Origin: Palleniella muris
Lineage (GTDB): Bacteria; Bacteroidota; Bacteroidia; Bacteroidales; Bacteroidaceae
Length of the DNA stretch: 64,000 nucleotides
Assembly: GCF_004792655.1 (NCBI RefSeq)
Contig: NZ_SRZC01000007.1
Coordinates: forward strand, 78,416 to 142,415
Direction: 5' to 3'
Shown here: positions 1 to 64,000 of the stretch, piece after piece
Position numbering within the stretch: position 1 is the stretch's first letter
Layout: each line of letters starts with the position of its first letter
Position numbers and translations under genes: made by a program
Notes under the pieces: model-generated
Seen by the model: only the letters and a program-made list of their open reading frames with translations
Told to the model about the DNA's origin: nothing
Databases searched by the model: none

Positions 1-1
1 T

Positions 2-307
2 GCAGGTAACGTGGTGTACAAGACCGACAGTGACGGCAAACTCAAGAACGCACTCACACTCGACGACGGGCTTTTGCTCCGACACACCAACCTCAACGTC
101 AAGAAAACCTCGCCCCTGCTCACGGCTGAGGGTGAAGCACTCTCCGAACTGCTCAAGACAACGGCAAAGGCTATTGCAAAGCAAACCAACCTCCGCAGTG
201 CTATCCTCGCCAAGGCTGAGAGCATGTACAACGCCGCTGTGGGCACTACAACCGAGCCGGCACCCGTACAAGTCCCTGAAAGTGCAACCGACGAACAAGC
301 CGCATAA
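2..307 (+). CDS. hypothetical protein, 5' end outside window
   Basis: The reading frame is open from base 2 and runs into the window edge, so this is the C-terminal part of a longer gene; the GTG at 11 is only an internal candidate start. The visible part holds a polar start, a helical middle rich in Ala, Leu and Lys, and an acidic Pro/Ala-rich tail ending DEQAA. I do not recognise a family. It is followed directly by a strong terminator, so it closes a transcription unit of the element. Confidence 0.6.
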   Translation, partial: AGNVVYKTDSDGKLKNALTLDDGLLLRHTNLNVKKTSPLLTAEGEALSELLKTTAKAIAKQTNLRSAILAKAESMYNAAVGTTTEPAPVQVPESATDEQAA

Positions 308-328
308 CTTACCGACCGCAATACGACT

Positions 329-360
329 GCCACCCAGCCCTTCGGGGTTGGGTGGCTTTC
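329..360 (+). terminator. intrinsic terminator
   Basis: GCCACCCAG-CCC and GGG-TTGGGTGGC form a stem of about 12 bp around TTCG, followed by TTTCTT. It ends the gene at 2-307. The stretch from here to 566 holds no gene that I can support. Confidence 0.8.
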
Positions 361-566
361 TTATGCAAGCACGCACGCCCACAATGCGTTGTGCGCCCAC
401 TTGCAAATTGCGTCCACATAGGCAACGTGCCCACTCGCACATATATGTTCATCGTGCGTTACATTCGCGTCCACTTGTTGTGTGTCGCAACGTGGTGACA
501 AAGCCCTAAACGCGTAACTTTTCAGATTTTCCCCCGGTCCAAGGAGCCGGTCAATTCAAAAGCAAC

Positions 567-1187
567 ATGAAACTCGGAAATATATTTTCAGATGCGCAAA
601 TATCTGCGCTCAAAAGCATTGCAACCGCCCCGACAGATGCGGAAAAATACACGTCCCATGTAAGCGAAAAAGCGTGGGAAATGCTCTATGATATGGCGGC
701 AGGACTTGGACAAAAATTGTCACAAAAATTCTGGCAAACGCTGGATGCAAACATACAGACAAGCCAAGAAGTCATGGTGTGCATGAAGGGCAAAAAGGAA
801 GTGCGCATAGAGCCTGTGATGCGTCAGGTTTGTTACGCAAAGCACCTCGGTCAGATGCTCAAAAGCGGATATTCTATTGCTTGGGTTGGCAAAGGAGCGA
901 CTATGGTAACTTGGGACAACTGGAAGCGCATATATAGCACACTCACAGCCCCACTTTGCTCACAAGCATACGACACGCCCATGTCTGATGCCGAATATCG
1001 CCGTATCAAAACCGCAAGACGGAAAGAGCAGGAATTTTACGACCTTGCCCGCCCTATCCGAAGCAAGAAAGCTGGTCGGTGTCGTATCAGTTTTGAGGAA
1101 GCCAATGCCCAGCGCATTAAATCTGAGAAACTTATGTTTGAGTGTCGTGTGGAAGCAAGAGCGAGAAAAATTTTAGAAGCGTTATAA
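567..1187 (+). CDS. hypothetical protein, 206 aa
   Basis: A soluble, basic protein of 206 residues with no signal peptide or membrane segment. The last 70 residues are rich in Arg, Lys and Glu and probably form long helices, as in nucleic-acid-binding tails. ATG 567 follows the spacer after the upstream terminator, and a terminator follows at 1207, so the gene is probably monocistronic. No family recognised. Confidence 0.65.
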   Translation: MKLGNIFSDAQISALKSIATAPTDAEKYTSHVSEKAWEMLYDMAAGLGQKLSQKFWQTLDANIQTSQEVMVCMKGKKEVRIEPVMRQVCYAKHLGQMLKSGYSIAWVGKGATMVTWDNWKRIYSTLTAPLCSQAYDTPMSDAEYRRIKTARRKEQEFYDLARPIRSKKAGRCRISFEEANAQRIKSEKLMFECRVEARARKILEAL

Positions 1188-1206
1188 AATAGTTCATAAT
1201 CATGTC

Positions 1207-1246
1207 AATAGCCGCAATCGGAGCAATCTGGTTGCGGCTATTTTTA
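1207..1246 (+). terminator. intrinsic terminator
   Basis: AATAGCCGCAA (1207-1217) pairs with TTGCGGCTATT (1232-1242) and is followed by a T-rich run. It ends the 206-aa gene. Confidence 0.8.
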
Positions 1247-1259
1247 TACCCCAAAAACA

Positions 1260-1370
1260 ATGAAAAAAGTAAGATATTCCCTGTGGGGTAAGCCTCACAA
1301 AGCGATATTGGTTGCCACTTGCACAAGCAATGGCGTGTACACAAACTATGCAAACACCCGGCACAAATGA
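1260..1370 (+). CDS. small protein, 36 aa
   Basis: ATG 1260 opens a 36-codon frame (MKKVRYSLWGKPHKAILVAT...) that ends in TGA at 1368-1370. That stop overlaps the ATG of the next gene as ATGA, the standard sign of translational coupling, and this supports it as real coding sequence. The product is basic with a short hydrophobic patch. No known family. It could instead be a leader peptide for the downstream membrane-anchored protein. Confidence 0.5.
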   Translation: MKKVRYSLWGKPHKAILVATCTSNGVYTNYANTRHK

Positions 1371-1762
1371 AGATGAAAGCCTCAACAATTTTCTGCGCTC
1401 TCTTGGCGATAGTCGTGGGAGCACAACTTATTTTTGCCCACATTGAGAACAAGGTAACGCTTAATAAGCCCGAAACGGAAGAAACATATCTGGAGGAAAA
1501 TGAGCCTGTGTCGGGTATGTTCTTCAGCTCCGAGTATGTTCTGGAGGAGTATGAGCGCGATGACGCATATTGCATCCGCTATGACGACGCTGACGCCAAT
1601 CTGTTTGACGTTGAAATTGTAGTGGACTCTGCGACATACCAAAGCGTGATTGACTCAATAAAATCCGGCAAGGAAATGGTCGGGGCGCTTGTATTAAACG
1701 ACAGTCTTTCTGGCCACTGGCAACAAGTATTCACATTCGTTCAAAACTCAGAAAATTTCTAA
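1367..1762 (+). CDS. membrane-anchored or secreted hypothetical protein, 131 aa
   Basis: I chose the start at 1367 rather than 1319 because it overlaps the stop of the 36-aa gene and places a hydrophobic segment (residues about 5-22, IFCALLAIVVGAQLIFA) at the N terminus as a signal anchor. The rest is acidic and probably lies outside the membrane. No conserved domain recognised. It is separated by 2 nt from the next gene, which also encodes a hydrophobic protein. Confidence 0.65.
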   Translation: MKMKASTIFCALLAIVVGAQLIFAHIENKVTLNKPETEETYLEENEPVSGMFFSSEYVLEEYERDDAYCIRYDDADANLFDVEIVVDSATYQSVIDSIKSGKEMVGALVLNDSLSGHWQQVFTFVQNSENF

Positions 1763-1764
1763 TT

Positions 1765-1992
1765 ATGGCGAACAACAATCAAAACTCAGAAACACTCAAG
1801 TCTCGCATATTACCCCTCACTGGCGACATTCTCATGGTTATTTGCCGTGTGATTGTTAGGTCGTTGTTATGGATTGCAAAACATTTCTGGAAGCGTTACT
1901 TCAACATTGAAACCCCGGTGTACAAGCTATGGTGGTCATCACACGCCAGAATAATGCAAAAGAAATTAGATTCAATTCACCAAAATTATTAA
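1765..1992 (+). CDS. small membrane protein, 75 aa
   Basis: One hydrophobic stretch at about residues 15-38 (ILPLTGDILMVICRVIVRSL) is followed by a basic tail rich in Trp and Lys, as expected for a single-pass inner membrane protein. It starts 2 nt after the preceding membrane-anchored gene and ends 4 nt before the next, so it sits in the same operon. Function unknown. Confidence 0.6.
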   Translation: MANNNQNSETLKSRILPLTGDILMVICRVIVRSLLWIAKHFWKRYFNIETPVYKLWWSSHARIMQKKLDSIHQNY

Positions 1993-1996
1993 GCGC

Positions 1997-2203
1997 ATGT
2001 TCACTGAAGACATTATAATTCAAAACCGTGCCAAATTAAAGCAGGTCAATGAGGCGATTGCGTCATTATTGGCTGACAAACGCCCGAAAGCGCAGTATTT
2101 GCTGAGAAAATTTCAAGAATTGCGTGACAATCTTAAAATCAGTATTGAAATCAATGAAACAGCTTTGCGGCTTGAGAAACAATTCAAAACGGTAAACATG
2201 TAA
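1997..2203 (+). CDS. small helical hypothetical protein, 68 aa
   Basis: Almost the whole length is charged, Leu-rich and heptad-like (ASLLADKRPKAQYLLRKFQE), suggesting a short coiled coil. It is in the tight plus-strand operon with 4 nt before it. No family recognised. Confidence 0.6.
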   Translation: MFTEDIIIQNRAKLKQVNEAIASLLADKRPKAQYLLRKFQELRDNLKISIEINETALRLEKQFKTVNM

Positions 2204-2220
2204 TATAAAATCGGTAGGTT

Positions 2221-2403
2221 ATGATAGTAGCAACTTGTAAATACGGTCGTGTCGAAATTGAGAACGGCTGGATATATGTCGGAGTGACCAAAGACTCTTT
2301 CTTGGATAAAGTAATGTATGACGGCACGTTGTCTTTAGAGGAAAACATACAACATGCCGTTGAACTTATAGATGAAGAGTTTGAATATGAGGACAACGAT
2401 TGA
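2221..2403 (+). CDS. small acidic hypothetical protein, 60 aa
   Basis: A 60-residue beta-rich protein with an acidic tail (DEEFEYEDND). Its 3' end overlaps the next gene by 17 nt in another frame. No family recognised; short acidic proteins of this kind recur across the element. Confidence 0.55.
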   Translation: MIVATCKYGRVEIENGWIYVGVTKDSFLDKVMYDGTLSLEENIQHAVELIDEEFEYEDND

Positions 2404-2779
2404 ACAACGTGCCAGAGAAGCATCTGGACGTGAAAGGCATTGCTGTAAATGTAAGTTTGGCGAGAAAGCGTGTGCTTATGTAGAGATTTGCCATGAAGCG
2501 TTTGTTCGAGGGTATGTGAAAGGTGTATTTAGTAAGAAAGGCAGCTCAACTATTGCATCTTTATCAATCAAACCTCAGCAATTTGACAAAGCTGTATGGC
2601 AGACCGAAACAGGGTTCACGTCAGCAAAATACAATGCTTGGCTAAAGAACGCAACCGATTCTCTTCAAAACATCTATCAGCAATTAGAAGAGAGTGATGA
2701 GGTTGACATCACTGATTTGTACATCTTAGGCGATATAATCAATATGTTGAATATAACCAAAATAGTAAAGCAAAAGTAA
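2387..2779 (+). CDS. hypothetical protein with Cys cluster, 130 aa
   Basis: The start at 2387 (MRTTIEQ) is preferred over 2372 because it shortens the overlap with the upstream gene. Residues about 19-36 carry CCKCKFGEKACAYVEIC, a compact Cys cluster likely to bind zinc. The C-terminal half is alpha-helical. It lies 1 nt before the next gene. No named family recognised. Confidence 0.6.
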   Translation: MRTTIEQRAREASGRERHCCKCKFGEKACAYVEICHEAFVRGYVKGVFSKKGSSTIASLSIKPQQFDKAVWQTETGFTSAKYNAWLKNATDSLQNIYQQLEESDEVDITDLYILGDIINMLNITKIVKQK

Positions 2780-2780
2780 T

Positions 2781-3503
2781 ATGATAGTAGATATATTAAA
2801 CAAAATGGCTGAGATTGTAGCAAACACTATGACCTCATTCCAGTCTGATTTTGAGAAGTACGACAAAGAATATATCATCAAGGAAGGCGTGAACGCTTTC
2901 CCTTTTTTGTGGATGATACATCGGTCACATACTTATCTTATTCGCTTGTCGGAAATCAGAAAGGATTACTTTGATAATGAAGCATTTCGGTACGATATTG
3001 CACAGAGTTGCAGCTGGATTCATGCTTATTTGTGGCCCACAGGCATGAAAGTAACTGAGGATATTTATTTTGTCACCAAAGACCATGTGACAAAAATCAG
3101 TTTAGAACAAGCTCGCAATATCGCCAGAGACGCTATTGAATTGGCAATTGCGACATGGGAGCAAGAAAATGAAAAAATGCCTACTAAATTCAAAGTACGG
3201 GTGGAAATAGGAGACATCTCTCTCTGTAAATTAAAGGAGCTTATCCTGGATTGCCGTAGTCATAATGATGATAGTTTGTTGAAATGCCTGAAGCGTTTTC
3301 ACAATCATCGCCAGCAAGCTAAAGACCACAAGGTTTCTATTTGGTATAATGAGCGTTGCAATGAGTTCTCCTTTGCAGAAATGGTGAATGGAAAATGCCA
3401 GTTGAATGGTGCCATTGTTTTTCATGGCTGGCCTGAAAGCGGGTATCAGGAAAGCAATTCCGTTCAGCTCGATCCTAAATATGGGTGGGCATCACACACT
3501 TAA
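2781..3503 (+). CDS. hypothetical protein, 240 aa
   Basis: A soluble protein of 240 residues. The N-terminal two thirds are helical with several Trp; the last 70 residues look like a separate small beta domain (VSIWYNERCNEFSFAEMVNG). No signal peptide and no known catalytic motif. It is in line with the surrounding tiny genes and probably cotranscribed. Confidence 0.6.
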   Translation: MIVDILNKMAEIVANTMTSFQSDFEKYDKEYIIKEGVNAFPFLWMIHRSHTYLIRLSEIRKDYFDNEAFRYDIAQSCSWIHAYLWPTGMKVTEDIYFVTKDHVTKISLEQARNIARDAIELAIATWEQENEKMPTKFKVRVEIGDISLCKLKELILDCRSHNDDSLLKCLKRFHNHRQQAKDHKVSIWYNERCNEFSFAEMVNGKCQLNGAIVFHGWPESGYQESNSVQLDPKYGWASHT

Positions 3504-3515
3504 AATATAACAGAT

Positions 3516-3785
3516 ATGATGCACGAAGAGTATAATAATGGTGGGGTGAACTATGTTCGCATTGACAAGAAGAAAGCACGAATCAAGTTCAACACAGGAA
3601 ACACCATTTACTTGATTCAGGACATGATGCGATTGAACAACGCTTGGCAAAGCCCCTGTCCAATTAACATAGAAGAATCCAGCGAAAAAGATTTTGACAA
3701 ACCGGTAAACGCCTTTCGGTATTACAACTGCGATTCAGAGCGTGGTCATGGCGTAAAGTATTTTATTAAGGAGGTGGATTTATGA
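3516..3785 (+). CDS. hypothetical protein, 89 aa
   Basis: An 89-residue beta-rich protein. The stop overlaps the next start by 4 nt. Its 3' end carries AAGGAGGTGG just ahead of the next ATG, an unusually strong Shine-Dalgarno sequence for Bacteroidota. No family recognised. Confidence 0.6.
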   Translation: MMHEEYNNGGVNYVRIDKKKARIKFNTGNTIYLIQDMMRLNNAWQSPCPINIEESSEKDFDKPVNAFRYYNCDSERGHGVKYFIKEVDL

Positions 3786-4273
3786 CAGAATCAATAAAAA
3801 CGGCTATAAAAGCCATAAATAAGTGGATATTCTTTGGTTGGAACTATCCCAGTATTGAACACGAGTGGACTAACATTCATGGAGAAAAGAAGTTTGAGGT
3901 TGTTCCTGTGTTTCTCACAGAAATTAAATGGACATGCAATTTTGATCACATTCTTTCTAAATGGCATATTGCAACTCGAACCAAGAACTCTAATGCTTAT
4001 CTGGTAGAGTTTTATGCTGAGCTTGGAAACGAAAACCGCCGGTTACTTTTGAAGTGGGTTATAGACAACTACAACGATGAGCGTACAATTTGCGAAGATG
4101 ATTCTGAGGAATGTTCTGAAGCGCAAATCTTGGCTAAAATTCGTGAGTGGGCTGAGCATATCCCGTATTACCTGAGCTATCGTGAAGGCTACGCTCGTGG
4201 CTATCGTGAAGGAATGATACGGGCTCACAAATTAGTGATGTCCATGATTACCGGTGAACCTTTTGAAGAGTAA
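3782..4273 (+). CDS. hypothetical protein, 163 aa
   Basis: ATG 3782 is preceded by GGAGGTGG at good spacing, which fixes the start. The protein is mixed alpha/beta with many aromatic residues; the C terminus has an AREGYARGYREGMIRA-like amphipathic helix (residues about 137-155). It overlaps the preceding gene by 4 nt. Function unknown. Confidence 0.65.
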   Translation: MTESIKTAIKAINKWIFFGWNYPSIEHEWTNIHGEKKFEVVPVFLTEIKWTCNFDHILSKWHIATRTKNSNAYLVEFYAELGNENRRLLLKWVIDNYNDERTICEDDSEECSEAQILAKIREWAEHIPYYLSYREGYARGYREGMIRAHKLVMSMITGEPFEE

Positions 4274-4277
4274 GAAT

Positions 4278-4508
4278 ATGTTCAAGCAGAAGTTCTTTGG
4301 CCGGACAGAAAATGACGAGTTCACTTTCACGGCCAACCCTTTACAAATGAGGGCGGTGGCAATGGTAATCCTTGCGGAGCGAGGAGCAAAATTTATAGAG
4401 ATAAGATATATGGACGGTCGAACTGCTATGATGGCTACCTTTGATAAGGCACAGCAGGAAAGCGCCCAATTCAGGTTTACTTTCCCAGAGGAACTTGACG
4501 AAGATTAA
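4278..4508 (+). CDS. hypothetical protein, 76 aa
   Basis: The start at 4278 (MFKQKFFG) is preferred to 4254 because it avoids overlap with the upstream gene. The product is a small alpha/beta protein ending in an acidic tail. It is the last gene of this unit: a terminator follows at 4535. Confidence 0.55.
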   Translation: MFKQKFFGRTENDEFTFTANPLQMRAVAMVILAERGAKFIEIRYMDGRTAMMATFDKAQQESAQFRFTFPEELDED

Positions 4509-4534
4509 GAATGTGTTTTGAGAGTTTTGATTGG

Positions 4535-4570
4535 CACCGCAGTCTGATTATTTGGGCTGCGGTGTTTTTT
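4535..4570 (+). terminator. intrinsic terminator
   Basis: CACCGCAG (4535-4542) pairs with CTGCGGTG (4557-4564), followed by TTTTTTATT. It ends the operon that starts at 1260. Confidence 0.85.
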
Positions 4571-4595
4571 ATTCCCTCAATACAATAAAACAGAC

Positions 4596-5453
4596 ATGAT
4601 TATGAGCAACAATTTATTGATAGAAACAAAAGAAATTGGCAACCATCGTATCAAGATTTATTATGATACAGATGCAATGTGCCCTTGTACAGACTGGGAT
4701 ATGGCTGCATGTTTCCTGTGGGAATATGACCGTTCAGCCCGACTGTCTGATGCGTGCAATTGGAGAGAAGTGTTTGGTAAATACGGAGATAGCCGATATT
4801 CACTTGCAGATGCGCTACATCAACTTATTGGCGAGCATGTTGAATGGAAAGATTTGCTGAATTATTTTAAGAAAGGCAAGGTGGACGGCTATCGAATGAG
4901 ATATGATAAGCATGATAAAACATGGTATTTGGAATGGTACAACGATTCACGATACGCTGAACATAAAGGCTATCAAGAAATTTTCAGCGTTTCTCCTTCA
5001 GACCTTTACACGTATGATTATACGGACCAGTTTATAGAAGATTTGGAGTGTGACGAACTGGTTCAGATTCTTTCTGACTTAGGTAAAGATATATTTGTCA
5101 AAGAATGGTCCACAACAGGGTACGGTCAAGGGGATTATGTTGAAGGTATCGCTTTTTGTACAAAGGAACGATACTCAAAAATGGTCAGCACTGACACTAC
5201 CGATTGGAAAACCAAAATTGACGCATTGATTGATGGTGAAGTCGAATGTATTGGCATGTGGATGTGGGGAGATGTCAAAGGCTATGTTCTGGAAGAGAAA
5301 GTGTCATACACGAAGCATTTCCAAGACCCCAACCGTGAAGACGAAGATGATTTTGACTGGGAAGAGGTTCATTCATGTTGGGGGTTCTTTATGGAAACAG
5401 AAGAGCTCATTAACGAAGTGATTTCTGAGCACGGATTAAAAGAAGTAGCATAA
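4596..5453 (+). CDS. hypothetical acidic protein, 285 aa
   Basis: Two in-frame starts (4596 and 4602) are possible. The protein is acidic and very rich in aromatic residues (many Trp and Tyr), with an N-terminal alpha/beta region and an acidic C-terminal helix. No catalytic motif recognised. It opens a new run of acidic genes extending to 10.5 kb, with the next gene starting 1 nt after its stop. Confidence 0.65.
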   Translation: MIMSNNLLIETKEIGNHRIKIYYDTDAMCPCTDWDMAACFLWEYDRSARLSDACNWREVFGKYGDSRYSLADALHQLIGEHVEWKDLLNYFKKGKVDGYRMRYDKHDKTWYLEWYNDSRYAEHKGYQEIFSVSPSDLYTYDYTDQFIEDLECDELVQILSDLGKDIFVKEWSTTGYGQGDYVEGIAFCTKERYSKMVSTDTTDWKTKIDALIDGEVECIGMWMWGDVKGYVLEEKVSYTKHFQDPNREDEDDFDWEEVHSCWGFFMETEELINEVISEHGLKEVA

Positions 5454-5454
5454 A

Positions 5455-5625
5455 ATGGACACTCCTCGTTTTACCCCTGAAAAACGCACTGCTATTGATG
5501 GAAAGCAATGGTGGTGCGTTTATGACACCCAGCGTCATTGCTGGAGTACATATTTGTGTCATGGCAAGTATAAAACACGGAAAGCATGCCAATTAGCCAT
5601 TGATTATGCTAATCAAATTAAATAG
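5455..5625 (+). CDS. small protein, 56 aa
   Basis: ATG 5455 follows the previous stop by 1 nt and gives 56 residues (MDTPRFTPEKRTAIDGKQWW...). The sequence has three Cys, four Trp and a basic C-terminal helix, giving it the look of a small single-domain fold. It fills an otherwise empty gap in a tightly packed operon, which supports it. Function unknown. Confidence 0.55.
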   Translation: MDTPRFTPEKRTAIDGKQWWCVYDTQRHCWSTYLCHGKYKTRKACQLAIDYANQIK

Positions 5626-5633
5626 TTGGAATT

Positions 5634-5942
5634 ATGAAGAAAGTATATATAAGCCTTCCAATTTCTGGTCAAAATCTTGATGATGTGCGAAAGCGCATCC
5701 AAGAGACTTCGGAATTGCTGAAGGCGAAAGGATATATTCCTGTTTCGCCTCTTGAAGTACAAACTGACCTTAACGCTCCTTATTCAGAGCTGATGGGTAA
5801 TGACATCAAAGCATTACTGGAATGTGATGCAATCATACTTTTGGATGGCTGGGAGAACAGCAAGGGCTGTCGGCTTGAAAAGTACGCTGCCAGCCTGTAT
5901 CATAAACCTGTGTTTATCAACGAATTTATCTACTCAATATGA
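5634..5942 (+). CDS. DUF4406 family, nucleoside 2-deoxyribosyltransferase-like
   Basis: The 102-residue protein matches the DUF4406 pattern: a first strand KVYISLPISG, a helix with KAKGYIPVSPLE, and the strand CDAIILLDGWENSKGCRLE. This is a Rossmann-like fold related to nucleoside deoxyribosyltransferases, enzymes that move deoxyribose between bases. The WENSKGCRLE segment holds the conserved Ser and Glu of the family. Phages often carry such genes, possibly for nucleotide salvage, but the substrate is not known. It overlaps the next gene by 4 nt. Confidence 0.8.
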   Translation: MKKVYISLPISGQNLDDVRKRIQETSELLKAKGYIPVSPLEVQTDLNAPYSELMGNDIKALLECDAIILLDGWENSKGCRLEKYAASLYHKPVFINEFIYSI

Positions 5943-6394
5943 AATACTATGTAGAAGAAAGCCTCTCTAACTTCCAGTTTTGGAGTGGAGGCAAAGACCG
6001 CGCTGAATTGCTCTCTGCTGAGCAACTGGACACGGTAGAACAAATGCTGGAAGAGATAGAACCGGCTGATGGTTGGTCTGATACTGCCATCAATGATTTG
6101 TTCTGGTTCGAGTTTGATACCATTGCTCAATGGCTCGGCTATGCTGATGAAGAGCATTTGGAAAAGGACATTACTCAGAACGAAATGGAAGAAGCTCAAG
6201 AATGGGCAGAAGATACTTCCACAGACTATAATGCGTTGTTCGCCATCGCTCACTTGAATATCAATGACTATGCTTGTACCAACGAGGATGGTGAAGAAGA
6301 CTGTGATTGGGATCAGGCCACTGAAGATTTCATGGATTGGTGGAACGGCATGGACGACATTGACCAAGTTGAAGAATATCGTAAATACCAGTAA
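5939..6394 (+). CDS. highly acidic hypothetical protein, 151 aa
   Basis: About a third of the residues are Asp or Glu, with several Trp and no basic patches; the C terminus reads DWDQATEDFMDWWNGMDDID. No known domain is recognised. Such composition is seen in DNA-mimic anti-defence proteins, but that is inference from charge only. It overlaps the DUF4406 gene by 4 nt and lies 2 nt before the next acidic gene. Confidence 0.6.
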   Translation: MKYYVEESLSNFQFWSGGKDRAELLSAEQLDTVEQMLEEIEPADGWSDTAINDLFWFEFDTIAQWLGYADEEHLEKDITQNEMEEAQEWAEDTSTDYNALFAIAHLNINDYACTNEDGEEDCDWDQATEDFMDWWNGMDDIDQVEEYRKYQ

Positions 6395-6396
6395 CT

Positions 6397-6786
6397 ATGA
6401 ATCGGCAAGAGTTTATTGACCGCATTATAGAAATCGCGGAAAGTCAAGGATTTTCCGTGAGCACTGAAATCAATGGTGATGATGTTGAGTTTACATTCTC
6501 CCAGTACACCGATTTCGGACAAGACTTTTGTTTCTGGGCTACGATGCAAAATTATGACATCTATACCCTGATTGAGGAAGTTGATAACTACTATGAAGGG
6601 TATGACCCGGACGAGGAAGCTATGCTTTGGGTCGGCCCTGATGGACATGGCAAAAACGGAGCACCGTATCGCCTTACTGATGTCGTGAAAGATATGGAGC
6701 AGTGCGAACAAATGATAAAGAATTTGTCCGATGCCTTGTCTGAAGCGAATAATAAAGAAATACTTTGGGAACAACCAAATTCTTAA
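6397..6786 (+). CDS. acidic hypothetical protein, 129 aa
   Basis: A 129-residue acidic protein (MNRQEFIDRIIEIAESQGFS start, then GDDVEFTFSQYTDFG). A central segment, NYYEGYDPDEEAMLWVGPDGHGKNG, is Gly- and Asp-rich. No signal peptide or catalytic motif. It is in the acidic operon, 2 nt after its neighbour. Confidence 0.6.
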   Translation: MNRQEFIDRIIEIAESQGFSVSTEINGDDVEFTFSQYTDFGQDFCFWATMQNYDIYTLIEEVDNYYEGYDPDEEAMLWVGPDGHGKNGAPYRLTDVVKDMEQCEQMIKNLSDALSEANNKEILWEQPNS

Positions 6787-6790
6787 AAAC

Positions 6791-7408
6791 ATGGAACAGA
6801 CATTTGAACAATATGTACTTAGCTGGTGGACAGAATATATTGAAAACCACCAAGACGACTCAAAACGCCTGATGGAGTTATTTATCGGCGAGGAAGAAAC
6901 CATTGAGGATTATCTCGATGAAGGAGAAACACCTTACGATTGGCTGATGACTAAGGGTGAGGAGGATGCGGAGGAGATTTATGAGCATTTCTTTGGCTAT
7001 TGCGCAGACCGCTCCATTCTTGCAGACGACCTTCCAGACACTGAAACATTCCTGACTGAGATGTTCAAGCAAGCATACACAGAAAAGTATGATTTTGTGG
7101 ATGAGCTTATCGAAGATATGGCCGGCCATGCTGAAGGATATGATACACCGTATGGATTTTTCCATGACTTTTCTTATGGCGGCTGCTCCTCCGGCATGAT
7201 TGGAATGTTTGTTTATAATTCTGATTGCAAGCGATTCTATATCCAGCATATTGATGATTTAGAAGCGTTTGTAGAAGACTTTGAAGAAGAGATTGGTGAA
7301 CCTGTTCGCAACGATAAGCATCTGCCTCACTATGTATTTATATGCTGGTTCTGTTATGAGGAACTTGCATATAACGTCGCCAGAACCCTTTATCCTGAAA
7401 GTTTTTGA
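6791..7408 (+). CDS. acidic hypothetical protein, 205 aa
   Basis: The start at 6791 (MEQTFEQYV) is preferred to 6731, which would overlap the upstream gene by 56 nt. The protein is acidic throughout, with a His/Phe/Gly segment about two thirds along (GFFHDFSYGGCSSGMIGMFV). Function unknown. It is followed after 3 nt by the next gene. Confidence 0.6.
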   Translation: MEQTFEQYVLSWWTEYIENHQDDSKRLMELFIGEEETIEDYLDEGETPYDWLMTKGEEDAEEIYEHFFGYCADRSILADDLPDTETFLTEMFKQAYTEKYDFVDELIEDMAGHAEGYDTPYGFFHDFSYGGCSSGMIGMFVYNSDCKRFYIQHIDDLEAFVEDFEEEIGEPVRNDKHLPHYVFICWFCYEELAYNVARTLYPESF

Positions 7409-7411
7409 ATT

Positions 7412-8266
7412 ATGAGACTGGATTTAGAAGTACCCAACTTTACCGGTTTTTATCAAGGTATCTGGGAGCAGGGCGAAAATGAATGGACGGAAATCCATGA
7501 AATGAAGTATGGTGAGTATGAAGATTTTGAAAGTCTGAATCTCATTGATGATTGGGGCTTTGGTCCCGATTATAGAGATAAAGTTGCAAAACTATTTGCT
7601 GATGATTATGCTGAGATAATTAAAAATTGTCTTGGTGTTCCGATGGAATATGTTGGTTGCTATGTCAGTTCTCCAAAAGAGTACAATTTCACTACTGACC
7701 GAATTTTCGCAACCTTCGAGGTTCCTGATTACGATGCACTCGTTAAACGCCTGAAAGAATTAGGAAGTTTGCCGGAGTATCGCACTGAACTTGCTGCTCT
7801 AATTAAGAAGTATCATACGAGTTGCAGTGGTTTCATCTCCTTTATGAGCAATGATATTGAAGAATGGTTTGAACTGATGCAAGACCCGTCAAACGATCAT
7901 TACACCAGTTATTTTCTTGGTTATTTGCTCAGCCTGATGGCTCCAGAAGAAATTGAAGGCTTGAATGAGTCTATCTATATGTATGTTGAAGAAAACACTG
8001 ACTATCATTGTGTAGAACCAGAAACGGACGAGGCAAAAGAGGAATGGGAGATTTATCTGAAATATGGTTCGCTCTACACCGATTATGCTACAGCACATCC
8101 TATGCGATATGAAAATCCCGATAAAGGCAAATGGCCTTACTGGATTGTAATTGATTGGGATGATTACAAAGAACAGTTCCTCGATTATGTCGAGAAGCAT
8201 GAAAAAGAACAAAAACGTAAGGCTGCGCTTGCTGCGATGCCTGTAATTCCAGGATTATTTGACTAA
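7412..8266 (+). CDS. acidic hypothetical protein, 284 aa
   Basis: A 284-residue acidic protein with two likely domains: residues 1-120 (beta-rich, EVPNFTGFYQGIW) and 120-284 (helical, with DDWGFG- and YSSYF-like aromatic patches). No family recognised. Its TAA overlaps the ATG of the next gene as TAATG, implying coupled translation. Confidence 0.6.
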   Translation: MRLDLEVPNFTGFYQGIWEQGENEWTEIHEMKYGEYEDFESLNLIDDWGFGPDYRDKVAKLFADDYAEIIKNCLGVPMEYVGCYVSSPKEYNFTTDRIFATFEVPDYDALVKRLKELGSLPEYRTELAALIKKYHTSCSGFISFMSNDIEEWFELMQDPSNDHYTSYFLGYLLSLMAPEEIEGLNESIYMYVEENTDYHCVEPETDEAKEEWEIYLKYGSLYTDYATAHPMRYENPDKGKWPYWIVIDWDDYKEQFLDYVEKHEKEQKRKAALAAMPVIPGLFD

Positions 8267-8571
8267 TGAAACTTTTATTTCCCTTGCCCAACGGAGAAGA
8301 GCTCGACTTGTTGGGTGATGGGCCGGACGACATGGAATATGTGTGTCTGGTGTGTGGCGAGTTTGAAACTCCCATATCTGAGCTCCTTGAAGATTATAAA
8401 TTTGAGCCCAACAATCTCCGACGTCAGGCTATAGCCGATGAGATTCGTGACCAAGCATATTATTTTGCTGGTGAAACGGCTAACTATGACGAAGACCTTC
8501 AGCAAATGATTAGCTGGGATGACCTCGGGGAACAAATGTATCAGGCTCTTATAACATTTGCAAAAGTATGA
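8266..8571 (+). CDS. acidic hypothetical protein, 101 aa
   Basis: A 101-residue protein, coupled at both ends (TAATG with the gene before, 4-nt overlap with the gene after). It contains a single CLVC pair near residue 28 and an acidic surface. No family recognised. Confidence 0.6.
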   Translation: MKLLFPLPNGEELDLLGDGPDDMEYVCLVCGEFETPISELLEDYKFEPNNLRRQAIADEIRDQAYYFAGETANYDEDLQQMISWDDLGEQMYQALITFAKV

Positions 8572-9134
8572 GAACGAATGATTGTTTCGATGAAAACGGA
8601 TGGTTGAAGGACGAATACCTGTGGCCCCTCCGTCAACAAATAACACTCGGAAGCATTTATGTTTCTGATTATGAGAACAGCTTTGGCATCCAATCTAAAA
8701 AGGTTTGTGATTTCTTCACTTCCTTTTGGGATAGTTATTGTCAAGAACTCGCTAAAGAAGATGGTCTATGGGAACAGGCTGTAGTATTGGCTAAAGAACG
8801 TCTTATCAACGAACCGGACGCTTCTGAATCTAAAGTTAGTAACTATCAGCAGGATGCCTACCTTGAATTGCAATGTAAGAAATACGACAATGAAGACACC
8901 CTTCTACAATGGTACGGTTGTTTTGATGGCGAATGTCCATTGCCTCCGACCTATGTAAATGTAGATATTCATTGGGATTTTGCTCGGTCAATTCGAGTTA
9001 TAGCGGCTTCTGAGGATGAAGCATACGACATCGTAGATGAGATGATGCGAAAAGAAGAAATTCCTCGAAGCACATTTGAACCGACCGGTGACTATGAACT
9101 TGATACAAATTGGCAACCCGAATCAATATTGTGA
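8568..9134 (+). CDS. hypothetical protein, 188 aa
   Basis: The N-terminal part is helical. The C-terminal part (VDIHWDFARSIRVIAASEDEAYDIVDEMM) looks like a small ferredoxin-like beta-alpha-beta domain often found in mobile-element proteins. No catalytic residues recognised. It overlaps the previous gene by 4 nt. Confidence 0.6.
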   Translation: MRTNDCFDENGWLKDEYLWPLRQQITLGSIYVSDYENSFGIQSKKVCDFFTSFWDSYCQELAKEDGLWEQAVVLAKERLINEPDASESKVSNYQQDAYLELQCKKYDNEDTLLQWYGCFDGECPLPPTYVNVDIHWDFARSIRVIAASEDEAYDIVDEMMRKEEIPRSTFEPTGDYELDTNWQPESIL

Positions 9135-9135
9135 A

Positions 9136-9609
9136 ATGAGTCAACTTACTGATGAGCAGTGGCAGGACATCTTTACGAAGTTCTGCCACGACTGTTTTAT
9201 GTACTGGAAACGTGAAGGGTGTTCTGTTGCCGTTGCATTTGATAAAGCGTGGGAAGAAACTTTGAAACTCCGGTACTATCCATTTGCGCCAAAAGGCCCG
9301 AAGGTCAATTATGATTCCCTTAGTAAATGGGGTGAGTTGTATAGCCAGACCGTTGTTGAAACTCTTTATTCTTACGAACAAGACGATGCTTTGGACGATC
9401 TACGCATCTGTGAGCATTGTGGTTTTCCAGTTTTTGATGGTTACTACATCGCTGGAAGCTTCTTTTGCTGTGAACAATGTACAATTAAAGGCGGCTACGA
9501 TGGAGATAAAAAGCAATTTGAGCAAGACCTGAAAGATGGTGACGACCCTCAAAATTCTATGTGGGACGAAGTTTATTGGTCCCAATGGCATTATCCTATA
9601 AACGATTGA
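9136..9609 (+). CDS. zinc-ribbon hypothetical protein, 157 aa
   Basis: The start at 9136 (MSQLTDEQW) sits 1 nt after the preceding stop; the upstream ATG at 9076 would overlap it. Residues about 95-121 hold CEHCGFPVFDGYYIAGSFFC CEQC spacing, a two-knuckle CxxC zinc site. The remainder is acidic. Probably a zinc-stabilised adaptor or DNA/RNA-binding protein; the role is unknown. Confidence 0.65.
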   Translation: MSQLTDEQWQDIFTKFCHDCFMYWKREGCSVAVAFDKAWEETLKLRYYPFAPKGPKVNYDSLSKWGELYSQTVVETLYSYEQDDALDDLRICEHCGFPVFDGYYIAGSFFCCEQCTIKGGYDGDKKQFEQDLKDGDDPQNSMWDEVYWSQWHYPIND

Positions 9610-9613
9610 GATT

Positions 9614-9979
9614 ATGAACATAGACCATTTGAACAAGCGTTGGCTCTCATTAAAAGACGATGCCAACAAAGCATTGCTGGATGCTATCAGGGCTCACGGC
9701 GGTGCATATTATTTTGTCGATGAAAACGATGAAAGCCTTGCAGAGATTGATGACCTGAGTGAGTTGGAACTTCCTCTTGTTGATGCTTATACTTACTACA
9801 AAGGCCGGCAGGGTTCTTTCTATGTGACATCAGTTATCCTTGGCAATCATGGCATCGAGTTTTACGGCATAGATGAATATGATTGCATAGACCTCAAAGA
9901 TGCCATCCAGCTTGACCATGTTTCGTTGGGAGGTATTCTTGATATACTTGAAAATTTACCAGACCCAAATATAAAATGA
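9614..9979 (+). CDS. hypothetical protein, paralogue of next gene, 121 aa
   Basis: A 121-residue acidic protein. It shares with the gene immediately downstream an AHGGAYYF / AHGDEFRF motif, a central ITRVxxxxxxxEIYGYD-like strand pair and a terminal SLGGILDILENLP / HLSYIIDEIP helix. The two are therefore tandem duplicates in the same order. Function unknown. Confidence 0.65.
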   Translation: MNIDHLNKRWLSLKDDANKALLDAIRAHGGAYYFVDENDESLAEIDDLSELELPLVDAYTYYKGRQGSFYVTSVILGNHGIEFYGIDEYDCIDLKDAIQLDHVSLGGILDILENLPDPNIK

Positions 9980-10545
9980 GACATTCAAATTTTTATCAAC
10001 AGTACAGAAAGCTTGAAGCCTTAGAACGAGAGGAACTTAAAAAGGCTGTTCTTGCTCACGGTGACGAATTTCGCTTTCAGACAGAAGACGGAGAAAACGT
10101 AAAAGGAGTTCAAATGCCAATCGTGATGGCCGGAGATAGTCATTGGGAGTCTAACTGTGATTGCTACATCACTCGTGTAGCGGTAGTAGATGGCACCCTT
10201 GAGATTTACGGATATGATAAAGAATATGGCAATGAAGAAATGCGTCTTGATGATGTAGAGTTTGGACATCTTAGCTATATCATAGATGAGATTCCAGAGA
10301 CCAACGATGTGAAAGATGTTACTACGGAACCGCCCGTTTGTGAGGTGCCAGTAGTAAGCCTGTGTCGAGAAGACATTTCCGATGCCGGCTATGATCCGGA
10401 AATTCCTGATGACGATTTCCAACAGGTTGCAAGTAGAATTGAAAAATACCTGGAATGGCAAGACTTCTTTCCTCAGTTCCTTGAGAATGTTAGAGAGGCT
10501 TGTGCTTATTTAGAAATTCCTACTCTGAAAGAAGAGAACGAATAA
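9976..10545 (+). CDS. hypothetical protein, paralogue of preceding gene, 189 aa
   Basis: The first 115 residues repeat the architecture of the gene before it (AHG motif, YITRVAVVDGTLEIYGYD, GHLSYIIDEIPE). An extra C-terminal segment of about 70 residues (residues 120-189) is absent from the shorter copy. It overlaps its paralogue by 4 nt and ends just before the variable-protein gene. Function unknown. Confidence 0.65.
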   Translation: MRHSNFYQQYRKLEALEREELKKAVLAHGDEFRFQTEDGENVKGVQMPIVMAGDSHWESNCDCYITRVAVVDGTLEIYGYDKEYGNEEMRLDDVEFGHLSYIIDEIPETNDVKDVTTEPPVCEVPVVSLCREDISDAGYDPEIPDDDFQQVASRIEKYLEWQDFFPQFLENVREACAYLEIPTLKEENE

Positions 10546-10575
10546 TTTATTATTTACAATTAAATTCAAATTACA

Positions 10576-11241
10576 ATGGCAGCAAATCTTACAGAGATTC
10601 AAAAGCTTAGAATGGCTATCGTAGCCAACCTCAACTTCGATGTTGAGAAAGCAAAGAAAGTGTACAATTTCGTAACTGGTGATGAACAGGCTTCGGTTTC
10701 ATCCCAGCAACAGTTCTGGTCAGACAGCGTGTATTACGTCTTGGAGGGTGGACACCTCACATCTACTGACGACCCGAAGTCAATCGCCGACAAGGTAATT
10801 GGCGTGGCTGTCAAAATGGGTGATAAAATCGCGACTGTTGCGCTTCACGACGCAGCTGATGGTGAAGAGGTTGCTCTTACCGCAGATGAAAGAAGTGGCA
10901 CTTCGGAGTTTTATCACTCAGACTTCTTCGATGCAATCACAGACTGGGATGGTGAAGCCAATACCAAAGACTATGGTGAGGCATTGAATCCGAAGATTGA
11001 CCTGAAAGAAGGACAGTATATCCCATCTCTCGCCCAGTTGCATCTAATTCTGCTGAATATAAAGGAAGTCAACAAGGCGCTGGAGGCTGTTGGTGGTTCT
11101 CCGATGAGAAAAGAGTGGTACTGGTCATCCACTGAGCACAGTGCCGGCTACTCGTGGTACGTGGGCTTCTACAGTGGTGGCGGCTACGGCAACAAGTGCA
11201 ACACTGGCGTGGTTCGCCCTGCTGTAGCCCTATCAGTTTAA
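10576..11241 (+). CDS. DGR-type variable protein with C-type lectin-like C terminus
   Basis: The 221-residue protein has an N-terminal region (1-60), a central domain (IGVAVKMGDKIATVALHD; TKDYGEALNP), the segment YIPSLAQLHLILLNIKEVN, and a C-terminal lectin-like block starting KEWYWSSTEHS and ending VVRPAVALSV. This is the usual form of targets of diversity-generating retroelements in Bacteroidota. In the last 40 codons the positions expected to vary are CAC, GGC, TAC, TAC, GGC, TAC, GGC, GGC, TAC, GGC, AAC, TGC, AAC and GGC. All end in C, as expected for AAC template codons changed at adenines. I found no matching template repeat in this window. Confidence 0.8.
   Translation: MAANLTEIQKLRMAIVANLNFDVEKAKKVYNFVTGDEQASVSSQQQFWSDSVYYVLEGGHLTSTDDPKSIADKVIGVAVKMGDKIATVALHDAADGEEVALTADERSGTSEFYHSDFFDAITDWDGEANTKDYGEALNPKIDLKEGQYIPSLAQLHLILLNIKEVNKALEAVGGSPMRKEWYWSSTEHSAGYSWYVGFYSGGGYGNKCNTGVVRPAVALSV
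11116..11238 (+). other. candidate DGR variable repeat
   Basis: This is codons 181-221 of the variable protein. NNC codons dominate at exposed positions, while framework codons (TGG, TCA, TCC, ACT, GAG, GTG) look ordinary. The likely mutagenesis boundary is the conserved 3' end GTTCGCCCTGCTGTAGCC. No second copy of this 3' end was found in the window by eye on either strand. Confidence 0.65.
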
Positions 11242-11256
11242 TCTTTATTCTTTCTT

Positions 11257-11279
11257 CCGGGCCAGTTTTTCTGGCCCGG
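11257..11279 (+). terminator. hairpin after variable-protein gene
   Basis: CCGGGCCAG (11257-11265) and CTGGCCCGG (11271-11279) form a perfect 9-bp stem around TTTTT. There is no clear T run after it, but it lies 15 nt past the stop codon. In DGR targets a hairpin just downstream of the variable repeat is also known to help cDNA retargeting, so it may serve that role. Confidence 0.6.
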
Positions 11280-11296
11280 CTATAATAAAATTCAAT

Positions 11297-11473
11297 ATGG
11301 AAAGTAGAGCTATTTATCTAACAGTGCGTGTAGATTTGTCTGTGCCTGACAACTATGAGTTATCAGACGGAGAAATCGCAGAAGAACTTGAAGGCGCACA
11401 AGTAGAAATGCAACTTTCGCAAGATTGTCCATACTTTGTGGATAATGTGGAAGTCTGTGGTAGAAATTATTAA
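11297..11473 (+). CDS. small acidic protein, 58 aa
   Basis: ATG 11297 gives 58 codons ending TAA at 11471 (MESRAIYLTVRVDLSVPDNY...). The composition, acidic and beta-rich, matches its neighbours, and without it the gap would be unusual in this dense region. No family recognised. Confidence 0.55.
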   Translation: MESRAIYLTVRVDLSVPDNYELSDGEIAEELEGAQVEMQLSQDCPYFVDNVEVCGRNY

Positions 11474-11485
11474 CAATCAGATTAT

Positions 11486-11830
11486 ATGAAACATACATTA
11501 GATACTTTGTATTGTCCTGAATGTGGCGGTACTAATGTTCAAATAATGGCATGGGTGGATGCAAATACGAACAAATACTGTTCTGATGTAAACACTCCGG
11601 CTGAGACGGAAGATACATGGTGCGAAGATTGCGAAGACCACACCGGACTTGCGACTCTTTCTGAATTGTGGGAGAGATTTTCTGAAATTCCAATCAACAA
11701 CGATGACGAGATTGAACGGGATTTTATGTGTTTTCCCGCCGGAACATACCGTTTTGATGTCTGGCATTGGTTTGATGAGCGTTGTCCCAATGGTCTTGCG
11801 GTGGACTTGATGGGAGAAAACGCAGAATAA
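11486..11830 (+). CDS. zinc-ribbon hypothetical protein, 114 aa
   Basis: The N terminus has CPECGG (residues about 9-14) and a second pair CEDCEDH near residue 48, a zinc ribbon. The C-terminal half ends FDVWHWFDERCPNGLAVDLM, a segment resembling other Bacteroidota mobile-element proteins. Function unknown. It lies two genes upstream of the reverse transcriptase. Confidence 0.65.
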   Translation: MKHTLDTLYCPECGGTNVQIMAWVDANTNKYCSDVNTPAETEDTWCEDCEDHTGLATLSELWERFSEIPINNDDEIERDFMCFPAGTYRFDVWHWFDERCPNGLAVDLMGENAE

Positions 11831-11841
11831 CATTACGACCA

Positions 11842-12063
11842 ATGTTGAAAGCAAAAGATAATCTTATCCCAACAATCGAACAGTGCGCTCCGTCAATTCT
11901 TTCCCTTCATGGATTAAAGAAAGGCCGTGATTATACAGTTAGTAATGGTCAAATATACCTGAAAGACGCCGCAAAGAAAAATACAGTAATCGCTGCTCTT
12001 AGGAGAGTTTGCCCGGAGAAACATTACTACTGGGAAACGCCTCATCTGTTACGGTGGTTTTAA
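11842..12063 (+). CDS. small protein upstream of RT, 73 aa
   Basis: The start at 11842 (MLKAKDNLIPTIEQCAPSIL) is preferred to 11782, which overlaps the preceding gene. The protein is basic, with a helical N half and a short strand-turn-strand (GRDYTVSNGQIYLKD). It lies 17 nt before the reverse transcriptase start and is probably cotranscribed with it. A basic RT partner is possible but is only inferred from position. Confidence 0.55.
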   Translation: MLKAKDNLIPTIEQCAPSILSLHGLKKGRDYTVSNGQIYLKDAAKKNTVIAALRRVCPEKHYYWETPHLLRWF

Positions 12064-12080
12064 TCAAAATTTCAAACAAC

Positions 12081-13343
12081 ATGGCAGATATTATATTAGA
12101 AAAATTTTTCGAGATGCCTCGGTGGGAATATGCCATTGACAAAGGCGTTGGCAAGGACATAAGCCGGCGAGACCTTTGTAAATTGACTAAGCCCGAAACG
12201 AGAGCTCGAATGTATCAGGCTATCAAGGATGGCAAATATGAGATCGCACCTCCTCATACAGCCCAGATACCCAAGGACAACGGTGAGTTCAGGACAGTTT
12301 ACATTAACGAGCCGATGGACCGCATACTTCTCAGCATTGCCAACGATCTCCTTTTTGAATTGACCCCAGACATGGTTCATAAGAGCTGTAAGTCTTATCA
12401 GAAAGGAATCGGCTGTGGTAAGGTCGTTCAAGAAGTTTCAAGGATGATATGCGAGACTAAAGGTGATGTGACTGGCTGGAAGTCCGACCTCAGTAAATAT
12501 TTCGATAGTGTGCTTATCGGATTTATCGATAAGGCGTTTGATATGGTTGAAGCCAAATATGGCCATTCCGCTCTTATTGATGTACTGAGGAAGTATTATC
12601 ACAGTGATTATTACTTCGACCCAGATGGCAATTTGTTGCAGCAATATCAATCATTAAAGCAGGGTTGCGCTGTTGCTTCATGGCTGGCAGATGTTCTTTT
12701 GTATCACATCGATTTTAAGTTGAGTCAGCTGGATGGCTATTATGCTCGCTACTCCGATGATATGCTTTTTGTCGGTCCCGAATATGAAAAGGCAATGGCT
12801 ATTTTGACAGACGACCTTGCGTTAATGGATATGAAGCTCAATCCGAAGAAAGTAGAATACTTGACTCATACGAATTGGTTCAAGTTCCTTGGCTTCTCTA
12901 TTAAAGGTGCCGACATTTCATTAAGCGGGTCTCGAATCAAAACTTTCCAGAAGGAAATTGAGCACCGTACAATCAAACAACGAGGAATTACATTGACAAA
13001 GGCTGTCAATTCTGTCAATCGTTATCTTTACAAGGGTAATGGCGAGTTCAGTTGGGCCACACAAGTTCTCCCTATTTGCAATGTCATCAAAGACATTAAC
13101 GAACTGAATAAGTTTGTTATGGATTGTCTGAGGGCTGTGCAAACTGGCAAGAAGAAGGTCGGTGGTCTTGGCTATGTCAAAACAAAGTCTGAAGGTTGCA
13201 TACAACGCGGACAGGGCAGAAATGTCAAAAGCAACCGAAACAAGACGGAGCAAGAAATTCCCGGCTATTTAACCATTGGCTGCATGAGAAACGCTCTTCT
13301 GACGAGCCGTGAAGCTTATGCGACATTGGTTGAGAATCTTTGA
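12081..13343 (+). CDS. reverse transcriptase, unassigned class
   Basis: I chose ATG 12081 (MADIILEKFF, 420 aa) because the longer frame from 12009 would overlap the upstream gene. RT fingers and palm motifs occur in order: RT1 with RTVYINEPMDRILLSIANDLLFE (residues 71-93), RT2 SYQKGIGCGKVV (105-116), catalytic Asp in SDLSKYFDS (D136), RT4 LKQGCAVASWLAD (192-204), YSDD (224-227), RT6 LNPKKVEYL and RT7 FLGF (269-272). All three catalytic aspartates are present, so it should polymerise DNA on RNA. A basic C-terminal domain (300-420, QRGQGRNVKSNRNKTEQ) has no HNH, maturase or known defence domain. The motif spellings are not those I know for retron, DGR or group II RTs. It is followed directly by the eight-unit RNA array. 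Confidence 0.9.
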   Translation: MADIILEKFFEMPRWEYAIDKGVGKDISRRDLCKLTKPETRARMYQAIKDGKYEIAPPHTAQIPKDNGEFRTVYINEPMDRILLSIANDLLFELTPDMVHKSCKSYQKGIGCGKVVQEVSRMICETKGDVTGWKSDLSKYFDSVLIGFIDKAFDMVEAKYGHSALIDVLRKYYHSDYYFDPDGNLLQQYQSLKQGCAVASWLADVLLYHIDFKLSQLDGYYARYSDDMLFVGPEYEKAMAILTDDLALMDMKLNPKKVEYLTHTNWFKFLGFSIKGADISLSGSRIKTFQKEIEHRTIKQRGITLTKAVNSVNRYLYKGNGEFSWATQVLPICNVIKDINELNKFVMDCLRAVQTGKKKVGGLGYVKTKSEGCIQRGQGRNVKSNRNKTEQEIPGYLTIGCMRNALLTSREAYATLVENL

Positions 13344-13383
13344 TAGTGCAATACGCTGGAAGAAGAGCACTTCTTTCAATTTA

Positions 13384-13490
13384 GACGCCATAATGTTGTC
13401 CAGTTCCAGCTCAGACTTGTAGTCGTACCCGACTCCTGCGCCGGAGCTTCCAGCGGACAGAATGGCGTCCCAATATCGAAATGATTACAG
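13384..13490 (+). ncRNA. array unit 1
   Basis: Outer stem GACGCCAT (13384-13391) with ATGGCGTC (13462-13469); inner GTCC/GGAC (13398, 13455), AGCTC/GAGCT (13408, 13444) and AGTCG/CGACT (13421, 13430) closing TACC. Motif ATCGAAATGATTACAG at 13475-13490. Small hairpins GCAC/GTGC and ACCG/CGGT follow in the linker. Confidence 0.75.
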
Positions 13491-13563
13491 AAATGCACCA
13501 TAAGTGCTGACTTTCAGCAACCGAGTGTACGGTTTGAGAGGAATGGCTTCAAAATTCAATTAA

Positions 13564-13657
13564 GATCATCTTTAACTCTTGATTCGTTTCGTCTTGAGTG
13601 TACCACCAAGACTGTCAGAATCAAGACAAGATGATCCTAATATCGACACCATTAAAG
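13564..13657 (+). ncRNA. array unit 2
   Basis: Outer stem GATCATCTT (13564-13572) with AAGATGATC (13628-13636); middle TCTTGATTC (13577) with GAATCAAGA (13618); inner GTCTTG (13591) with CAAGAC (13607). That is 24 paired positions in three tiers. Motif ATCGACACCATTAAAG at 13642-13657. Confidence 0.8.
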
Positions 13658-13724
13658 TATTACACAGTAAAACCTGACTTCTCTTCTGAGTATGCAGAAT
13701 ATGATTGAATAGCGAATACTTCAG

Positions 13725-13817
13725 CGTGATCTCCTTAACACTCGATAAGGTCCGAGTCTGTTATACATCCTGGACCGTTATCGATGAAGCAGATCACGTA
13801 CATTGAAAAGATTACAG
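13725..13817 (+). ncRNA. array unit 3
   Basis: Outer stem CGTGATCT (13725-13732) with AGATCACG (13791-13798); middle TCGATAA (13742) with TTATCGA (13778); inner GGTCC (13749) with GGACC (13772). Motif ATTGAAAAGATTACAG at 13802-13817. Confidence 0.8.
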
Positions 13818-13908
13818 AACCATACAAAAACGCTTGACAATCATAAAACATTTGGGCATCTGCACAAGATAGATTATGAGATATAAAATTTAATTCTGAA
13901 GACTCAAA

Positions 13909-13998
13909 CCAGAATCGACGGGCTTTTGGAGCAGCGACTGCCATCTCCAGCCAGCCCGTCGATTCTGGCGAATCTTCTTCATATTGACGCCAATATAG
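13909..13998 (+). ncRNA. array unit 4
   Basis: The longest perfect stem: 16 bp between 13909-13924 and 13953-13968 (CCAGAATCGACGGGCT and its complement). Inner TGGAG/CTCCA (13927, 13945) and GCAG/CTGC close CGA. The motif ATTGACGCCAATATAG (13983-13998) is 14 nt further on; the other units have 0-5 nt between stem and motif. Confidence 0.8.
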
Positions 13999-14069
13999 TT
14001 ATGTGCAATTATATCTTGGTAATCTCGGCAATACAGCTGGTCCGGTTTAAGAAACTAATGTTCAGCTTT

Positions 14070-14170
14070 GCGGCCAGAATCCACCGCGTGAGCCGGCGCC
14101 AACAGTGTTTCCACTGTTTCGCCGCCGGCGCACTCCGTTCATCTGGCCGCACACATCGAAACGATTGAAG
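14070..14170 (+). ncRNA. array unit 5
   Basis: Outer stem GCGGCCAGA (14070-14078) with TCTGGCCGC (14142-14150); middle GCCGGCG (14092) with CGCCGGC (14123), flanked by GTG/CAC; inner AACAGTG (14101) with CACTGTT (14112). It is GC-rich compared with its linkers. Motif ATCGAAACGATTGAAG at 14155-14170. Confidence 0.8.
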
Positions 14171-14242
14171 TAATGTATCGCAGTTTTGAGAACCAAAATT
14201 CTTTCAGCACAACTTCGGCCAGTCAAGGCAGCACCTTTATAA

Positions 14243-14333
14243 GAGACTGGATTTGAATGAAGGCTATCCATCCAGGTTTGAAACCTGGATTACTCGCCTT
14301 CAGCATCCAGCTCTCTCATCGAAGCAAATATAG
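14243..14333 (+). ncRNA. array unit 6
   Basis: Outer GAG-A-CTGGAT (14243-14252) with ATCCAG-CTC (14305-14313); middle TGAAGGC (14258) with GCCTTCA (14296); inner ATCCAGGTTT (14270) with AAACCTGGAT (14281). Motif ATCGAAGCAAATATAG at 14318-14333, then hairpin GCCAG/CTGGC. Confidence 0.8.
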
Positions 14334-14403
14334 AAATGTGCCAGACTGATGAGACTGGCTATCAATACAGCACAGTATCAATTATGCAAGCGGCTTTAAT
14401 TCA

Positions 14404-14492
14404 GCGCGGCGGGTACACACACGCGTGGTTCATCTCAAATATGAGATGACCTACGCGTGCCAAACCCGCTCTTCGCATCGGCTCTAATATAG
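14404..14492 (+). ncRNA. array unit 7
   Basis: Outer GCGGGT (14409) with ACCCGC (14464), extended by GCG/CGC; middle CACGCGT (14420-14426) with ACGCGTG (14453-14459); inner GGTTCATCTCA (14427) with TGAGATGACC (14442). Motif ATCGGCTCTAATATAG at 14477-14492, then hairpin AATTA/TAATT. Confidence 0.8.
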
Positions 14493-14567
14493 CAATGTGT
14501 CAATTAGCCTGAGCATAATTAAAACAATGTAACGTAACATCGGATGTATAAGGGATTTGGCTTTAAG

Positions 14568-14655
14568 TAACAGGTCACAATCATCCGGGTTCTCTCAGGA
14601 TTATATCCTGACCTCACCCGGATTCAATACCTGTTATGTATCGATTCGATTAAAG
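14568..14655 (+). ncRNA. array unit 8
   Basis: Outer TAACAGGT (14568-14575) with ACCTGTTA (14629-14636); middle ATCCGGGT (14583) with ACCCGGAT (14616); inner TCAGGAT (14595) with ATCCTGA (14605). Motif ATCGATTCGATTAAAG at 14640-14655. The next gene begins 45 nt later. Confidence 0.8.
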
Positions 14656-14700
14656 AACTACGTCACAAATTTTGAATACGTCCTTTTTAATTGACATTCA

Positions 14701-15162
14701 ATGGAAAATATTTGGAATGAAGCGCAAGAAAAAGTCCATAATGGTTCCACCTTCAGAATCAATTTGGAGAAGCGTGACCTTGTAATTGATGGCAAATACA
14801 TCATCAAGGATGGTAAATATGAAGGAAAACTGGGATATGATACTAAATTCCCAGTTAATGCCTTACTCGCTATGGTAGAGGAATACTACTGGGAATATCT
14901 TCATAGTGTTCCGTCTGCCCGTAGTGAAGCAAAGTATAGGCGTTATTTCCGTGCCCTGCCGGAGCATGAACTTTCTGAAGAAGATATGCTATACGGTCAG
15001 CACCGGGATATAACCCAGTTACGTTTGGAACTGTTTATCCTGATAGCAATTATACAGAACACATTGATTTGGGATGAGTTTGCCAAAGGTAAATGGTTTT
15101 GGCAATCAAAGAAGCACCCGTCTCTTGTGTTGCTTAAACAATGGATAGAAATCAATAACTAA
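14701..15162 (+). CDS. hypothetical protein downstream of array, 153 aa
   Basis: A 153-residue soluble protein. It contains RSEAKYRRYFRALPEHELS, then DMLYGQHRDITQLRLELFIL, and ends with KGKWFWQSKKHPSLVLLKQW, a pattern I associate with small phage-like proteins of Bacteroidota. The start at 14701 is the first ATG after the RNA array. No function known. Whether it belongs with the RT and array cannot be told from the sequence alone. Confidence 0.65.
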   Translation: MENIWNEAQEKVHNGSTFRINLEKRDLVIDGKYIIKDGKYEGKLGYDTKFPVNALLAMVEEYYWEYLHSVPSARSEAKYRRYFRALPEHELSEEDMLYGQHRDITQLRLELFILIAIIQNTLIWDEFAKGKWFWQSKKHPSLVLLKQWIEINN

Positions 15163-15176
15163 TAAAATATACAACA

Positions 15177-16274
15177 ATGAAAGAAACAAAAGTAGTATGC
15201 CCTAAATGCGGCGCAAGTATCGCAATTCCTGAACATGAGTCATTCACAGCAGGTATCGCTATCGGTAAGGATAGCGGTCTGGGAACTGTTACGCTCCCAC
15301 TTGAATCAGAAAACAATTCAATTTCTAAAAACAGAACAGCAATGAAAGCATCAAAGAAAATTGAGGCGATGAAAGCCGCCGGTATTGACGTAACAAACCT
15401 TTTCGCAGTAACAAATGCAGAGGGCGTAGAATCTATCGCACGTCTTGAAAACGGAGGTCTGACTATTTTGGCAGACAACGACCCTATCATTATCGCCATC
15501 TTCAAGGGTGGCACTGTGCCTAACCGCCGTCTGTTCCGCAGATGGGTTATGGCGCAGGTATTCCACATGCTGACTCAGAAGGATTGGAAAACCGGTAAGC
15601 CTGTAGGATTTCTTAATGCGCTTCAGGCAAAGGGCTTCTGTTATAGCTGGGAAATGCTAATTGAGGAAATCCGCATACAGGCTAAGTTGGAAATGCTCGA
15701 CCAGGAAAATTTTATCCAGCGCAATCGTTGGTTCAATAAGAATGTAGCCGGTGCAATGGCAGCAGACTATCTCAAGCAGCTTAACGAGCATGTTGAGCAG
15801 AGAAAGAAAAAATGTAAGCGTTGTAAGGGCACTCCTTATATTACGCTCAACGGCAACAACATCTTTGTTGATGATTTGCGCAAGAAAGTGTTCAATCCGC
15901 TGGAAAGATGCGCCCGACTGATTAAAGATGCAAAAAACATGACAGACCTCTACCGTGCTGCCGTCGGATTCTACCAGATTGTGAAAGAGATGTATTCACC
16001 TTACAGTCTCGTGATGAGCCCGGCGTTTAAGGATGCGTACAAGGGTGCTGGTGGCTACTTCACTATGCGTAACCTTATCATGTTCCACGGATGCAAAATG
16101 CTTAGCAGTAAGGGGAATCCGCTGGTAGAGTCGTCATCTCTCCGTGAGCTTGATAAACTTGCTGAAGTCTATAAAAATGGAGAAGGTTGGCGTATGTTTG
16201 GCGCCATGAAAGAGCTGATTGTCAACAATGGCATTGACATCGAAGCCAAAATGAACGAATGGCGAAGCAAATAA
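15177..16274 (+). CDS. zinc-ribbon hypothetical protein, 365 aa
   Basis: The N terminus carries VCPKCGASI, and a second knuckle CKRCKG lies near residue 213. A long helical middle (residues 90-200, RRLFRRWVMAQVFHML) is rich in aromatic and basic residues. It looks like a nucleic-acid-binding phage or plasmid protein of unknown role. It is 14 nt downstream of the 153-aa gene and probably cotranscribed. Confidence 0.65.
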   Translation: MKETKVVCPKCGASIAIPEHESFTAGIAIGKDSGLGTVTLPLESENNSISKNRTAMKASKKIEAMKAAGIDVTNLFAVTNAEGVESIARLENGGLTILADNDPIIIAIFKGGTVPNRRLFRRWVMAQVFHMLTQKDWKTGKPVGFLNALQAKGFCYSWEMLIEEIRIQAKLEMLDQENFIQRNRWFNKNVAGAMAADYLKQLNEHVEQRKKKCKRCKGTPYITLNGNNIFVDDLRKKVFNPLERCARLIKDAKNMTDLYRAAVGFYQIVKEMYSPYSLVMSPAFKDAYKGAGGYFTMRNLIMFHGCKMLSSKGNPLVESSSLRELDKLAEVYKNGEGWRMFGAMKELIVNNGIDIEAKMNEWRSK

Positions 16275-16338
16275 AATGAAACAGGGGCTCACCAAGTGCT
16301 TTAATAGCTGGTGGGTCCCATTATTAAACTCTCAAAAT

Positions 16339-17202
16339 ATGGACAATAAAAGAATAGCCGACATAGGAGAAGTGCATTGGTATGACGGTCTGCCATATTT
16401 TCTATTCGGGCAAAGTGACAATGGCTTCATATTCAAAGATGAGGAAGCCTATAAGGATGACTGGGATGCTCCTTGCTATGTACCGGAGTATGCAGCGGAA
16501 GATGCAGCGGTAGTGGTTGATGGCATAGAGTATGAATGTGGCGGCGAAAACTGTGATTATTACACCCACAATGACCTTCTTGAGCTTTGCTGTGGTAATC
16601 GAGAGTGGTGCGATGCCCTGTTCAATGATATTGATTGGTGCTATCCTGAAACAAGGATTGAAGAAGAGGATGATACAGACACATCTTATTTTTATCGCTT
16701 TATTAAACCCGGTGCCAAAGTTTGGTGGAATGATCCTGTTGGAGAAACGTCTGGTGAATATGAGGTTTTCAAGGTTCCTTTTAGCTTTAACGAGCAAGGC
16801 GAGCTAACCGGCGACCGTGATGATTTCTTCTTGGACGCAATTGTATGTATTGCATCTTCTGACAGCGAGGCCGAAGTCTATGTTCGCGAGTTGACTCCAG
16901 TCTATCCTGATTTGATTACACCAAGCAGTATGAGATTTCAAGATTATGAATTTAACGGTACGACATATAGATGCCGTATCGTAACAGACAAAGACGGGGG
17001 TGACCTCGTTATTGCCAGCACCAAGTTTTTAGATGCGCTACAACCCGGAAGTTTTGAAGATGAAAATGACGGATTTGCGAGTAAAGAAGCGGGAAATATC
17101 TATGATGAGATATTTTATTTCACTGATGATACTAACCTTCAGCTTTCTGACGAACAACTGGTGGAAGTATTGAAAGAAGATAATGGAGAGTGGTTTGACT
17201 AA
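16339..17202 (+). CDS. acidic hypothetical protein, 287 aa
   Basis: The start at 16339 (MDNKRIADIGEV) follows an A-rich leader and is preferred to 16276, which adds 21 residues and begins 1 nt after the previous stop. The second half contains KPGAKVWWNDPVGETSGEYEVFKV, resembling a small SH3-like barrel, then acidic segments (EAEVYVRELTPVYPD). No catalytic motif recognised. Confidence 0.6.
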   Translation: MDNKRIADIGEVHWYDGLPYFLFGQSDNGFIFKDEEAYKDDWDAPCYVPEYAAEDAAVVVDGIEYECGGENCDYYTHNDLLELCCGNREWCDALFNDIDWCYPETRIEEEDDTDTSYFYRFIKPGAKVWWNDPVGETSGEYEVFKVPFSFNEQGELTGDRDDFFLDAIVCIASSDSEAEVYVRELTPVYPDLITPSSMRFQDYEFNGTTYRCRIVTDKDGGDLVIASTKFLDALQPGSFEDENDGFASKEAGNIYDEIFYFTDDTNLQLSDEQLVEVLKEDNGEWFD

Positions 17203-17218
17203 AACATATTGAATAATA

Positions 17219-18268
17219 ATGATAGATGAACGCATTTTGTTTTATCAAGGGTTCCCCATTTTCTTGAATAATGGGTTATATCTTCAAAGCGTTGATAATA
17301 GCCGAAAAGAAGCCTATTATTTTTATCCTAAGCAACATGGTTGTTGGGGGATTGGTGCTTTCTTATTAGATAGCGGCTGTGTTAGATTGATTGGCGCTGG
17401 CCCTACATCACATTTAGCTGGTCGCATGTGTTATCCAACATCAGAAAAAGAATATCGAAAGATGTTTCACAATGAGAGTTTGGATTTTTTAACTGACGGC
17501 CAAAGCTTTGCGCAAAACATATTAGCTAATGCTATAGAAATTAAAAAATCAAATAATGATATGAAAAAGTATATTGGAACAAAAACAATTAGCGCCACCC
17601 CTGCGTGGCGAGTAGATGGTAAGGTATATCCTAAAGATGGAGAGGTGCCTCGCTCGATGAATCGTGAAGACGGCTACAAAGTCGTTTATGAAGATGGCTA
17701 TGAAAGTTGGTCTCCGAAAGATGTGTTTGAAAAGGCATATAAGATTGCAGAAACACCTGTTGACCGTATGCAGATAGAAGCCAGCGAAGTCAATGACAGA
17801 TATATAAAGTTGGCTGCTTTCATAGACTCTGGTAAAATGAATGAAGTTGTGGATGACACGTACAACAAGTGTTTGCTGGAAATGCAGTGTTGTACCATGT
17901 TCGACTATATACGTCTTCTTGACGCTCGCATACAACGTATGCAAGGCTCTCATAGCGCAGAAGTGCGGAAGATGAATTTTGGCATGGCTATCATGGCTCT
18001 CAAAGCGGGTTATCCAATCCGTAGAAGCGGCTGGAATGGCAAAGGCTTGTGGGTCATCAAACAAGTGCCGGCTCATATTACAGAGGAAATCGTTCCCAAG
18101 ATGCAATCTCTGCCTCAATCCGCAAAAGACCTTATTCTAAAAGGTAAAGGAACCATAGATTACACCTCCCAGTGCCTTATCTATAATGAGAACACTGGTC
18201 GTGCTGATTCGTGGGTTCCGTCTATCAGTGATGTGTTTGCTGATGATTGGGAGATTGTAGTGGAGTAA
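17219..18268 (+). CDS. multidomain phage-type protein with C-terminal Tad2-like (DUF2829) domain
   Basis: Three regions are visible. Residues 1-114 are unassigned. Residues 115-240 begin MKKYIGTKTISATPA and include GYKVVYEDGYESWSPKDVFEKAY and then a helical segment ending YIRLLDARIQRM, a layout common in tailed-phage proteins. Residues about 252-349 (MNFGMAIMALKAGYPIRRSGWNGKG ... DSWVPSISDVFADDWEIV) match DUF2829, the Tad2 family, whose phage members sequester the Thoeris signal 1''-3' gcADPR. An ATG at 17561 after an A/T-rich stretch is a credible alternative start for a 235-aa product. Confidence 0.75.
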   Translation: MIDERILFYQGFPIFLNNGLYLQSVDNSRKEAYYFYPKQHGCWGIGAFLLDSGCVRLIGAGPTSHLAGRMCYPTSEKEYRKMFHNESLDFLTDGQSFAQNILANAIEIKKSNNDMKKYIGTKTISATPAWRVDGKVYPKDGEVPRSMNREDGYKVVYEDGYESWSPKDVFEKAYKIAETPVDRMQIEASEVNDRYIKLAAFIDSGKMNEVVDDTYNKCLLEMQCCTMFDYIRLLDARIQRMQGSHSAEVRKMNFGMAIMALKAGYPIRRSGWNGKGLWVIKQVPAHITEEIVPKMQSLPQSAKDLILKGKGTIDYTSQCLIYNENTGRADSWVPSISDVFADDWEIVVE

Positions 18269-18320
18269 CTAAATGTTTACTGGGAGGCCAATTCGTTGAC
18301 CTCCCTAAATTCATTTACAA

Positions 18321-18962
18321 ATGATTGACAATTTCGACATAATCAAACCTTTGTTCTACTTCAATGAAGTGAACAATATGTTTTTTCATCTTCAGATACT
18401 GAGGCGTGGTAAGGATCATCCGGAACTACCAGCGGCAAACAAACTCATTCAGTCATGGCTCGTTAGAAGTCGGGAACAACTTGATAACTTGAAGGATGAG
18501 GTTGTATTCCTGTGCGAACATTACAAAGCGCGGGCATATATCAATGTTGCTGGGAAAGATTTTGAGAAGTTAAATACCCTCATACTCAAAAAACTCGCGG
18601 ATAATGTTCATACAGGCAATGTCATCAACCCCTGGCATATTTACAACAGTGCTTGTGGCGAATTAACAAGCCGTCGTAAGAGCTGGATAATTGACATTGA
18701 TACACGAGACCTCGACACCAAATACGAAGTACTGGAAGAATTGGATGGCATCTGGCTGGAAACTCATCCAGAATCGAAAGAGTATTTGGATGAGTGTTGC
18801 CGTGACATCGTGTATCTTTTTGCTGAGATTCCGACAATGAATGGATGCCATCTTATCACTAAACCATTTAATCTTCAGAAGTTCAAAGAAAAGTTTCCGG
18901 AGATTGACGTTCACAAGAATAATCCAACGGTGCTTTATGTACCGAAAAGTATAACACAATGA
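18321..18962 (+). CDS. possible AEP-type primase, 213 aa
   Basis: The C-terminal half has WIIDIDTRD (residues about 120-128), then GCHLITKPF (about 175) and IDVHKNNPTVLYVP (about 195). The order hhhDhD, xxH and hD is that of archaeo-eukaryotic primase catalytic motifs. The N-terminal half (LQILRRGKDHPELPAANK) is helical. On this reading it would make primers for element replication. The assignment rests on short motifs only. It overlaps the rtcB-like pseudogene by 4 nt. Confidence 0.45.
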   Translation: MIDNFDIIKPLFYFNEVNNMFFHLQILRRGKDHPELPAANKLIQSWLVRSREQLDNLKDEVVFLCEHYKARAYINVAGKDFEKLNTLILKKLADNVHTGNVINPWHIYNSACGELTSRRKSWIIDIDTRDLDTKYEVLEELDGIWLETHPESKEYLDECCRDIVYLFAEIPTMNGCHLITKPFNLQKFKEKFPEIDVHKNNPTVLYVPKSITQ

Positions 18963-20000
18963 AGATATTTCAAAATTTAATAGGCCAAGACGTGAAGATC
19001 TTCGGAGATATTCTGGAAGATGAGGCTTTGGCTCAAATACAGCGATTGGCCGATTTCAAGCCATATCAGGATTCCCATATCCGAATTATGCCGGATGTTC
19101 ATGCTGGGAAGGGATGTACTATTGGTACCACAATGTATATAACCGATGCTGTGACCCCTAATCTGGTAGGCGTTGACATAGGGTGCGGTATGTTTGTCGT
19201 TCCGCTGGGTCAGGTTGATATAGACCTCGCTAAGTTTGATGAAGTTGTACATCAGTATATCCCATCCGGCCATAACATTCATAATACTCCGATTCCTCGG
19301 TGTTCGTGTATGTCAGTATTATCAAAAGATGACCGAATCGTTATGTAGTCGTGGTTTTGCCGATAGAAACGAAATTATTCAGCATTTGAAGGCTGAAGGC
19401 CGTGCTAATGAAATTCAAACTGAATTGTCAAAGCTAAAGCCTATTTCGGTGCCTGACGGACTTGCATACATAACAGGAGAAGTCCAAGAACACTATTTCC
19501 ATGATATGCAGATTGTCCAAATGTACGCGCAAATGAACCGTGAAACAATGGCATATATCATACTTGCGAAGCTCGGATTAAAGATAAGTAGGGCTATTCA
19601 GCCATTTCATACTGTTCACAATTACATCGACTTTTCCACTTCAGGGATTATCCTCCGTAAAGGCGCAGTTCGGGCAAATCAAGATGAACACCTTATCATT
19701 CCAATGAATATGCGAGATGGTTCACTGATTTGTGTTGGTAAGGGGAATCCGGACTGGAACTATTCTGCTCCACATGGAGCCGGGAGGTTGATGTCTCGCA
19801 AGAAGGCAAAGGAAACGCTCTCGGTAGAACAATTTGCCGAAGAGATGAATCAAGTGTACTCTTCTTCGGTGTGCGAAGCAACTCTTGACGAGGCACCGAT
19901 GGCTTACAAGCCTATGAAGGCTATCATTGATGCCATTCAGGACACCGTTGAGGTTAAGAAAATCATTCGTCCTATCTATAATTTCAAGGCAAAGGAGTAA
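18959..20000 (+). pseudogene. rtcB: RtcB RNA ligase, broken by internal deletion and frameshift
   Basis: The first frame (18959-19348) encodes the RtcB N terminus, with MPDVHAGKGCTIG and GVDIGCGM (metal-binding Asp73 and Cys76), up to IPSGHNIHNTP. The rest of the ligase continues in another frame from about 19350 to 20000, including HNYIDF and DWNYSAPHGAGR, where GMP is bound. Between them about 80-90 residues normally containing GGGNHF and its metal-binding histidines are missing, and the frame changes. The product cannot be an active ligase as read. RtcB normally joins 2',3'-cyclic phosphate RNA ends to 5'-OH ends. Confidence 0.8.
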
Positions 20001-20047
20001 TATGTGGTAAACTATTATGAGATCAAATAAAAGAAAAATTACGCTTT

Positions 20048-20887
20048 ATGATTATCAACATAACACAACACTGTACATTGCGTTGTCCGCATTGTATGCA
20101 AAACGCTGGGCCTGAACGCAACGAAATGATGAGCAAGGACACATTTATCCAGGCTTTGCGATTTGCAAAGAACATAGGGTCAAAGGTTGTCATGCTTTCT
20201 GGAGGTGAGCCGACATCTCATCCAGAGTTCTTTGATTTTATGGAACTCCTCATCAACAGTGATTTCATATCAGTTTCGGTGCTATCCAATGGCACGTTCA
20301 TCAGAGACCACACTTTCACTGAGAAATTTGCTCAAATGGTGTCAAAGCGGCAAGGGTTTTTCTTGCAGATTTCTTCATTCAAAGGATTATATGCCAACTA
20401 TGATGAACTGCATAAACCCAATTTGAAAGCCTTGCGTCTGTTTGGTGAAAAGGTCGCGTTGTGTGATAAAGACAGCGACATTCGGATGAAACCGTTGGGT
20501 CGTGCTTGCAGTGGTAAGTGGTACGATGAGGCTAAATGCGTAAACGGATTCCCTTCCTGTATCAACTCATCATTGATATTGGCACAGACAAAGGTTCTGT
20601 GCAAAATCGGTATAGGTGCACTGATGGAGCATCATCAGCGTTTCTGCCTCCCCATTGTAAGTTGGGACGGCAATATTCGTTTAGGAGAGTCTGAACAGTG
20701 CAAAGTCATCGCTAACATATCGGAGCCGGTATCTCATATTACCCAGAAATTATTCAGCTTCCGTCCGTGTGGCGGCTGCGATTCGTATAAGTGGCATCTT
20801 CAGAACCCTTCTACTGAGCAGGAAAAGCAAGTCTGCAACATATTGTACGGTGTTACTAATCAATCAAACAAAGAGGAGGCAGTATGA
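20048..20887 (+). CDS. radical SAM protein, 279 aa
   Basis: CTLRCPHC near the N terminus is the CxxxCxxC 4Fe-4S site (C9, C13, C16), followed by SGGEP (residues about 50-55), where SAM binds. Further Cys residues (C174-C185 region; CGGC near residue 245) could hold an extra cluster. At 279 residues it is short, without a full SPASM domain. The substrate is unknown. It follows the rtcB-like pseudogene and overlaps the next gene by 4 nt. Confidence 0.8.
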   Translation: MIINITQHCTLRCPHCMQNAGPERNEMMSKDTFIQALRFAKNIGSKVVMLSGGEPTSHPEFFDFMELLINSDFISVSVLSNGTFIRDHTFTEKFAQMVSKRQGFFLQISSFKGLYANYDELHKPNLKALRLFGEKVALCDKDSDIRMKPLGRACSGKWYDEAKCVNGFPSCINSSLILAQTKVLCKIGIGALMEHHQRFCLPIVSWDGNIRLGESEQCKVIANISEPVSHITQKLFSFRPCGGCDSYKWHLQNPSTEQEKQVCNILYGVTNQSNKEEAV

Positions 20888-21117
20888 CAATAATTGCAGA
20901 AATTATAGCTTGGGTGGCGACATTGTTTCGCGGTGCCGGGATGTTAGCGAAAAGCGCTAACACTATCAAATATTTGGTGAGTGCCGGCAATCTCTTCTGG
21001 ATGGTCAATGGCATTATGACCCGGAACACCCCACTCATAGTTAGCAATGGATTTTGTTTGGCGGTCATGCTTTATGAAATCATAAGCAACAAACTCAAAA
21101 ATGGACAACAGAATTAA
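20884..21117 (+). CDS. small membrane protein, 77 aa
   Basis: GGAGGCAGT precedes ATG 20884, which overlaps the radical SAM stop. Two hydrophobic segments (residues about 2-20 and 45-68) suggest a two-pass membrane protein. It overlaps the next gene by 17 nt. No family recognised. Confidence 0.6.
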   Translation: MTIIAEIIAWVATLFRGAGMLAKSANTIKYLVSAGNLFWMVNGIMTRNTPLIVSNGFCLAVMLYEIISNKLKNGQQN

Positions 21118-21820
21118 GCAACGGCTGATTGATTGGGCTGGACGGTATGAATCTCCAGCCTTTATCATTGACGACCCGGTGCAATTCCCCAGAAAGCATA
21201 TTGGAAAGCGAGCTGAGATTAGTGGCTTTATCACGTCTTGGCTCGCTTTCGGTAATCGTAAGGCTATCATTAAAGCAGCGGATTGGCTGGACAAGGACTT
21301 TTGTGACGACCCTTATTGCTGGGTGATGACGAAGCAGTATAACTTTTATTATAACGACCACAGGAAGTTTTATCGTTTCTTGTCTTATGATGATTTGTAC
21401 AAGCTTGGAGACCGTTTGCGAAGGCTCTACAGCGATTTTGAACGTATGGAGGATATGATTATCTCCCAACCAAATAAAACGCCTGTAGAAGCCCTGTGTA
21501 ACTATTTTAAGGGTATCAATGGAATCCCGGATTATAGTAAGGGCTCTGCATGTAAGCGACTCTGTATGTTTTTGCGCTGGATGGTGAGGTCTGATAGTCC
21601 AGTTGATATGGGATTGTGGCACAAGTTGAAGGCCGACGACTTGATGATTCCATTGGACACTCATGTACATCGTATGGCATTGGAACTGGATTTGACCAGC
21701 CGGAAGCGAGCTGACATGCAAACCGCTCTGGAGATTACCGGTGCAATGAAAGAAGTTTTTCCGAATGACCCAGCAAAAGGCGACTTTGCCTTGTTTGGGT
21801 ATGGAATAGAACATAAATAA
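21101..21820 (+). CDS. TIGR02757 family protein (DUF2400)
   Basis: The 239-residue protein shows the family pattern: DDPVQFPRKH, ISGFITSWLAFGNRKAIIK, GSACKRLCMFLRWMVRSD, LMIPLDTHVHRMALELDL and KGDFALFGYGI. The family is usually chromosomal in Bacteroidota and distantly related to HhH DNA glycosylases, but no activity is established. Finding it on a mobile element next to other nucleic-acid enzymes suggests a role in DNA repair or modification. Confidence 0.85.
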   Translation: MDNRIKQRLIDWAGRYESPAFIIDDPVQFPRKHIGKRAEISGFITSWLAFGNRKAIIKAADWLDKDFCDDPYCWVMTKQYNFYYNDHRKFYRFLSYDDLYKLGDRLRRLYSDFERMEDMIISQPNKTPVEALCNYFKGINGIPDYSKGSACKRLCMFLRWMVRSDSPVDMGLWHKLKADDLMIPLDTHVHRMALELDLTSRKRADMQTALEITGAMKEVFPNDPAKGDFALFGYGIEHK

Positions 21821-21829
21821 TAATTAAAT

Positions 21830-22225
21830 ATGAAAGCAATACTCAAAAATACAGGAGAAATAATTGATGTCCACTGGAACGACGGGTGGATCAAGGACAC
21901 TGAACCCAAAGCCTGGTTGAACAGAAATGAATTTGACATATTAGGTTATACGGACGAAGAAGTTCGGGAACAAATTGAACGAGCTATTGAAACCGATCGA
22001 AAGGAACAATTGATAAAAGCATTACAACGCCCTACCACTATTGCAATAGCGCAAGAAAGTATTGATTGGGAGCAGCGTAAGTACGAAATTGCCAAAAATG
22101 CAATAGTTGGTATTTTGGCCTCGCCAATCATTCCAGGCGTTGATCCTAATCCAAGCGTTGAATGTGTGGCACGTCATTCCGTGCTGATTGCTAATGCTCT
22201 CATCGAAGAACTTAAAAAGTCGTGA
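21830..22225 (+). CDS. hypothetical protein, 131 aa
   Basis: An N-terminal small beta domain (KAILKNTGEIIDVHWNDG) is followed by a helical region. It starts 9 nt after the TIGR02757 gene and lies 1 nt before the next. A small single-domain phage-like protein; function unknown. Confidence 0.6.
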   Translation: MKAILKNTGEIIDVHWNDGWIKDTEPKAWLNRNEFDILGYTDEEVREQIERAIETDRKEQLIKALQRPTTIAIAQESIDWEQRKYEIAKNAIVGILASPIIPGVDPNPSVECVARHSVLIANALIEELKKS

Positions 22226-22226
22226 T

Positions 22227-22547
22227 ATGAATATAACAGAATTACGTCAAAAGCTTCGTTACGATGGAGAGCACCCCAAGTGCAAGCGGTGTGGCAAAGA
22301 AATATACATACCAATACCACCGGAAGAGTTACAAAAACAATGGGGAATTTTCGCTTGGACAGCATTTGTCAAACAATATATCAAACATCATGGGTGGTAT
22401 GAGCTTGATAACCTAAACGGCAATATAGTGTGTGATAGATGCTTGTGTATTACAGATATACCTAATAACATCATGTTGAAAAGCTATGATGAGTGGATTA
22501 AAAAATATAAGGAATGGAGACAAGGAACAACCAAGAGGATTATATAA
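22227..22547 (+). CDS. zinc-ribbon hypothetical protein, 106 aa
   Basis: The start at 22227 (MNITELRQKL) avoids overlap with the preceding gene. CKRCGKE (residues about 19-25) and CDRCLC (about 70-75) form a likely zinc site. The middle is helical and rich in Trp. It overlaps the next gene by 34 nt. No named family. Confidence 0.6.
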   Translation: MNITELRQKLRYDGEHPKCKRCGKEIYIPIPPEELQKQWGIFAWTAFVKQYIKHHGWYELDNLNGNIVCDRCLCITDIPNNIMLKSYDEWIKKYKEWRQGTTKRII

Positions 22548-22771
22548 AAATTCGTTGTTCAGATTTTGGTTTGGTGCAGCGAAAATATATGCTCTCGCAA
22601 GAAGAGATTGATATGATGCCTATTGACATAGTAAAGCGAAATATTGCTATTGAAATAGGTCAATATCTTTTTGACCAGGGAATACTCGGTTTCGAGCAAG
22701 AAGATAATACTCTGATTGCCAGTTTATATGTAGTAAGGCATCCAGCAGGGGTGCAAAATGAACAGCGATGA
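22514..22771 (+). CDS. hypothetical protein, 85 aa
   Basis: An 85-residue alpha/beta protein (residues 40-75: DIVKRNIAIEIGQYLFDQG, then a beta strand). It overlaps its neighbours by 34 nt and 4 nt. Function unknown. Confidence 0.55.
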   Translation: METRNNQEDYIKIRCSDFGLVQRKYMLSQEEIDMMPIDIVKRNIAIEIGQYLFDQGILGFEQEDNTLIASLYVVRHPAGVQNEQR

Positions 22772-23022
22772 AAACTCATAATAATAAGTCATCACCAAAA
22801 CGCCTAAAGCGTGGAATGTTTGTACAGTTATCCGATGGCTCCATCGAATTGGTTACGGCAGTTTTTAGATTCCCGGCCAATACAAAATTCCGCAAGAAAG
22901 GGTGTACAATGTTTCAATCGAAAAATTGGATATGGCACACAGCATATTCAGACGATGTAAAAATTTTAGGATTCTCTAAAGTAAATCAAAATGGAAACTA
23001 TAGAAATAATCAAAATTATTGA
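22768..23022 (+). CDS. small basic protein, 84 aa
   Basis: A basic 84-residue protein. KRGMFVQLSDGSIELVTAV resembles a KOW/SH3-like strand pair. It overlaps the preceding gene by 4 nt (ATGA) and the next by 32 nt. Function unknown. Confidence 0.5.
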   Translation: MKTHNNKSSPKRLKRGMFVQLSDGSIELVTAVFRFPANTKFRKKGCTMFQSKNWIWHTAYSDDVKILGFSKVNQNGNYRNNQNY

Positions 23023-23359
23023 ATCCCAGCTTACAACAGATGAGCAACAGTTATTGAAAGATACTATTAACTATGGCTCCTGGGGAGATTGCGATATGGA
23101 ATTTCGCAATGAAGTTGGAGAGGTGGAAACCGCCTACGCATGGGGTTATTGTACTAACGATGCCAAGGACGCTGGTCATTTTAGCGGTCGTAAAGTTGCC
23201 TCGATGTTTAAGTCAATCTACAAGAAACTTTGCCCAGACAATCACACTGGACGTTTCCTCAGTCAATGTAACGACTGGTGGGGAGATGGAAGTGGGGATA
23301 TGCTCTTTATTCGAGGAGAGGCATGTAAGGTTGTAGAAGAATGGGCAAAACAAGAGTAA
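22991..23359 (+). CDS. hypothetical protein, 122 aa
   Basis: A 122-residue protein with an aromatic, Gly- and Asp-rich middle (NYGSWGDCDMEF, NDWWGDGSGDMLFIRG). No signal peptide. The WGDCD and WWGDGSGD repeats could bind a metal, but no family is recognised. It is followed by a zinc-ribbon gene after 3 nt. Confidence 0.6.
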   Translation: METIEIIKIIESQLTTDEQQLLKDTINYGSWGDCDMEFRNEVGEVETAYAWGYCTNDAKDAGHFSGRKVASMFKSIYKKLCPDNHTGRFLSQCNDWWGDGSGDMLFIRGEACKVVEEWAKQE

Positions 23360-23362
23360 GGA

Positions 23363-23566
23363 ATGAAAGCCTCTGAATGTAAATGCTGCATCTGCGGCAA
23401 ACAGGCCGTAGCTTTTTGGCCCATGATTGACCCTGACATTCCGGCTGAACCTTATTGCCGGAAATGCCTAAATGAAGCGAAAATTCAAGTTCTTATGAAT
23501 TGCTTTGGTAAATCTGAGAAAGAAGCAGAACAATTTGTTAATTTCCTAAACAAGCAAACGCAGTAA
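23363..23566 (+). CDS. zinc-ribbon hypothetical protein, 67 aa
   Basis: CKCCICGK (residues about 6-13) and CRKC (about 32-35) form a treble-clef or zinc-ribbon-like site. The C-terminal helix is acidic. Function unknown. Confidence 0.6.
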   Translation: MKASECKCCICGKQAVAFWPMIDPDIPAEPYCRKCLNEAKIQVLMNCFGKSEKEAEQFVNFLNKQTQ

Positions 23567-23641
23567 ATCATACGAATAAACCAAATTGATATGGTGGCTC
23601 CGACCACAATAATTCATCTAAATCATTTAACAGTTATGTAA

Positions 23642-23902
23642 ATGAAATTTTTTAATGCTATTTGCAATTGGCTGAAGCGTATTAAAGAACGCTCTCAGGC
23701 CGCACGTCAAGAACGTCATACCAAGCAGTTAGAGAAGATAAGCTGCGAAAGTATCAACGTCACCGAGTTTAACGGTTGTCTATATATTGCTCACGATGGG
23801 GTGCCTATCGTAAGAGTAGATGATCTTAAAGCCAAAGCGCCCGATGTTTTGGCTCAAGCTCGTGAAGACTATTTGGCATGGAGAGCAAAATTTAACGCAT
23901 AA
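23642..23902 (+). CDS. hypothetical protein, 86 aa
   Basis: An N-terminal amphipathic basic helix (MKFFNAICNWLKRIKERSQ) is followed by a small beta domain (NGCLYIAHDGVPIVRVDD). The start at 23642 follows a 75-nt gap without another gene. It lies 5 nt before the next gene. Confidence 0.6.
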   Translation: MKFFNAICNWLKRIKERSQAARQERHTKQLEKISCESINVTEFNGCLYIAHDGVPIVRVDDLKAKAPDVLAQAREDYLAWRAKFNA

Positions 23903-23907
23903 CAGCA

Positions 23908-24120
23908 ATGGCAACAGCAAAATTCAAAACAAACGACCGAGTAACAATCGTGAGCAACAGCCTTCAACCCCAGTACAAGGGGAAGGTTGGTAAAATCAAG
24001 AAGGTCTATGCCTCTTTCAGCGATAACGATGCGGAGGAACGCGAGTTCTTCTATCGCGTTGAAGTTGACAACACCGTTCTAAAAGGAATTGCTTGCGATT
24101 CAGACTTACAGCCGGCATAA
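23908..24120 (+). CDS. KOW/SH3-like small protein, 70 aa
   Basis: FKTNDRVTIVSNSLQPQYKGKVGKIKKVY has the KOW-type pattern of a small beta barrel that binds RNA or protein. It is the last gene before a strong terminator. The role is unknown. Confidence 0.6.
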   Translation: MATAKFKTNDRVTIVSNSLQPQYKGKVGKIKKVYASFSDNDAEEREFFYRVEVDNTVLKGIACDSDLQPA

Positions 24121-24146
24121 GATAGGCGTAAGTCAACTCACCGGTT

Positions 24147-24190
24147 GATGAGGGTTGGGGTACTGGCATATTCTGACCCTCATCTTTTTT
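24147..24190 (+). terminator. intrinsic terminator
   Basis: GATGAGGGT (24147-24155) pairs with ACCCTCATC (24176-24184) and is followed by TTTTTT. It ends the operon that includes the KOW-like gene. Confidence 0.85.
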
Positions 24191-24233
24191 ACACCGCAAA
24201 TTTACAAAAATAATCAATAAAAACATTACAACA

Positions 24234-24422
24234 ATGGCAAAAACAAGTAAGAACACATCTAAAAATGAAGTACGTGAGGTTCGTCCAACAGATTATCAAC
24301 CTCAGCCTGGGAATAAGGCCATCCTCAGTTTGGCAGATTTTAGTGACGACAATCTATTTGGCGAACTCCGTCGTCGTGGTTATAACGGAGAACTCAGACT
24401 CGTTAAAGTGATCAATGTATGA
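24234..24422 (+). CDS. hypothetical protein, 62 aa
   Basis: A short basic N terminus is followed by a C-terminal helix reading NLFGELRRRGYNGELRLVK. The next gene ends in the same kind of segment (LLKALRAHGYTGELRKA), so the two share a C-terminal domain of about 22 residues. It overlaps the next gene by 4 nt. Confidence 0.6.
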   Translation: MAKTSKNTSKNEVREVRPTDYQPQPGNKAILSLADFSDDNLFGELRRRGYNGELRLVKVINV

Positions 24423-24655
24423 ATGACAGGCTTAAACAATTTTGTAGCAACTGCCATAACAAGAAAGTCGTTGGCAGAAACAGGTGTCCGTTTGAACAAA
24501 AGCACATGTGCCCGGACTATGCTGCTTTCAAAGCTTCTCTGGTGCTGGAAGATGACACCACAGCTCAATTGGTTCCAGTGGACCTTTTGCTGAAAGCGTT
24601 GCGTGCTCATGGCTATACAGGTGAACTTCGTAAGGCTATAACCGTAACAATTTGA
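24419..24655 (+). CDS. Cys-rich hypothetical protein, 78 aa
   Basis: The N terminus has CSNCHNKKVVGRNRC and then CPDY, a probable zinc or Fe-S site. The C-terminal segment LRAHGYTGELRKA repeats the ending of the upstream gene. Function unknown. It is followed by a 282-nt leader region. Confidence 0.6.
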   Translation: MNDRLKQFCSNCHNKKVVGRNRCPFEQKHMCPDYAAFKASLVLEDDTTAQLVPVDLLLKALRAHGYTGELRKAITVTI

Positions 24656-24718
24656 GCTATAATGGTAGAATTGAGTTAATAGTTGTACAAAGTTTACAAG
24701 AAATCCAATGATATTTTG

Positions 24719-24937
24719 TAATTTTGCAGTGGCTTTAATTGCCGAATAAGACATATTAGAAAAGTGCCTCATATTCGTTAAATCGCCAAATTAAACAAAT
24801 ATACACGAGGCACGGAGACAGCTCATACACAGTGGGCTGCCTATCCGTGCGTGTATATAGGTGTTTGGCGATACCTGCGAATTAGTACGGATGGCAGCCC
24901 ACTTTTCTTGTGTCCATGCAAATATAATGTTACAATT
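24719..24937 (+). promoter_or_regulatory. promoter and leader with mutually exclusive hairpins
   Basis: TAATTTTG (24719-24726) is a sigma-ABfr -7 box. The leader can fold two ways. ATCGCCAAA..TATACAC..GCACGGA (24782-24816) pairs with TCCGTGC..GTGTATA..TTTGGCGAT (24844-24872). Alternatively 24831-24848 pairs with 24887-24903 (17 bp, one bulged T), directly followed by TTTTCTT like a terminator. The middle strand is shared, so only one can form at a time. GTGCCTC (24764) and GAGGCAC (24807) give a third option. This is the layout of an attenuator or riboswitch. Confidence 0.65.
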
Positions 24938-25279
24938 ATGAAACAAGAAAAACGAGATGATATAGACACTACGATGTTGATGCTTATAGGCTTTGGAGCC
25001 GGAGCATTGCTATCTACGGTATTCTTTCTTTTCTTAGGCGTATTTATCGAGGCTGGTGAAAATGAAACATGGTCATTGCAAGCCGTATGGTCGGGCCTGA
25101 TGAGCATGTGTATCAGTGTCATCATCGGAATAATCACCTTGCTATATTGGAAACTTATTGCATCTAAAACAGGCGTATTGTTCCCCAGATTAAACGGATT
25201 TAAGTTACTGCTTGCTTTTGCTTCTGTGGTGCCAGGCATGGCTTTGACTATAGGGCTGGCTTATCAATTTATCATGTAA
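24938..25279 (+). CDS. membrane protein, 113 aa
   Basis: The start at 24938 (MKQEKRDDID) lies after the leader hairpins; an earlier ATG at 24851 is within them. Three hydrophobic segments are visible (residues about 18-38, 54-74 and 88-108). Together with the next gene it probably forms a two-gene membrane unit. Function unknown. Confidence 0.65.
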   Translation: MKQEKRDDIDTTMLMLIGFGAGALLSTVFFLFLGVFIEAGENETWSLQAVWSGLMSMCISVIIGIITLLYWKLIASKTGVLFPRLNGFKLLLAFASVVPGMALTIGLAYQFIM

Positions 25280-25292
25280 CCAAAAGAAGGGT

Positions 25293-25727
25293 ATGAATCG
25301 AAAGAAATTGTTAATTATGGCCAAAATCCTGATAAATGGAGGAATATTGTGCTTGTTGCTATTGTGCTTACCAGTATTATCATACTGGGTGGAAAACAAC
25401 CCATGTATCGTATTGTTCGCTTTGGCGCTCATATTGATAGGTTGTTTTCAATGTATCATAGCGAATAAAAACTTCTCTGAGAGAGAGCCTGAAGATGATC
25501 ACCCAAAACGCTTTCCAATAATATGGTACTTCAAAACTATAAAATGGATCTTGATTGTTGCTGTTGCATTTCACATAATAGCAGCGTCTATTGTTCTGTT
25601 CTTTTATTGCCTAAAGCATGAATTTGAAGCCACTTTGCTGGTTACGACGTTTGCAGGAATTGCTATAGGTCTTATATGTGAGGTGGCTATACCTTATTAC
25701 AAAAACAGCAAAGATAAAACAAATTGA
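25293..25727 (+). CDS. membrane protein, 144 aa
   Basis: Four hydrophobic segments (residues about 10-30, 38-55, 80-105 and 112-135) with short polar loops. It is 13 nt downstream of the other membrane protein and 1 nt upstream of the HTH gene. No family recognised. Confidence 0.65.
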   Translation: MNRKKLLIMAKILINGGILCLLLLCLPVLSYWVENNPCIVLFALALILIGCFQCIIANKNFSEREPEDDHPKRFPIIWYFKTIKWILIVAVAFHIIAASIVLFFYCLKHEFEATLLVTTFAGIAIGLICEVAIPYYKNSKDKTN

Positions 25728-25728
25728 T

Positions 25729-26139
25729 ATGAATTGTACAGAATTATGCGAACAATTGGTAAAACAGAAAGATGAAGCGCATGTACGTCTAAAAGACAGT
25801 TTACCATATATCTTACAGTTATCCAACAAGAAAATAGAAGCCATTGAACGTGGCTTTGGCAGTTTCAATGTTAATGATATGATGCTTTACATTCTTATGT
25901 GTAAGACATCTTTTATATTAACCGGTCAGGAATACTGGATAATCAGCACCGTTGACGATTTGCGTGAGTGCATTAAGCGAGAGCGTGAGTTTGCCGGAAT
26001 ATCGTCCAGACAATTAGCAAAGAATGTCAAGGTGCCCATGACAGTAATAGACGCTTTTGAAAATCGTAATGGCGGTTTGAGAATTGAAAGCTTCTTGGAC
26101 ATTATCAATGCTTTGGATATAGAAATACAATTTGAATAA
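25729..26139 (+). CDS. XRE-type helix-turn-helix protein, 136 aa
   Basis: The start at 25729 (MNCTELCEQL) avoids overlap with the membrane gene. The C-terminal half (residues about 76-136) reads LRECIKREREFAGISSRQLAKNVKVPMTVIDAFENRNGGLRIESFLDIINALDIEI when pieced together, a Cro/C1-type HTH. The first 70 residues are a separate helical domain. It is probably a DNA-binding regulator; the target is unknown. Confidence 0.75.
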   Translation: MNCTELCEQLVKQKDEAHVRLKDSLPYILQLSNKKIEAIERGFGSFNVNDMMLYILMCKTSFILTGQEYWIISTVDDLRECIKREREFAGISSRQLAKNVKVPMTVIDAFENRNGGLRIESFLDIINALDIEIQFE

Positions 26140-26142
26140 TAT

Positions 26143-26403
26143 ATGAATAAAGAAAGAAGAGAAGAACTATTGGACGTAATCGATTTGCTGGAAGAGGCAA
26201 AAGATAGGATTGGCGAAATCCGAGAGGAAGAAGAAGATGCCTTGTATTCCCTTCCAGAGGGACTTCAAGAATCTTCCAGAGGATTTGCGATGCAAGACGC
26301 TATGGACACTCTCGATGGATTTACTGATTCAATAGACAAAATACAATGCCAAATAGAAGAATTTGCACGTCCTAAGAAAAAGCAGAAAAACAAAAAGCCA
26401 TGA
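26143..26403 (+). CDS. coiled-coil hypothetical protein, 86 aa
   Basis: Charged helix (RREELLDVIDLLEEAKDRIG) followed by an acidic middle and a Lys-rich tail (PKKKQKNKKP). Probably a small helical bundle or coiled coil. It overlaps the next gene by 4 nt. Confidence 0.6.
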   Translation: MNKERREELLDVIDLLEEAKDRIGEIREEEEDALYSLPEGLQESSRGFAMQDAMDTLDGFTDSIDKIQCQIEEFARPKKKQKNKKP

Positions 26404-26762
26404 GACGTTTTCAATTTACCGACGACGAATACAATAAGCTTTCTACTGTAACCGGATTCCCTGCAATTGACCTTCAGAAACTCGACGCCTTGGGTCTGCT
26501 GGCGAATGATGTGGCAGTTCGCATGGTGCTGGAATATGAATATCAAACTCAGCGAAAAATGACGAAAGCGTTACCAAAACTCGTCCTTCAGGCTATAGCA
26601 AATAAATACGGCTTATCCCCTCAAAAAGTGAGGGGATTTTTGTTTCATAGAAAGCAGCCGGTTTATTATTGCTCAAAATGCCGTAAAGAGATTTCTCGCA
26701 GTGAGCATAAAAAATTTGATGGTCTCTGCGAGAACTGCGCAATAGATAGTATTAAACTATAA
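26400..26762 (+). CDS. HTH and zinc-ribbon protein, 120 aa
   Basis: A helical region with AIANKYGLSPQKVRGFLFHRK (residues about 65-85) looks like a helix-turn-helix, followed by a zinc ribbon CSKCRKEISRSE ... LCENCA (about 90-115). It is probably a DNA-binding protein of the element. No named family. Confidence 0.6.
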   Translation: MRRFQFTDDEYNKLSTVTGFPAIDLQKLDALGLLANDVAVRMVLEYEYQTQRKMTKALPKLVLQAIANKYGLSPQKVRGFLFHRKQPVYYCSKCRKEISRSEHKKFDGLCENCAIDSIKL

Positions 26763-26773
26763 TTCTTATCGAT

Positions 26774-27079
26774 ATGAACGTAAAGCAAATTGAAGTGCAT
26801 GACTATTATAAAGCATTGCACCCTAAAGCGCTCATTCTTTATCATATTCCGGGGCAATATATGGTTCTGGGGAATGACGTTGATCGAGCGTTAAAATCAT
26901 TGTCAACTATCCGCGTGTTAGAATCTGGTGTAGGCGTTATGCCTGATGGCTTATCTGTCCTGTCCCTTTTCGGGAGAGACGGTACTGAGATATGTATCAT
27001 TGATTGCCGAAACGAGAACGGGGCACTTGATTTGCCAGATATAGAACGCATAAAAGCAGAAAAAGAAATGGATTATTAA
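26774..27079 (+). CDS. hypothetical protein, 101 aa
   Basis: The sequence YHIPGQYMVLGNDVDRALKSL resembles the start of the MutS mismatch-binding domain (MutS_I, FYxxxGDFYELFGxDA), which several Bacteroidota mobile elements carry as a single small domain. Length (101 aa) and order fit, but the match is partial. It could be a stand-alone MutS-I-like module. Confidence 0.5.
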   Translation: MNVKQIEVHDYYKALHPKALILYHIPGQYMVLGNDVDRALKSLSTIRVLESGVGVMPDGLSVLSLFGRDGTEICIIDCRNENGALDLPDIERIKAEKEMDY

Positions 27080-27251
27080 ATTTTTTCATCATAACAGGAA
27101 TTGAGATTGCTGTTATCTGTCTAACAAGTTGAATTAAAGCAAATAAATCAAATTCAAACGGCAACTTATTTATAACACAAAACGACTGAATATCAGTGTT
27201 TTACGAAAACATTTTGTCGTTAAAAATAGCTTAAATCCAACTTTTATAAGC

Positions 27252-27298
27252 TAACTTTGTACCACTGGGTTGCATCATTTGCGGCTCGGTGGTTTTTT
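27252..27298 (+). promoter_or_regulatory. promoter with adjoining hairpin
   Basis: TAACTTTG (27252-27259) is a -7 box. Immediately after it ACCAC (27261) pairs with GTGGT (27289), followed by TTTTTT. The transcript would begin with a hairpin and T run 25 nt before the next gene, suggesting attenuation, or a stabilising 5' stem. The rest of the 244-nt gap (27080-27251) holds no gene. Confidence 0.5.
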
Positions 27299-27323
27299 AT
27301 TTTGAATAATCATAACAACCGCA

Positions 27324-27944
27324 ATGGAACAAGACATCAATAAAATCGAGACAACCGGAGCTGGTGTAGAAAAGGTTCACACGAAGCTCAAATTCATCAA
27401 ATCTGAGAAGAACGGAGCATTTATCAGTTTCGTTTCCCAGAATCCTGTAAATGGCGTAGTATGCGGAGTTCGTCAGGATTCCCCGTACCCTAAAAAGATT
27501 GTCATCATCGACCGGGAAATGTCAAACAACATACTGCCTAATGTGCTGTATGACTGCACCCTCATTCCGATGACAAAGACCATCAATAAAAAGACTGGCG
27601 AGGAGCACATTCCAGGCTATATTGCAATCGAAGCAAATGCTGTCCAATTTAAGGCTACTGTGACTACCAAATATGTTCGCGGTTCCATGTATCAGGTAGA
27701 AGTCGCTTTCGGCAACAAAATCATAAGGTTTGACCCATTTCACGGGCAGAAGGAAAGCGTGAAATCCCTGCCGGCTTGTCTGGCAGTTCTGGAAAAGCGA
27801 TGTGACGTCAAGGATCTGATGTATATCGTAGAGAGCTTCAATACCGCAGCTATCGAACTGGTAGAGCAGATGAAGCAGGATATGCGTGAAATCCATAACA
27901 AGAGAGGCAAAAATGAGAAGACCGGTCGAAGGAATCGCCACTGA
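27324..27944 (+). CDS. hypothetical protein, 206 aa
   Basis: A soluble protein with a long beta-rich core (residues 20-140, KLKFIKSEKNGAFISFV; KKIVIIDREM) and a basic C-terminal tail. It has the look of a single-stranded nucleic acid binding OB-type protein but lacks a signature I can name. Its 3' end overlaps the RNase H gene by 32 nt, so the two are coupled. Confidence 0.6.
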   Translation: MEQDINKIETTGAGVEKVHTKLKFIKSEKNGAFISFVSQNPVNGVVCGVRQDSPYPKKIVIIDREMSNNILPNVLYDCTLIPMTKTINKKTGEEHIPGYIAIEANAVQFKATVTTKYVRGSMYQVEVAFGNKIIRFDPFHGQKESVKSLPACLAVLEKRCDVKDLMYIVESFNTAAIELVEQMKQDMREIHNKRGKNEKTGRRNRH

Positions 27945-28308
27945 TGCGGCCCATTCCATGAAGAATGGAAAGACAGAGTATCAAGGTATAAACTTAGCGA
28001 CCAAAGAACAGATATTTTATAAGGATTTGGGGAACCAAACCACTAATATAGGAGAATTTCTTGCGGTTGTCGAGGCTGTGAAGTTCATCATTGAGAATGA
28101 CTTCCAGCCTCGAATCATTTATACCGACTCCATGACTGCAATCGCATGGTTCAAAGCGAAGAAAACGTCATCTACAAAACCGTGCAAAGACCTGACCCGT
28201 GCAGAAATGTTCCTGCGGGCACTGTCATCGGACGTGGACACAATTGAAATTTATCACTGGGACAACAAACGCTGGGGTGAAACTCCGGCAGATTTTGGTC
28301 GTAAATAA
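27913..28308 (+). CDS. ribonuclease H family protein
   Basis: The start at 27913 (MRRPVEGIATDAA) gives 131 residues. RNase H motifs are visible: the first acidic residue in ATDAAHSM (D11), GEFLAVVEAV with the catalytic Glu, YTDSMTAI with the second Asp, and the end WGETPADFGRK with the last Asp. It should degrade RNA in RNA-DNA hybrids. The short form is common on Bacteroidota elements. It follows a possible nucleic-acid-binding gene. Confidence 0.85.
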   Translation: MRRPVEGIATDAAHSMKNGKTEYQGINLATKEQIFYKDLGNQTTNIGEFLAVVEAVKFIIENDFQPRIIYTDSMTAIAWFKAKKTSSTKPCKDLTRAEMFLRALSSDVDTIEIYHWDNKRWGETPADFGRK

Positions 28309-28488
28309 TGCCCAACTAAGCATGAATAGACAAAAAGCCAGTAATTTGCTAAACATTATGTCTATTATGGTTCTATTCATTAAAAAGAATATATCGTGAA
28401 ATAGAGCAGATGACAGTTCACCAGGCTTATGTTATGGGAGTCAATGACTCGTTCACATATCTTACAATCACTCTAAAAATTACAACTT

Positions 28489-28698
28489 ATGACGAATTTC
28501 AAAGAAAGAAGAGAATCTATTTTGGAAGTTTTTAACAAAGCAAAAGAAGATTTGGAATGCCTCAATGGGGATATACAAAATCAGATTGAGGCAAATCAAG
28601 CTCAAATTATCGCATTGACCAATCAAAATGCGGAGTTGTCTGCATTGAAGGTAAGTAATGAATCGTCAATCAAGACATTTGCCAAATTTTTTAGGTAA
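28489..28698 (+). CDS. small coiled-coil protein, 69 aa
   Basis: The heptad-rich central region (IEANQAQIIALTNQNAELS) indicates a coiled coil. The 180-nt gap before it holds only very short frames that I do not support. Function unknown. Confidence 0.5.
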   Translation: MTNFKERRESILEVFNKAKEDLECLNGDIQNQIEANQAQIIALTNQNAELSALKVSNESSIKTFAKFFR

Positions 28699-28833
28699 CA
28701 TGGACACTTCCCGCTATGAAAGGAGACATGCCAGGTTTATAATCTGGTGCTTGATAATGTTCGAGTCATATCTGGGGTGCAAACACTTTGTAAGCAAGTA
28801 TCAAATTCAATAACCATTTTAATTCAAAAAATT

Positions 28834-29658
28834 ATGAAAAAGTTTTTGTATCTATTGATTGCGTTAATCGCATGTACAGTATTCTCCAGTTGTCACCGGG
28901 TGGCACCTGGAGCTGGCGAAGAATCCGTTCTTGTTCATAAGCCTTGGTTTTTCGGTCATGGCGGTGTTGACAAGGATGCAGTCACAACCGGAAGTACCTG
29001 GTGTTGGTGGAGTACCAGTTCGGAGACATTCAAGATTATTCCTGTGAAATACACGGAAAAATTGGATGATATAATTTCTAACGAGAATACTCCGCTGGAC
29101 TTCAACACAATGATTACATTACAGATTCAGAAAGGTAAATCGCCATTGCTCCTTGAAAATTACGGTGTTGATTGGTACAACAATAACATTAAGGAAATAT
29201 ACAACAATCTTACCAGACATTATGTTTCTCAGTATTCGCCATTTGATTTAACAAGTAACAGAGAGGTTATAGCGCATATAGACTCATGTGTAAAGGCAGA
29301 CATGATACAATACATCGCAAAGTTGTCTGAGAAGAAAGATTTTCCTGTTACCGTCATAAATGTTATTACAGGACGAGCGATACCCAATACCGCACAGTTA
29401 GCAGAAATGAACAATACCGCAGCCCAAATTCAGGCAAGACAGACCCAGGAACGCAGATATGAAATGGAGGTTGCACGAGAACGCGCAGAACGCCAGCGAG
29501 CGACATCAGACAAGGCATATCAGCGTGAAATGGGTTTAACAGCCGAACAATTCATCAACCTTAAAGCGTGGGACATAATCGCATCGAAAAAGGGCGCGAA
29601 TATTGACGTTCTTTTTGATGGTGGAGCATCCAGTACAATGTGGAATATCAAAAGATAG
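28834..29658 (+). CDS. SPFH (band 7/prohibitin-like) lipoprotein, 274 aa
   Basis: The start at 28834 (MKKFLYLLIALIACTVFSSC) gives a lipoprotein signal with Cys at about residue 20. The remainder shows the SPFH pattern: a beta-rich domain with DFNTMITLQIQKG, then the helix of the repeat-like AQIQARQTQERRYEMEVARERAE. SPFH proteins form rings at membranes. Phage-encoded versions may protect or remodel the envelope, but the role here is inferred. A terminator follows directly. Confidence 0.75.
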   Translation: MKKFLYLLIALIACTVFSSCHRVAPGAGEESVLVHKPWFFGHGGVDKDAVTTGSTWCWWSTSSETFKIIPVKYTEKLDDIISNENTPLDFNTMITLQIQKGKSPLLLENYGVDWYNNNIKEIYNNLTRHYVSQYSPFDLTSNREVIAHIDSCVKADMIQYIAKLSEKKDFPVTVINVITGRAIPNTAQLAEMNNTAAQIQARQTQERRYEMEVARERAERQRATSDKAYQREMGLTAEQFINLKAWDIIASKKGANIDVLFDGGASSTMWNIKR

Positions 29659-29679
29659 CCTTATCCAAACAAGTTAAAA

Positions 29680-29730
29680 ATACCCCCATAAAGCAGAACT
29701 TACGATATGCTTTATGGGGGTATTATTTAT
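29680..29730 (+). terminator. intrinsic terminator
   Basis: A 16-bp stem between 29680-29695 (ATACCCCCATAAAGCA) and 29708-29723, followed by TATTTAT. Nearly symmetric, so it may work on both strands. Confidence 0.85.
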
Positions 29731-29744
29731 AAGTAATTTATTGA

Positions 29745-29936
29745 ATGAGAAAACTATTTGCGATTTGGCGAATACTGTGGGCTGATAAATTCGCCCTCTT
29801 CACATTTGAGGATGCGCCAGATGATCCGGAATGGCAAACCGCCCCATATTTTAGATGGAGGTTATCTCACGATGATGAGTATTTTCTTCAATTGATAAAG
29901 GACGTATTGTTGAATATTGAAAAAGAACATAAATGA
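29745..29936 (+). CDS. small hypothetical protein, 63 aa
   Basis: Aromatic N terminus (MRKLFAIWRILWADKFALF) with an amphipathic helix, then an acidic C-terminal half. It ends 1 nt before the next gene. Function unknown. Confidence 0.55.
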   Translation: MRKLFAIWRILWADKFALFTFEDAPDDPEWQTAPYFRWRLSHDDEYFLQLIKDVLLNIEKEHK

Positions 29937-29937
29937 T

Positions 29938-30147
29938 ATGGATGCAGTGGAAAAATTCCAGGCTCTTGGTAAGGGCTTTGAAGACATGATGCGCAATGGT
30001 TGCAGTTGCAAGATCAAAATTATGAAGCCGGTCGGTTATTTGAGGCATGAACCAACCGACACTTCTATAACTGTCTATAAGCCTATATCACGTTTCAAGG
30101 CACTGATGCTTCGTTGGTGCTTCGGACTTAAATATGAAAAGTTATGA
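29938..30147 (+). CDS. small hypothetical protein, 69 aa
   Basis: The start at 29938 (MDAVEKFQALGKGFEDMM) is 1 nt after the preceding stop. The C-terminal part is basic and aromatic (RFKALMLRWCFGLKYEKL). It overlaps the methyltransferase gene by 4 nt. Confidence 0.55.
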   Translation: MDAVEKFQALGKGFEDMMRNGCSCKIKIMKPVGYLRHEPTDTSITVYKPISRFKALMLRWCFGLKYEKL

Positions 30148-30638
30148 ATATCACACAACCCATTTTAGATGCTTGCTGTGGCGGCAAGATGTTCTATTTT
30201 GACAAGCAGGATGATCGCGTGTTATTTCAAGATATACGTGATGTTGAGACAACCCTATGTGATGGACGTCAGTTTGAGGTGAAGCCTGATGTAAAAGCTG
30301 ATTTTACTTCAATGCCATATTCTGATGAGAGCTTTTCGATGGTTGTCTTTGACCCACCACATCTGAAATATACAGGCAGCAAGAAAGAAAAATCAGGCTA
30401 CCAAATGATTAAGTATGGCTGTCTTGAAGGAGATTGGAAAGATATGTTGTCCAAGGGCTTCAAAGAATGTTTCAGAGTTCTAAAACCCGGTGGTTTTCTA
30501 ATTTTCAAATGGAATGAGACAGACATAAAAGTGTCTGAAATTCTTAAATTAACATCAGAAAAACCTATTTTTGGACATATATCCGGCAAACGCGCCAACA
30601 CTCATTGGATTTGCTTTATGAAAGGAGGGAAGGTATGA
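30144..30638 (+). CDS. SAM-dependent methyltransferase (DPPH type)
   Basis: The 164-residue protein has DACCGGKMF (residues 9-17, SAM-binding motif I) and VVFDPPHLKY (about 67-76, with the DPPH catalytic motif of amino-methyltransferases), then FRVLKPGGFLIFKW. The DPPH motif suggests modification of an adenine or cytosine amino group, but it is short and lacks a target recognition domain, so the substrate (DNA or RNA) is unknown. Small phage methyltransferases of this type are common. It overlaps the next gene by 4 nt. Confidence 0.8.
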   Translation: MNITQPILDACCGGKMFYFDKQDDRVLFQDIRDVETTLCDGRQFEVKPDVKADFTSMPYSDESFSMVVFDPPHLKYTGSKKEKSGYQMIKYGCLEGDWKDMLSKGFKECFRVLKPGGFLIFKWNETDIKVSEILKLTSEKPIFGHISGKRANTHWICFMKGGKV

Positions 30639-31032
30639 CACCGAAATTCACAACACCATGTTTCATACATAAAAACACCCCAGAGCTTCGCAAGAAATTG
30701 GAAGCCTGGGGTATCGGCTGAATAATGGCAAATGGATGGGCAAATATCTTGCAACATTCCGAATTAAGGCAACAAAAGAATGGCGGTATGTTGCATCACC
30801 AGAGTGGGATTTACAAAACAACCCTGACATAGGGTGCTCTATTGATTGTGGTACTAATGAAGAAAAATTTCTTGCTATTGCTGGATTGAGAAATGATACA
30901 GATAAATACCAATGGTTTATCTCACCTGAAGGCTGTTGGTGCTATAATAAGGGCTATGATGATATATCGGAAGTTTCCCTTAAATGGCGTAAAGCCACAA
31001 TAGAAGAAGTTGTTGAACATTTCAAAGATTAA
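30635..31032 (+). pseudogene. phage-type hypothetical protein interrupted by frameshift
   Basis: ATG 30635 encodes MTPKFTTPCFIHKNTPELRKKLEAWG and then hits TGA at 30719. In another frame the sequence goes on without a gap (GYRLNNGKWMGKYLATFRIKATKEWRY ... EVVEHFKD to 31032). The PCFIHKNTPELRKKLE start is typical for a family of small Bacteroidota phage proteins that runs on through the second part. The break lies near GGGG at 30708-30711, a place where a one-base indel would explain both frames. It could be a real mutation, a sequencing error or programmed shifting. Confidence 0.65.
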
Positions 31033-31034
31033 AT

Positions 31035-31346
31035 ATGAAAATTATTTACAATAACATCATCCCATTTAAGGGATTCCTGGCAATCAATTTCTTCGGTATT
31101 TTGTTTGTCAGAGGTACAGAGCGTGACATCAACGATATTGTGCTCAATCACGAAAGAATCCATACAGCCCAGATGAAAGAGCTTGGATATATCTTGTTCT
31201 ACATAATATATCTGCTGGAGTGGATTGTGCGTCTCTTTAAGAAAGGGAACGCTTATCGAAACATTTCTTTTGAGCGTGAGGCATACAAGCATGAAAGAGA
31301 TTTGAATTACCTCTCTACACGTCCCAAATGGGCTATGTGGCAGTAA
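31035..31346 (+). CDS. small HExxH membrane protein, 103 aa
   Basis: NHERIHTAQMKE (residues about 36-47) contains HExxH, the zinc motif of metallopeptidases. Hydrophobic segments flank it (residues 9-27 and 50-70), followed by a basic tail (FEREAYKHERD). A Glu about 18 residues downstream of the motif may be the third ligand. Small proteins of this form are widespread in Bacteroidota, with no assigned substrate. Confidence 0.75.
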   Translation: MKIIYNNIIPFKGFLAINFFGILFVRGTERDINDIVLNHERIHTAQMKELGYILFYIIYLLEWIVRLFKKGNAYRNISFEREAYKHERDLNYLSTRPKWAMWQ

Positions 31347-31378
31347 ATTCCACAATAAAAAGGGATAAAATAAACCTT

Positions 31379-31416
31379 TTATCGGTTTACATACTAATCT
31401 ATAATGTAACCGATAA
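31379..31416 (+). repeat. inverted repeat before tRNA cluster
   Basis: TTATCGGTTTACAT (31379-31392) pairs with ATGTAACCGATAA (31404-31416), 13 bp with one bulged T, ending 4 nt before the tRNA. It may be a terminator of the gene before it or a processing signal for the tRNA transcript. Confidence 0.55.
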
Positions 31417-31419
31417 TAT

Positions 31420-31493
31420 CGCGGGGTGGTAGCAGTGGGTAGCTCGCCAGCCTCATAAGCTGGAGGTCGCAGGTTCGAGTCCTGCCCCCGTAA
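31420..31493 (+). tRNA. tRNA-Met (CAT), initiator-like
   Basis: The cloverleaf fits: acceptor CGCGGGG/CCCCGTA with a C1-A72 mismatch, the mark of initiator tRNA; anticodon loop CTCATAA (CAT) on a CCAGC/GCTGG stem; T arm GCAGG-TTCGAGT-CCTGC. The three G-C pairs next to the loop in normal initiator tRNA are not present, so it mixes initiator and elongator features. CCA is not encoded. It is carried by the element. Confidence 0.85.
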
Positions 31494-31499
31494 CAATAT

Positions 31500-31569
31500 G
31501 GGTGCGTAGTTTAATGAAGAACAGCAGGTGTTTCATCTGAAGGTGCTGGATCACTTCCGGCGGTGCCCC
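31500..31569 (+). tRNA. degenerate tRNA-like sequence
   Basis: Acceptor GGGTGC (31500-31505) with GTGCCC (31563-31568), a D-arm-like TAGTTTAATGAAGAACA, an anticodon-like arm CAGG/TCTG with loop TGTTTCA, and T arm GCTGG-ATCACTT-CCGGC. The loop lacks U33 and the T loop lacks TTC, so it is a decayed tRNA or a tRNA-like RNA. It lies between two good tRNA genes. Confidence 0.45.
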
Positions 31570-31661
31570 TCCCATTGAAAGCGCAAAGCAATTTGCTATT
31601 TTTTCTTTTTACATACGAAACACTTTTGCCTCTGTCATTTGTGAAAATCGCAGAGGATTTT

Positions 31662-31744
31662 GGAAGGTAAAGCAGCAAGGTGCTGCAACGGTCTTGAAAA
31701 CCGATTGTCCTGTATAGGATTCTCTTCGATTGGGATGCCTTCCG
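31662..31744 (+). tRNA. tRNA-Ser (TGA)
   Basis: Acceptor GGAAGGT/GCCTTCC, anticodon arm CGGT-CTTGAAA-ACCG with anticodon TGA, a long variable arm (TCCTGTATAGGA) and T arm TCTC-TTCGATT-GGGA. Discriminator G. The D arm (GCAGC AAGGT GCTGC) is unusually stable. The long variable arm is typical of class II tRNA-Ser. Confidence 0.85.
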
Positions 31745-31767
31745 CACAATGAATAAATTTATCTTAT

Positions 31768-32040
31768 ATGAAAAAGTATTTCAAATGGCTTACTGAAAGC
31801 AACCGTCCCAAACACATTCTTGTCGGCTTCTTTATTGGCTTAACTCTTGGTGTTGTTGCAGCTTTTACCGCCGCTTTTTCTGCTGAAATGAAAGACTGGC
31901 TTTGGAACGGCAAGCGTGGCGGTACTTTCGGTTGGATCAAAGGTAACGGTTTTGATTGGCTCGATTTCATCGCTACCATTATTGGTGGAATTACAGGAGC
32001 CTTGTTCCGTTATCTTGTTTTGGGTACGTCCATTTGTTGA
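31768..32040 (+). CDS. phage-type small membrane protein, 90 aa
   Basis: Two hydrophobic segments (residues about 18-40 and 66-86) flank a polar segment rich in Trp, Gly and Lys (KDWLWNGKRGGTFGW, DWLDF). Proteins with this SNRPKHILVGFFIG start and DWLD..AT..GG ending occur in Bacteroidota prophages, where a lysis role is sometimes supposed. I cannot prove holin function from the sequence. Confidence 0.6.
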   Translation: MKKYFKWLTESNRPKHILVGFFIGLTLGVVAAFTAAFSAEMKDWLWNGKRGGTFGWIKGNGFDWLDFIATIIGGITGALFRYLVLGTSIC

Positions 32041-32057
32041 AGTGAAGTGTAGAATTG

Positions 32058-32095
32058 AGTCCCGGTAGCAAAACAAGGCTACCGGGACTTTTTAC
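32058..32095. terminator. bidirectional terminator between element genes and integrase
   Basis: AGTCCCGGTAG (32058-32068) and CTACCGGGACT (32079-32089) form an 11-bp perfect stem followed by TTTTTAC. It separates the convergent membrane-protein gene and integrase. Confidence 0.85.
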
Positions 32096-32097
32096 AT

Positions 32098-33375
32098 TTA
32101 TGTCGCAGCTTTCATAAACGCCATCTGGAGTCTCTGCTGATTCGTGACGCTATCCCCGTTATAATAATGCTCTTGAATCATCTCTATGCTTGTGCCTGCC
32201 GCCATTGCAATATAGGAAATGGGCAAGCCGCTATCCAAGGCCACAGTGATTGCCGTATGGCGAAACACATAGGCATACAGGTCGTAGTCCATACCCAGCT
32301 CTTTTCCGACTGATTTAAGCCAGATATTGAGCTTTTCCCGAAACTTTTTGAATGTATAGTCTTTGGTCTGATATGTCTTTTCTTTTTCATCGTCCATGAT
32401 TGGAAAGACATACCCATCTGTAGTTGTTCCTCTGTATTTGGAAATGATATTCCCCATTACCGGAGACACCGGAACTTCAACCAGTTGGTGTGTTTTCTTG
32501 CGTCTGGTTCTGATTGTGTTATTGCGAGTAAGTTCCGAGTATTTCAGTTTAATGACATCACATGGAGCGAAAAAGGAGTGGAACATGAATATGCAGAAAT
32601 CGCGATACAGTTCAACTTCTTTACGGTTTTTGTATTGCGGAGTGAGTTTGGACAAATCCGCATTGATGAATCGTCTCAGTTGCTCTTGCGTTAATATATC
32701 GGGAGTTTTATTGTCAGCGCAGTTTCTTTTGGGATTATATTCCGCGAACTTGAAGTCCCCTATTTGGGCCAATGAGAACGGGACATCCTTATCCTTGCTG
32801 GCCTTGCCCAGTAAGTTCCTGAAAGATTTTGATGTTCCCTTGTACCCATCATATTTTGCGAATGTGTGGGCCAGTTGAACACAAGCCTTATAATCGAGCG
32901 ACTGGAAAGTCAAGGATGAGAAACCCCTGATGATTTTGCGGCACTTGCTCAGCAGTTTGGAATAGGTCTCGAAATTGCAGCCCAACTTTGCCTTTTCCCG
33001 CAAGATGACCTCTTCCAGATATTTCTCAACAAAGTTGAAATCGGATGCCGGTACTGCATTTCCCACCGGTCTTTCAATGATTTCACATTTGACTTGCTTG
33101 ATAGGCTGGAAGTATGACGCTACCTGCCTCGCCGTGAGTTCAGGATGCTCAAGCAGCAACTTTGTATAGGGGTTCTTGAACTCCTCCAGAATCTTGTTGT
33201 TCTCCGAGTATGAAACGGCGTTGGCTGAGAAACGCTCTTTGTCCGCGTTCCAATGCCTCGCTAAATTGGGACTGCCGGTCAAAAGGTGTTTGACCGATTT
33301 GTAGTATCTTTCTTTCCCCTCACTTATTCTCAGGACGAGGGAACTATCCTTTATTATGAATTTTAGCTTCACCAT
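32098..33375 (-). CDS. tyrosine recombinase (integrase), 425 aa
   Basis: The start at 33375 (MVKLKFIIKDSS) is preferred to 33474, whose extra 33 residues are not typical. N-terminal arm-binding region (1-100), core-binding helices (105-200) and catalytic domain (225-425). YVFRHTAIT has the second catalytic Arg and His (R372, H373); RRKKT supplies the Lys; EHYYN carries the nucleophilic Tyr (404 or 405). The usual first Arg is not seen (FHSFFAPCDVIKLK where GxR is expected). It would integrate or excise the element. It lies next to tRNA-Phe, its probable target. Confidence 0.85.
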   Translation of the reverse strand: MVKLKFIIKDSSLVLRISEGKERYYKSVKHLLTGSPNLARHWNADKERFSANAVSYSENNKILEEFKNPYTKLLLEHPELTARQVASYFQPIKQVKCEIIERPVGNAVPASDFNFVEKYLEEVILREKAKLGCNFETYSKLLSKCRKIIRGFSSLTFQSLDYKACVQLAHTFAKYDGYKGTSKSFRNLLGKASKDKDVPFSLAQIGDFKFAEYNPKRNCADNKTPDILTQEQLRRFINADLSKLTPQYKNRKEVELYRDFCIFMFHSFFAPCDVIKLKYSELTRNNTIRTRRKKTHQLVEVPVSPVMGNIISKYRGTTTDGYVFPIMDDEKEKTYQTKDYTFKKFREKLNIWLKSVGKELGMDYDLYAYVFRHTAITVALDSGLPISYIAMAAGTSIEMIQEHYYNGDSVTNQQRLQMAFMKAAT

Positions 33376-33593
33376 AACTCTTTGTTCTTGTTTTGCATTT
33401 AAGAATAGAAGAATGATGAACCAATAGTTGTAACCGGATGTAACTTTTCCAATGTACACCACAATGTACACCAACCGGGTCGTTCCCTTTTTTGAATTTT
33501 TCGTTCTAACAGGATTGATGTTAGTTGGATGTATGCCTAATCAGCGCGAAATCAATCACTTACAATCCACAAAACGACAAATTCAACATAACA

Positions 33594-33622
33594 GAAAAGG
33601 AAGTTGATTATCTCAACTTCCT
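33594..33622 (-). terminator. terminator of tRNA-Phe
   Basis: AGGAAGTTGA (33598-33607) and TCAACTTCCT (33613-33622) form a stem; read on the minus strand it is followed by TTTT. It lies just beyond the 3' end of tRNA-Phe. Confidence 0.6.
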
Positions 33623-33629
33623 TTTCGAG

Positions 33630-33702
33630 TGGTGCCAACGGGATTCGAACCAGTGACACACGGATTTTCAGTCCGATGCTCTACCAACTGAGCTATGGCA
33701 CC
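33630..33702 (-). tRNA. tRNA-Phe (GAA), probable attachment site
   Basis: On the minus strand: acceptor GGTGCCA/TGGCACC, anticodon loop ACTGAAAAT (GAA), T arm CTGG-TTCGAATC-CCG-like, discriminator A, no encoded CCA. Its 3' end faces the integrase gene 255 nt away, which is the classic arrangement of an attachment site at a tRNA 3' end. The other att copy would lie left of the window. Confidence 0.9.
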
Positions 33703-33846
33703 TCGTCTTTCAGTGCTTAGGATTGTTATTTCCTAAAAGCGAGTGCAAAGGTACTGCTTTTTTCTGAACTGTGCAAGCTTTTTCGTGTTTTTTTTCAAAA
33801 AAGTGTATTTTTTCCTATTTTTATTGCATATTTCCAAAATAAGTTG

Positions 33847-33854
33847 TAATTTTG
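33847..33854 (+). promoter_or_regulatory. promoter of tRNA-Pro
   Basis: TAATTTTG is a sigma-ABfr -7 box, 12 nt before the tRNA start. TTGC about 20 nt upstream is a possible -33 element. Confidence 0.65.
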
Positions 33855-33865
33855 CAGATGCAATT

Positions 33866-33938
33866 CGGGATGTAGCGCAGTTGGTAGCGTACTGCGTTCG
33901 GGACGCAGGGGTCGCCAGTTCGAGTCTGGTCATCCCGA
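33866..33938 (+). tRNA. tRNA-Pro (CGG)
   Basis: Acceptor CGGGATG/CATCCCG, anticodon arm CTGCG-TTCGGGA-CGCAG (anticodon CGG), T arm CCAG-TTCGAGT-CTGG, discriminator A. CCA is not encoded. It belongs to the chromosome. Confidence 0.9.
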
Positions 33939-33948
33939 CAAGCAAGAA

Positions 33949-33986
33949 GCCGGCATCGTTTCTTTCGATGCCGGTTCTTTCTTTTT
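33949..33986 (+). terminator. terminator of tRNA-Pro
   Basis: GCCGGCATCG (33949-33958) with CGATGCCGG (33966-33974), followed by TTCTTTCTTTTT. Confidence 0.8.
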
Positions 33987-34039
33987 CACACCCCACCCTT
34001 CACCACTGCCGCAACAAGGCGTGAAAGATGCTCAAACAA

Positions 34040-34121
34040 AGTGTTACCTTTCATCAGGTAAAGTGTCACAGTTGACCATGCAAAAGGTTACACTTCACAT
34101 GGCAAAAGGTTACCTTTGATT
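34040..34121. repeat. intergenic repeat cluster, copy A
   Basis: Several short direct and inverted copies of GTTACCTTT / AAAGGTTAC and TTCACA lie here, including GCAAAAGGTTACACTTCACA followed by GGCAAAAGGTTACCTTT. A similar cluster stands at 42092-42182. The pair could be protein binding sites or a small intergenic repeat family. Confidence 0.55.
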
Positions 34122-34164
34122 TCGCCTTGCATTATGAGCCCATTTCATTATTATTACCAAACAC

Positions 34165-34512
34165 ATGTCTGACATGAAACATCTTTTCATTTTACCAAGA
34201 ATTTCCTTACTTTCGTTTGCTATGCTACCCATAGCATACAACTATGATTTGTGGTGTGCTGTAATATGCGTGCTCATTTTTCTCCCATTGCTGATTCTTC
34301 TCATAGCTGCCATTATCAACTCACGCAAGACGGGAACCGGATTCCTTACAAACCTCTATGGTTACAGACTGAATTGGTTTGATGTCCTGATTAGATGCAT
34401 TGGAACCTTCAATGGCTTGCTGATCGGTTCGACAAAGGTCACAATCTTTTGGACCATGCTAACAGCATTCACCCTCTTTGAGGTTATCACATCCAAGCCG
34501 AAACTCTCATAA
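34165..34512 (+). CDS. integral membrane protein, 115 aa
   Basis: Three hydrophobic segments (residues about 12-30, 32-50 and 82-105) separated by short loops. The start could be 34165 or 34174. No family recognised. It is followed by a bidirectional terminator shared with the convergent trpS. Confidence 0.6.
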   Translation: MSDMKHLFILPRISLLSFAMLPIAYNYDLWCAVICVLIFLPLLILLIAAIINSRKTGTGFLTNLYGYRLNWFDVLIRCIGTFNGLLIGSTKVTIFWTMLTAFTLFEVITSKPKLS

Positions 34513-34545
34513 CGACTCGTAATCTTTTACCCTCCCTATACGCAA

Positions 34546-34587
34546 TTACCGCCGACAGTTCTCCATAAAAGAGCTATCGGCGGTAAT
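34546..34587. terminator. bidirectional terminator
   Basis: TTACCGCCGA-CAGTTCT and AGAGCTA-TCGGCGGTAA (34547-34586) form a long stem with a small mismatch around CCATAAA. It is placed between two convergent genes. Confidence 0.8.
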
Positions 34588-34608
34588 CATTTGTATGCCT
34601 GAAAGAAT

Positions 34609-35706
34609 CTATTTGTTCTGTTCGTTAAAGCGTTTCTGCTGCTCTGCAACAAGTTCCTTGTCATCAAAGTAGTCGATACGCATGGCATGGCGCACCTCTG
34701 CAAGAGTCTTTGCACCCACCTTGCGTGCCTCCTCCGTTCCGCGACGCAGCACTTCGTAGACCTCAGCGATATTGCTTTCCAGTTCCTTGCGGCGTGTGCG
34801 GATAGGTTCAAGACGGTCATTGAGGACGTTGTAGAGGAATTTCTTGCATGTGCCGTCACCAAGACCGCCGCGGGTGTAATGAGCCTTCATCTCGTCAAGG
34901 TTCTTGTAATCAGGGAGGAAACGCTCGAAATCCTCGTCCCTGCAGAAAGCGTCAAGATATGTAAATACCGTGTTTCCCTCGATGTGTCCCGGGTCTTCGA
35001 TGTTCAGGTGCTGTGGGTCGGTGAACATGGAGTTGACCTTTTTCTTCAGTTCCTTTGCAGTATCGGAAAGATATATGCAGTTGCCGAGTGACTTTGACAT
35101 CTTTGCCTTGCCGTCCGTTCCCGGCAGACGCATGCACGCCTTGTTCTCAGGGAGCAGCACCTGGCATTCGTTCAGCACCTCGCCATAGATATGGTTGAAG
35201 CGGCGCACAATCTCGTTTGTCAATTCAATCATCGGCTTCTGGTCTTCTCCGACAGGAATTGTCGTGCCATGGAAGAGCGTGATGTCCGCTGCCTGTGAGA
35301 TAGGATAGCAGAAGAATCCGGTAGGGATAGAGCCGCCTTCGAAGTTGCGCATCTCGATTTCCGTCTTCACTGTAGGGTTGCGCTGCACACGTGCCACGGA
35401 GACAAGGTTCATGTAGTAGAAAGCCAGCTCTGTCAGTTCAGGCACGGCAGACTGCACAAAGATGTTGCACTTTGACGGGTCAAGACCTGCTGAAAGATAG
35501 TCAAGAGCCACCTCTATGACGTTCTGGCGTATCTTCTCCGGATTGTCGGCATTGTCGGTGAGTGCCTGTGCGTCAGCAATCATGATGAAAATCTTGTCAT
35601 ATTCCCCTGAGTTCTGGAGTTCCACACGGCGGCGGAGAGAGCCTACATAATGGCCGATATGCAGTTTTCCGGTAGGACGGTCACCGGTAAGTATCACTTT
35701 TTCCAT
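34609..35706 (-). CDS. trpS: tryptophan--tRNA ligase
   Basis: The start at 35706 ([22 protein letters not shown]) gives 365 aa, close to the family length. HIGH occurs at residues 16-19 and the KMSKS motif in [16 protein letters not shown] and [19 protein letters not shown] are typical. It charges tRNA-Trp in the cytosol. The promoter lies within a perfect inverted repeat at 35740-35781. The terminator is shared with the convergent gene. Confidence 0.95.
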
Positions 35707-35739
35707 TGTCTTTATATTATTAATGTATATATGAAAAAT

Positions 35740-35784
35740 GGTTATTCCGGTGCAAAGGTAACACTTTTTGCCGGAATAACCAAA
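35740..35784 (-). promoter_or_regulatory. trpS promoter inside an 11-bp inverted repeat
   Basis: Read on the minus strand: TTTG (35784-35781), 20 nt, TACCTTTG (35760-35753). GGTTATTCCGG (35740-35750) and CCGGAATAACC (35771-35781) form a perfect inverted repeat spanning the -33 to start region, so an operator or a 5' hairpin is likely. Confidence 0.65.
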
Positions 35785-35811
35785 TATTTCAGTATTTCCA
35801 TACAAAGGAAA

Positions 35812-36105
35812 TCAGAGTGTCTGCTCTATGTTCCAGACGAATGCGCGCAGACCGAGGAGAGGATTATCCACATCAAGTTTGCGCAGACGCGCCAAGAGAT
35901 GTTCCACACGGTCGTCATCGCAGATGGTGATAACAGCCTCGTTCATTGCCGGCCATGCGTGTGAACCGAGGTGCGGTTCGCCGGTCTTTGTGCCGCAGCC
36001 TCCCACCGTCGGGAAGAGCGTATAGCCACGGCAGAGTGATGATTTGAGAGCCTCAGCCACTCCTTCGTGGTGAGCCTGGTCGTATGTTATAAAGATACTT
36101 TTCAT
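35812..36105 (-). CDS. PII-like protein linked to RND transporter (PG0541-like)
   Basis: The start at 36105 (MKSIFITYDQAHHEGVAEAL) gives 97 aa. TYDQAHHEGV, PTVGGCGTKTGEPHLGSHAWPAMNEAVITICDDD fits the small ferredoxin-like PII fold seen next to RND pumps in Bacteroidota. It probably senses a ligand or metal and acts on the pump, but this is inferred from position. It is the last gene of the operon tolC-type, adaptor, RND, PII-like. Confidence 0.75.
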   Translation of the reverse strand: MKSIFITYDQAHHEGVAEALKSSLCRGYTLFPTVGGCGTKTGEPHLGSHAWPAMNEAVITICDDDRVEHLLARLRKLDVDNPLLGLRAFVWNIEQTL

Positions 36106-36122
36106 AATGTTCTTGTGTATTG

Positions 36123-36146
36123 TGGTGGGGCAGTTACGCCCCACCA
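36123..36146. repeat. intercistronic hairpin
   Basis: TGGTGGGGC (36123-36131) with GCCCCACCA (36138-36146), 9 bp around AGTTAC, lies between the RND gene and the PII-like gene. It may reduce expression of the last gene or stabilise the upstream message. Confidence 0.65.
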
Positions 36147-36161
36147 TTGTTGTTTTACAGA

Positions 36162-39100
36162 CTATTTTGCCCTATTGAGTTGCTCTTCTTCCTTATGTTC
36201 TGCCCAGTAAGCGTCAAGTTCGCGCTCCTCACGCATCCGGCGGCGCTTGTTCTTGGTGCCGACACCGCCAAAGATACAGAACATCGCAGGGACATAAATC
36301 AGCGTAAGCACAGTGGAGACACAGAGGCCACCAATGATGCTGACACCCATCGGACGCCACATCTCAGCACCGACACCTTGTCCCACAGCCATAGGAACCA
36401 TACCGAGGATAGTGGTGAGTGTGGTCATGAGGATAGGACGCAGACGGCTTCGTGCTGCGATTGTAGCGGAACGTATGAGCCCGTTGCCACGTTCACGCAT
36501 GAGGTTGGTATAATCGATGAGTACAATACCGTTCTTCACCACAATACCGATAAGCATGATGCCACCGAGCATTGACATGACACTGAGCGTTGTCTGTGTT
36601 ATCACAAGTGCAAGGATTATACCCGAGAGGGCGAAAGGCACTGAGAGCATGATGATGAACGGATAGGTCATTGACTCAAACTGTGCTGCCATGACGATGA
36701 ACACAAGGATGATGATGAGGATGCCCAGTGTGCCAAGGTCGCGGTTGGAGTCCTGCTGGTCCTCGTAAGAGCCGGCAACCTGGACAGTAACGCCTGCCGG
36801 GAGGTCCATCTTCTTGTAGATAGACTGACCGAGTTCTACACCTTCCGACAAGGCATGGCCGTCGGCAAGCACCGCACTGACAGTGACATAACGCTGTCGG
36901 TCCTTACGCTCGATTGTAGGCGGGATGGCACTCTCCTCCACAGTAGCCACGTCGCAGATACGTATGTTCTGACCATAGCCGTTAGGAATAACCATGTTTT
37001 CCAAGTCATTGACAGAGATACGGGCAGAAGGCTCATAGCGAACCTTGATGTCATACTCCTCGCCGTCCTCACGGAAATAAGAGAGTCGCGAACCGCTTAT
37101 AATGTTGCGCACGGCACTTGCTGCTGTCTGCATGCCGATGTTCTGCTGCGCCAGTTTCTCACGGTCGAAATTCACCACCACTTCCGGCTGATAGTCGGAG
37201 CGTGAGATGAATACCTGAGTCACAATGTTCTCCTTGCGGAGCTTGTCGGCAAGAGTGTGTGCGATATCACTTGTAGCATTCATGTCATAGCCATAAATCT
37301 CGAAAGTGGCTGTCGCCTGTCCACCCATGGAGCCTCCGCTGCTGCCACCAAGGTTCACTTGGTACTTCGCCAGCTCAGGAATAGCCTTCAAGTCTGCACG
37401 CATCTCGTCACAGATTGCTGCCAGACCCTTCTCACGCTCATTGGACGGAACCATCATTATGTTGAACGAAATGATATGTGAACCGTTGTCGGAAAGTGAT
37501 GCCCATGTGTTGTCATCACCTGCCTGACCTACAGTAAAGTTACATGACTGCAAGTCATCGCCGTAGCGCTGCTGCCATTTCTTCACAAGATTCTTTGCAA
37601 GTTCCTCGGAAATCTCCACACGTGTGCCTACAGGCAACTGCAGAGTGATACCCACACGACCGGAGTCGTTGGCAGGGAAGAACTCCGACTGTATGCCGAA
37701 GATTCCGGCAAGGGCTATCGTTCCGGCAAACAAGGCGAAGCATCCTGCGAGGACAGTCTTGCGGTGGCGCACCGACCAGTTAATCTTTTTCTCGTACCAA
37801 TCGTCAAGCCCATCAAGGCTCTTGCTTACAGGCGAGTAGAGCTTTTTGAACAGAGGGCTCTGCTTTTTCTTCAGCTTAAGCATCAGTGAACACAGCATCG
37901 GCGTGAACGAGAGTGCCGAAAGAGTGGATATGGTCATGATGATACACATCATCCAACCCAACTGTTTGAAGAGCACACCTGCCATACCGGTCACCATGGT
38001 AAGAGGGAAGAACACGGCAATCATGGTCAACGTGGAAGCCACAACGGAGATAGCCACCTCCTGAGTGCCATGTATGGCAGCCTGTTTTGGTGAGGAGCCG
38101 CGCTCGATGTGTGTCGTAACGTTCTCCAAAACCACAATGGCATCGTCCACAACGTTACCGATGGCAATGGAAAGACATGAGAGAGAAATCATGTTCAATG
38201 AGCCGCCGGTGGCATACAGGTAGATGAACGATGCGATGAGCGACATCGGGATTGTGATGACAATAATCATTGTAGCACGCCAGCGTCCAAGGAAAACGAA
38301 CACAACCAATGCCACGAAGAGCATGGCGTAGGCGATTGTTTCCTCAAGAGAGCCTATGGTGTTGAGGATATTGTCCGAAGTATTGACGATGACTCCCAAC
38401 TTAACGTCGGAAGGAAGATTGTTCTGCAACTCCGGAAGTTTCTTCATCACAGCATCGGCAATGGCAACGGAGTTCGCACCAGACTGCTTCTGCACGACAA
38501 TCATGGCACCCTGCGTGCCGTTGGTGAACGTGCGCTGTGCACGTTCCTCCACATTATCGACTATTCGTGCGACATCCTTCAGATAGACATTCGCACCGTT
38601 TTTGGTGCCGACAATGACATTCTCCATCTGCTTAGGGTCACTGAACTCACCTTCCACACGGACGGTGAACGTCTGGGTGCCTATATCGACAGTACCCGTT
38701 GTGACATTATGGTTCTCGGCATTGACAGCCTGACTCACCTGCAATGGCGACAGTCCGTAAGCCTCCATCTTGCGAGGGTCCATGTAGATGTTTATCTCTC
38801 GCTTTGGAGCACCTGAGATACTCACCGTGCCGACACCGTCGATACGCGCCAAAGGGTTGGCGACGACATCATCGAGTATCTTGTACAATGCCTTCTGCGA
38901 CTCATTCGCCTCCACCGAAAGGAGGAGTATAGGAATCATGTCCGTGGAGAACTTAAACAGGACAGGCGACTGGGCTTCGTCAGGAAGGGAGTTGCTTATC
39001 ATGTCAAGTTTGTCTCGCACATCATTCGTCAAGTCGTCAATGTCATAGCCATACTCAAACTGCAGGGTGATGACGGAGACTCCTTCACGTGAATTACTCG

Positions 39101-39341
39101 TGATATGCTTCAAGTGCTCGACAGAGTTCAGAGTGTTCTCCAGCGGGCGTGTCACGTTGTTCTCTATGTCATTGGCTGACGCACCGTTATAGTACGTCAT
39201 GACCATGATTGTGTTGGTATCGATGTCCGGATAAAGGTCGATAGGGAGCTTTATCAGGGAGAATATACCGAAAATGATGACGGCGCAGAAACACAGGCTC
39301 GTCATAATCGGTCGTTTGACCGCGCCTTCGTATAGTGTCAT
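36162..39341 (-). CDS. RND efflux transporter, inner membrane subunit
   Basis: The 1059-residue protein has the AcrB/HAE1 layout: an N-terminal membrane helix with PIMTSLCFCAVIIFGIFSL, two large periplasmic loops, and two six-helix bundles. GNVVDDAIVVLEN has the paired Asp residues of the proton relay. It pumps compounds out with the adaptor (39435) and outer membrane factor (40491). The substrate cannot be told from the sequence. Confidence 0.95.
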   Translation of the reverse strand: MTLYEGAVKRPIMTSLCFCAVIIFGIFSLIKLPIDLYPDIDTNTIMVMTYYNGASANDIENNVTRPLENTLNSVEHLKHITSNSREGVSVITLQFEYGYDIDDLTNDVRDKLDMISNSLPDEAQSPVLFKFSTDMIPILLLSVEANESQKALYKILDDVVANPLARIDGVGTVSISGAPKREINIYMDPRKMEAYGLSPLQVSQAVNAENHNVTTGTVDIGTQTFTVRVEGEFSDPKQMENVIVGTKNGANVYLKDVARIVDNVEERAQRTFTNGTQGAMIVVQKQSGANSVAIADAVMKKLPELQNNLPSDVKLGVIVNTSDNILNTIGSLEETIAYAMLFVALVVFVFLGRWRATMIIVITIPMSLIASFIYLYATGGSLNMISLSCLSIAIGNVVDDAIVVLENVTTHIERGSSPKQAAIHGTQEVAISVVASTLTMIAVFFPLTMVTGMAGVLFKQLGWMMCIIMTISTLSALSFTPMLCSLMLKLKKKQSPLFKKLYSPVSKSLDGLDDWYEKKINWSVRHRKTVLAGCFALFAGTIALAGIFGIQSEFFPANDSGRVGITLQLPVGTRVEISEELAKNLVKKWQQRYGDDLQSCNFTVGQAGDDNTWASLSDNGSHIISFNIMMVPSNEREKGLAAICDEMRADLKAIPELAKYQVNLGGSSGGSMGGQATATFEIYGYDMNATSDIAHTLADKLRKENIVTQVFISRSDYQPEVVVNFDREKLAQQNIGMQTAASAVRNIISGSRLSYFREDGEEYDIKVRYEPSARISVNDLENMVIPNGYGQNIRICDVATVEESAIPPTIERKDRQRYVTVSAVLADGHALSEGVELGQSIYKKMDLPAGVTVQVAGSYEDQQDSNRDLGTLGILIIILVFIVMAAQFESMTYPFIIMLSVPFALSGIILALVITQTTLSVMSMLGGIMLIGIVVKNGIVLIDYTNLMRERGNGLIRSATIAARSRLRPILMTTLTTILGMVPMAVGQGVGAEMWRPMGVSIIGGLCVSTVLTLIYVPAMFCIFGGVGTKNKRRRMREERELDAYWAEHKEEEQLNRAK

Positions 39342-39434
39342 GTTGGTTTTGTTGTATTAAAAATTGGTTATATCATGTTGCATCATGCCGTATCATGATG
39401 CAACATAATATAACATGAAGAACCGCCCTCCCAT

Positions 39435-40445
39435 TTATTTCACGACTTTCACTTTCTTTCCGTTGGCAAGGCGTGACTGTCCTGCAACGACAACCTGCTG
39501 GCCGTCCTTCACACCGGAGAAGATTTCGTAAGTCTTGCCTATATGCTTTCCAAGTTCCACCTTATTATATGTTACTGTCTGCTTTGCCGCATCATAGACA
39601 TAAACATAGCGGTCGCCGGCACCAATCTGCTTGACAAGAGCCTCATCAGGTATGAGGACATGCTCCTGGCTGCCGAAATTCACTGTCGCACGGGCAAACA
39701 TTCCGGGACGGACTTTCTGATTTTGGTTGCTGATTGTGATTTCCACAGGGAAAGTGTGTGTCGCTTCATCAATGCTTGGGTGGATGATTGAAACATGTCC
39801 CACGAACTTCTCGCCCGGATAAGCATCAAGCTCTATGTCGATAGCCTGACCTTTCTTGATGTCCTTATAATGGATTTCAGAGATGTTTGTCACGATTTTC
39901 ACCACACTTGTCTCTTCGATTGTGAGAATAGGAGTGCCGTTGTACATATCGCCATTGTCATAGTTGCGTGCCGTAACGACACCGCTGATAGGAGCATAGA
40001 GCTGTGTGTTACGAGACATCTGTGCATACTGGGTCTGCAGGACGTCAAGCTGCATCTTGGCATTGTCGTACTCTGTCTTGCTTGCTCCACCTACATTGTA
40101 AAGCTGTTCGGTACGGCTGAACTCCAGTTTCTGGTTGTCTATCTGCAGTTTCAGCTGTCGCAGGCTTGACGCATCAAGCTGCACAACCACCTGTCCCTTC
40201 TTCACTCTGTCGCCGACATCCACGAGAACCTTCTCTATGCGGTAAGCGACATTAGGTGAGATGTTGTTCTTCACGTCACTCTCCACTACCGCCGTATAAG
40301 TCTCCGTCTGTGGCAAGACATCACTATGGACAGTCGCCAGCTTCACCTCCGGCAACTCTTCGGCAACTGTTTCTGCCTCTTTGTTCTTGTTTCCGCAACT
40401 TGCCATTGCAAGCATTGCAGCAGCTATAATAAAATATTTCTTCAT
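39435..40445 (-). CDS. RND periplasmic adaptor
   Basis: The 336-residue protein has a lipoprotein signal (MLAMASCGNKNKEAE), a lipoyl-like half motif (VGDRVKKGQVVVQLD), a coiled-coil hairpin and a beta-barrel region (YAPISGVVTARNYDNGD), as in AcrA/MexA. It links the RND pump to the outer membrane factor. The gap to the RND gene is 93 nt. Confidence 0.93.
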   Translation of the reverse strand: MKKYFIIAAAMLAMASCGNKNKEAETVAEELPEVKLATVHSDVLPQTETYTAVVESDVKNNISPNVAYRIEKVLVDVGDRVKKGQVVVQLDASSLRQLKLQIDNQKLEFSRTEQLYNVGGASKTEYDNAKMQLDVLQTQYAQMSRNTQLYAPISGVVTARNYDNGDMYNGTPILTIEETSVVKIVTNISEIHYKDIKKGQAIDIELDAYPGEKFVGHVSIIHPSIDEATHTFPVEITISNQNQKVRPGMFARATVNFGSQEHVLIPDEALVKQIGAGDRYVYVYDAAKQTVTYNKVELGKHIGKTYEIFSGVKDGQQVVVAGQSRLANGKKVKVVK

Positions 40446-40490
40446 CCTATATAATGGTTCTGGTTTTGTTTTCTTGCAATTGTTGATGTT

Positions 40491-41801
40491 TTATTCACGC
40501 CCAAGCGTATAGTCCAGGTCAGCCTTGTTGGACAGATAGTCGTAAATGCTCTGATTGTATGTCAGTTCCGCCTGCACAAGAGCCGTCTCGCTCTGGTTCA
40601 GTTCGAGGATTGTGCCACGACCTACATCATAGCGTTTGCCGGCAATGTTCACAGCCTTGTCAGCCTGTTTCACCGCCTCACGGTCAGACTCCAGTTTGGC
40701 AATGGTCTTGAGCATATTCTGCCTGTAGCTCTGTGCTGCCATGGAAAGCTGTCGTTCCGTATCACGGCGCGTGTCGGCGAGCTGCTCAAGTTGCACACGG
40801 TTGGACTGCAACTTTGTCCAGTTGCTTGCCTTGAAGATAGGAATGCTTGCTGAAAGCACAAACGTGGAACTTGGAGAGTACTTGTATCCGAACACGTTCC
40901 AGTCAGTGTTGGAATAGGAAGAGTACTGTCCTGACAACGATGCAGCCACCGTAGGCATGAAATTCGTGCGGAGAATCTTGCGTGAACGCTCAAGAAGCCC
41001 CTTGTTCAAGTCCAACTGTCTCAGTGCGGAATTGTTCTGAACCTCCTCCATTCCGCCTTCTGCATTGGCAAGGGTAAGCGAGGGTTCATAGGCACGGAGC
41101 GAGTCTTGGATGTCCACATCAATATCAGTGTTGATGCCCATCAGCACCTTCAGCTGCAGGATGGCAAGGTTCATACCGGTCTCCGCACTCACAACACTGG
41201 AGTGCATGGCACGCATCTGCACCTCGGCAGAGATTTTGTCATACTCGCTGACACGCCCTGCCCGGAACTTTTTGTCCACGACATCAAAGTTCTCCTTTGA
41301 CGTGTTGTAGCTGCGCTGCATCACTTCATAACTATCCTTTGAAAGAAGGGCGGAATAATACGCTTTGGTCACCTGGTTGACAAGGCTGAGACGGGACGCG
41401 CGCGCCTTCTCTTGAGCAAGCAGGATGTCCTGCTTCGCCAGCTTCATGTTCTGGTAGACAGCCGGCGCGAACACAGGGACAGCAAGCGTAGCCGTACCTG
41501 TCGCGGTGGTCGTGCCGTCCATTCCCATTTTGAACTCACCCATTTGGGTCTTTATCGCAGCAACGGTGATACTGTGGTTAAGGGCAAGGTCGGCAGTCAC
41601 CGTAGGCAGCAGGGACTGCCAAGCCTCCTTGTCGGCAATCTTCTTCAGCTCAATATCCTTGTCCGCAACCCTGATCGTAGGGTTCTCGGCAATGGCTATC
41701 TCTATCGCCTTCTGAAGGTTAATGCCAATCGTAGCCTCCCGGGCAGACACGGCAACCGCACATGCCGGGAGGAGCATGAAAAACAAAAGGAATTTCTTCA
41801 T
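40491..41801 (-). CDS. TolC-like outer membrane efflux protein
   Basis: The start at 41801 (MKKFLLFFMLLPACAVAVSA) gives a Sec signal peptide; the ORF also offers 41819. 436 residues with two repeats of long helices, ending ELTYNQSIYDYLSNKADLDYTLGRE, as in the OEP/TolC family. It is the first gene of the RND operon. A -7 box (TAATTTTG, minus strand, 41840-41847) lies 39 nt upstream. Confidence 0.93.
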   Translation of the reverse strand: MKKFLLFFMLLPACAVAVSAREATIGINLQKAIEIAIAENPTIRVADKDIELKKIADKEAWQSLLPTVTADLALNHSITVAAIKTQMGEFKMGMDGTTTATGTATLAVPVFAPAVYQNMKLAKQDILLAQEKARASRLSLVNQVTKAYYSALLSKDSYEVMQRSYNTSKENFDVVDKKFRAGRVSEYDKISAEVQMRAMHSSVVSAETGMNLAILQLKVLMGINTDIDVDIQDSLRAYEPSLTLANAEGGMEEVQNNSALRQLDLNKGLLERSRKILRTNFMPTVAASLSGQYSSYSNTDWNVFGYKYSPSSTFVLSASIPIFKASNWTKLQSNRVQLEQLADTRRDTERQLSMAAQSYRQNMLKTIAKLESDREAVKQADKAVNIAGKRYDVGRGTILELNQSETALVQAELTYNQSIYDYLSNKADLDYTLGRE

Positions 41802-41839
41802 AAAAATATTGATATTCATTATAATTACAAAACTCAGCG

Positions 41840-41847
41840 CAAAATTA
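41840..41847 (-). promoter_or_regulatory. promoter of RND operon
   Basis: TAATTTTG on the minus strand, 39 nt upstream of the tolC-like start. No good -33 box is seen. Confidence 0.55.
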
Positions 41848-42091
41848 CAGTTTTCTTTTCATTTATTCATATTACACCTATATATATTAGCAATAATTAA
41901 CCAAACCGGAACAGAACAGTTATCAGACTTGCCGCTTTCTGTATTTTAACATAATTCCATGGACGAACCAAATCACAAGATGAAATACCGAAAAATATGC
42001 CCTGTCTTTACGTTTTCCTCCAACATCCTGACTGTCAAGTGATTACAAAAAAGCTCTGTTCTTCCACACGCTTTTAAGCCGTAAAAGTGCC

Positions 42092-42182
42092 ATTCCACAG
42101 TGCAAAAGGTAACAATTCACACAACAAAAGTAACGGTTGACAGTGTGAATAGTAACGGTTTGCATCACCAATCGTAACTATT
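42092..42182. repeat. intergenic repeat cluster, copy B
   Basis: GCAAAAGGTAACAATTCACA, then AAAAGTAACGGTTGACA, GAATAGTAACGGTT and ATCGTAACTATT are partial repeats of the element seen at 34040-34121. The remaining parts of the 41820-42413 gap hold no supported gene. Confidence 0.55.
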
Positions 42183-42413
42183 CGGAGTGATTTTTGCCAA
42201 AAACAAGGTCAAAAAACAATGGAAACCGCATTTTCTGTCGTCATTTTCTCGTCTTCAAAAGAAAATCATCCGAAAAACCATGAATGTTGTTTGTCAAAAT
42301 TATTCTTACCGCTTAACAACCCTGAAAAGTCGTTAAACAAATGCCTGCCGTGCTTGTCCTGACCGCACATTGCCTTATATGCCACCAAGCACGAAAGAAA
42401 AATAACGAATGTT

Positions 42414-42444
42414 TTTGTTTTTTCACAATAAAGCAGTAACTTTG
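42414..42444 (+). promoter_or_regulatory. promoter of secreted endonuclease gene
   Basis: TTTG (42414-42417), 19 nt, TAACTTTG (42437-42444): an exact match to the Bacteroidota sigma-ABfr consensus TTTG-N19-TAnnTTTG. The gene starts 27 nt later. Confidence 0.85.
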
Positions 42445-42471
42445 CCAAAACAAACAAAAAACAGACACACT

Positions 42472-43983
42472 ATGAAGAAACTTTTTACATCCATAACCGT
42501 ACTGGCACTTGCCATTGCGAGCGTCACGCCTGCTTACAGTCTTGACCGTAAAGGACTGGCAGAATATGCAAAGAGCCTGAAAGGTCTGAAAAAGGCGGAA
42601 CTAAAGGCGCAGATTCACAAAATCAGCCAAGTGAAGAATGTCGTTGACTACGGCAGTGGCAGCGAAAAAACATGGGGAGCGTTCTACACTACCGACCGCA
42701 TAGCGTCAAACAATCAGTGCATTGACCGCTATACAGCAAAAGAATACTATTTCGGAAGTAAAGGATCAGCCATCAATGGCATGAATATAGAACACTCCAT
42801 GCCTAATTCATGGTGGGGACATACTAACAACAATGCTTACAAAGACCTTAACCACCTTTATCCTTCCGACTCAAAAGCAAACTCTGACAAGGGAAACTAC
42901 CCTATGGGAGTCGTGACAAGCCCTAAAGACCCTAATGCTTTTGAGAAGATAGGAAAAGGAGATGCAGGCACATATAAAAATATCAATATATGGGAGCCTA
43001 ACGACAAATGGAAAGGAGATTTCTGCCGCACCTATTTTTATATGGTGACAACCTACTATGATTTGCCATGGACAAGTGAGGGAACAAAACTGATTCACAA
43101 TAATAATCCATGGCCTACATTGCAGGAATGGGCGTACAAACTCTACCTCGAATGGACACGCAAGGACAAGGTTTCACAGACTGAGGTTGACCGCAACGCT
43201 GCTGTCTATGCCATTCAGAAGAACAGAAACTTGTACATCGACTTCCCTACCCTCGCGGAATATGTCTGGGGTGACAGCATTGACGTGGCTTTCGACCCAT
43301 ACACAGCCATCACAACATGCTCCGATGATGACCGCTACGCTGACTATCTGCCGGGAGAAGGCGGAGAGCCTACCGACCCGACTGACCCTGATGAGCCGGG
43401 ACCTGACGAGCCTGTGATTGAGGGAACAGTAGTCTTTGAGGAGGATTTCAGCTGCATAACAGGAGGTGATTTTACGAACACAGGGACTCAATGGTCTGGT
43501 TGTGACAAGATGACTGCCACAAACGGCTGGGAAGCCGGTGGAGTTGTGAAGTTAGGTTCAGGCTCAAAAGCCGGTTCTATCACAACAAAAGCCGGAGCAA
43601 TCAAGTTCCCGGGCGGAAAACTTTGCGTCACTTTCGACATCAAGGGTTGGAAAACCGTTGAAGGAAAGATAAAAGTCTCCATGACAGGAAGCGAGACTCA
43701 GACAAAGGAATACACGGCAACGACAAGCGATGATTTCGAGACTCTGACGCTCACATTCGATGATGTCTCTGCCAATCCGCAGCTGAAAATCGAGACAACG
43801 GCCAAGCGTGCCTTCATCGACAACATCAAAGTGTTCGTGCCGAAAACAACAGCAATCGATGCTCCTGAGACATCTGCCGGCACAACCAACGATTACTACA
43901 ACATCAACGGACAGAAACTGACCGCAGCACCTGCCCTTCCGGGCATATACATCCATAACGGACGGAAGATCGTAATCAGATAA
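42472..43983 (+). CDS. secreted endonuclease I family protein, 503 aa
   Basis: The start at 42472 (MKKLFTSITVLALAIASVTPAYS) gives a signal peptide. The nuclease domain (residues about 50-280) has GMNIEHSMPNSWWG and LNHLYPSDSKANSDKGNYPMG, the His/Asn active site of EndA-like enzymes that cut DNA. A Pro/Asp linker (TDPTDPDEPGPDEP), then a jelly-roll-like domain and a terminal YYNINGQKLTAAP...IYIHNGRKIVIR segment follow. The last is a C-terminal tag-like ending common in Prevotella secreted proteins. Confidence 0.9.
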   Translation: MKKLFTSITVLALAIASVTPAYSLDRKGLAEYAKSLKGLKKAELKAQIHKISQVKNVVDYGSGSEKTWGAFYTTDRIASNNQCIDRYTAKEYYFGSKGSAINGMNIEHSMPNSWWGHTNNNAYKDLNHLYPSDSKANSDKGNYPMGVVTSPKDPNAFEKIGKGDAGTYKNINIWEPNDKWKGDFCRTYFYMVTTYYDLPWTSEGTKLIHNNNPWPTLQEWAYKLYLEWTRKDKVSQTEVDRNAAVYAIQKNRNLYIDFPTLAEYVWGDSIDVAFDPYTAITTCSDDDRYADYLPGEGGEPTDPTDPDEPGPDEPVIEGTVVFEEDFSCITGGDFTNTGTQWSGCDKMTATNGWEAGGVVKLGSGSKAGSITTKAGAIKFPGGKLCVTFDIKGWKTVEGKIKVSMTGSETQTKEYTATTSDDFETLTLTFDDVSANPQLKIETTAKRAFIDNIKVFVPKTTAIDAPETSAGTTNDYYNINGQKLTAAPALPGIYIHNGRKIVIR

Positions 43984-44068
43984 TTTTCTTGCAGAATCCT
44001 GTATGACGCGGCTTTGGACAAGAGTCCGTCATACAGGATTTTTCCATGTCCCAACCTCAAAAAACGCC

Positions 44069-46429
44069 ATGCCTCTCATCCTTATCCTGCTCCTCTCACT
44101 GCTCCCCTGCCCTGCCTTTGGCGCGCAGGAGGACTTTTCCACCACCGATAACCTTGACGACATCTCGGACATCTCCCACCAGCATGTCACCCAAATCATG
44201 CAGGACAGACGGGGATTCCTGTGGCTCTCGTCATGGAACGGTCTTTATCGCTTTGACGGCTACAACTTTGTATCGTTCAAAGCGAAGCCCGGCGACGGCA
44301 ACGAGATGAGCAGCGACAGGTTCCGCAATATCGTGCCTGACTACGATGTGACACCGGAGACAGCCATCGGTAACATCTATTGCCTTGTCGACTATGATGT
44401 GTTCCTGTTCGATGTGCGCACATCGTCTTTCACTCCCGTGACAGGCAGCATAGAGAAAAAGGCGCGGAAGGTGTTTGCAAAGAATGGAAGCCGATGCGAA
44501 GATTTCACGGACAACAGGGGCATCCATTGGCAGATGACACCGGAAGGCTTTCTGCGCAAGACACCGCACACACGGAGATGGAGCCGCATCGAGGGCATCA
44601 GCCCTTCCGTTGTACGCATGCAGTACCGTGACCGCAAAGGAAATCTGTGGATAGGTACAAAGGACGGCAGACTGACGGTGCTTGATTCCGCTCTGCAGCT
44701 CCAAGGATACATCGGCAAAGACGGCAGGCTTCGGACGGCATCCACCGAGTTTATGCCGGTCTACAGTCTGCTGGAGGACAGTCGCGGCATGTTGTGGATT
44801 GGCACAAAGCCTCACGGTCTGTTCCTCAAGCAAGGGGACAACATGCTGAAAGTCACCGGCATAAACTCCACACAAATCTATGATTTGAAGGAAGACAAGA
44901 GAGGAAGGATATGGGTAGCGACACATGTCGGCGGAATAAATGTTGTCACACCTGCCAAAGGAAAAGGCACAAAACCGCTGTCACTGACAGCAAAAGCCGT
45001 CAAAGCCACAGAGGGTTTGCGCGTCAGAAGGTTGCTGATCCTTGACGACGGCACCATGCTTGCCACAACGACAAAAGGGCTTCTTGTGGCGGACAACATC
45101 TACAAACCGGCAGAAAAGATACAATGGCGCATGCACACTCGTGAGGCAAAACACAAGGAAAGCCTGTCCGACAACGCCACAATGAATGTCATAAGGGACT
45201 ACAAGGGGCGCATATTCGTCACCACGGAAAGCGGCGGGCTTAACCAGCTGCTTACAACAGACCTTCATGCCGACAGGTTTTCGTTCAGGCATCATAACAC
45301 CGACAACGGTCTTGCCTCGGACGTCACCATGGCGTGCGTGCCGCTTTCCGGCAACAAACTCATCATACAGTGCAACAACACTGTGTCAATCCTTGACACG
45401 GAAACGTCCCACATTGAGAACTATGGCAGGGCTTTCTGGGGAGAGAACCTGCAGTTCTCGGACGCAGAGCCTGTAATCATCGGAAAAGACCGCCTCCTTC
45501 TGTCACTGCAAACGGGTGCTTTGACTGTTCCTGTACGCGAAATGTTCGCAAAAGGATTCACTCCACGCATCGCACTGACACAGCTTCACGTGGCTGATAT
45601 GCCGGCAGACTACAGCATAGAGTACAGTGACACCATACGCATACCGCGTCACAACCGTGATTTCGCACTGCATTTCGCTGCCATTGATTATACCGGCAAC
45701 CGCTACATCCGTTATGCCACACGGCTTGACAACGACAGCACATGGAGCCATCCGACGGCAGCCAACAGCATTGACATAAGGGACATTGATGCCGGAACGC
45801 ATACTCTTCTGATACGTTCCACAAACGCTCTCGGACAATGGACTGACAATGTGCGCAAGGTGACGATACTTGTAGAACCGACATTCTTCGAGACATGGTA
45901 CGGCAGACTGCTCATTCTCCTGGTCATCGTGGCAGGCATCGCCATGCTCACCTATGCCATTGTGTATGTCCGCAACCTTGAAAAGCGGCGCAAGGAGACA
46001 TTGGAAGCCTACCTTCGGTTGCTTGACCACAAGAATGAAGCGGAGGACAGCGCGCCAAGACATGAGGAAAAGGCGCAGGCACCAATAGTAATCGCACCAC
46101 GACTGTCGGAAGAGGACGAGGCGTTCATGCAGAAAATGACGGACTTCATAGAAAAGAACATCGCCAACAGCGACATCACAATCAATGACATTGCTGCCGC
46201 TACAGCTGTCAGCCGCTCAGGGCTTAACAGGAAGATGAAGCAGCTACTTGGTGTCACTCCTGCCGATTTCCTCAAAGAAGCACGCATGAAACGCGCGCTG
46301 AAGATGCTCAAAGAGACCTCCGCCTCTGTCTCGGAAATAGCCTATTCATGCGGATTCTCCGACCCGAAATATTTTGCGAAGTGCATAAAAGCCTCAACAG
46401 GCAAGACTCCGAGTGAACTGCGAAGTTGA
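44069..46429 (+). CDS. one-component regulator: beta-propeller, Y_Y_Y, AraC-type HTH
   Basis: The start at 44069 (MPLILILLLSLLPCPAFGAQ) gives a signal peptide; the frame is open earlier from 44003. A large periplasmic region with Reg_prop repeats (GNLWIGTKDGRL, GMLWIGTKPHGLF, GRIWVATHVGGIN), a Y_Y_Y domain (near RYATRLDNDSTWS), one membrane helix (LLILLVIVAGIAMLTYAIVYV) and a C-terminal AraC HTH (ITINDIAAATAVSRSGLNRKMKQ...). Unlike hybrid two-component systems it lacks kinase and receiver domains, so signal and DNA binding are in one chain. Confidence 0.88.
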   Translation: MPLILILLLSLLPCPAFGAQEDFSTTDNLDDISDISHQHVTQIMQDRRGFLWLSSWNGLYRFDGYNFVSFKAKPGDGNEMSSDRFRNIVPDYDVTPETAIGNIYCLVDYDVFLFDVRTSSFTPVTGSIEKKARKVFAKNGSRCEDFTDNRGIHWQMTPEGFLRKTPHTRRWSRIEGISPSVVRMQYRDRKGNLWIGTKDGRLTVLDSALQLQGYIGKDGRLRTASTEFMPVYSLLEDSRGMLWIGTKPHGLFLKQGDNMLKVTGINSTQIYDLKEDKRGRIWVATHVGGINVVTPAKGKGTKPLSLTAKAVKATEGLRVRRLLILDDGTMLATTTKGLLVADNIYKPAEKIQWRMHTREAKHKESLSDNATMNVIRDYKGRIFVTTESGGLNQLLTTDLHADRFSFRHHNTDNGLASDVTMACVPLSGNKLIIQCNNTVSILDTETSHIENYGRAFWGENLQFSDAEPVIIGKDRLLLSLQTGALTVPVREMFAKGFTPRIALTQLHVADMPADYSIEYSDTIRIPRHNRDFALHFAAIDYTGNRYIRYATRLDNDSTWSHPTAANSIDIRDIDAGTHTLLIRSTNALGQWTDNVRKVTILVEPTFFETWYGRLLILLVIVAGIAMLTYAIVYVRNLEKRRKETLEAYLRLLDHKNEAEDSAPRHEEKAQAPIVIAPRLSEEDEAFMQKMTDFIEKNIANSDITINDIAAATAVSRSGLNRKMKQLLGVTPADFLKEARMKRALKMLKETSASVSEIAYSCGFSDPKYFAKCIKASTGKTPSELRS

Positions 46430-46520
46430 GGAACAGTAAGGCAACTCATCGTGAAACGCCATACATCCGTACTGTAAGAAAAGGACATGGCGGATTGAAC
46501 AGTAAAAGAAAACGTAGAAA

Positions 46521-47063
46521 ATGAAGAACGTTGTGTTATATATCGCTATGAGTATTGACGGTTATATTGCTGACCGCCAAGGCTCTGTCGATTGGATAAA
46601 AGGGCAGGACGACAAGGCGGAAACGCCTGACACATGGACTCCGTTTTTTGAAAACATTGACACTGTCATCATGGGGCGCAAGACCTACCAACAGATTGTG
46701 ACGGAACTCTCGCCCGGGGCATGGGTATACGACGGGGCTGTGACCTATGTGCTCACTCACGATGCGACAATGCCCGACACCGAAACGGTAAGGTTCAGGG
46801 ACACAGACCCATGCCTGCTTGTGGAGCAACTGCGGAAAGGAACAGGAAAAGACATCTGGATTTGTGGCGGTGCGGAGACCGTTGCTGGCTTGATTGATAG
46901 GGACATGATTGATGTCTACCATATCGCCATCATCCCGGTACTGCTCGGCAGTGGGATAAAACAGTTTGGAAAGACGGACAGCAGACTGCATCTGACATTG
47001 CGCAGGACATTGAGTTACAACGGCATCGTGGAACTTGTCTACGAGAGAAAGCATCAAAAATGA
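46521..47063 (+). CDS. dihydrofolate reductase-fold (RibD C-terminal) protein
   Basis: 180 residues with SIDGYIADRQGSVDW, NIDTVIMGRKTYQQI, KGTGKDIWICGGAETVAGLI and IIPVLLGSGIKQF, the pattern of the DHFR/RibD C-terminal family. These proteins bind NADPH, and many have no known substrate. It is not a canonical FolA. It starts 91 nt after the AraC-type regulator. Confidence 0.85.
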   Translation: MKNVVLYIAMSIDGYIADRQGSVDWIKGQDDKAETPDTWTPFFENIDTVIMGRKTYQQIVTELSPGAWVYDGAVTYVLTHDATMPDTETVRFRDTDPCLLVEQLRKGTGKDIWICGGAETVAGLIDRDMIDVYHIAIIPVLLGSGIKQFGKTDSRLHLTLRRTLSYNGIVELVYERKHQK

Positions 47064-47194
47064 CAGAAAGGGCTTGCCTGCAGAAAGTCAGGACATTGCC
47101 ATTGCAAGCCTTGTCTGTCAGGTGCGCAACATGAAAAATCCGCGCCATAATTATTTTTTCCCGGCAAAATAGCGGTATTATCAGATAAAAGTAT

Positions 47195-47365
47195 TACCTT
47201 TGCATTCGGTTTGCATTATCTTTGCAATCAGATTTATTTGTAATCATGTAAAAAGAAAGACTGTACATAGTAATAATATGGTCAAGGCGAGAGGTTGTTT
47301 CGCCTGATGTATAGTCGCGTATTTGTACCACAATTGTTTTATTTTTTTATGATTACAAATAGAAT
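47195..47365 (+). promoter_or_regulatory. promoter and structured leader of ABC-F gene
   Basis: Two -7 boxes, TACCTTTG (47195-47202) and TATCTTTG (47217-47224). The leader then folds as a three-tier stem: TATTTGTAATCAT (47235) with ATGATTACAAATA (47349), GACTGTACAT (47259) with ATGTATAGTC (47307), and AGGCGA (47285) with TCGCCT (47300). The outer stem ends 4 nt before the start codon, so it may hide the ribosome site. ABC-F genes are often controlled by such leaders. Confidence 0.65.
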
Positions 47366-48961
47366 ATGAGCTTACAGGTTCAGAATATTTCCTATATACA
47401 TCCTGACAAGGAGGTATTGTTTCATGATATAAGTTTCTCCGTCGCAGACGGGGAAAAATGTGCCATTGTGGGAAACAATGGCGTGGGAAAATCCACTCTT
47501 CTGAAAATAATCACAGGCATTCTGCCACCGTCGTCGGGACAGGTTATCAGCGAAACGCCGTATATTGTACCGCAGCATTTCGGGCAATTTGACGGCATGA
47601 CGGTAGCCAAGGCTTTGGGAATAGCAGAGAAACTGAAGGCTCTTGCCAACATCCTCGACGGTCAGGGCACAGAGGAGGACTTTGCGGTGCTGGACGATGA
47701 CTGGGGCATCAATGAATCCTTGGCAGAGGCTTTCTGGCGGTGGGGCATCGGGCATGTCACTCCAGACATGCCGATGAGCGAGCTCAGCGGAGGCGAGAAG
47801 ACAAAGGTGTTCTTGGCAGGCATGGACATCCATCATCCTGCCGTGACCCTTATGGACGAACCTACCAATCATCTTGACGCCGAGGGCAGGGCTTTGCTGT
47901 ATGAACACATCAGGCGGACAAACGGCACAGTTGTCATTGTCAGCCATGACAGGACGCTGCTGAATATTATGCCGGCTATCTATGAGATGTCGCAACATGG
48001 GATGCAGTACTATCCGATGCCCTACGATGAGTACAAGGAGGTGACGGACAGTCTGAAGGCTGCCAGGCTCACCCGTCTGCAAAGTCAGCAGAAAGAGCTG
48101 GCAAAAGCGGAGAAGGCGGCACGGAAAACCATGGAACGGCAGCAGAAGCATGCTTCACGAGGAGAGAAACAGAGCGCAAAGAAAGGGCTTGCACGCATTG
48201 CCATGGGAAACTTGCGCGACAAGTCGGAGGCTTCCACCTCACGCTTGAACAAGGTGCAGGAGGAGAAACTGCAGGCTATGAGCCAAGAGGTGAAAGACAT
48301 CAGGGCGTCCATTCCCGAACAGATTGCCATGCGGCTCACTATCGGCGATTCTTCCAAGCCGGGCAGCAAACGTTTGCTGAAGGCGTCGGATGTAACCTTT
48401 GCGTATGACGGCAGGGCGGTTTTGTGGCAGCATGCGCCATTGAACCTGTCAGTGTACAGTGGTGAACGCATCCGCCTGCAAGGTTGTAACGGCAGCGGAA
48501 AAAGCACTTTGCTGAGACTCATGACAGGCGAATTGCAGCCTACGGGCGGCGAGATGCTGAGGGCGGAGGTGTTGAAAATAGTTTATATCGACCAGGAATA
48601 TTCATGTATAGATAACAAACAGACAGTCTATGGTCAGTTGGAAAGCTGTGCCACCAAGCGTCCTGAGCATGAGCTGAAGATGCTTTTGAGCCGTTTCCTA
48701 TTTGATGCCACGACATGGGAGAAGAGGTGCGGAAACCTCAGTGGTGGGGAGAAGATGAAACTGGCGTTATGCTGCCTGCTTGCCGGGGACAATGCGCCCG
48801 ACATGATTATTGCCGACGAACCGACCAACAACATAGACATCGCAAGCATGGAGATACTTGCTGCAACATTGCGAAACTACCGTGGAACATTGGTCGTGGT
48901 AAGCCATGATGAGGAGTTCGTGAGGGATGTCGGCATAGAGCGCGAGATAAACATCGGATAA
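47366..48961 (+). CDS. ABC-F family ATPase
   Basis: 531 residues with two ABC cassettes: Walker [10 protein letters not shown] with [13 protein letters not shown] and MDEPTNHLD, and GCNGSGKST with [12 protein letters not shown] and ADEPTNNID. The linker (residues about 240-325) is charged and helical. No membrane domain, so it is an ABC-F protein acting on ribosomes; some members protect from antibiotics, others tune translation. The structured leader supports regulated, possibly drug-inducible expression. Confidence 0.9.
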
Positions 48962-48980
48962 TAGGTAATATTCGCAAATA

Positions 48981-49020
48981 AAAATGTGCCACTTTGCTTT
49001 TGTACAAAGTGGCACATTTT
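48981..49020. terminator. bidirectional terminator
   Basis: AAAATGTGCCACTTTG (48981-48996) and CAAAGTGGCACATTTT (49005-49020), a 16-bp perfect stem, lies between convergent genes. Confidence 0.9.
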
Positions 49021-49049
49021 GGAGTTATCGAGCATCATGCTCTATATGG

Positions 49050-49994
49050 TTATTTCCAATCGTCTGTGTTGAGAAGGGCTTCAACAGACTGTTCTACATT
49101 GTCAGGCAGGTTGCAGAAGAAATCATATCCTGTGCGCGCCTCCAACTCGTCGATGCTTATCATGTAGGGAGTGAGGTTGGAACTGTTGTCTTTTTTGTGT
49201 TCCGCCCAAAATGCCATGGCGGAAAAGGTGTTGTTCTTCGTCTGCTTCAGCACTGCCATGAAGAAATATTTTGGTATAGGAATACGGTTCTTTATCATAC
49301 CTACTGTGCCACTTTCTTGCTTGCCGTTGAGGTTGACATTATTAATAGTACCGCCTTTGCAGACATAAAGCACCCCACTGTTATTGGTTGTCACATCAGC
49401 CCAATTACGTACTTTAATCTCCATTTGCATCCATACCCCAGCATTGAAGTTATGGATTTGTGGGTGCATATTTGCGAGACTGAATGTCTGTCCGTTGACA
49501 TTCATGGAGCAGATGCGGTCTTCTGATGCACAAATGTGCCCACGGTCATAGCCTGAGTATTTGTAGTCGGACAACAAGGATTGATAGTTTGCATCTATCT
49601 CGCTTTCCTCATGGAACGGGTCATCATTCCATTTCTGTCCGTTCCAGTATACGCCGTCTTCCCAATTCTGACGTTGCCAACCCTTAAAGTTATTCGCCTT
49701 TGTCCACTGCCAGCAAGTCCAACGCTGCGCACGTCTGGTCTTGTCCCATTCGACTATGTAGTTGACACCGATGCCGTCATCGTACTTGACTATCAGCTGA
49801 TAGTTGTTGCCCGGCTGCACGCGTGGTACTTCAAGTCGCTGTGCATGCGGGCTCTTCTGTGTATCGTTGGCATTGACATTTATGCCGGCTTCGTTTCCGC
49901 CTTCTTCATCTCCACCACAGGATGCGAGGAATGACATGGTTGTGATGCCGAAGAATATGGTCACCACTGTCTTGTAGAATAATAGTTTTGTCAT
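49050..49994 (-). CDS. secreted DNA/RNA non-specific endonuclease
   Basis: The start at 49994 (MTKLLFYKTVVTIFFGITTMSFLASC) gives a lipoprotein signal; 314 aa. GYDRGHICASEDR is the DRGH active site of the NUC1/Serratia-type nucleases, with NMHPQIHNFNAGVW supplying the metal-binding Asn. An N-terminal linker (residues 30-60) is followed by the nuclease domain. It cuts DNA and RNA outside the cell or at the surface. Confidence 0.92.
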   Translation of the reverse strand: MTKLLFYKTVVTIFFGITTMSFLASCGGDEEGGNEAGINVNANDTQKSPHAQRLEVPRVQPGNNYQLIVKYDDGIGVNYIVEWDKTRRAQRWTCWQWTKANNFKGWQRQNWEDGVYWNGQKWNDDPFHEESEIDANYQSLLSDYKYSGYDRGHICASEDRICSMNVNGQTFSLANMHPQIHNFNAGVWMQMEIKVRNWADVTTNNSGVLYVCKGGTINNVNLNGKQESGTVGMIKNRIPIPKYFFMAVLKQTKNNTFSAMAFWAEHKKDNSSNLTPYMISIDELEARTGYDFFCNLPDNVEQSVEALLNTDDWK

Positions 49995-50291
49995 ATAGTA
50001 TTGCTTTTCATAAGATATCAGCATGATTCCTTACGATTGACGGCATTTACCCCTATGGCATAAGGAAAAATCATTTGGTTCGTTTGAGCATACAAAAATA
50101 AGCATTTCCCTGCAACTCTACAAGATTCGGTCATATACAACAACATTCTTTTTTCATTTTTTAACGGTTATGACAATTATAATGTCTTTATGCCACAGGA
50201 AAGACTACATGAAAAAAATCCTCCGCCGAGAACCTATGTACAGGCAGCCGGCGGAGGATTGCTATCATTTCGGTATTATTCAGCAGAGACT

Positions 50292-51071
50292 TTATATCTT
50301 GGAGATGATACCTATTTCTGTTGTTTCAAGGAACTTGATGATGCTGCGCACGGCATCACCGTCAGGCACCTGCTGCTTAATCTGGTTTACGGCATCCAGC
50401 ACAGCTGTCTGTCCATGGAAGACAAGGCGATAGGCATTGGCAATATGTCCGATGACTTTCTCTGATGTGCCTGACGAACGGAGCAGCCTTTCATTAACAC
50501 CTCCATACTCCACCGGGTTATGGGTGGCAACTATGAATGGTGGGACATCACGGCTCACACGCACACCGCTGGTGACCATAGAGGCTCCACCTATACGCAC
50601 ATTAGGGTTGATGATTACGCTTGATGAGAAGATTACACCTGAGCGTATCTCGCAGTCGCCTGCCACCTTTGTGCCATAGCCGAAGGTGCAGTAGTCCCCT
50701 ACCTTCGTGTCATGGGAGACATGCACGCCTTCCATGAAGAAGTTGCGGTTGCCGATGCGTGTGTTTCCATCACAGAATGTGGCACGGTTGATGACAACGT
50801 TCTCGCGGAAGATGTTCTCATTGCCGATAACCAGACAGGAACAGTCACCCTTATAGTTGAAGTCCTGTGGCTCTGCTCCAAGGACTGTATTCTGGAAAAC
50901 CTTGTTTCCACGCCCCAGACGTGTGCCGTTCATAATGCTTGCAAACGGATAGATGACGCAGTCGTCGCCTATTTCTACATTTCCCTCAATGTAGGCGAAC
51001 GGATAGATTGTGACATTATTGCCGATTTTTGCCTTCGGGTCGATGTGTGCTTGTTGACTTATGTTACTCAT
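50292..51071 (-). CDS. LpxA-like UDP-GlcNAc acyltransferase
   Basis: 259 residues of left-handed beta-helix hexapeptide repeats (IGNNVTIYPFAYIEGNVEIGDD) and the catalytic segment GVHVSHDTKVGDYC, where His corresponds to E. coli LpxA His125. It would move an acyl chain to UDP-GlcNAc in lipid A synthesis. Many Bacteroidota also have an lpxA in the main lpx cluster, so this may be a paralogue. It starts 21 nt after the OMF gene stop in the RND operon. Confidence 0.88.
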   Translation of the reverse strand: MSNISQQAHIDPKAKIGNNVTIYPFAYIEGNVEIGDDCVIYPFASIMNGTRLGRGNKVFQNTVLGAEPQDFNYKGDCSCLVIGNENIFRENVVINRATFCDGNTRIGNRNFFMEGVHVSHDTKVGDYCTFGYGTKVAGDCEIRSGVIFSSSVIINPNVRIGGASMVTSGVRVSRDVPPFIVATHNPVEYGGVNERLLRSSGTSEKVIGHIANAYRLVFHGQTAVLDAVNQIKQQVPDGDAVRSIIKFLETTEIGIISKI

Positions 51072-51091
51072 AGCTATGTCTTTTTTGAAAA

Positions 51092-52486
51092 TTAATCTCT
51101 GCCTCCGCCGAGAGCGTAATAGAGGTTTACGACAGCCTGCATCTTGTAGAAATCATCCTGCACCTTAGCCAACTGTGCGTTGAGGAGGTTGCTTTCTGCT
51201 GTGATTATCTCAAGGTAAGTGGTGTTCGGTCTGGAGCTGAACAGCTCTTTTGTCATCTCAACGTTCTTTGTCAGCACTTCCACGCGCTTGCCGTCAAGTT
51301 TGCTCTTCTCGTCGGAAGAGTTGTAGAGCACAAGTGCGTTGCTCACCTCGCTGCCCGCTGAGAGCACAGCCTGCTGCCATGTGTTGAAAGCCTGTTCCTG
51401 CTGTGCCTTTGCAACTTTCAGTCCGGCAATAAGCTGACCACGCGCAAAGATAGGCTGGGTAAGGCTGCCGACAGCGCTGAGAAGCCATTTTCCTGGATTG
51501 ACGATACCACCGGTGCCATTGTTGGTGAAAGCGCCGCTGCCACTGATGGTGATGTTCGGATAGAACTTTGAGCGCGCCTGCTGCACATCATAGAAGCAAG
51601 ATGCGAGGGTCATCTCAGCATAATGTACGTCAGGGCGGTTGTTGAGCATGCTGATTGACACACCTGTGCTGAAGGATGACGGCAGACTCTGGTTCTCCAG
51701 TTTTCCTCGTGCGATGGTCTGTGCCGGCTGTCCGAGGAGGAGTGACATGGAGTTCTCTGTCTCACGAATCTGGCGGCGCAGGTCAGCAGCCTGTGAGAGC
51801 ACGGAGTAATAGTTCGCCTCTGCACTCTGTACGGCTGTTTCGTTGACAGGTCCCATTTCCTTGCGGAGCTTCATGATGCGCCATGTCTCCTTGGTCAGGT
51901 CAGCCATGTTGTTGACAATCTCAAGTTGGCGGTCAAGCATCATGAGAGTGTAGTACATGTTTGCCACGTTGGAGATTACTCCGGTCTTCACCACGAGCTG
52001 ATAGTCCTTTGTGGCAAGCAGCTGCATCTGTGCGCTGCGCTTTGCGTTGAGGAGGTTGCCGAAGAGGTCTATGCTCCAACTTGCCTGTACCGGCAGTGAG
52101 TAGACTTTGCTTGGAGTATGTCCGTCCCATGAAGACAATGTGCCCTGTGGCGAGAACGTGAATGAAGGCACGAATGCCAGTTTTGCCGCTGTCAGCTGTG
52201 CCTGAACCATTTTCACATTGAGTGCGGCATTGAGCATGTTTGTGTTATGCTCCAACGCGTACTCTATGAGCGTCTGCAGCTGCGGGTCGGTGAACACGCT
52301 GCGCCAAGGCAGATTGCCGAAGCTGGCGGTGTCGGACACAGCAAGAGTATCACTGATACTTGCTGTGTCGCGCACCAAACCTTGTGTGTTTACGTCAGGA
52401 CGCTCATATTTGTTGTATAGTCCGCAACTGCTCATTACTGCTGCGGCAGATGCAAACAATATGATATTTCTAACTTTCATCGTCAC
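51092..52486 (-). CDS. RND outer membrane factor (NodT/OprM type)
   Basis: 464 residues with a lipoprotein signal (IILFASAAAVMSSCGLYNKYERP) and two repeats of the OEP family. The ORF start at 52486 touches the stop of the RND gene; 52480 is an alternative. It is the outer membrane exit duct of the second RND system. Confidence 0.9.
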   Translation of the reverse strand: MTMKVRNIILFASAAAVMSSCGLYNKYERPDVNTQGLVRDTASISDTLAVSDTASFGNLPWRSVFTDPQLQTLIEYALEHNTNMLNAALNVKMVQAQLTAAKLAFVPSFTFSPQGTLSSWDGHTPSKVYSLPVQASWSIDLFGNLLNAKRSAQMQLLATKDYQLVVKTGVISNVANMYYTLMMLDRQLEIVNNMADLTKETWRIMKLRKEMGPVNETAVQSAEANYYSVLSQAADLRRQIRETENSMSLLLGQPAQTIARGKLENQSLPSSFSTGVSISMLNNRPDVHYAEMTLASCFYDVQQARSKFYPNITISGSGAFTNNGTGGIVNPGKWLLSAVGSLTQPIFARGQLIAGLKVAKAQQEQAFNTWQQAVLSAGSEVSNALVLYNSSDEKSKLDGKRVEVLTKNVEMTKELFSSRPNTTYLEIITAESNLLNAQLAKVQDDFYKMQAVVNLYYALGGGRD

Positions 52487-55400
52487 TATTCTTTATTTAC
52501 GTTTTTGTCAATCTGCTTCTGAAGCTCGGCAGCAGCATAAGGGTTTGTATACTGACGCAACTCCGAGTCGACATTGGCATTGTTGTCATCGAACTCTATC
52601 GGCTTTATCTTCTCCTGCAATACCTGGAAGATGTAGAACAGAGCCGGAACGACCATAATCTGGCAGAGCATACCGATGAGCATACCGCCGATGGCTGCTG
52701 CACCGAGAGTCATGTTGCCGTTGTAGCCTGCACCCATTGGCACGAGGAGTGGCAAGAGACCGATAATCATGGCGAGTGAGGTCATGAGAATCGGGCGCAG
52801 ACGGGCTGCGGCGCCAAGCACTGCCGACCAAGAGATTGCCATACCTGTACGACGGCGTTCAAGGGCGAACTCCACAATAAGGATGGCGTTCTTCGCCAAC
52901 AGACCGATAAGCATGATGAGCGCAATCTGCATGTAGATGTCGTTCTGCTTTCCAAACAGGTTGGTGAAGATGAACGCTCCTGCCAGACCGAACGGAATGG
53001 AGAGGATTACTGACAGAGGCAGGATGTAGCTCTCGTACTGTGCCGAAAGGATGAGGTACACGAAGGTGAGACAGAGCACGAAGATGATCGCTGTGGAGTT
53101 GCTGGACTCCTGCTCGGAACGTGTCAGACCGGAGAACTCGTAAGAGTAACCCTCCGGCAGGTTCTGTGCTGCGACCTCTTCCATAGCCTTGATTACATCA
53201 CCTGTAGAATAGCCTTCCGCTGTTGAAGCATTGACATTGATAGAGGTGAATAGGTTGAAACGGTCAATCTCCTGTGGCGCATACATCTTTGTGAGGTTGA
53301 CATAAGTGCCGATAGGACTCATTGTGCCGTTGCCTGTGCGTACATATATATTGTCAAGGCTCTTAGTATCCCCACGGAACTCCGGCGAAGCCTGAATCAT
53401 CACGCGATAGAGCTTGCCGTAGCTGTTGAAGTTGGATGCGTAGAGACCGCCGAAATATCCCTGCATGGTTGACAGCACTACGGATGGGTCAATGCCGCTC
53501 TGCTTACACTTGGCAACGTCAACATCCATCATGTACTGAGGATATTTGGAGTTGTACTGTGTCATGGCACTGGCAACCTCCGGACGCTTGTTGAGCTCGC
53601 CGAGGAACTTCTGTGTTATGTCAAAGAACTTGTTGACATCGCCACCGGTACGGTCCTGCATGGAGAATGTCAGGCCGTTTGTAGCAGAGAAGCCTTGTAT
53701 CATAGGAGGCTGGAAAGCAAGAATCTGTGCACCCTTGATAGTTGCCGTCTGCTTGTAAATCATGCCAAGAATCATTGATGAGCCAAGGTTATGCACACCG
53801 ATATACTTCAGCGGACCTTCCGCACCGTTACGCTCCTCGAAGCTCTTCAACTTGACAATGAATGTTCCCTGGTTGGAACCCTGACCGCCGATAAAGCTGT
53901 AACCGGAGATACGCAGCGTACTCTGAATGCCCGGATTTGACTTCAGCATCTTGTCCACCTGGTCCATAACGCCGTTGGTCTTCTCCAACGATGTTCCCGG
54001 AGGTGTGGCAACGGTAACGAAGAGTGTACCTGTATCTTCGTCAGGCACAAGACCTGTACGTGTGTTCATCATGAGTAATGCCATGGCAACGATACCCACC
54101 ACAACAGAGCCGACGGCTATCAGCGGACGCTCGACTATGCGGCGCACTCCATTCTGGTATTTGCCCTGAATCTTGGAGTATGCAGCATTGAACGAAACAT
54201 GGAAGCGGTCAATCATTGACATCTTGCGCTCCGAACCGTCCTCGTTGTGCGGCTTAAGCAACACGGCACAAAGTGCAGGGGACAAAGTCAAGGCGTTAAG
54301 GGCTGAGATAATGATAGAGATGGCCATTGTCACACCGAACTCACGGTAGAACGTACCACTCGTGCCACCAAGGAACGATACCGGCACGAACACTGCAGCC
54401 ATAACGAGAGTGATGGAGATGATGGCTCCTGAAATCTCGCTCATGGCATCCTTGGATGCAGTAAGCGTACTCTTATAGCCCAAGTCCAGCTTGGCGTGGA
54501 CAGCCTCCACCACCACTATGGCGTCATCGACCACAATCGCAATGGCAAGCACAAGGGCTGCAAGGGTGAGGAGGTTGAGCGAGAAGCCAAAGGCGTAGAG
54601 GAAGAAGAACGTTCCGACCAATGACACAGGCACCGCGATAAGCGGGATAAGCGTGGAACGGAAGTCCTGCAGGAAGATGTACACCACGATGAACACAAGG
54701 ACAAATGCCTCAAAAAGGGTCTTGATAAGCTCATCGATAGAAGCGTTAAGGAACTCGGAAACGTCCTGCATAATCTTGATTTCCACGCCGGGAGGCAGGG
54801 ATTTCTCTGCATCTGCAAGCACTTCCTTAACATCCTTGATAATCTGTGTGGCATTACTTCCCGCTGTCTGTGTCACCATCATCATGATAGAAGGCTCTCC
54901 ATCCACACTCTGCTTGAAGGAGTAGTACAGACCGCCAAGTTCCACCTTGGCAACATCCTTTATGCGGACTGTCTGACCATTGGTGTCACTGGTGATAATC
55001 ATGTCCTGGAACTCCTCAGGAGTCTTCAGACGACCTTTGTAGCGGATGGTATACTCATACTGGTTGTCTGTCTGCTCGCCAAACTTTCCCGGTGCCGCCT
55101 CGATATTCTGCTGGGCAAGGATGCCTGTGATATCGCTTGGCATAAGGTTGTGGCTCTTCATCTTTATCGGGTCAAGCCACAGGCGCATGGTGTATGACTG
55201 CAGACCCATTGCCTGACACTCACCGACACCCTTCACACGCTTGATGGCAGGAATGATGTTGATGTCGGCATAGTTGCCGATGAACTGATTGTCATATCTT
55301 TCAGGGTCACCGGTCAGGGCGAAGATGATGACATTACTGCTCTGACGTTTCATGACCTGCACACCGGCACGGGTAACCTCGGCAGGAAGCAAGGCGGAAG

Positions 55401-55743
55401 CCTGTGAGACACGGTTCTGGACATTGACCTGCGCCATGTCGGCGTCTGCTCCCTGCTGGAAATACACAGTGATTGATGCCGAACCGTCGTTGGTTGCGGC
55501 AGATGTCATGTAGGTCATGCCCTCCACACCGTTGATTTGCTCCTCAAGAGGGGCAATCACAGAGTTAAGCACAGTCTCAGCGTTCGCACCACTATAGGAG
55601 GCACGAACCATGATTGTAGGTGGAGCGATGTCAGGATACTGCTCGATAGGCAGTGACACCAGTCCTATGAAACCCAGGATGACTATCAGGATGGAAATCA
55701 CCGTTGACAGCACCGGGCGTTCAATAAATCTGTCTAATTTCAT
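52486..55743 (-). CDS. RND efflux transporter, HAE1 type
   Basis: 1085 residues with the AcrB pattern: MKLDRFIERPVLSTVISILIVILG, the large periplasmic loops, and AIVVDDAIVVVEAV with the paired Asp. GVPDEDTGTLFVTVATPPGTS-type segments are typical of the subfamily. It overlaps the outer membrane factor by 1 nt and is preceded by an adaptor after a repeat-containing spacer. Confidence 0.95.
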   Translation of the reverse strand: MKLDRFIERPVLSTVISILIVILGFIGLVSLPIEQYPDIAPPTIMVRASYSGANAETVLNSVIAPLEEQINGVEGMTYMTSAATNDGSASITVYFQQGADADMAQVNVQNRVSQASALLPAEVTRAGVQVMKRQSSNVIIFALTGDPERYDNQFIGNYADINIIPAIKRVKGVGECQAMGLQSYTMRLWLDPIKMKSHNLMPSDITGILAQQNIEAAPGKFGEQTDNQYEYTIRYKGRLKTPEEFQDMIITSDTNGQTVRIKDVAKVELGGLYYSFKQSVDGEPSIMMMVTQTAGSNATQIIKDVKEVLADAEKSLPPGVEIKIMQDVSEFLNASIDELIKTLFEAFVLVFIVVYIFLQDFRSTLIPLIAVPVSLVGTFFFLYAFGFSLNLLTLAALVLAIAIVVDDAIVVVEAVHAKLDLGYKSTLTASKDAMSEISGAIISITLVMAAVFVPVSFLGGTSGTFYREFGVTMAISIIISALNALTLSPALCAVLLKPHNEDGSERKMSMIDRFHVSFNAAYSKIQGKYQNGVRRIVERPLIAVGSVVVGIVAMALLMMNTRTGLVPDEDTGTLFVTVATPPGTSLEKTNGVMDQVDKMLKSNPGIQSTLRISGYSFIGGQGSNQGTFIVKLKSFEERNGAEGPLKYIGVHNLGSSMILGMIYKQTATIKGAQILAFQPPMIQGFSATNGLTFSMQDRTGGDVNKFFDITQKFLGELNKRPEVASAMTQYNSKYPQYMMDVDVAKCKQSGIDPSVVLSTMQGYFGGLYASNFNSYGKLYRVMIQASPEFRGDTKSLDNIYVRTGNGTMSPIGTYVNLTKMYAPQEIDRFNLFTSINVNASTAEGYSTGDVIKAMEEVAAQNLPEGYSYEFSGLTRSEQESSNSTAIIFVLCLTFVYLILSAQYESYILPLSVILSIPFGLAGAFIFTNLFGKQNDIYMQIALIMLIGLLAKNAILIVEFALERRRTGMAISWSAVLGAAARLRPILMTSLAMIIGLLPLLVPMGAGYNGNMTLGAAAIGGMLIGMLCQIMVVPALFYIFQVLQEKIKPIEFDDNNANVDSELRQYTNPYAAAELQKQIDKNVNKE

Positions 55744-55754
55744 GTTTGTCTTAT

Positions 55755-55822
55755 TTTCTTGTCAATACTGTCAATATTGCCAATATTGTCAAATCGACAA
55801 TACTGTCAACACTGACAAAACC
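55755..55822. repeat. short tandem repeat between RND and adaptor genes
   Basis: About six 9-nt units related to TGTCAATAC (TGTCAATAC, TGTCAATAT, TGCCAATAT, TGTCAAATC, then GACAATACT and GTCAACACT) fill the intergenic space. The array could vary in length by slippage and so change the spacing. Confidence 0.7.
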
Positions 55823-55830
55823 TCAGATTG

Positions 55831-57033
55831 TTATTTTCCCATAGCTTTCTTGAACTCCTCGAGGTCTCCCTGAGCTTCACCGAGCTTCTCGGCATCTTCC
55901 AGTTTCTTGGCATACTGTGCCTCTGTGAGCTGCTTGATTTCCATGCCGTCGCTAAGTGTGCTGACACCGTAGACAACGATGGTCTCACCCTGCTTCAGAC
56001 CGCTTTGGATGATGTAGGTCTTGCCGTCATTCTCTGGATTGATTGTGACCGGAGTATATTTCACTTTGTTATCCTTGCCGACAACATAGACAAAGAACTT
56101 GTCCTGTACCTGCATAACGGCATCCTGCGGAATGACAATGGCATTCTGAGTAGAATTAGGGATAACCACAGAACCGGAGCCACCACTCTTCAGCAGTGAT
56201 TCAGGGTTAGGGAAATCTGCACGCATCTGCACAGTGCCCTTCGCCGGGTCGATTACACCGCTGACAGCAGTAATCTTGCCCTCATGATTGAACATGGAGC
56301 CGTCGGCAAGCTGGAGCTTCACAGAAGGGAAATCCTTTATGGCGCTTGTTATGCCGCCGTCCTTTCTTGTGAGAGCCATGATGTCTTTCTCTGTCATAGA
56401 GAAATAAACCTGCATTGTGCGTATGTCGGAAACAGTTGTCAGTGGCTGCTGGATAGAAGAGCTCACCAAAGCTCCTGCCTTGTAAGGCAACTCGCCAATA
56501 ACGCCTGTAGCCGGACTCGTCACATAGCAGAAGTCAAGGTTCTGCTTTGCAGCAGTGTAGTTTGCCTCTGCCTGAGCTACAGCTGCCATGGCTGTCTCAT
56601 AAGAGTTGCGCGCTGATGAAAGCTCATAGTCGCCGATAACATTGTTGGCATGGAGCTTCTTGCTGTTGTCATAAGTGAGTTTTGCTGTGGCAAGCTGTGC
56701 CTTTGCTGAGTTGACAGCAGCCTTCGCCTGGTTCTTCGCAGCCTGATAAGTCACATTGTCTATCACAAAAAGCAACTGTCCGGCCTTCACCTGCTGGCCC
56801 TCCTGCACGCAAATCTTTGTGATGAAGCCTGATACTTTCGGGCGTATCTCCACATCCTGCACACCCTTGATGGTCGCAGGATAAGAGGTTTGCAAATCAG
56901 CACTCTGTCCTTTCAACGTTCTGACGGCGTACTCGTTGTCACCAAAGTTCGGTTTTCCGCCTCCGCTTTTGCTTCCGCAAGACACCAACATTGCAGCAGC
57001 TGCCGCAAGCATTACAATCTTGTTCATTTCCAT
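55831..57033 (-). CDS. RND periplasmic adaptor (AcrA type)
   Basis: The start at 57033 (MEMNKIVMLAAAAAMLVSCGSK) gives a lipoprotein signal and 400 aa; 57090 is the ORF limit. A split lipoyl domain (VQEGQQVKAGQLLFVIDNVTY), a coiled-coil hairpin and VTSPATGVIGELPYKAGALVS are typical. It is the first gene of the operon adaptor, RND, outer membrane factor, lpxA-like. Confidence 0.92.
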   Translation of the reverse strand: MEMNKIVMLAAAAAMLVSCGSKSGGGKPNFGDNEYAVRTLKGQSADLQTSYPATIKGVQDVEIRPKVSGFITKICVQEGQQVKAGQLLFVIDNVTYQAAKNQAKAAVNSAKAQLATAKLTYDNSKKLHANNVIGDYELSSARNSYETAMAAVAQAEANYTAAKQNLDFCYVTSPATGVIGELPYKAGALVSSSIQQPLTTVSDIRTMQVYFSMTEKDIMALTRKDGGITSAIKDFPSVKLQLADGSMFNHEGKITAVSGVIDPAKGTVQMRADFPNPESLLKSGGSGSVVIPNSTQNAIVIPQDAVMQVQDKFFVYVVGKDNKVKYTPVTINPENDGKTYIIQSGLKQGETIVVYGVSTLSDGMEIKQLTEAQYAKKLEDAEKLGEAQGDLEEFKKAMGK

Positions 57034-57184
57034 ACTTACTAAAATCTTTATTGTTTTTATAATTTTTGTCTCTGCATTTATTATATTCATTTTATATTCT
57101 TACGCAGTCTATAGCACTGTCAATTCCACATTATTCATAGCAAATAATGGTACTGAAAGTGCATCTTTGAGTTTTTTAATGGTG

Positions 57185-57215
57185 CAAAAGTAATTGTTTT
57201 TCCTCAATACATAAA
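57185..57215 (-). promoter_or_regulatory. promoter of second RND operon
   Basis: On the minus strand TACTTTTG (57192-57185) is a -7 box, with a TTTA about 19 nt upstream as a weak -33. It is 152 nt from the adaptor start. The rest of the 57034-57386 gap is A/T-rich, without genes. Confidence 0.5.
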
Positions 57216-57321
57216 ATTATAACAAAACATTTAACAAATAATTATTTTGTTTCTGTTAAATTTCTAAAATTAAATAATATAGGTTATCTATAACATCAGA
57301 TTGTACACATATTTGAGAACA

Positions 57322-57372
57322 AACGAAACATGGTGACACAGCGTAAGCCATGCCACCATGTTTTCGTTTTCT
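57322..57372 (-). terminator. terminator of lipoprotein operon
   Basis: AACGAAACATGGTG (57322-57335) pairs with CACCATGTTTTCGTT (57354-57368) with one bulge. It ends the minus-strand operon 62279-57387. Confidence 0.7.
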
Positions 57373-57386
57373 ACTATGCAAGTCAT

Positions 57387-58715
57387 TTATTCTGCATATT
57401 CAATGTTTATTGTCTTTACACGGAAATGTCCTCCCATTGTTGTATATGTCAGAGTTGCAGTGTTTCCGCCTACACTCCATGTTGCGATATTATTGTTCAG
57501 GCTGACATTAGAAGGACTGAAAGAACTGTTTCCATCTGTAGCATAGTATGGACGGGCGTTCTGGTCCTCACCGCTTGCGAATGTGATTATTATAGTCTTG
57601 ATTACCTTTGACGAAGAGACAGTAAGCACATTGCTGCCATACATGCGCATTGCTGTGCCTGTATTGTAATATTTTGGTGTTGTGCTGCCACTTCCTTTGG
57701 AGAAAGTCATTGTGGTGTTTTCATCATAGTTGATTGCCTTTCCGTCAAAATCCTGCTGATTCTGGTATCCCTGCTTTGAGAAATCGAAGCCTGCAGGCGC
57801 CGGTGTCGGTGTGCCTTCACCTTTCTTAATAGAATAGACATATGCCTTGCCTGCTACAGTTTCCGGTGTGTTGCCGTAGTAGTTTGTCACAAGACCGCAG
57901 ATAACGACCTCGTCTCCTACCTGTATGGCGTCTGCTGATGTGAACTTCTCGTTGTTAAGACCATAACAGCGGAATACGTAGAACTCATTGCTTGCCTTTC
58001 CGTCGTCAGAGATGCGGAATGTTGCGTTGCCATAGTTGCTTACGTCGATATTTTCCACGCTTGACACGATGCCCTTGAAGTAAACATTCTCGGAAGACTG
58101 CTCATCCTTGCCGAGTGCACTTGTGAAATTGATGATTCCTCCTACATTCCACGGGTCAGCCTCTGTGCCGGAGCCTTTCGTCTCCAGTGCCGGCTTGTCG
58201 CCGCCGCCTGCTGTCTGTCCGTTGAGAGAGTATATGTAGCTGGTTCCCTTTCCTTCTGTCTCTGGAGTGTTGCCAAGATAGTTTACGAAGCGGCCATAGA
58301 TGACGACTTCGTCACCCTCCTTAATTTGATCCTCGCTTGTGAACTTGACGTTTCCGAGGTATAAGCTCTGAAATATGTAGAGAGTATTGCTGGAGGAACC
58401 GTCATCAGAAATATAGTAATTAGCATTGCCATATTGTGCTGTTTCAACCTGACGAATTGAGCTGATTTTGCCCTTTACATACATCGGCTCTGTTTTTCCT
58501 GTCTCGTCCAAAGCAGAAATTATCTGAAGTGCTGCCGCGACATTGTACGGATTGGCTTCTGTACCGTCACCGGCAGGCTCAACTGTGATATTGCCACCCT
58601 GGTCGCCTCCTGTTTCCTGTCCCGGGATATCGTATGGTTCCGGCACATCCTCACAACTCTGTAGAGCGAAAGCTGATATGGCGAGAGCCATTATGGTATA
58701 AAGAATCTTTTTCAT
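57387..58715 (-). CDS. surface lipoprotein with repeated OB-fold-like domains
   Basis: Lipoprotein signal MKKILYTIMALAISAFALQSC and a 442-residue chain with two similar domains (residues about 50-170: GTEANPYNVAAALQIIS ... MYVKGKISSIRQVETAQYGNANYYISDDG; and 175-300: GTEADPWNVGGIINFTS ... VYFKGIVSSVENIDVSNYGNATFRISDDG), followed by a third, different beta domain. The repeats look like OB folds found in Bacteroidota nucleic-acid-related surface proteins. It forms an operon with the next two genes. Confidence 0.8.
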   Translation of the reverse strand: MKKILYTIMALAISAFALQSCEDVPEPYDIPGQETGGDQGGNITVEPAGDGTEANPYNVAAALQIISALDETGKTEPMYVKGKISSIRQVETAQYGNANYYISDDGSSSNTLYIFQSLYLGNVKFTSEDQIKEGDEVVIYGRFVNYLGNTPETEGKGTSYIYSLNGQTAGGGDKPALETKGSGTEADPWNVGGIINFTSALGKDEQSSENVYFKGIVSSVENIDVSNYGNATFRISDDGKASNEFYVFRCYGLNNEKFTSADAIQVGDEVVICGLVTNYYGNTPETVAGKAYVYSIKKGEGTPTPAPAGFDFSKQGYQNQQDFDGKAINYDENTTMTFSKGSGSTTPKYYNTGTAMRMYGSNVLTVSSSKVIKTIIITFASGEDQNARPYYATDGNSSFSPSNVSLNNNIATWSVGGNTATLTYTTMGGHFRVKTINIEYAE

Positions 58716-58759
58716 AGTGTTATATGTTTTTATAGATTATTTCTTTTTGTTGTTTGTGG

Positions 58760-59653
58760 TTATCTGTTAACTGCCGGCTTAACATCGTTGGCTGTGCGGA
58801 GAGTGAGCTGGCACTTGTTTCCGTAGCGCACTACGAGTGCTGTGATGTCTACTTTTCCTGCGGGCATTACGTCGTTGGAGAATTTTGCGCTTGTCGATGT
58901 GCTGATGAAGATTGTAGATTTCGGCAATCCCACGATAGCACGTTCCACATTGAAATCGTTGGTGCTTGCGAGGTCAGACTTTGGCGCCCATTTCTTCTCG
59001 CCGTCAGCATCAGTGATTTCTGCGTTCTTTATTGTGACGACACGTCCTGCAAGGTTGGCAATGTTCTTTGACACTTCGTTCTTGAACTGGTCAACAGTAA
59101 ATTCCTGCGTCTTGACAGCTTCCGGGTTATACCCCATGATTCTGAAGTGCTTCTGCCATACCCAGAACGGCATGTTCTTAGGGTATGTGTTGCCGCTGGA
59201 TGTCATGTAAGGCGTACTTATAGCCTGCTGGTTGCCGTTGGTGCCGACGCTGAGTCCTTTCAAATCGACGAGGATTTCCTGTCCGACAGGAAGGTAGGAG
59301 AACAGGCCGCCGGAGTATACATAGATAAGCACGGATTTCCCGTCATTGCTTGTAGCATCCTCGCATGCTATGTAATTATAGATATTGCCGCCGATGTCGT
59401 TTGCAGTCACACGCAGTCTGAGTTTCATGTCCTGCTCTATGGCCTTGCTGCATCCGCGGTAAGAGGAGTTGTTGAACTCTGGGAAAGCTTTCTCCACATC
59501 AGCAAGTGTGACAACATTCTGCTCTGTGATTTCATTGTTTCCGTAAGCGGTCTCTGCGGAGACATGGTCCATATCGCCATACCCGCCATCCTGGCATGAG
59601 GTGATAAGGAGTGCTGCGGCAAATGCGGTTAACGCAAATAGTGTCTTTTTCAT
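58760..59653 (-). CDS. DUF5689-type lipoprotein
   Basis: Lipoprotein signal MKKTLFALTAFAAALLITSC, 297 residues. The two-part beta domain (LRLRVTANDIGGNIYNYIACEDATSNDGKSVLIYV; RVVTIKNAEITDADGEKKWAP) fits DUF5689, OB-fold-like proteins usually beside a TonB receptor and secreted nucleases. It lies between the receptor and the other lipoprotein. Confidence 0.75.
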   Translation of the reverse strand: MKKTLFALTAFAAALLITSCQDGGYGDMDHVSAETAYGNNEITEQNVVTLADVEKAFPEFNNSSYRGCSKAIEQDMKLRLRVTANDIGGNIYNYIACEDATSNDGKSVLIYVYSGGLFSYLPVGQEILVDLKGLSVGTNGNQQAISTPYMTSSGNTYPKNMPFWVWQKHFRIMGYNPEAVKTQEFTVDQFKNEVSKNIANLAGRVVTIKNAEITDADGEKKWAPKSDLASTNDFNVERAIVGLPKSTIFISTSTSAKFSNDVMPAGKVDITALVVRYGNKCQLTLRTANDVKPAVNR

Positions 59654-59672
59654 TATTTAGTCCTCCTTATGT

Positions 59673-62279
59673 TTAGAATTTGTATGTGACATTGAACATT
59701 CCGTTTGTGCCGTAAGCATAGAACTTCTTAGGGTTATTGTAGAAGCTGTATATACGCTGTCCGCTCATTGAGCCGTCATTGTTTGTGGTGTAGCCCTGAC
59801 GTGCCTGCTCATAACCTCCTGTGCAGATTTTCACATTGTTGAGGATGTTTGTCAGAGAAAGGTTAAAGGAGAGACTGCCTTTCTTCAGATAGATGTTCTT
59901 GCCGATAGAGCCGTCGACCATCCAGCCTCCCTTTCCGAGTGACTGTCCCGGCACATCAACGTTTGTTGTGATGTTTCCGTTCTCGTCCACACCTGTATTG
60001 ATAAGTCCTTGTGCTGCCAGGGAAGTCTCGTAGCGCAGAGGCATTGACCATGAGAGATAGATGCGGTCGTACCATTTTGCGGCGAGGTCTATGTACCAGC
60101 CGTTCATGTGGAAGCTCAGTCCGAGTGATGTTGCCGTGAGCGGAGTGCCGCTCTCGCGCATGTCTTTGCTGTAAACCGTTGTCTCTTTATATGTTCCTTC
60201 GGTTGAAAGCATGTATCTTGCGGTGTTGTTGTTGAGATACTTTGCATCGCTGATTGTACCGAGAGCCTCAAAGTCAAGGAATGATGTGAGTTTCACTCTT
60301 GCACCGAGTTCCGCACCGTAAGCTGCTTTATGTACACCTGTCATAGAAACATAGGTGAATGTGTTGTCATCATCGTAGTAGTAATTCTGCCACTCTGTAC
60401 CGTCAGTGATAAAGGTGTAGTAGCCAGAAGCGTTCATGGCGAGCCATGAGGTGGACATTTGGTAAGACAGTTCAACGTTTGTCACCATCTCGTTCTTCAG
60501 ATGTGTAACGAAATCGTTGCACATTTCCGGAGCAGCGAAAGCTGTGGAAGCCTGTGGCGCGCGTGACTCGAAGCTGCCACCGAGAGAGAGGGCATGCCCC
60601 TTGCCGAGATTGAAAGAGACAGCCGCTTTGGCTGTTCCCTCAAGGAAGCGTGCGATGCCAGACTTGCCATAGGAGTTGTTCTCTGCCAATCCGTGACGCA
60701 TCTTACCGTCGCGCTGCATGTCTGTATAGCCGAGCTTTCCTCCGAAGAAGAGGTGCGCACGACCGTGGTTTGCAGTGTATGCTGTCCATGCATTGGCCTT
60801 ATGGATGTTAATGTAGTAGTCATAACCAAACACATCACCCTCACGGACAACAGCATTAGGATTGTTGAGGTCATACTGCACCTTTGGTGAGTTGACACCG
60901 AATTTACTGATGGCATAAGTGTTTATGTTATGGAAAGATGACGAACCGAGAAGGTCCTCCATGCTCTGATAGTGGCGTCCGTTGTTTGCACCGAGTCCTA
61001 TGCCTGCTGTGAAATGACGCTTAGGGTCAATGTCGATGTTCAGTACAGAGTTCAACTGCAAGTTGAGAACGTCAATACGCTTTGCCTGAACGAAATACAT
61101 TGCATCAGCGCCGGCAGCGTTTGCTCCCTTGTTGGAAGCATAGAGACGATCCCAGTTGACCTGACGGTTAGCCTCAGAGTAGGCGAGATACTGGTAAGCG
61201 GAGTACCAGTTGCGTGGCACTTCCTGTCCAAACTCCGGAGCGAAGATTGTTCCCTGTGCGGCGTTGCGTGGGTTGTCAGGATTCCATACATCATAGAATG
61301 CCGACGGGAGTCTCTTCCAATAGTCCGGCTGAGGGTTGTCGGAGTTGTTGTAGTTGAGTTTCGTGCTCTTGTACATGGAATACCTTCCGCCAAGCGTAGT
61401 GGTAAGTTTGGCGTTGTCATTGATTTTGAAATCCCATGTAAACAGTCCTGACGGAGCGAAATCGTTTACGACGCGGGAGTTGCGGATTTTGCCATTCTGA
61501 TAGCCCCAGTAAGGGTTGTAGAAGTTTGAGTTGGCAAGCCAGTAGCTCTCGTCTGTACATCCAGCCTGACTGGCGCGCTCGGTAGGGTTACCCCATGTTG
61601 CGAAAGAGAGGCTGTGCCTGGTACCGAGCAGTTTCTCTACGCCGAAGAAATAGCTCAGAGAGTTATAGAATGTGCCCTTCACATAAGCAGTCTTGGTATT
61701 TGACCAGCGGTAGGTCAGCGACCCGGAAAAAGCCCATCCGTTGTTGTTGAATCCACTATTGTAAGTGTACATGGCCCGTGCAGTATAGTTGCGGTTGGCT
61801 CCTGCTATGCTTACACGATGTCCGGAAGGCATGGAGCCGGCACGGAAATTATAGTTGTTTGAGCCGCCCATGGCCGTCAGCGAGAACTGGTTGTCCTCGA
61901 AAGGCAAGGCAAATTCCACACTGCGTGTCTGGTTGTTGAGACCGCCGACGAGAGAATAGCGGAACTGTCCGCTTTCCATGTCGTTCAACTGCATGCCGTT
62001 GACATAAATGTCATTGTACTTCTGGTTGAATGCGCGATAGCGGAAACGCACTGGAGAGAAAGCGTAACCCACTTCTGAGGCATACGCATTGGAATTGGAA
62101 TTGAGGATTGTCACGCTCTGCGACATGTCGTCATCCTCTCCAAGCTGTGCCTCTGTGAAAGTAAACTGTGCTTCCTCGTCCACCGCAGACTCGATGGAAT
62201 CAGTCGCGTATGGCTTCTGTGCCATGGCAAACTGTCCCAGCGCTATCAGGGCAACGACAAGTGTTTGTTTCTTTTTCAT
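59673..62279 (-). CDS. TonB-dependent outer membrane receptor
   Basis: 868 residues with signal peptide MKKKQTLVVALIALGQFAMAQ, a short plug region (SVTILNSNSNAYASEVGYAFSPVRFRYRAFNQKYNDIYVNGMQLND) and a long beta barrel ending in YGTNGMFNVTYKF with terminal Phe. No large carboxypeptidase-like N-terminal domain is seen, unlike SusC. It heads the operon with two OB-fold-like lipoproteins, which suggests uptake of nucleic-acid products. Confidence 0.85.
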   Translation of the reverse strand: MKKKQTLVVALIALGQFAMAQKPYATDSIESAVDEEAQFTFTEAQLGEDDDMSQSVTILNSNSNAYASEVGYAFSPVRFRYRAFNQKYNDIYVNGMQLNDMESGQFRYSLVGGLNNQTRSVEFALPFEDNQFSLTAMGGSNNYNFRAGSMPSGHRVSIAGANRNYTARAMYTYNSGFNNNGWAFSGSLTYRWSNTKTAYVKGTFYNSLSYFFGVEKLLGTRHSLSFATWGNPTERASQAGCTDESYWLANSNFYNPYWGYQNGKIRNSRVVNDFAPSGLFTWDFKINDNAKLTTTLGGRYSMYKSTKLNYNNSDNPQPDYWKRLPSAFYDVWNPDNPRNAAQGTIFAPEFGQEVPRNWYSAYQYLAYSEANRQVNWDRLYASNKGANAAGADAMYFVQAKRIDVLNLQLNSVLNIDIDPKRHFTAGIGLGANNGRHYQSMEDLLGSSSFHNINTYAISKFGVNSPKVQYDLNNPNAVVREGDVFGYDYYINIHKANAWTAYTANHGRAHLFFGGKLGYTDMQRDGKMRHGLAENNSYGKSGIARFLEGTAKAAVSFNLGKGHALSLGGSFESRAPQASTAFAAPEMCNDFVTHLKNEMVTNVELSYQMSTSWLAMNASGYYTFITDGTEWQNYYYDDDNTFTYVSMTGVHKAAYGAELGARVKLTSFLDFEALGTISDAKYLNNNTARYMLSTEGTYKETTVYSKDMRESGTPLTATSLGLSFHMNGWYIDLAAKWYDRIYLSWSMPLRYETSLAAQGLINTGVDENGNITTNVDVPGQSLGKGGWMVDGSIGKNIYLKKGSLSFNLSLTNILNNVKICTGGYEQARQGYTTNNDGSMSGQRIYSFYNNPKKFYAYGTNGMFNVTYKF

Positions 62280-62317
62280 AGGTTCAATGATTGATGTGTG
62301 TTATTTTATTACGGTTG

Positions 62318-62325
62318 CAAAATTA
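62318..62325 (-). promoter_or_regulatory. promoter of TonB receptor operon
   Basis: CAAAATTA on the plus strand reads TAATTTTG on the minus strand, 39 nt upstream of the receptor start. No perfect -33 box. Confidence 0.55.
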
Positions 62326-62390
62326 AATGAAATTTCACGGAAAAACGAAAGTTTTCTGATATTTCTTTCTTACTTATGCATGTTTTTTGC

Positions 62391-62398
62391 TAATTTTG
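62391..62398 (+). promoter_or_regulatory. promoter of secreted nuclease/phosphatase gene
   Basis: TAATTTTG is a -7 box, 93 nt before ATG 62491. It is divergent from the receptor promoter, so both may respond to the same control. Confidence 0.6.
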
Positions 62399-62490
62399 CA
62401 TCAAAGAATTTGAAAAACAGCAAAAGCCAGTCTTTTTGCCTTACAAAATGACAAGCAGAGCAACATAATAATACGTAAAAATATACGACT

Positions 62491-63555
62491 ATGAAAAGAT
62501 TATCTCTTCTCACTTATTTCCTTTTTCTTGCCCTTGCCGTGTGCTTTGCGCAGAAGAAGTATTCAATGTATGCCATCGGTTTCTACAACCAGGAGAACCT
62601 CTTCGACACTTGCCATGACGAGGGCAAGCGCGACTACGATTTCCTTCCGACAGGCTCATACAAGTGGAACGGACTGAAGTACACTCACAAGTTAAGGAAC
62701 ATGGCTCGCGTACTTGCGGAAATGGCTACCGACAAGCTGCCTTACGGTTGTGCCTTCATAGGACTGTCGGAGGTGGAGAATGCAAAATGCCTTCAGGACC
62801 TTTGCGCCCAGGAACCGCTGAAGAAGCGCGATATGCAGTTCGTGCATTTCGAGGGCGTTGACAAGCGCGGTGTGGATGTTGCGGCACTGTATAATCCTAA
62901 GATGTTCAAGATTGACAACGATAAGACCAGCCTTGTGCCTTTTGAGCGTGAGGACACAACATTCTTTACCCGTGGCTTCCTTGTGGTGAGAGGAACAATA
63001 GCCGGTGACAAAGTGTGCTGCATAGTGTGCCATTTGCCTTCCCGTCTGCGTGGTGATGATTTCTATCGCGTAAGCGGAGCGCAGCAGTTGGCTAAGATTA
63101 AGGACAACATTCTGGCACAGGAGCCGGACACAAAGTTCTTCATCATGGGTGATATGAACGACGACCCGACAGACCGTTCCATGACAAAAGGCTTGCGTGG
63201 CAAGGAGAACATTGCCGAAGTTGGTGACGGAGATTTGTATAATCCGTGGATAAGTGTGCTGAAAAGCGGCACCGGAACCCTCAGGTACAATGGCGCATGG
63301 AATCTCTTCGACCAGATTCTTGTCACTCCGAACCTGCTTGTCAAGGACGGCGGCAAGGACTATCAGAAGGCTGTGATGAAGGATTGTGAGTCACTGAAAT
63401 ACTATAACCACCAGATTTTCCGTCGTGATTACCTCTTCCAGACAGAAGGAAAGTACAAGGGAAATCCTAAGCGCACGCATGCCGGAGGTCAGTGGCTTGA
63501 CGGCTATTCCGACCACCTTCCGGTGATTGTCTATGTCGTGAAAGAGAAGAAATAA
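62491..63555 (+). CDS. secreted endonuclease/exonuclease/phosphatase family protein
   Basis: Signal peptide MKRLSLLTYFLFLALAVCFAQ and 354 aa. GFYNQENLFD at the N terminus, GLSEVEN with the catalytic Glu, VCHLPSR, IMGDMNDDPTDRSM with the Asp-Asn pair, and GYSDHLPVIVYV with the catalytic Asp-His define the EEP fold. It hydrolyses phosphodiesters outside the cytoplasm. Divergent from the TonB receptor operon, it could release nucleotides for uptake. Confidence 0.9.
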   Translation: MKRLSLLTYFLFLALAVCFAQKKYSMYAIGFYNQENLFDTCHDEGKRDYDFLPTGSYKWNGLKYTHKLRNMARVLAEMATDKLPYGCAFIGLSEVENAKCLQDLCAQEPLKKRDMQFVHFEGVDKRGVDVAALYNPKMFKIDNDKTSLVPFEREDTTFFTRGFLVVRGTIAGDKVCCIVCHLPSRLRGDDFYRVSGAQQLAKIKDNILAQEPDTKFFIMGDMNDDPTDRSMTKGLRGKENIAEVGDGDLYNPWISVLKSGTGTLRYNGAWNLFDQILVTPNLLVKDGGKDYQKAVMKDCESLKYYNHQIFRRDYLFQTEGKYKGNPKRTHAGGQWLDGYSDHLPVIVYVVKEKK

Positions 63556-63562
63556 AGTTTGA

Positions 63563-63614
63563 TTATGCGTCATAACCTGTGGTTTCCATTACCTAAAGGT
63601 TATGACGCATTTTC
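63563..63614 (+). terminator. terminator of secreted nuclease gene
   Basis: ATGCGTCATAACCT (63565-63578) and AGGTTATGACGCAT (63596-63610) form a 14-bp stem, followed by TTTCGGTTTTTATTG. Confidence 0.85.
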
Positions 63615-63665
63615 GGTTTTTATTGAGTTTAGGTTAGAAAACTCACAGCATTATTGTCATTTATA

Positions 63666-63714
63666 ATAACAGACAGTGAAACTCTTATGGACTTTCACTG
63701 TCTGTTATTATTAC
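63666..63714. terminator. hairpin/terminator
   Basis: AATAACAGACAGTGAAA and TTTCACTGTCTGTTATT form a 17-bp stem around CTCTTATGGAC, followed by ATTACAAC. It lies between convergent genes and may serve the minus-strand gene to its right. Confidence 0.8.
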
Positions 63715-63753
63715 AACTTCTTCAAGGTTAAGTCATTTGCTAAGACATAATAT

Positions 63754-64000
63754 CTACAGACTTAATAGTCTCTTGACTTCCTCTGCAGACAAACCTGTCG
63801 CAATAGCCATGATGTCTATGCTTGTGCCGGCTTTCTGCATGCGTATGAGGGTGTCACGTTTTTCTTTCTCTGCACCTTCTGCCATTCCTTTCTCCATACC
63901 TTCCGCAATGCCTTTCTCCATACCTTCTGCCATACCTTCTGCCATACCTTTCGCATAACCATGCCTGTGGGCACTGTTGTAGTAAGTCTTCTCCGTGCGG
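63754..64000 (-). CDS. C-terminal end of Rpn/PD-(D/E)XK nuclease family transposase, partial
   Basis: The minus-strand frame is open from 64000 to the stop at 63754 and continues past the right edge. It reads EKTYYNSAHRHGYAKG, then repeated MAEGMEKG-type octads and an end with IDIMAIATGLSAEEVKRLL. This repeat-rich linker plus terminal helix pair is typical of the C terminus of Rpn-type recombination-promoting nucleases (annotated as transposases) in Bacteroidota. The catalytic domain would lie outside the window. Confidence 0.7.
   Translation of the reverse strand, partial: RTEKTYYNSAHRHGYAKGMAEGMAEGMEKGIAEGMEKGMAEGAEKEKRDTLIRMQKAGTSIDIMAIATGLSAEEVKRLLSL

Follow-up and report, generated by a model that had tools for sequence, protein, structure and literature searches.

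What fills the 1.36 kb between a prophage reverse transcriptase (RT) gene and the next gene on its strand, and what might it do for the RT? The window analysed here (the whole stretch of 64,000 nt of Palleniella muris contig NZ_SRZC01000007.1) contains a prophage part with this layout (Table 1). The ORF listing holds three ORFs of 69-80 aa within the gap; neither that list nor the annotation of Bacteroides phage BS-TP1 gave an apparent gene between the RT and the ORF at 14701, and the orthologous array DNA of BS-TP1, 76% identical over 99%, is without annotated feature.

Table 1. Features of the RT locus and its prophage setting (positions within the window).
Feature	Position	Strand	Evidence or parts
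Prophage part of window	1..33375		collinear with BS-TP1 (tblastn, window ORFs)
RT, 420 aa, PADLOC RT_UG27	12081..13343	+	PDLC03765, Pfam RVT_1, invariant residues
Eight-unit structured array, fills RT-RTas346 gap	13344..14663	+	fold, collinear alignment with four relatives
Unit 1	13345..13498	+	hairpin 13384-13469, z -3.9; ATC 13475; complementary bases 13346-13350 (stem weak, 2 bp); pairing strand 13494-13498
Unit 2	13519..13665	+	hairpin 13559-13641, z -6.5; ATC 13642; small stem-loop 13519-13534; pairing strand 13661-13665
Unit 3	13684..13825	+	hairpin 13724-13799, z -5.5; ATT 13802; small stem-loop 13684-13699; pairing strand 13821-13825
Unit 4	13858..14006	+	hairpin 13898-13977, z -7.8; ATT 13983; small stem-loop 13858-13870; pairing strand 14002-14006
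Unit 5	14025..14178	+	hairpin 14069-14151, z -6.6; ATC 14155; small stem-loop 14025-14040; pairing strand 14174-14178
Unit 6	14207..14341	+	hairpin 14242-14316, z -6.7; ATC 14318; complementary bases 14207-14211 (no clear stem found); pairing strand 14337-14341
Unit 7	14365..14500	+	hairpin 14404-14476, z -7.8; ATC 14477; small stem-loop 14365-14378; pairing strand 14496-14500 (one G.U)
Unit 8	14527..14663	+	hairpin 14567-14637, z -7.1; ATC 14640; small stem-loop 14527-14540; pairing strand 14659-14663
RT-associated protein RTas346 (PADLOC), 153 aa	14701..15162	+	PDLC03808, E 4e-60
RT-associated protein p365, RTas337 (PADLOC), 365 aa	15177..16274	+	PDLC03807, E 4e-130
Integrase	32098-33375		near tRNA-Phe
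tRNA-Phe	33629-33702

The RT matches PADLOC model RT_UG27 over its full length (1-420) with an E-value of 4.3e-230, far above other RT models. The runner-up is RT_UG26 (2.6e-32), followed by the nearest named defence-RT models, UG17/DRT10 (6.2e-21) and DRT9 (8.7e-21), and by a distant DRT2 (5.9e-12); these matches do not place it in the DRT2, DRT9 or DRT10 families. Pfam RVT_1 is found at 1.7e-16. The catalytic motifs reported by a first-pass annotation of this DNA were confirmed, since 17 aligned sequences all share D136 and D142, which we take to be motif A, and the YSDD box (Y224-D227). Judged by sequence, the RT is a prophage-borne member of the UG27 family. The sister family UG26 was also searched for in the phylum. 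Of the 26 places found, 18 fall within ORFs longer than 700 aa that are probably group II introns, and the search was set aside.

RTas346 and RTas337 are both labelled DRT in PADLOC. An RT_UG27 with two such RT-associated neighbours makes this system an uncharacterised entry in the defence-RT catalogue, where all three proteins are matched and the entries are protein models. The first-pass annotation had proposed a candidate new RT system. The RT is not of an unknown kind, as the catalogue already lists these proteins under a candidate defence RT. A literature search found no description of an RNA array after RT_UG27, nor any work on UG27. In six relatives RTas346 and the RT form a single fusion ORF (529-546 aa), with both domains in one protein in the two fusions checked (L028 and L064), and RTas337 is present in most relatives. 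RTas346 has a confident structure model, yet no PDB fold match was obtained at E 0.001, and none was found at that threshold for RTas337. We infer that the three genes and the array form one operon.

The eight hairpins of the array are well supported as predicted folds. None of 200 dinucleotide shuffles folded as well as any of them (z -3.9 to -7.8), they are alike in length (71-86 nt) and the ATC or ATT that follows them recurs at a spacing of 159-181 nt, which bears out the earlier report of regularly spaced hairpins behind the RT on the same strand. ATC follows the hairpin in six of the eight units and ATT in units 3 and 4, ATC being part of the motif used for finding units. No Rfam family reached its gathering threshold in the array (three weak matches, the best at 23.7 bits against a gathering score of 60), and in the whole window only tRNA did so.

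Each unit follows one plan: a small stem-loop, a variable long hairpin, ATC-N7/8-TANAG-N3 and a five-base pairing strand. The common frame holding unlike stems, already noted in the first pass, could be extended by the complementarity between loop and strand. In all eight window units five bases 5' of the hairpin are complementary to five located at TNNAG+3 downstream, and in six of them the upstream bases lie in a loop closed by a stem of 4-5 bp. Small loop and downstream strand are thus predicted to pair into a pseudoknotted RNA. Of 254 units, 131 show this pairing where 26.3 were expected (sd 4.2, maximum 40, 500 permutations), in an unselected test that took units scoring at least 12 or 13 plus the window units, which were added by hand. 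Among the 131, 116 pair perfectly and 15 have one G.U; five further units show one A.C, and the preponderance of G.U over A.C speaks for RNA with the sequence of the RT strand. Alignment A2 consists of 53 rows from 63 of 79 linkers picked for having a small stem-loop and its partner, so that its 100% pairing exists by construction. An orthogonal pairing code between units was considered and rejected, as units within one array do not avoid a common pentamer (37 of 369 pairs, 37.3 expected).

Within five ortholog groups 122 of 1084 stem pairs show Watson-Crick changes on both sides, with 96% of cells paired, against 48 of 4263 pairs and 36% of cells in slid controls; the structure was predicted on the same alignments as were tested. 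By covariation the array is a predicted structured ncRNA beside the RT, arranged in tandem units downstream of it. In seven related arrays the hairpins are less conserved than the linkers (0.753 versus 0.842).

The array goes with the RT, as had been suggested. The RT homologue search covered the best 120 of 4,568 homologues. With all loci kept and the window included, units lie between RT and RTas337 in 64 of 66 loci, and in 49 of 51 once near-identical loci are removed. Over 97 kb the motif matched 276 times on the RT strand and never on the other (200 versus 0 without near-identical loci), compared with 4 and 8 matches on the two strands in 306 kb upstream of RTs. Between one and eight units were detected per gap, a single one in L034, and eight loci have three or more units after RTas337 as well. 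Before a separate count of units 18 locus names were set aside, of which 16 were judged near-identical or cut from the tables and two (L001, L002) are from the own genome; the 51-locus figures leave these loci out, too. Arrays separate from the system genes were also sought. A DNA-only pattern scan of viral contigs gave 24 stretches, of which 21 carry an array, all with system genes, and the other three neither; 393 genomes contained no array apart from system genes, the one other match being a borderline single match inside an ORF. The first pass had named both RT homologues lacking an array and arrays lacking the RT as refuting its reading, and the array passed on both counts. Two pattern scans with wrong spacing returned four loci, none matching RT, RTas346 or RTas337 and none with an array. 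The system occurs in phages and genomes of Bacteroidales.

Other known RT classes were compared with the locus. It does not fit a group II intron: against model TIGR04416 the RT scores 83.9 bits (cut-off 300) and no Rfam intron was found in the window. As to CRISPR-linked RTs, none of the five neighbouring ORFs scanned gave a Cas match, and the units differ from one another in sequence. A few genes 5' of the RT, the gene at 10576-11241 is a diversity-generating (DGR) target with a variable region. No DGR template repeat was found within the window; the one identified is some 53 kb distant, next to a different RT-like ORF (weak RVT_1 match, 22.1 bits, below cut-off), and in BS-TP1 a four-helix-bundle gene accompanies a separate RT. 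For these two reasons the UG27 RT was rejected as the DGR enzyme.

Some known defence RTs carry ncRNAs, and the available parts of PMC12039810 and PMC12632851 describe one each for DRT2, DRT9 and DRT10. In DRT2 the template is the least conserved part of the ncRNA, flanked by a hairpin on the 5' side and a pseudoknot on the 3' side; the primer is GATAT (PMC12039810, in part), so that its binding site reads ATATC. The locus studied here likewise joins an RT to an adjoining, predicted pseudoknotted ncRNA with a variable middle part, and the ATATC site of DRT2 compares with the ATC (or ATT) after each array hairpin. The available DRT2 text differs in that it has one ncRNA, no array, and does not describe the template as one long near-perfect hairpin; moreover, the DRT2 RT is only distantly alike and its open-frame signal is absent here. 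The ncRNAs of DRT10 (UG17) and DRT9 are templates too; they contain stem-loops, and the template adjoins a stable stem (PMC12632851, in part). In DRT10 one ncRNA of 137 nt, with an A-B-A' template, precedes a SLATT gene, according to the same excerpt, whereas here several units lie 3' of the RT, RTas346 and RTas337 stand where DRT10 has SLATT, and an A-B-A' signal is missing.

We tentatively propose, giving it close to an even chance, that the UG27 RT binds the units through their conserved frame and copies the long hairpins into hairpin-forming DNA. The RT-RTas346 pair would recognise the conserved parts of each unit, and the hairpin, as the less conserved part, would be placed where the DRT2 template lies. 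Copying may start near the conserved ATC and run through the hairpin to give hairpin DNA, and the DNA products could act together with RTas337 in phage-versus-phage (superinfection) defence. It is possible, with somewhat less confidence, that one phage RT thereby uses a polycistronic string of unlike template RNAs, each a separately loaded pseudoknotted unit, to make a set of different hairpin DNAs.

Signatures of templating were sought in the units. Crude tests gave no signal of a telomerase-like A-B-A' template as in DRT10, of direct repeats flanking the hairpin or of pairing between the flanks. Open frames on the cDNA strand, which an endless reading frame of the DRT2 type would need, were not in excess (137 of 250 units, 146.5 expected). 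On the RT strand open frames showed a mild and unexplained excess (189 versus 169.6, sd 6.5). Of 250 units, 169 fold better as the complement of the hairpin region and 79 as the RT strand, and all mismatches of 238 hairpins comprise 288 A.C and 135 G.T. The reading of these values as selection on cDNA was dropped, because restriction to isolated, de-duplicated mismatches (40 G.T, 30 A.C) erased the signal and left no clear strand preference; the G.U fraction of the long hairpins is 4.7% on the RT strand versus 3.8%. The strand-folding, mismatch and loop-pairing tests excluded units scoring under 12 or 13. One extra base in the motif gives most window units lower scores, so these units were entered by hand in the mismatch and G.U-fraction tests as well; they are absent from the complement-folding test.

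With no templating signature found and no clear strand preference, the hairpin may be a structural arm and not a template. The units would then be RT-binding cofactors, each pseudoknotted unit holding one RT (with RTas346) and its hairpin serving as arm or ruler, while the array gathers several RTs on a single RNA for DNA synthesis that is untemplated or protein-primed. Stem sequences that change while pairing stays, the similar lengths of the window hairpins and the absence of the templating signatures sought all agree with this. We nevertheless consider it rather unlikely, since the nearest named models after UG26 (UG17/DRT10 and DRT9) have template ncRNAs, as stated in the available part of PMC12632851. 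The single-unit gap of L034 also speaks against it, as multivalency is then not always needed.

RNase III typically cuts long, almost perfectly paired double strands, and the array lies between RT and RTas346 on their strand. It could thus be a regulatory or processing region, with RNase III sites or attenuators that control the amounts of RT, RTas346 and RTas337. This appears improbable, because up to eight elaborate units per gap seem beyond the needs of regulation, units also follow RTas337 in the eight loci mentioned above, and in L020 both associated genes lie upstream of the RT while the units still lie 3' of it.

Retrons have an msr-msd layout of a small stem-loop and a long variable hairpin, which the units resemble, so that a tandem retron yielding a branched RNA-DNA per unit might be envisaged. 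Unit order and pseudoknot differ, however, and the RT falls outside the retron clade (best retron model among the PADLOC matches listed 3.1e-9 versus 4.3e-230 for RT_UG27; NCBIfam retron St85 35 bits, cut-off 235). To our knowledge neither a pairing strand 3' of the hairpin nor a position after the RT is a retron feature, and we regard this explanation as very improbable. Equally doubtful is a set of RNA or DNA decoys or guides against host or rival-phage sequences, as the unlike stems in a common frame might suggest, because nothing else in its own genome matches the array significantly, nor anything in 50,697 phage records apart from the BS-TP1 orthologous array, and because units are collinear and not swapped between the window and four relatives from phages 83-95% identical in RT. 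Such collinearity argues against a fast-changing memory; together with the compensatory stem changes and the match to the BS-TP1 ortholog alone, it leaves the 'stored set' of sequences proposed in the first pass without support.

If one RT does work on such a string of templates, the locus would represent multi-template reverse transcription of a kind not yet described. The array points to a missing RNA part of the catalogued system of RT_UG27, RTas346 and RTas337, and laboratory tests on the proteins alone, without the array RNA, would likely fail. The family of one to eight units would offer a natural series for studying how an RT chooses the template it copies and what purpose is served by having several.

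The reverse transcriptase (RT) gene lies in a prophage that is collinear with Bacteroides phage BS-TP1 and whose end is marked by an integrase near tRNA-Phe. Downstream of the RT, the second-best PADLOC model of which is RT_UG26 (2.6e-32), 1.36 kb without an apparent gene precedes genes of 153 and 365 aa, which match the RT-associated families RTas346 and RTas337. The first-pass annotation had proposed a candidate new RT system; the proteins turned out to be catalogued already, but as far as we found the RNA array apparently is not. The UG groups were reportedly named in a survey by Mestre and colleagues in 2022. In the open-licence literature, a description of the array was not found in titles and abstract openings on UG27 or on ncRNA arrays with defence RTs, nor in titles and partial abstracts on tandem structured RNAs with phage RTs. 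Since the predicted structure of RTas346 is confident (pLDDT 92.5), yet without a fold match in the PDB at E 0.001, this protein may have a new fold.

Features of the window and of the prophage's diversity-generating retroelement (DGR); positions without a contig name are window coordinates
Feature	Position	Remark
Window	contig C57:78416-142415	genome 3.58 Mb
Prophage	1-33375	
DGR target	10576-11241	DUF1566/Lcl_C-like protein
RT gene	12081-13343	PADLOC RT_UG27, 4.3e-230, full length
153-aa gene	14701-15162	PADLOC RTas346, 4e-60
365-aa gene		PADLOC RTas337, 4e-130
RtcB-like RNA ligase gene	18959-20000	split into ORFs 18959-19348 and 19239-20000, which overlap in different frames
DGR template repeat	C57:36769-36880	
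DGR second variable copy	C57:37590-37711	

Two other genes of the window deserve mention. The split RNA ligase gene has a single-ORF counterpart in BS-TP1. The prophage's own DGR has a distal target in the C-terminus of the DUF1566/Lcl_C-like protein, about 53 kb from the template repeat, and all mismatches between target and repeat (17/17) fall on template adenines.

The array starts at the RT stop codon and its last unit ends 37 nt before RTas346; the median distance to the RTas346 match is 48 nt (45 loci). The eight hairpins of the window are real: for every one, none of 200 dinucleotide shuffles folded equally well. Hairpin regions of relatives (n=250, motif score at least 13, window units excluded) had a mean z of -5.4, with z below -3 in 87%. 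No Rfam family matched the array at gathering scores. Alignment with four relatives showed conserved linkers and diverging stems. The linkers served to train a position matrix, which gave an ungapped motif 3' of each hairpin: ATC-N7-TANAG-NNA and then five bases that alternate between pyrimidine and purine (152/161 pentamers, arrays of four or more units). The window motif is one base longer (N8), with ATT in two of the eight units and TGAAG in one.

A small stem-loop lies 5' of the long hairpin, its loop complementary to the five bases that come after the motif. Complementary bases occur in all eight window units, above a stem of 4-5 bp in six. Across all loci the loop pairs in 131 of 254 units, the expected number from 500 permutations being 26.3 (sd 4.2, maximum 40). 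The pairings take 28 different forms; 116 units pair perfectly and 15 with one G.U, as against five with one A.C. Together, this excess, the variety of pairings and the G.U and A.C counts constitute strong covariation support for a predicted pseudoknot in RT-strand RNA. In rows chosen for having the small stem, that stem is itself variable: both sides had changed in 118 of 205 cells. Covariation is seen in the long stems as well; in five ortholog groups, Watson-Crick changes on both sides occurred in 122 of 1084 pairs (96% of cells paired), versus 48 of 4263 (36%) for slid partners.

Protein searches yielded 37 viral-contig loci, BS-TP1 and 35 genome loci, the latter from taxa that, by record titles, we take to belong to the order Bacteroidales. 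Among 66 loci with an RT and downstream RTas337, window included, at least two motif matches lie between these genes in 53, one in 11 and none in two; without near-identical loci (n=51) the numbers are 39, 10 and two. The window counts as a one-match locus because most of its motifs fall below the cut-off. As for the two loci lacking matches, L031 has about four long hairpins in its predicted fold and L058 has its units 3' of RTas337. All 276 matches in the gaps are on the RT strand, compared with four on that strand and eight on the opposite one in 306 kb upstream of the RTs. Three or more matches occur within 1.6 kb 3' of RTas337 in 8/66 loci, at least 1.5 kb of such sequence being present in 45/66. 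In L033 (after position 7770), L059 and L068, a further six or seven units form a second array there, hence ten or more units are possible in one locus. Eight loci were left uncounted because the RT or gap was cut or reordered (L020, L026, L038, L057, L069, L070, L073, L074). In L020 the RT is preceded by RTas346 and RTas337, yet the units are still 3' of the RT; no motif match occurs in the 0.7-kb gap of L069, whose RT is the most distant (51%). RT and RTas346 are fused in a single ORF of 529-546 aa in six loci (L026, L027, L028, L039, L058, L064), and the fusions examined, L028 and L064, hold both domains in one protein.

Starting from the DNA pattern alone, 24 stretches were matched in 2.9 million viral contigs. 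A regularly spaced array was present in 21, twelve of them on previously unseen contigs, several near-identical to one another; the other three had neither array nor system genes. The RT lies within the fetched stretch for 19 of the 21 arrays. The remaining two, L125 and L142, have RTas346 and RTas337 but start shortly 5' of the first unit, so that an RT would lie outside; L142 shares its contig with L016, which has an RT. A linker covariance model, run with strict filters on 393 genomes of the order, found four or five units each in the window's own genome, G025 and G356, plus just one match, a borderline one (E 0.01), within a 356-aa ORF of one further genome. The RT search at 1e-20 again returned the three genomes that have four or five units, together with one distant RT, a UG26. 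G025 appears to be the source genome of L045, which supplied one model row, so its match is not independent of the model. On BS-TP1 the model matched the array and nothing else. By eye, L116, a locus of the nearest sister family UG26, seems to have one structured RNA in place of an array upstream of its RT (1200-1360), with a GACAACTC/GAGTTGTC stem and a run of T closing it.

As judged from their sequence, the units are RNA-like in structure on the RT strand, and they occupy the gap between RT and RTas346. In the mechanism that we consider most likely, their conserved parts would bind the RT together with RTas346, and the long hairpin would serve as template; its conservation is below that of the linkers (0.753 vs 0.842, seven related arrays). 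In the defence RT DRT2 (PMC12039810), the template is the least conserved part, flanked by a 5' hairpin and a 3' pseudoknot, and the primer is GATAT. This layout is matched by the units here. In nearly all units selected by the motif, the hairpin is followed by ATC, which is partly circular, ATC being in the selecting motif. Speaking against the template reading, template signatures of DRT10, another templated defence RT, or of DRT2 were sought in the units and none was found; the long hairpin could instead be a structural arm. We infer a role of the system in defence, from its PADLOC class and prophage setting only.
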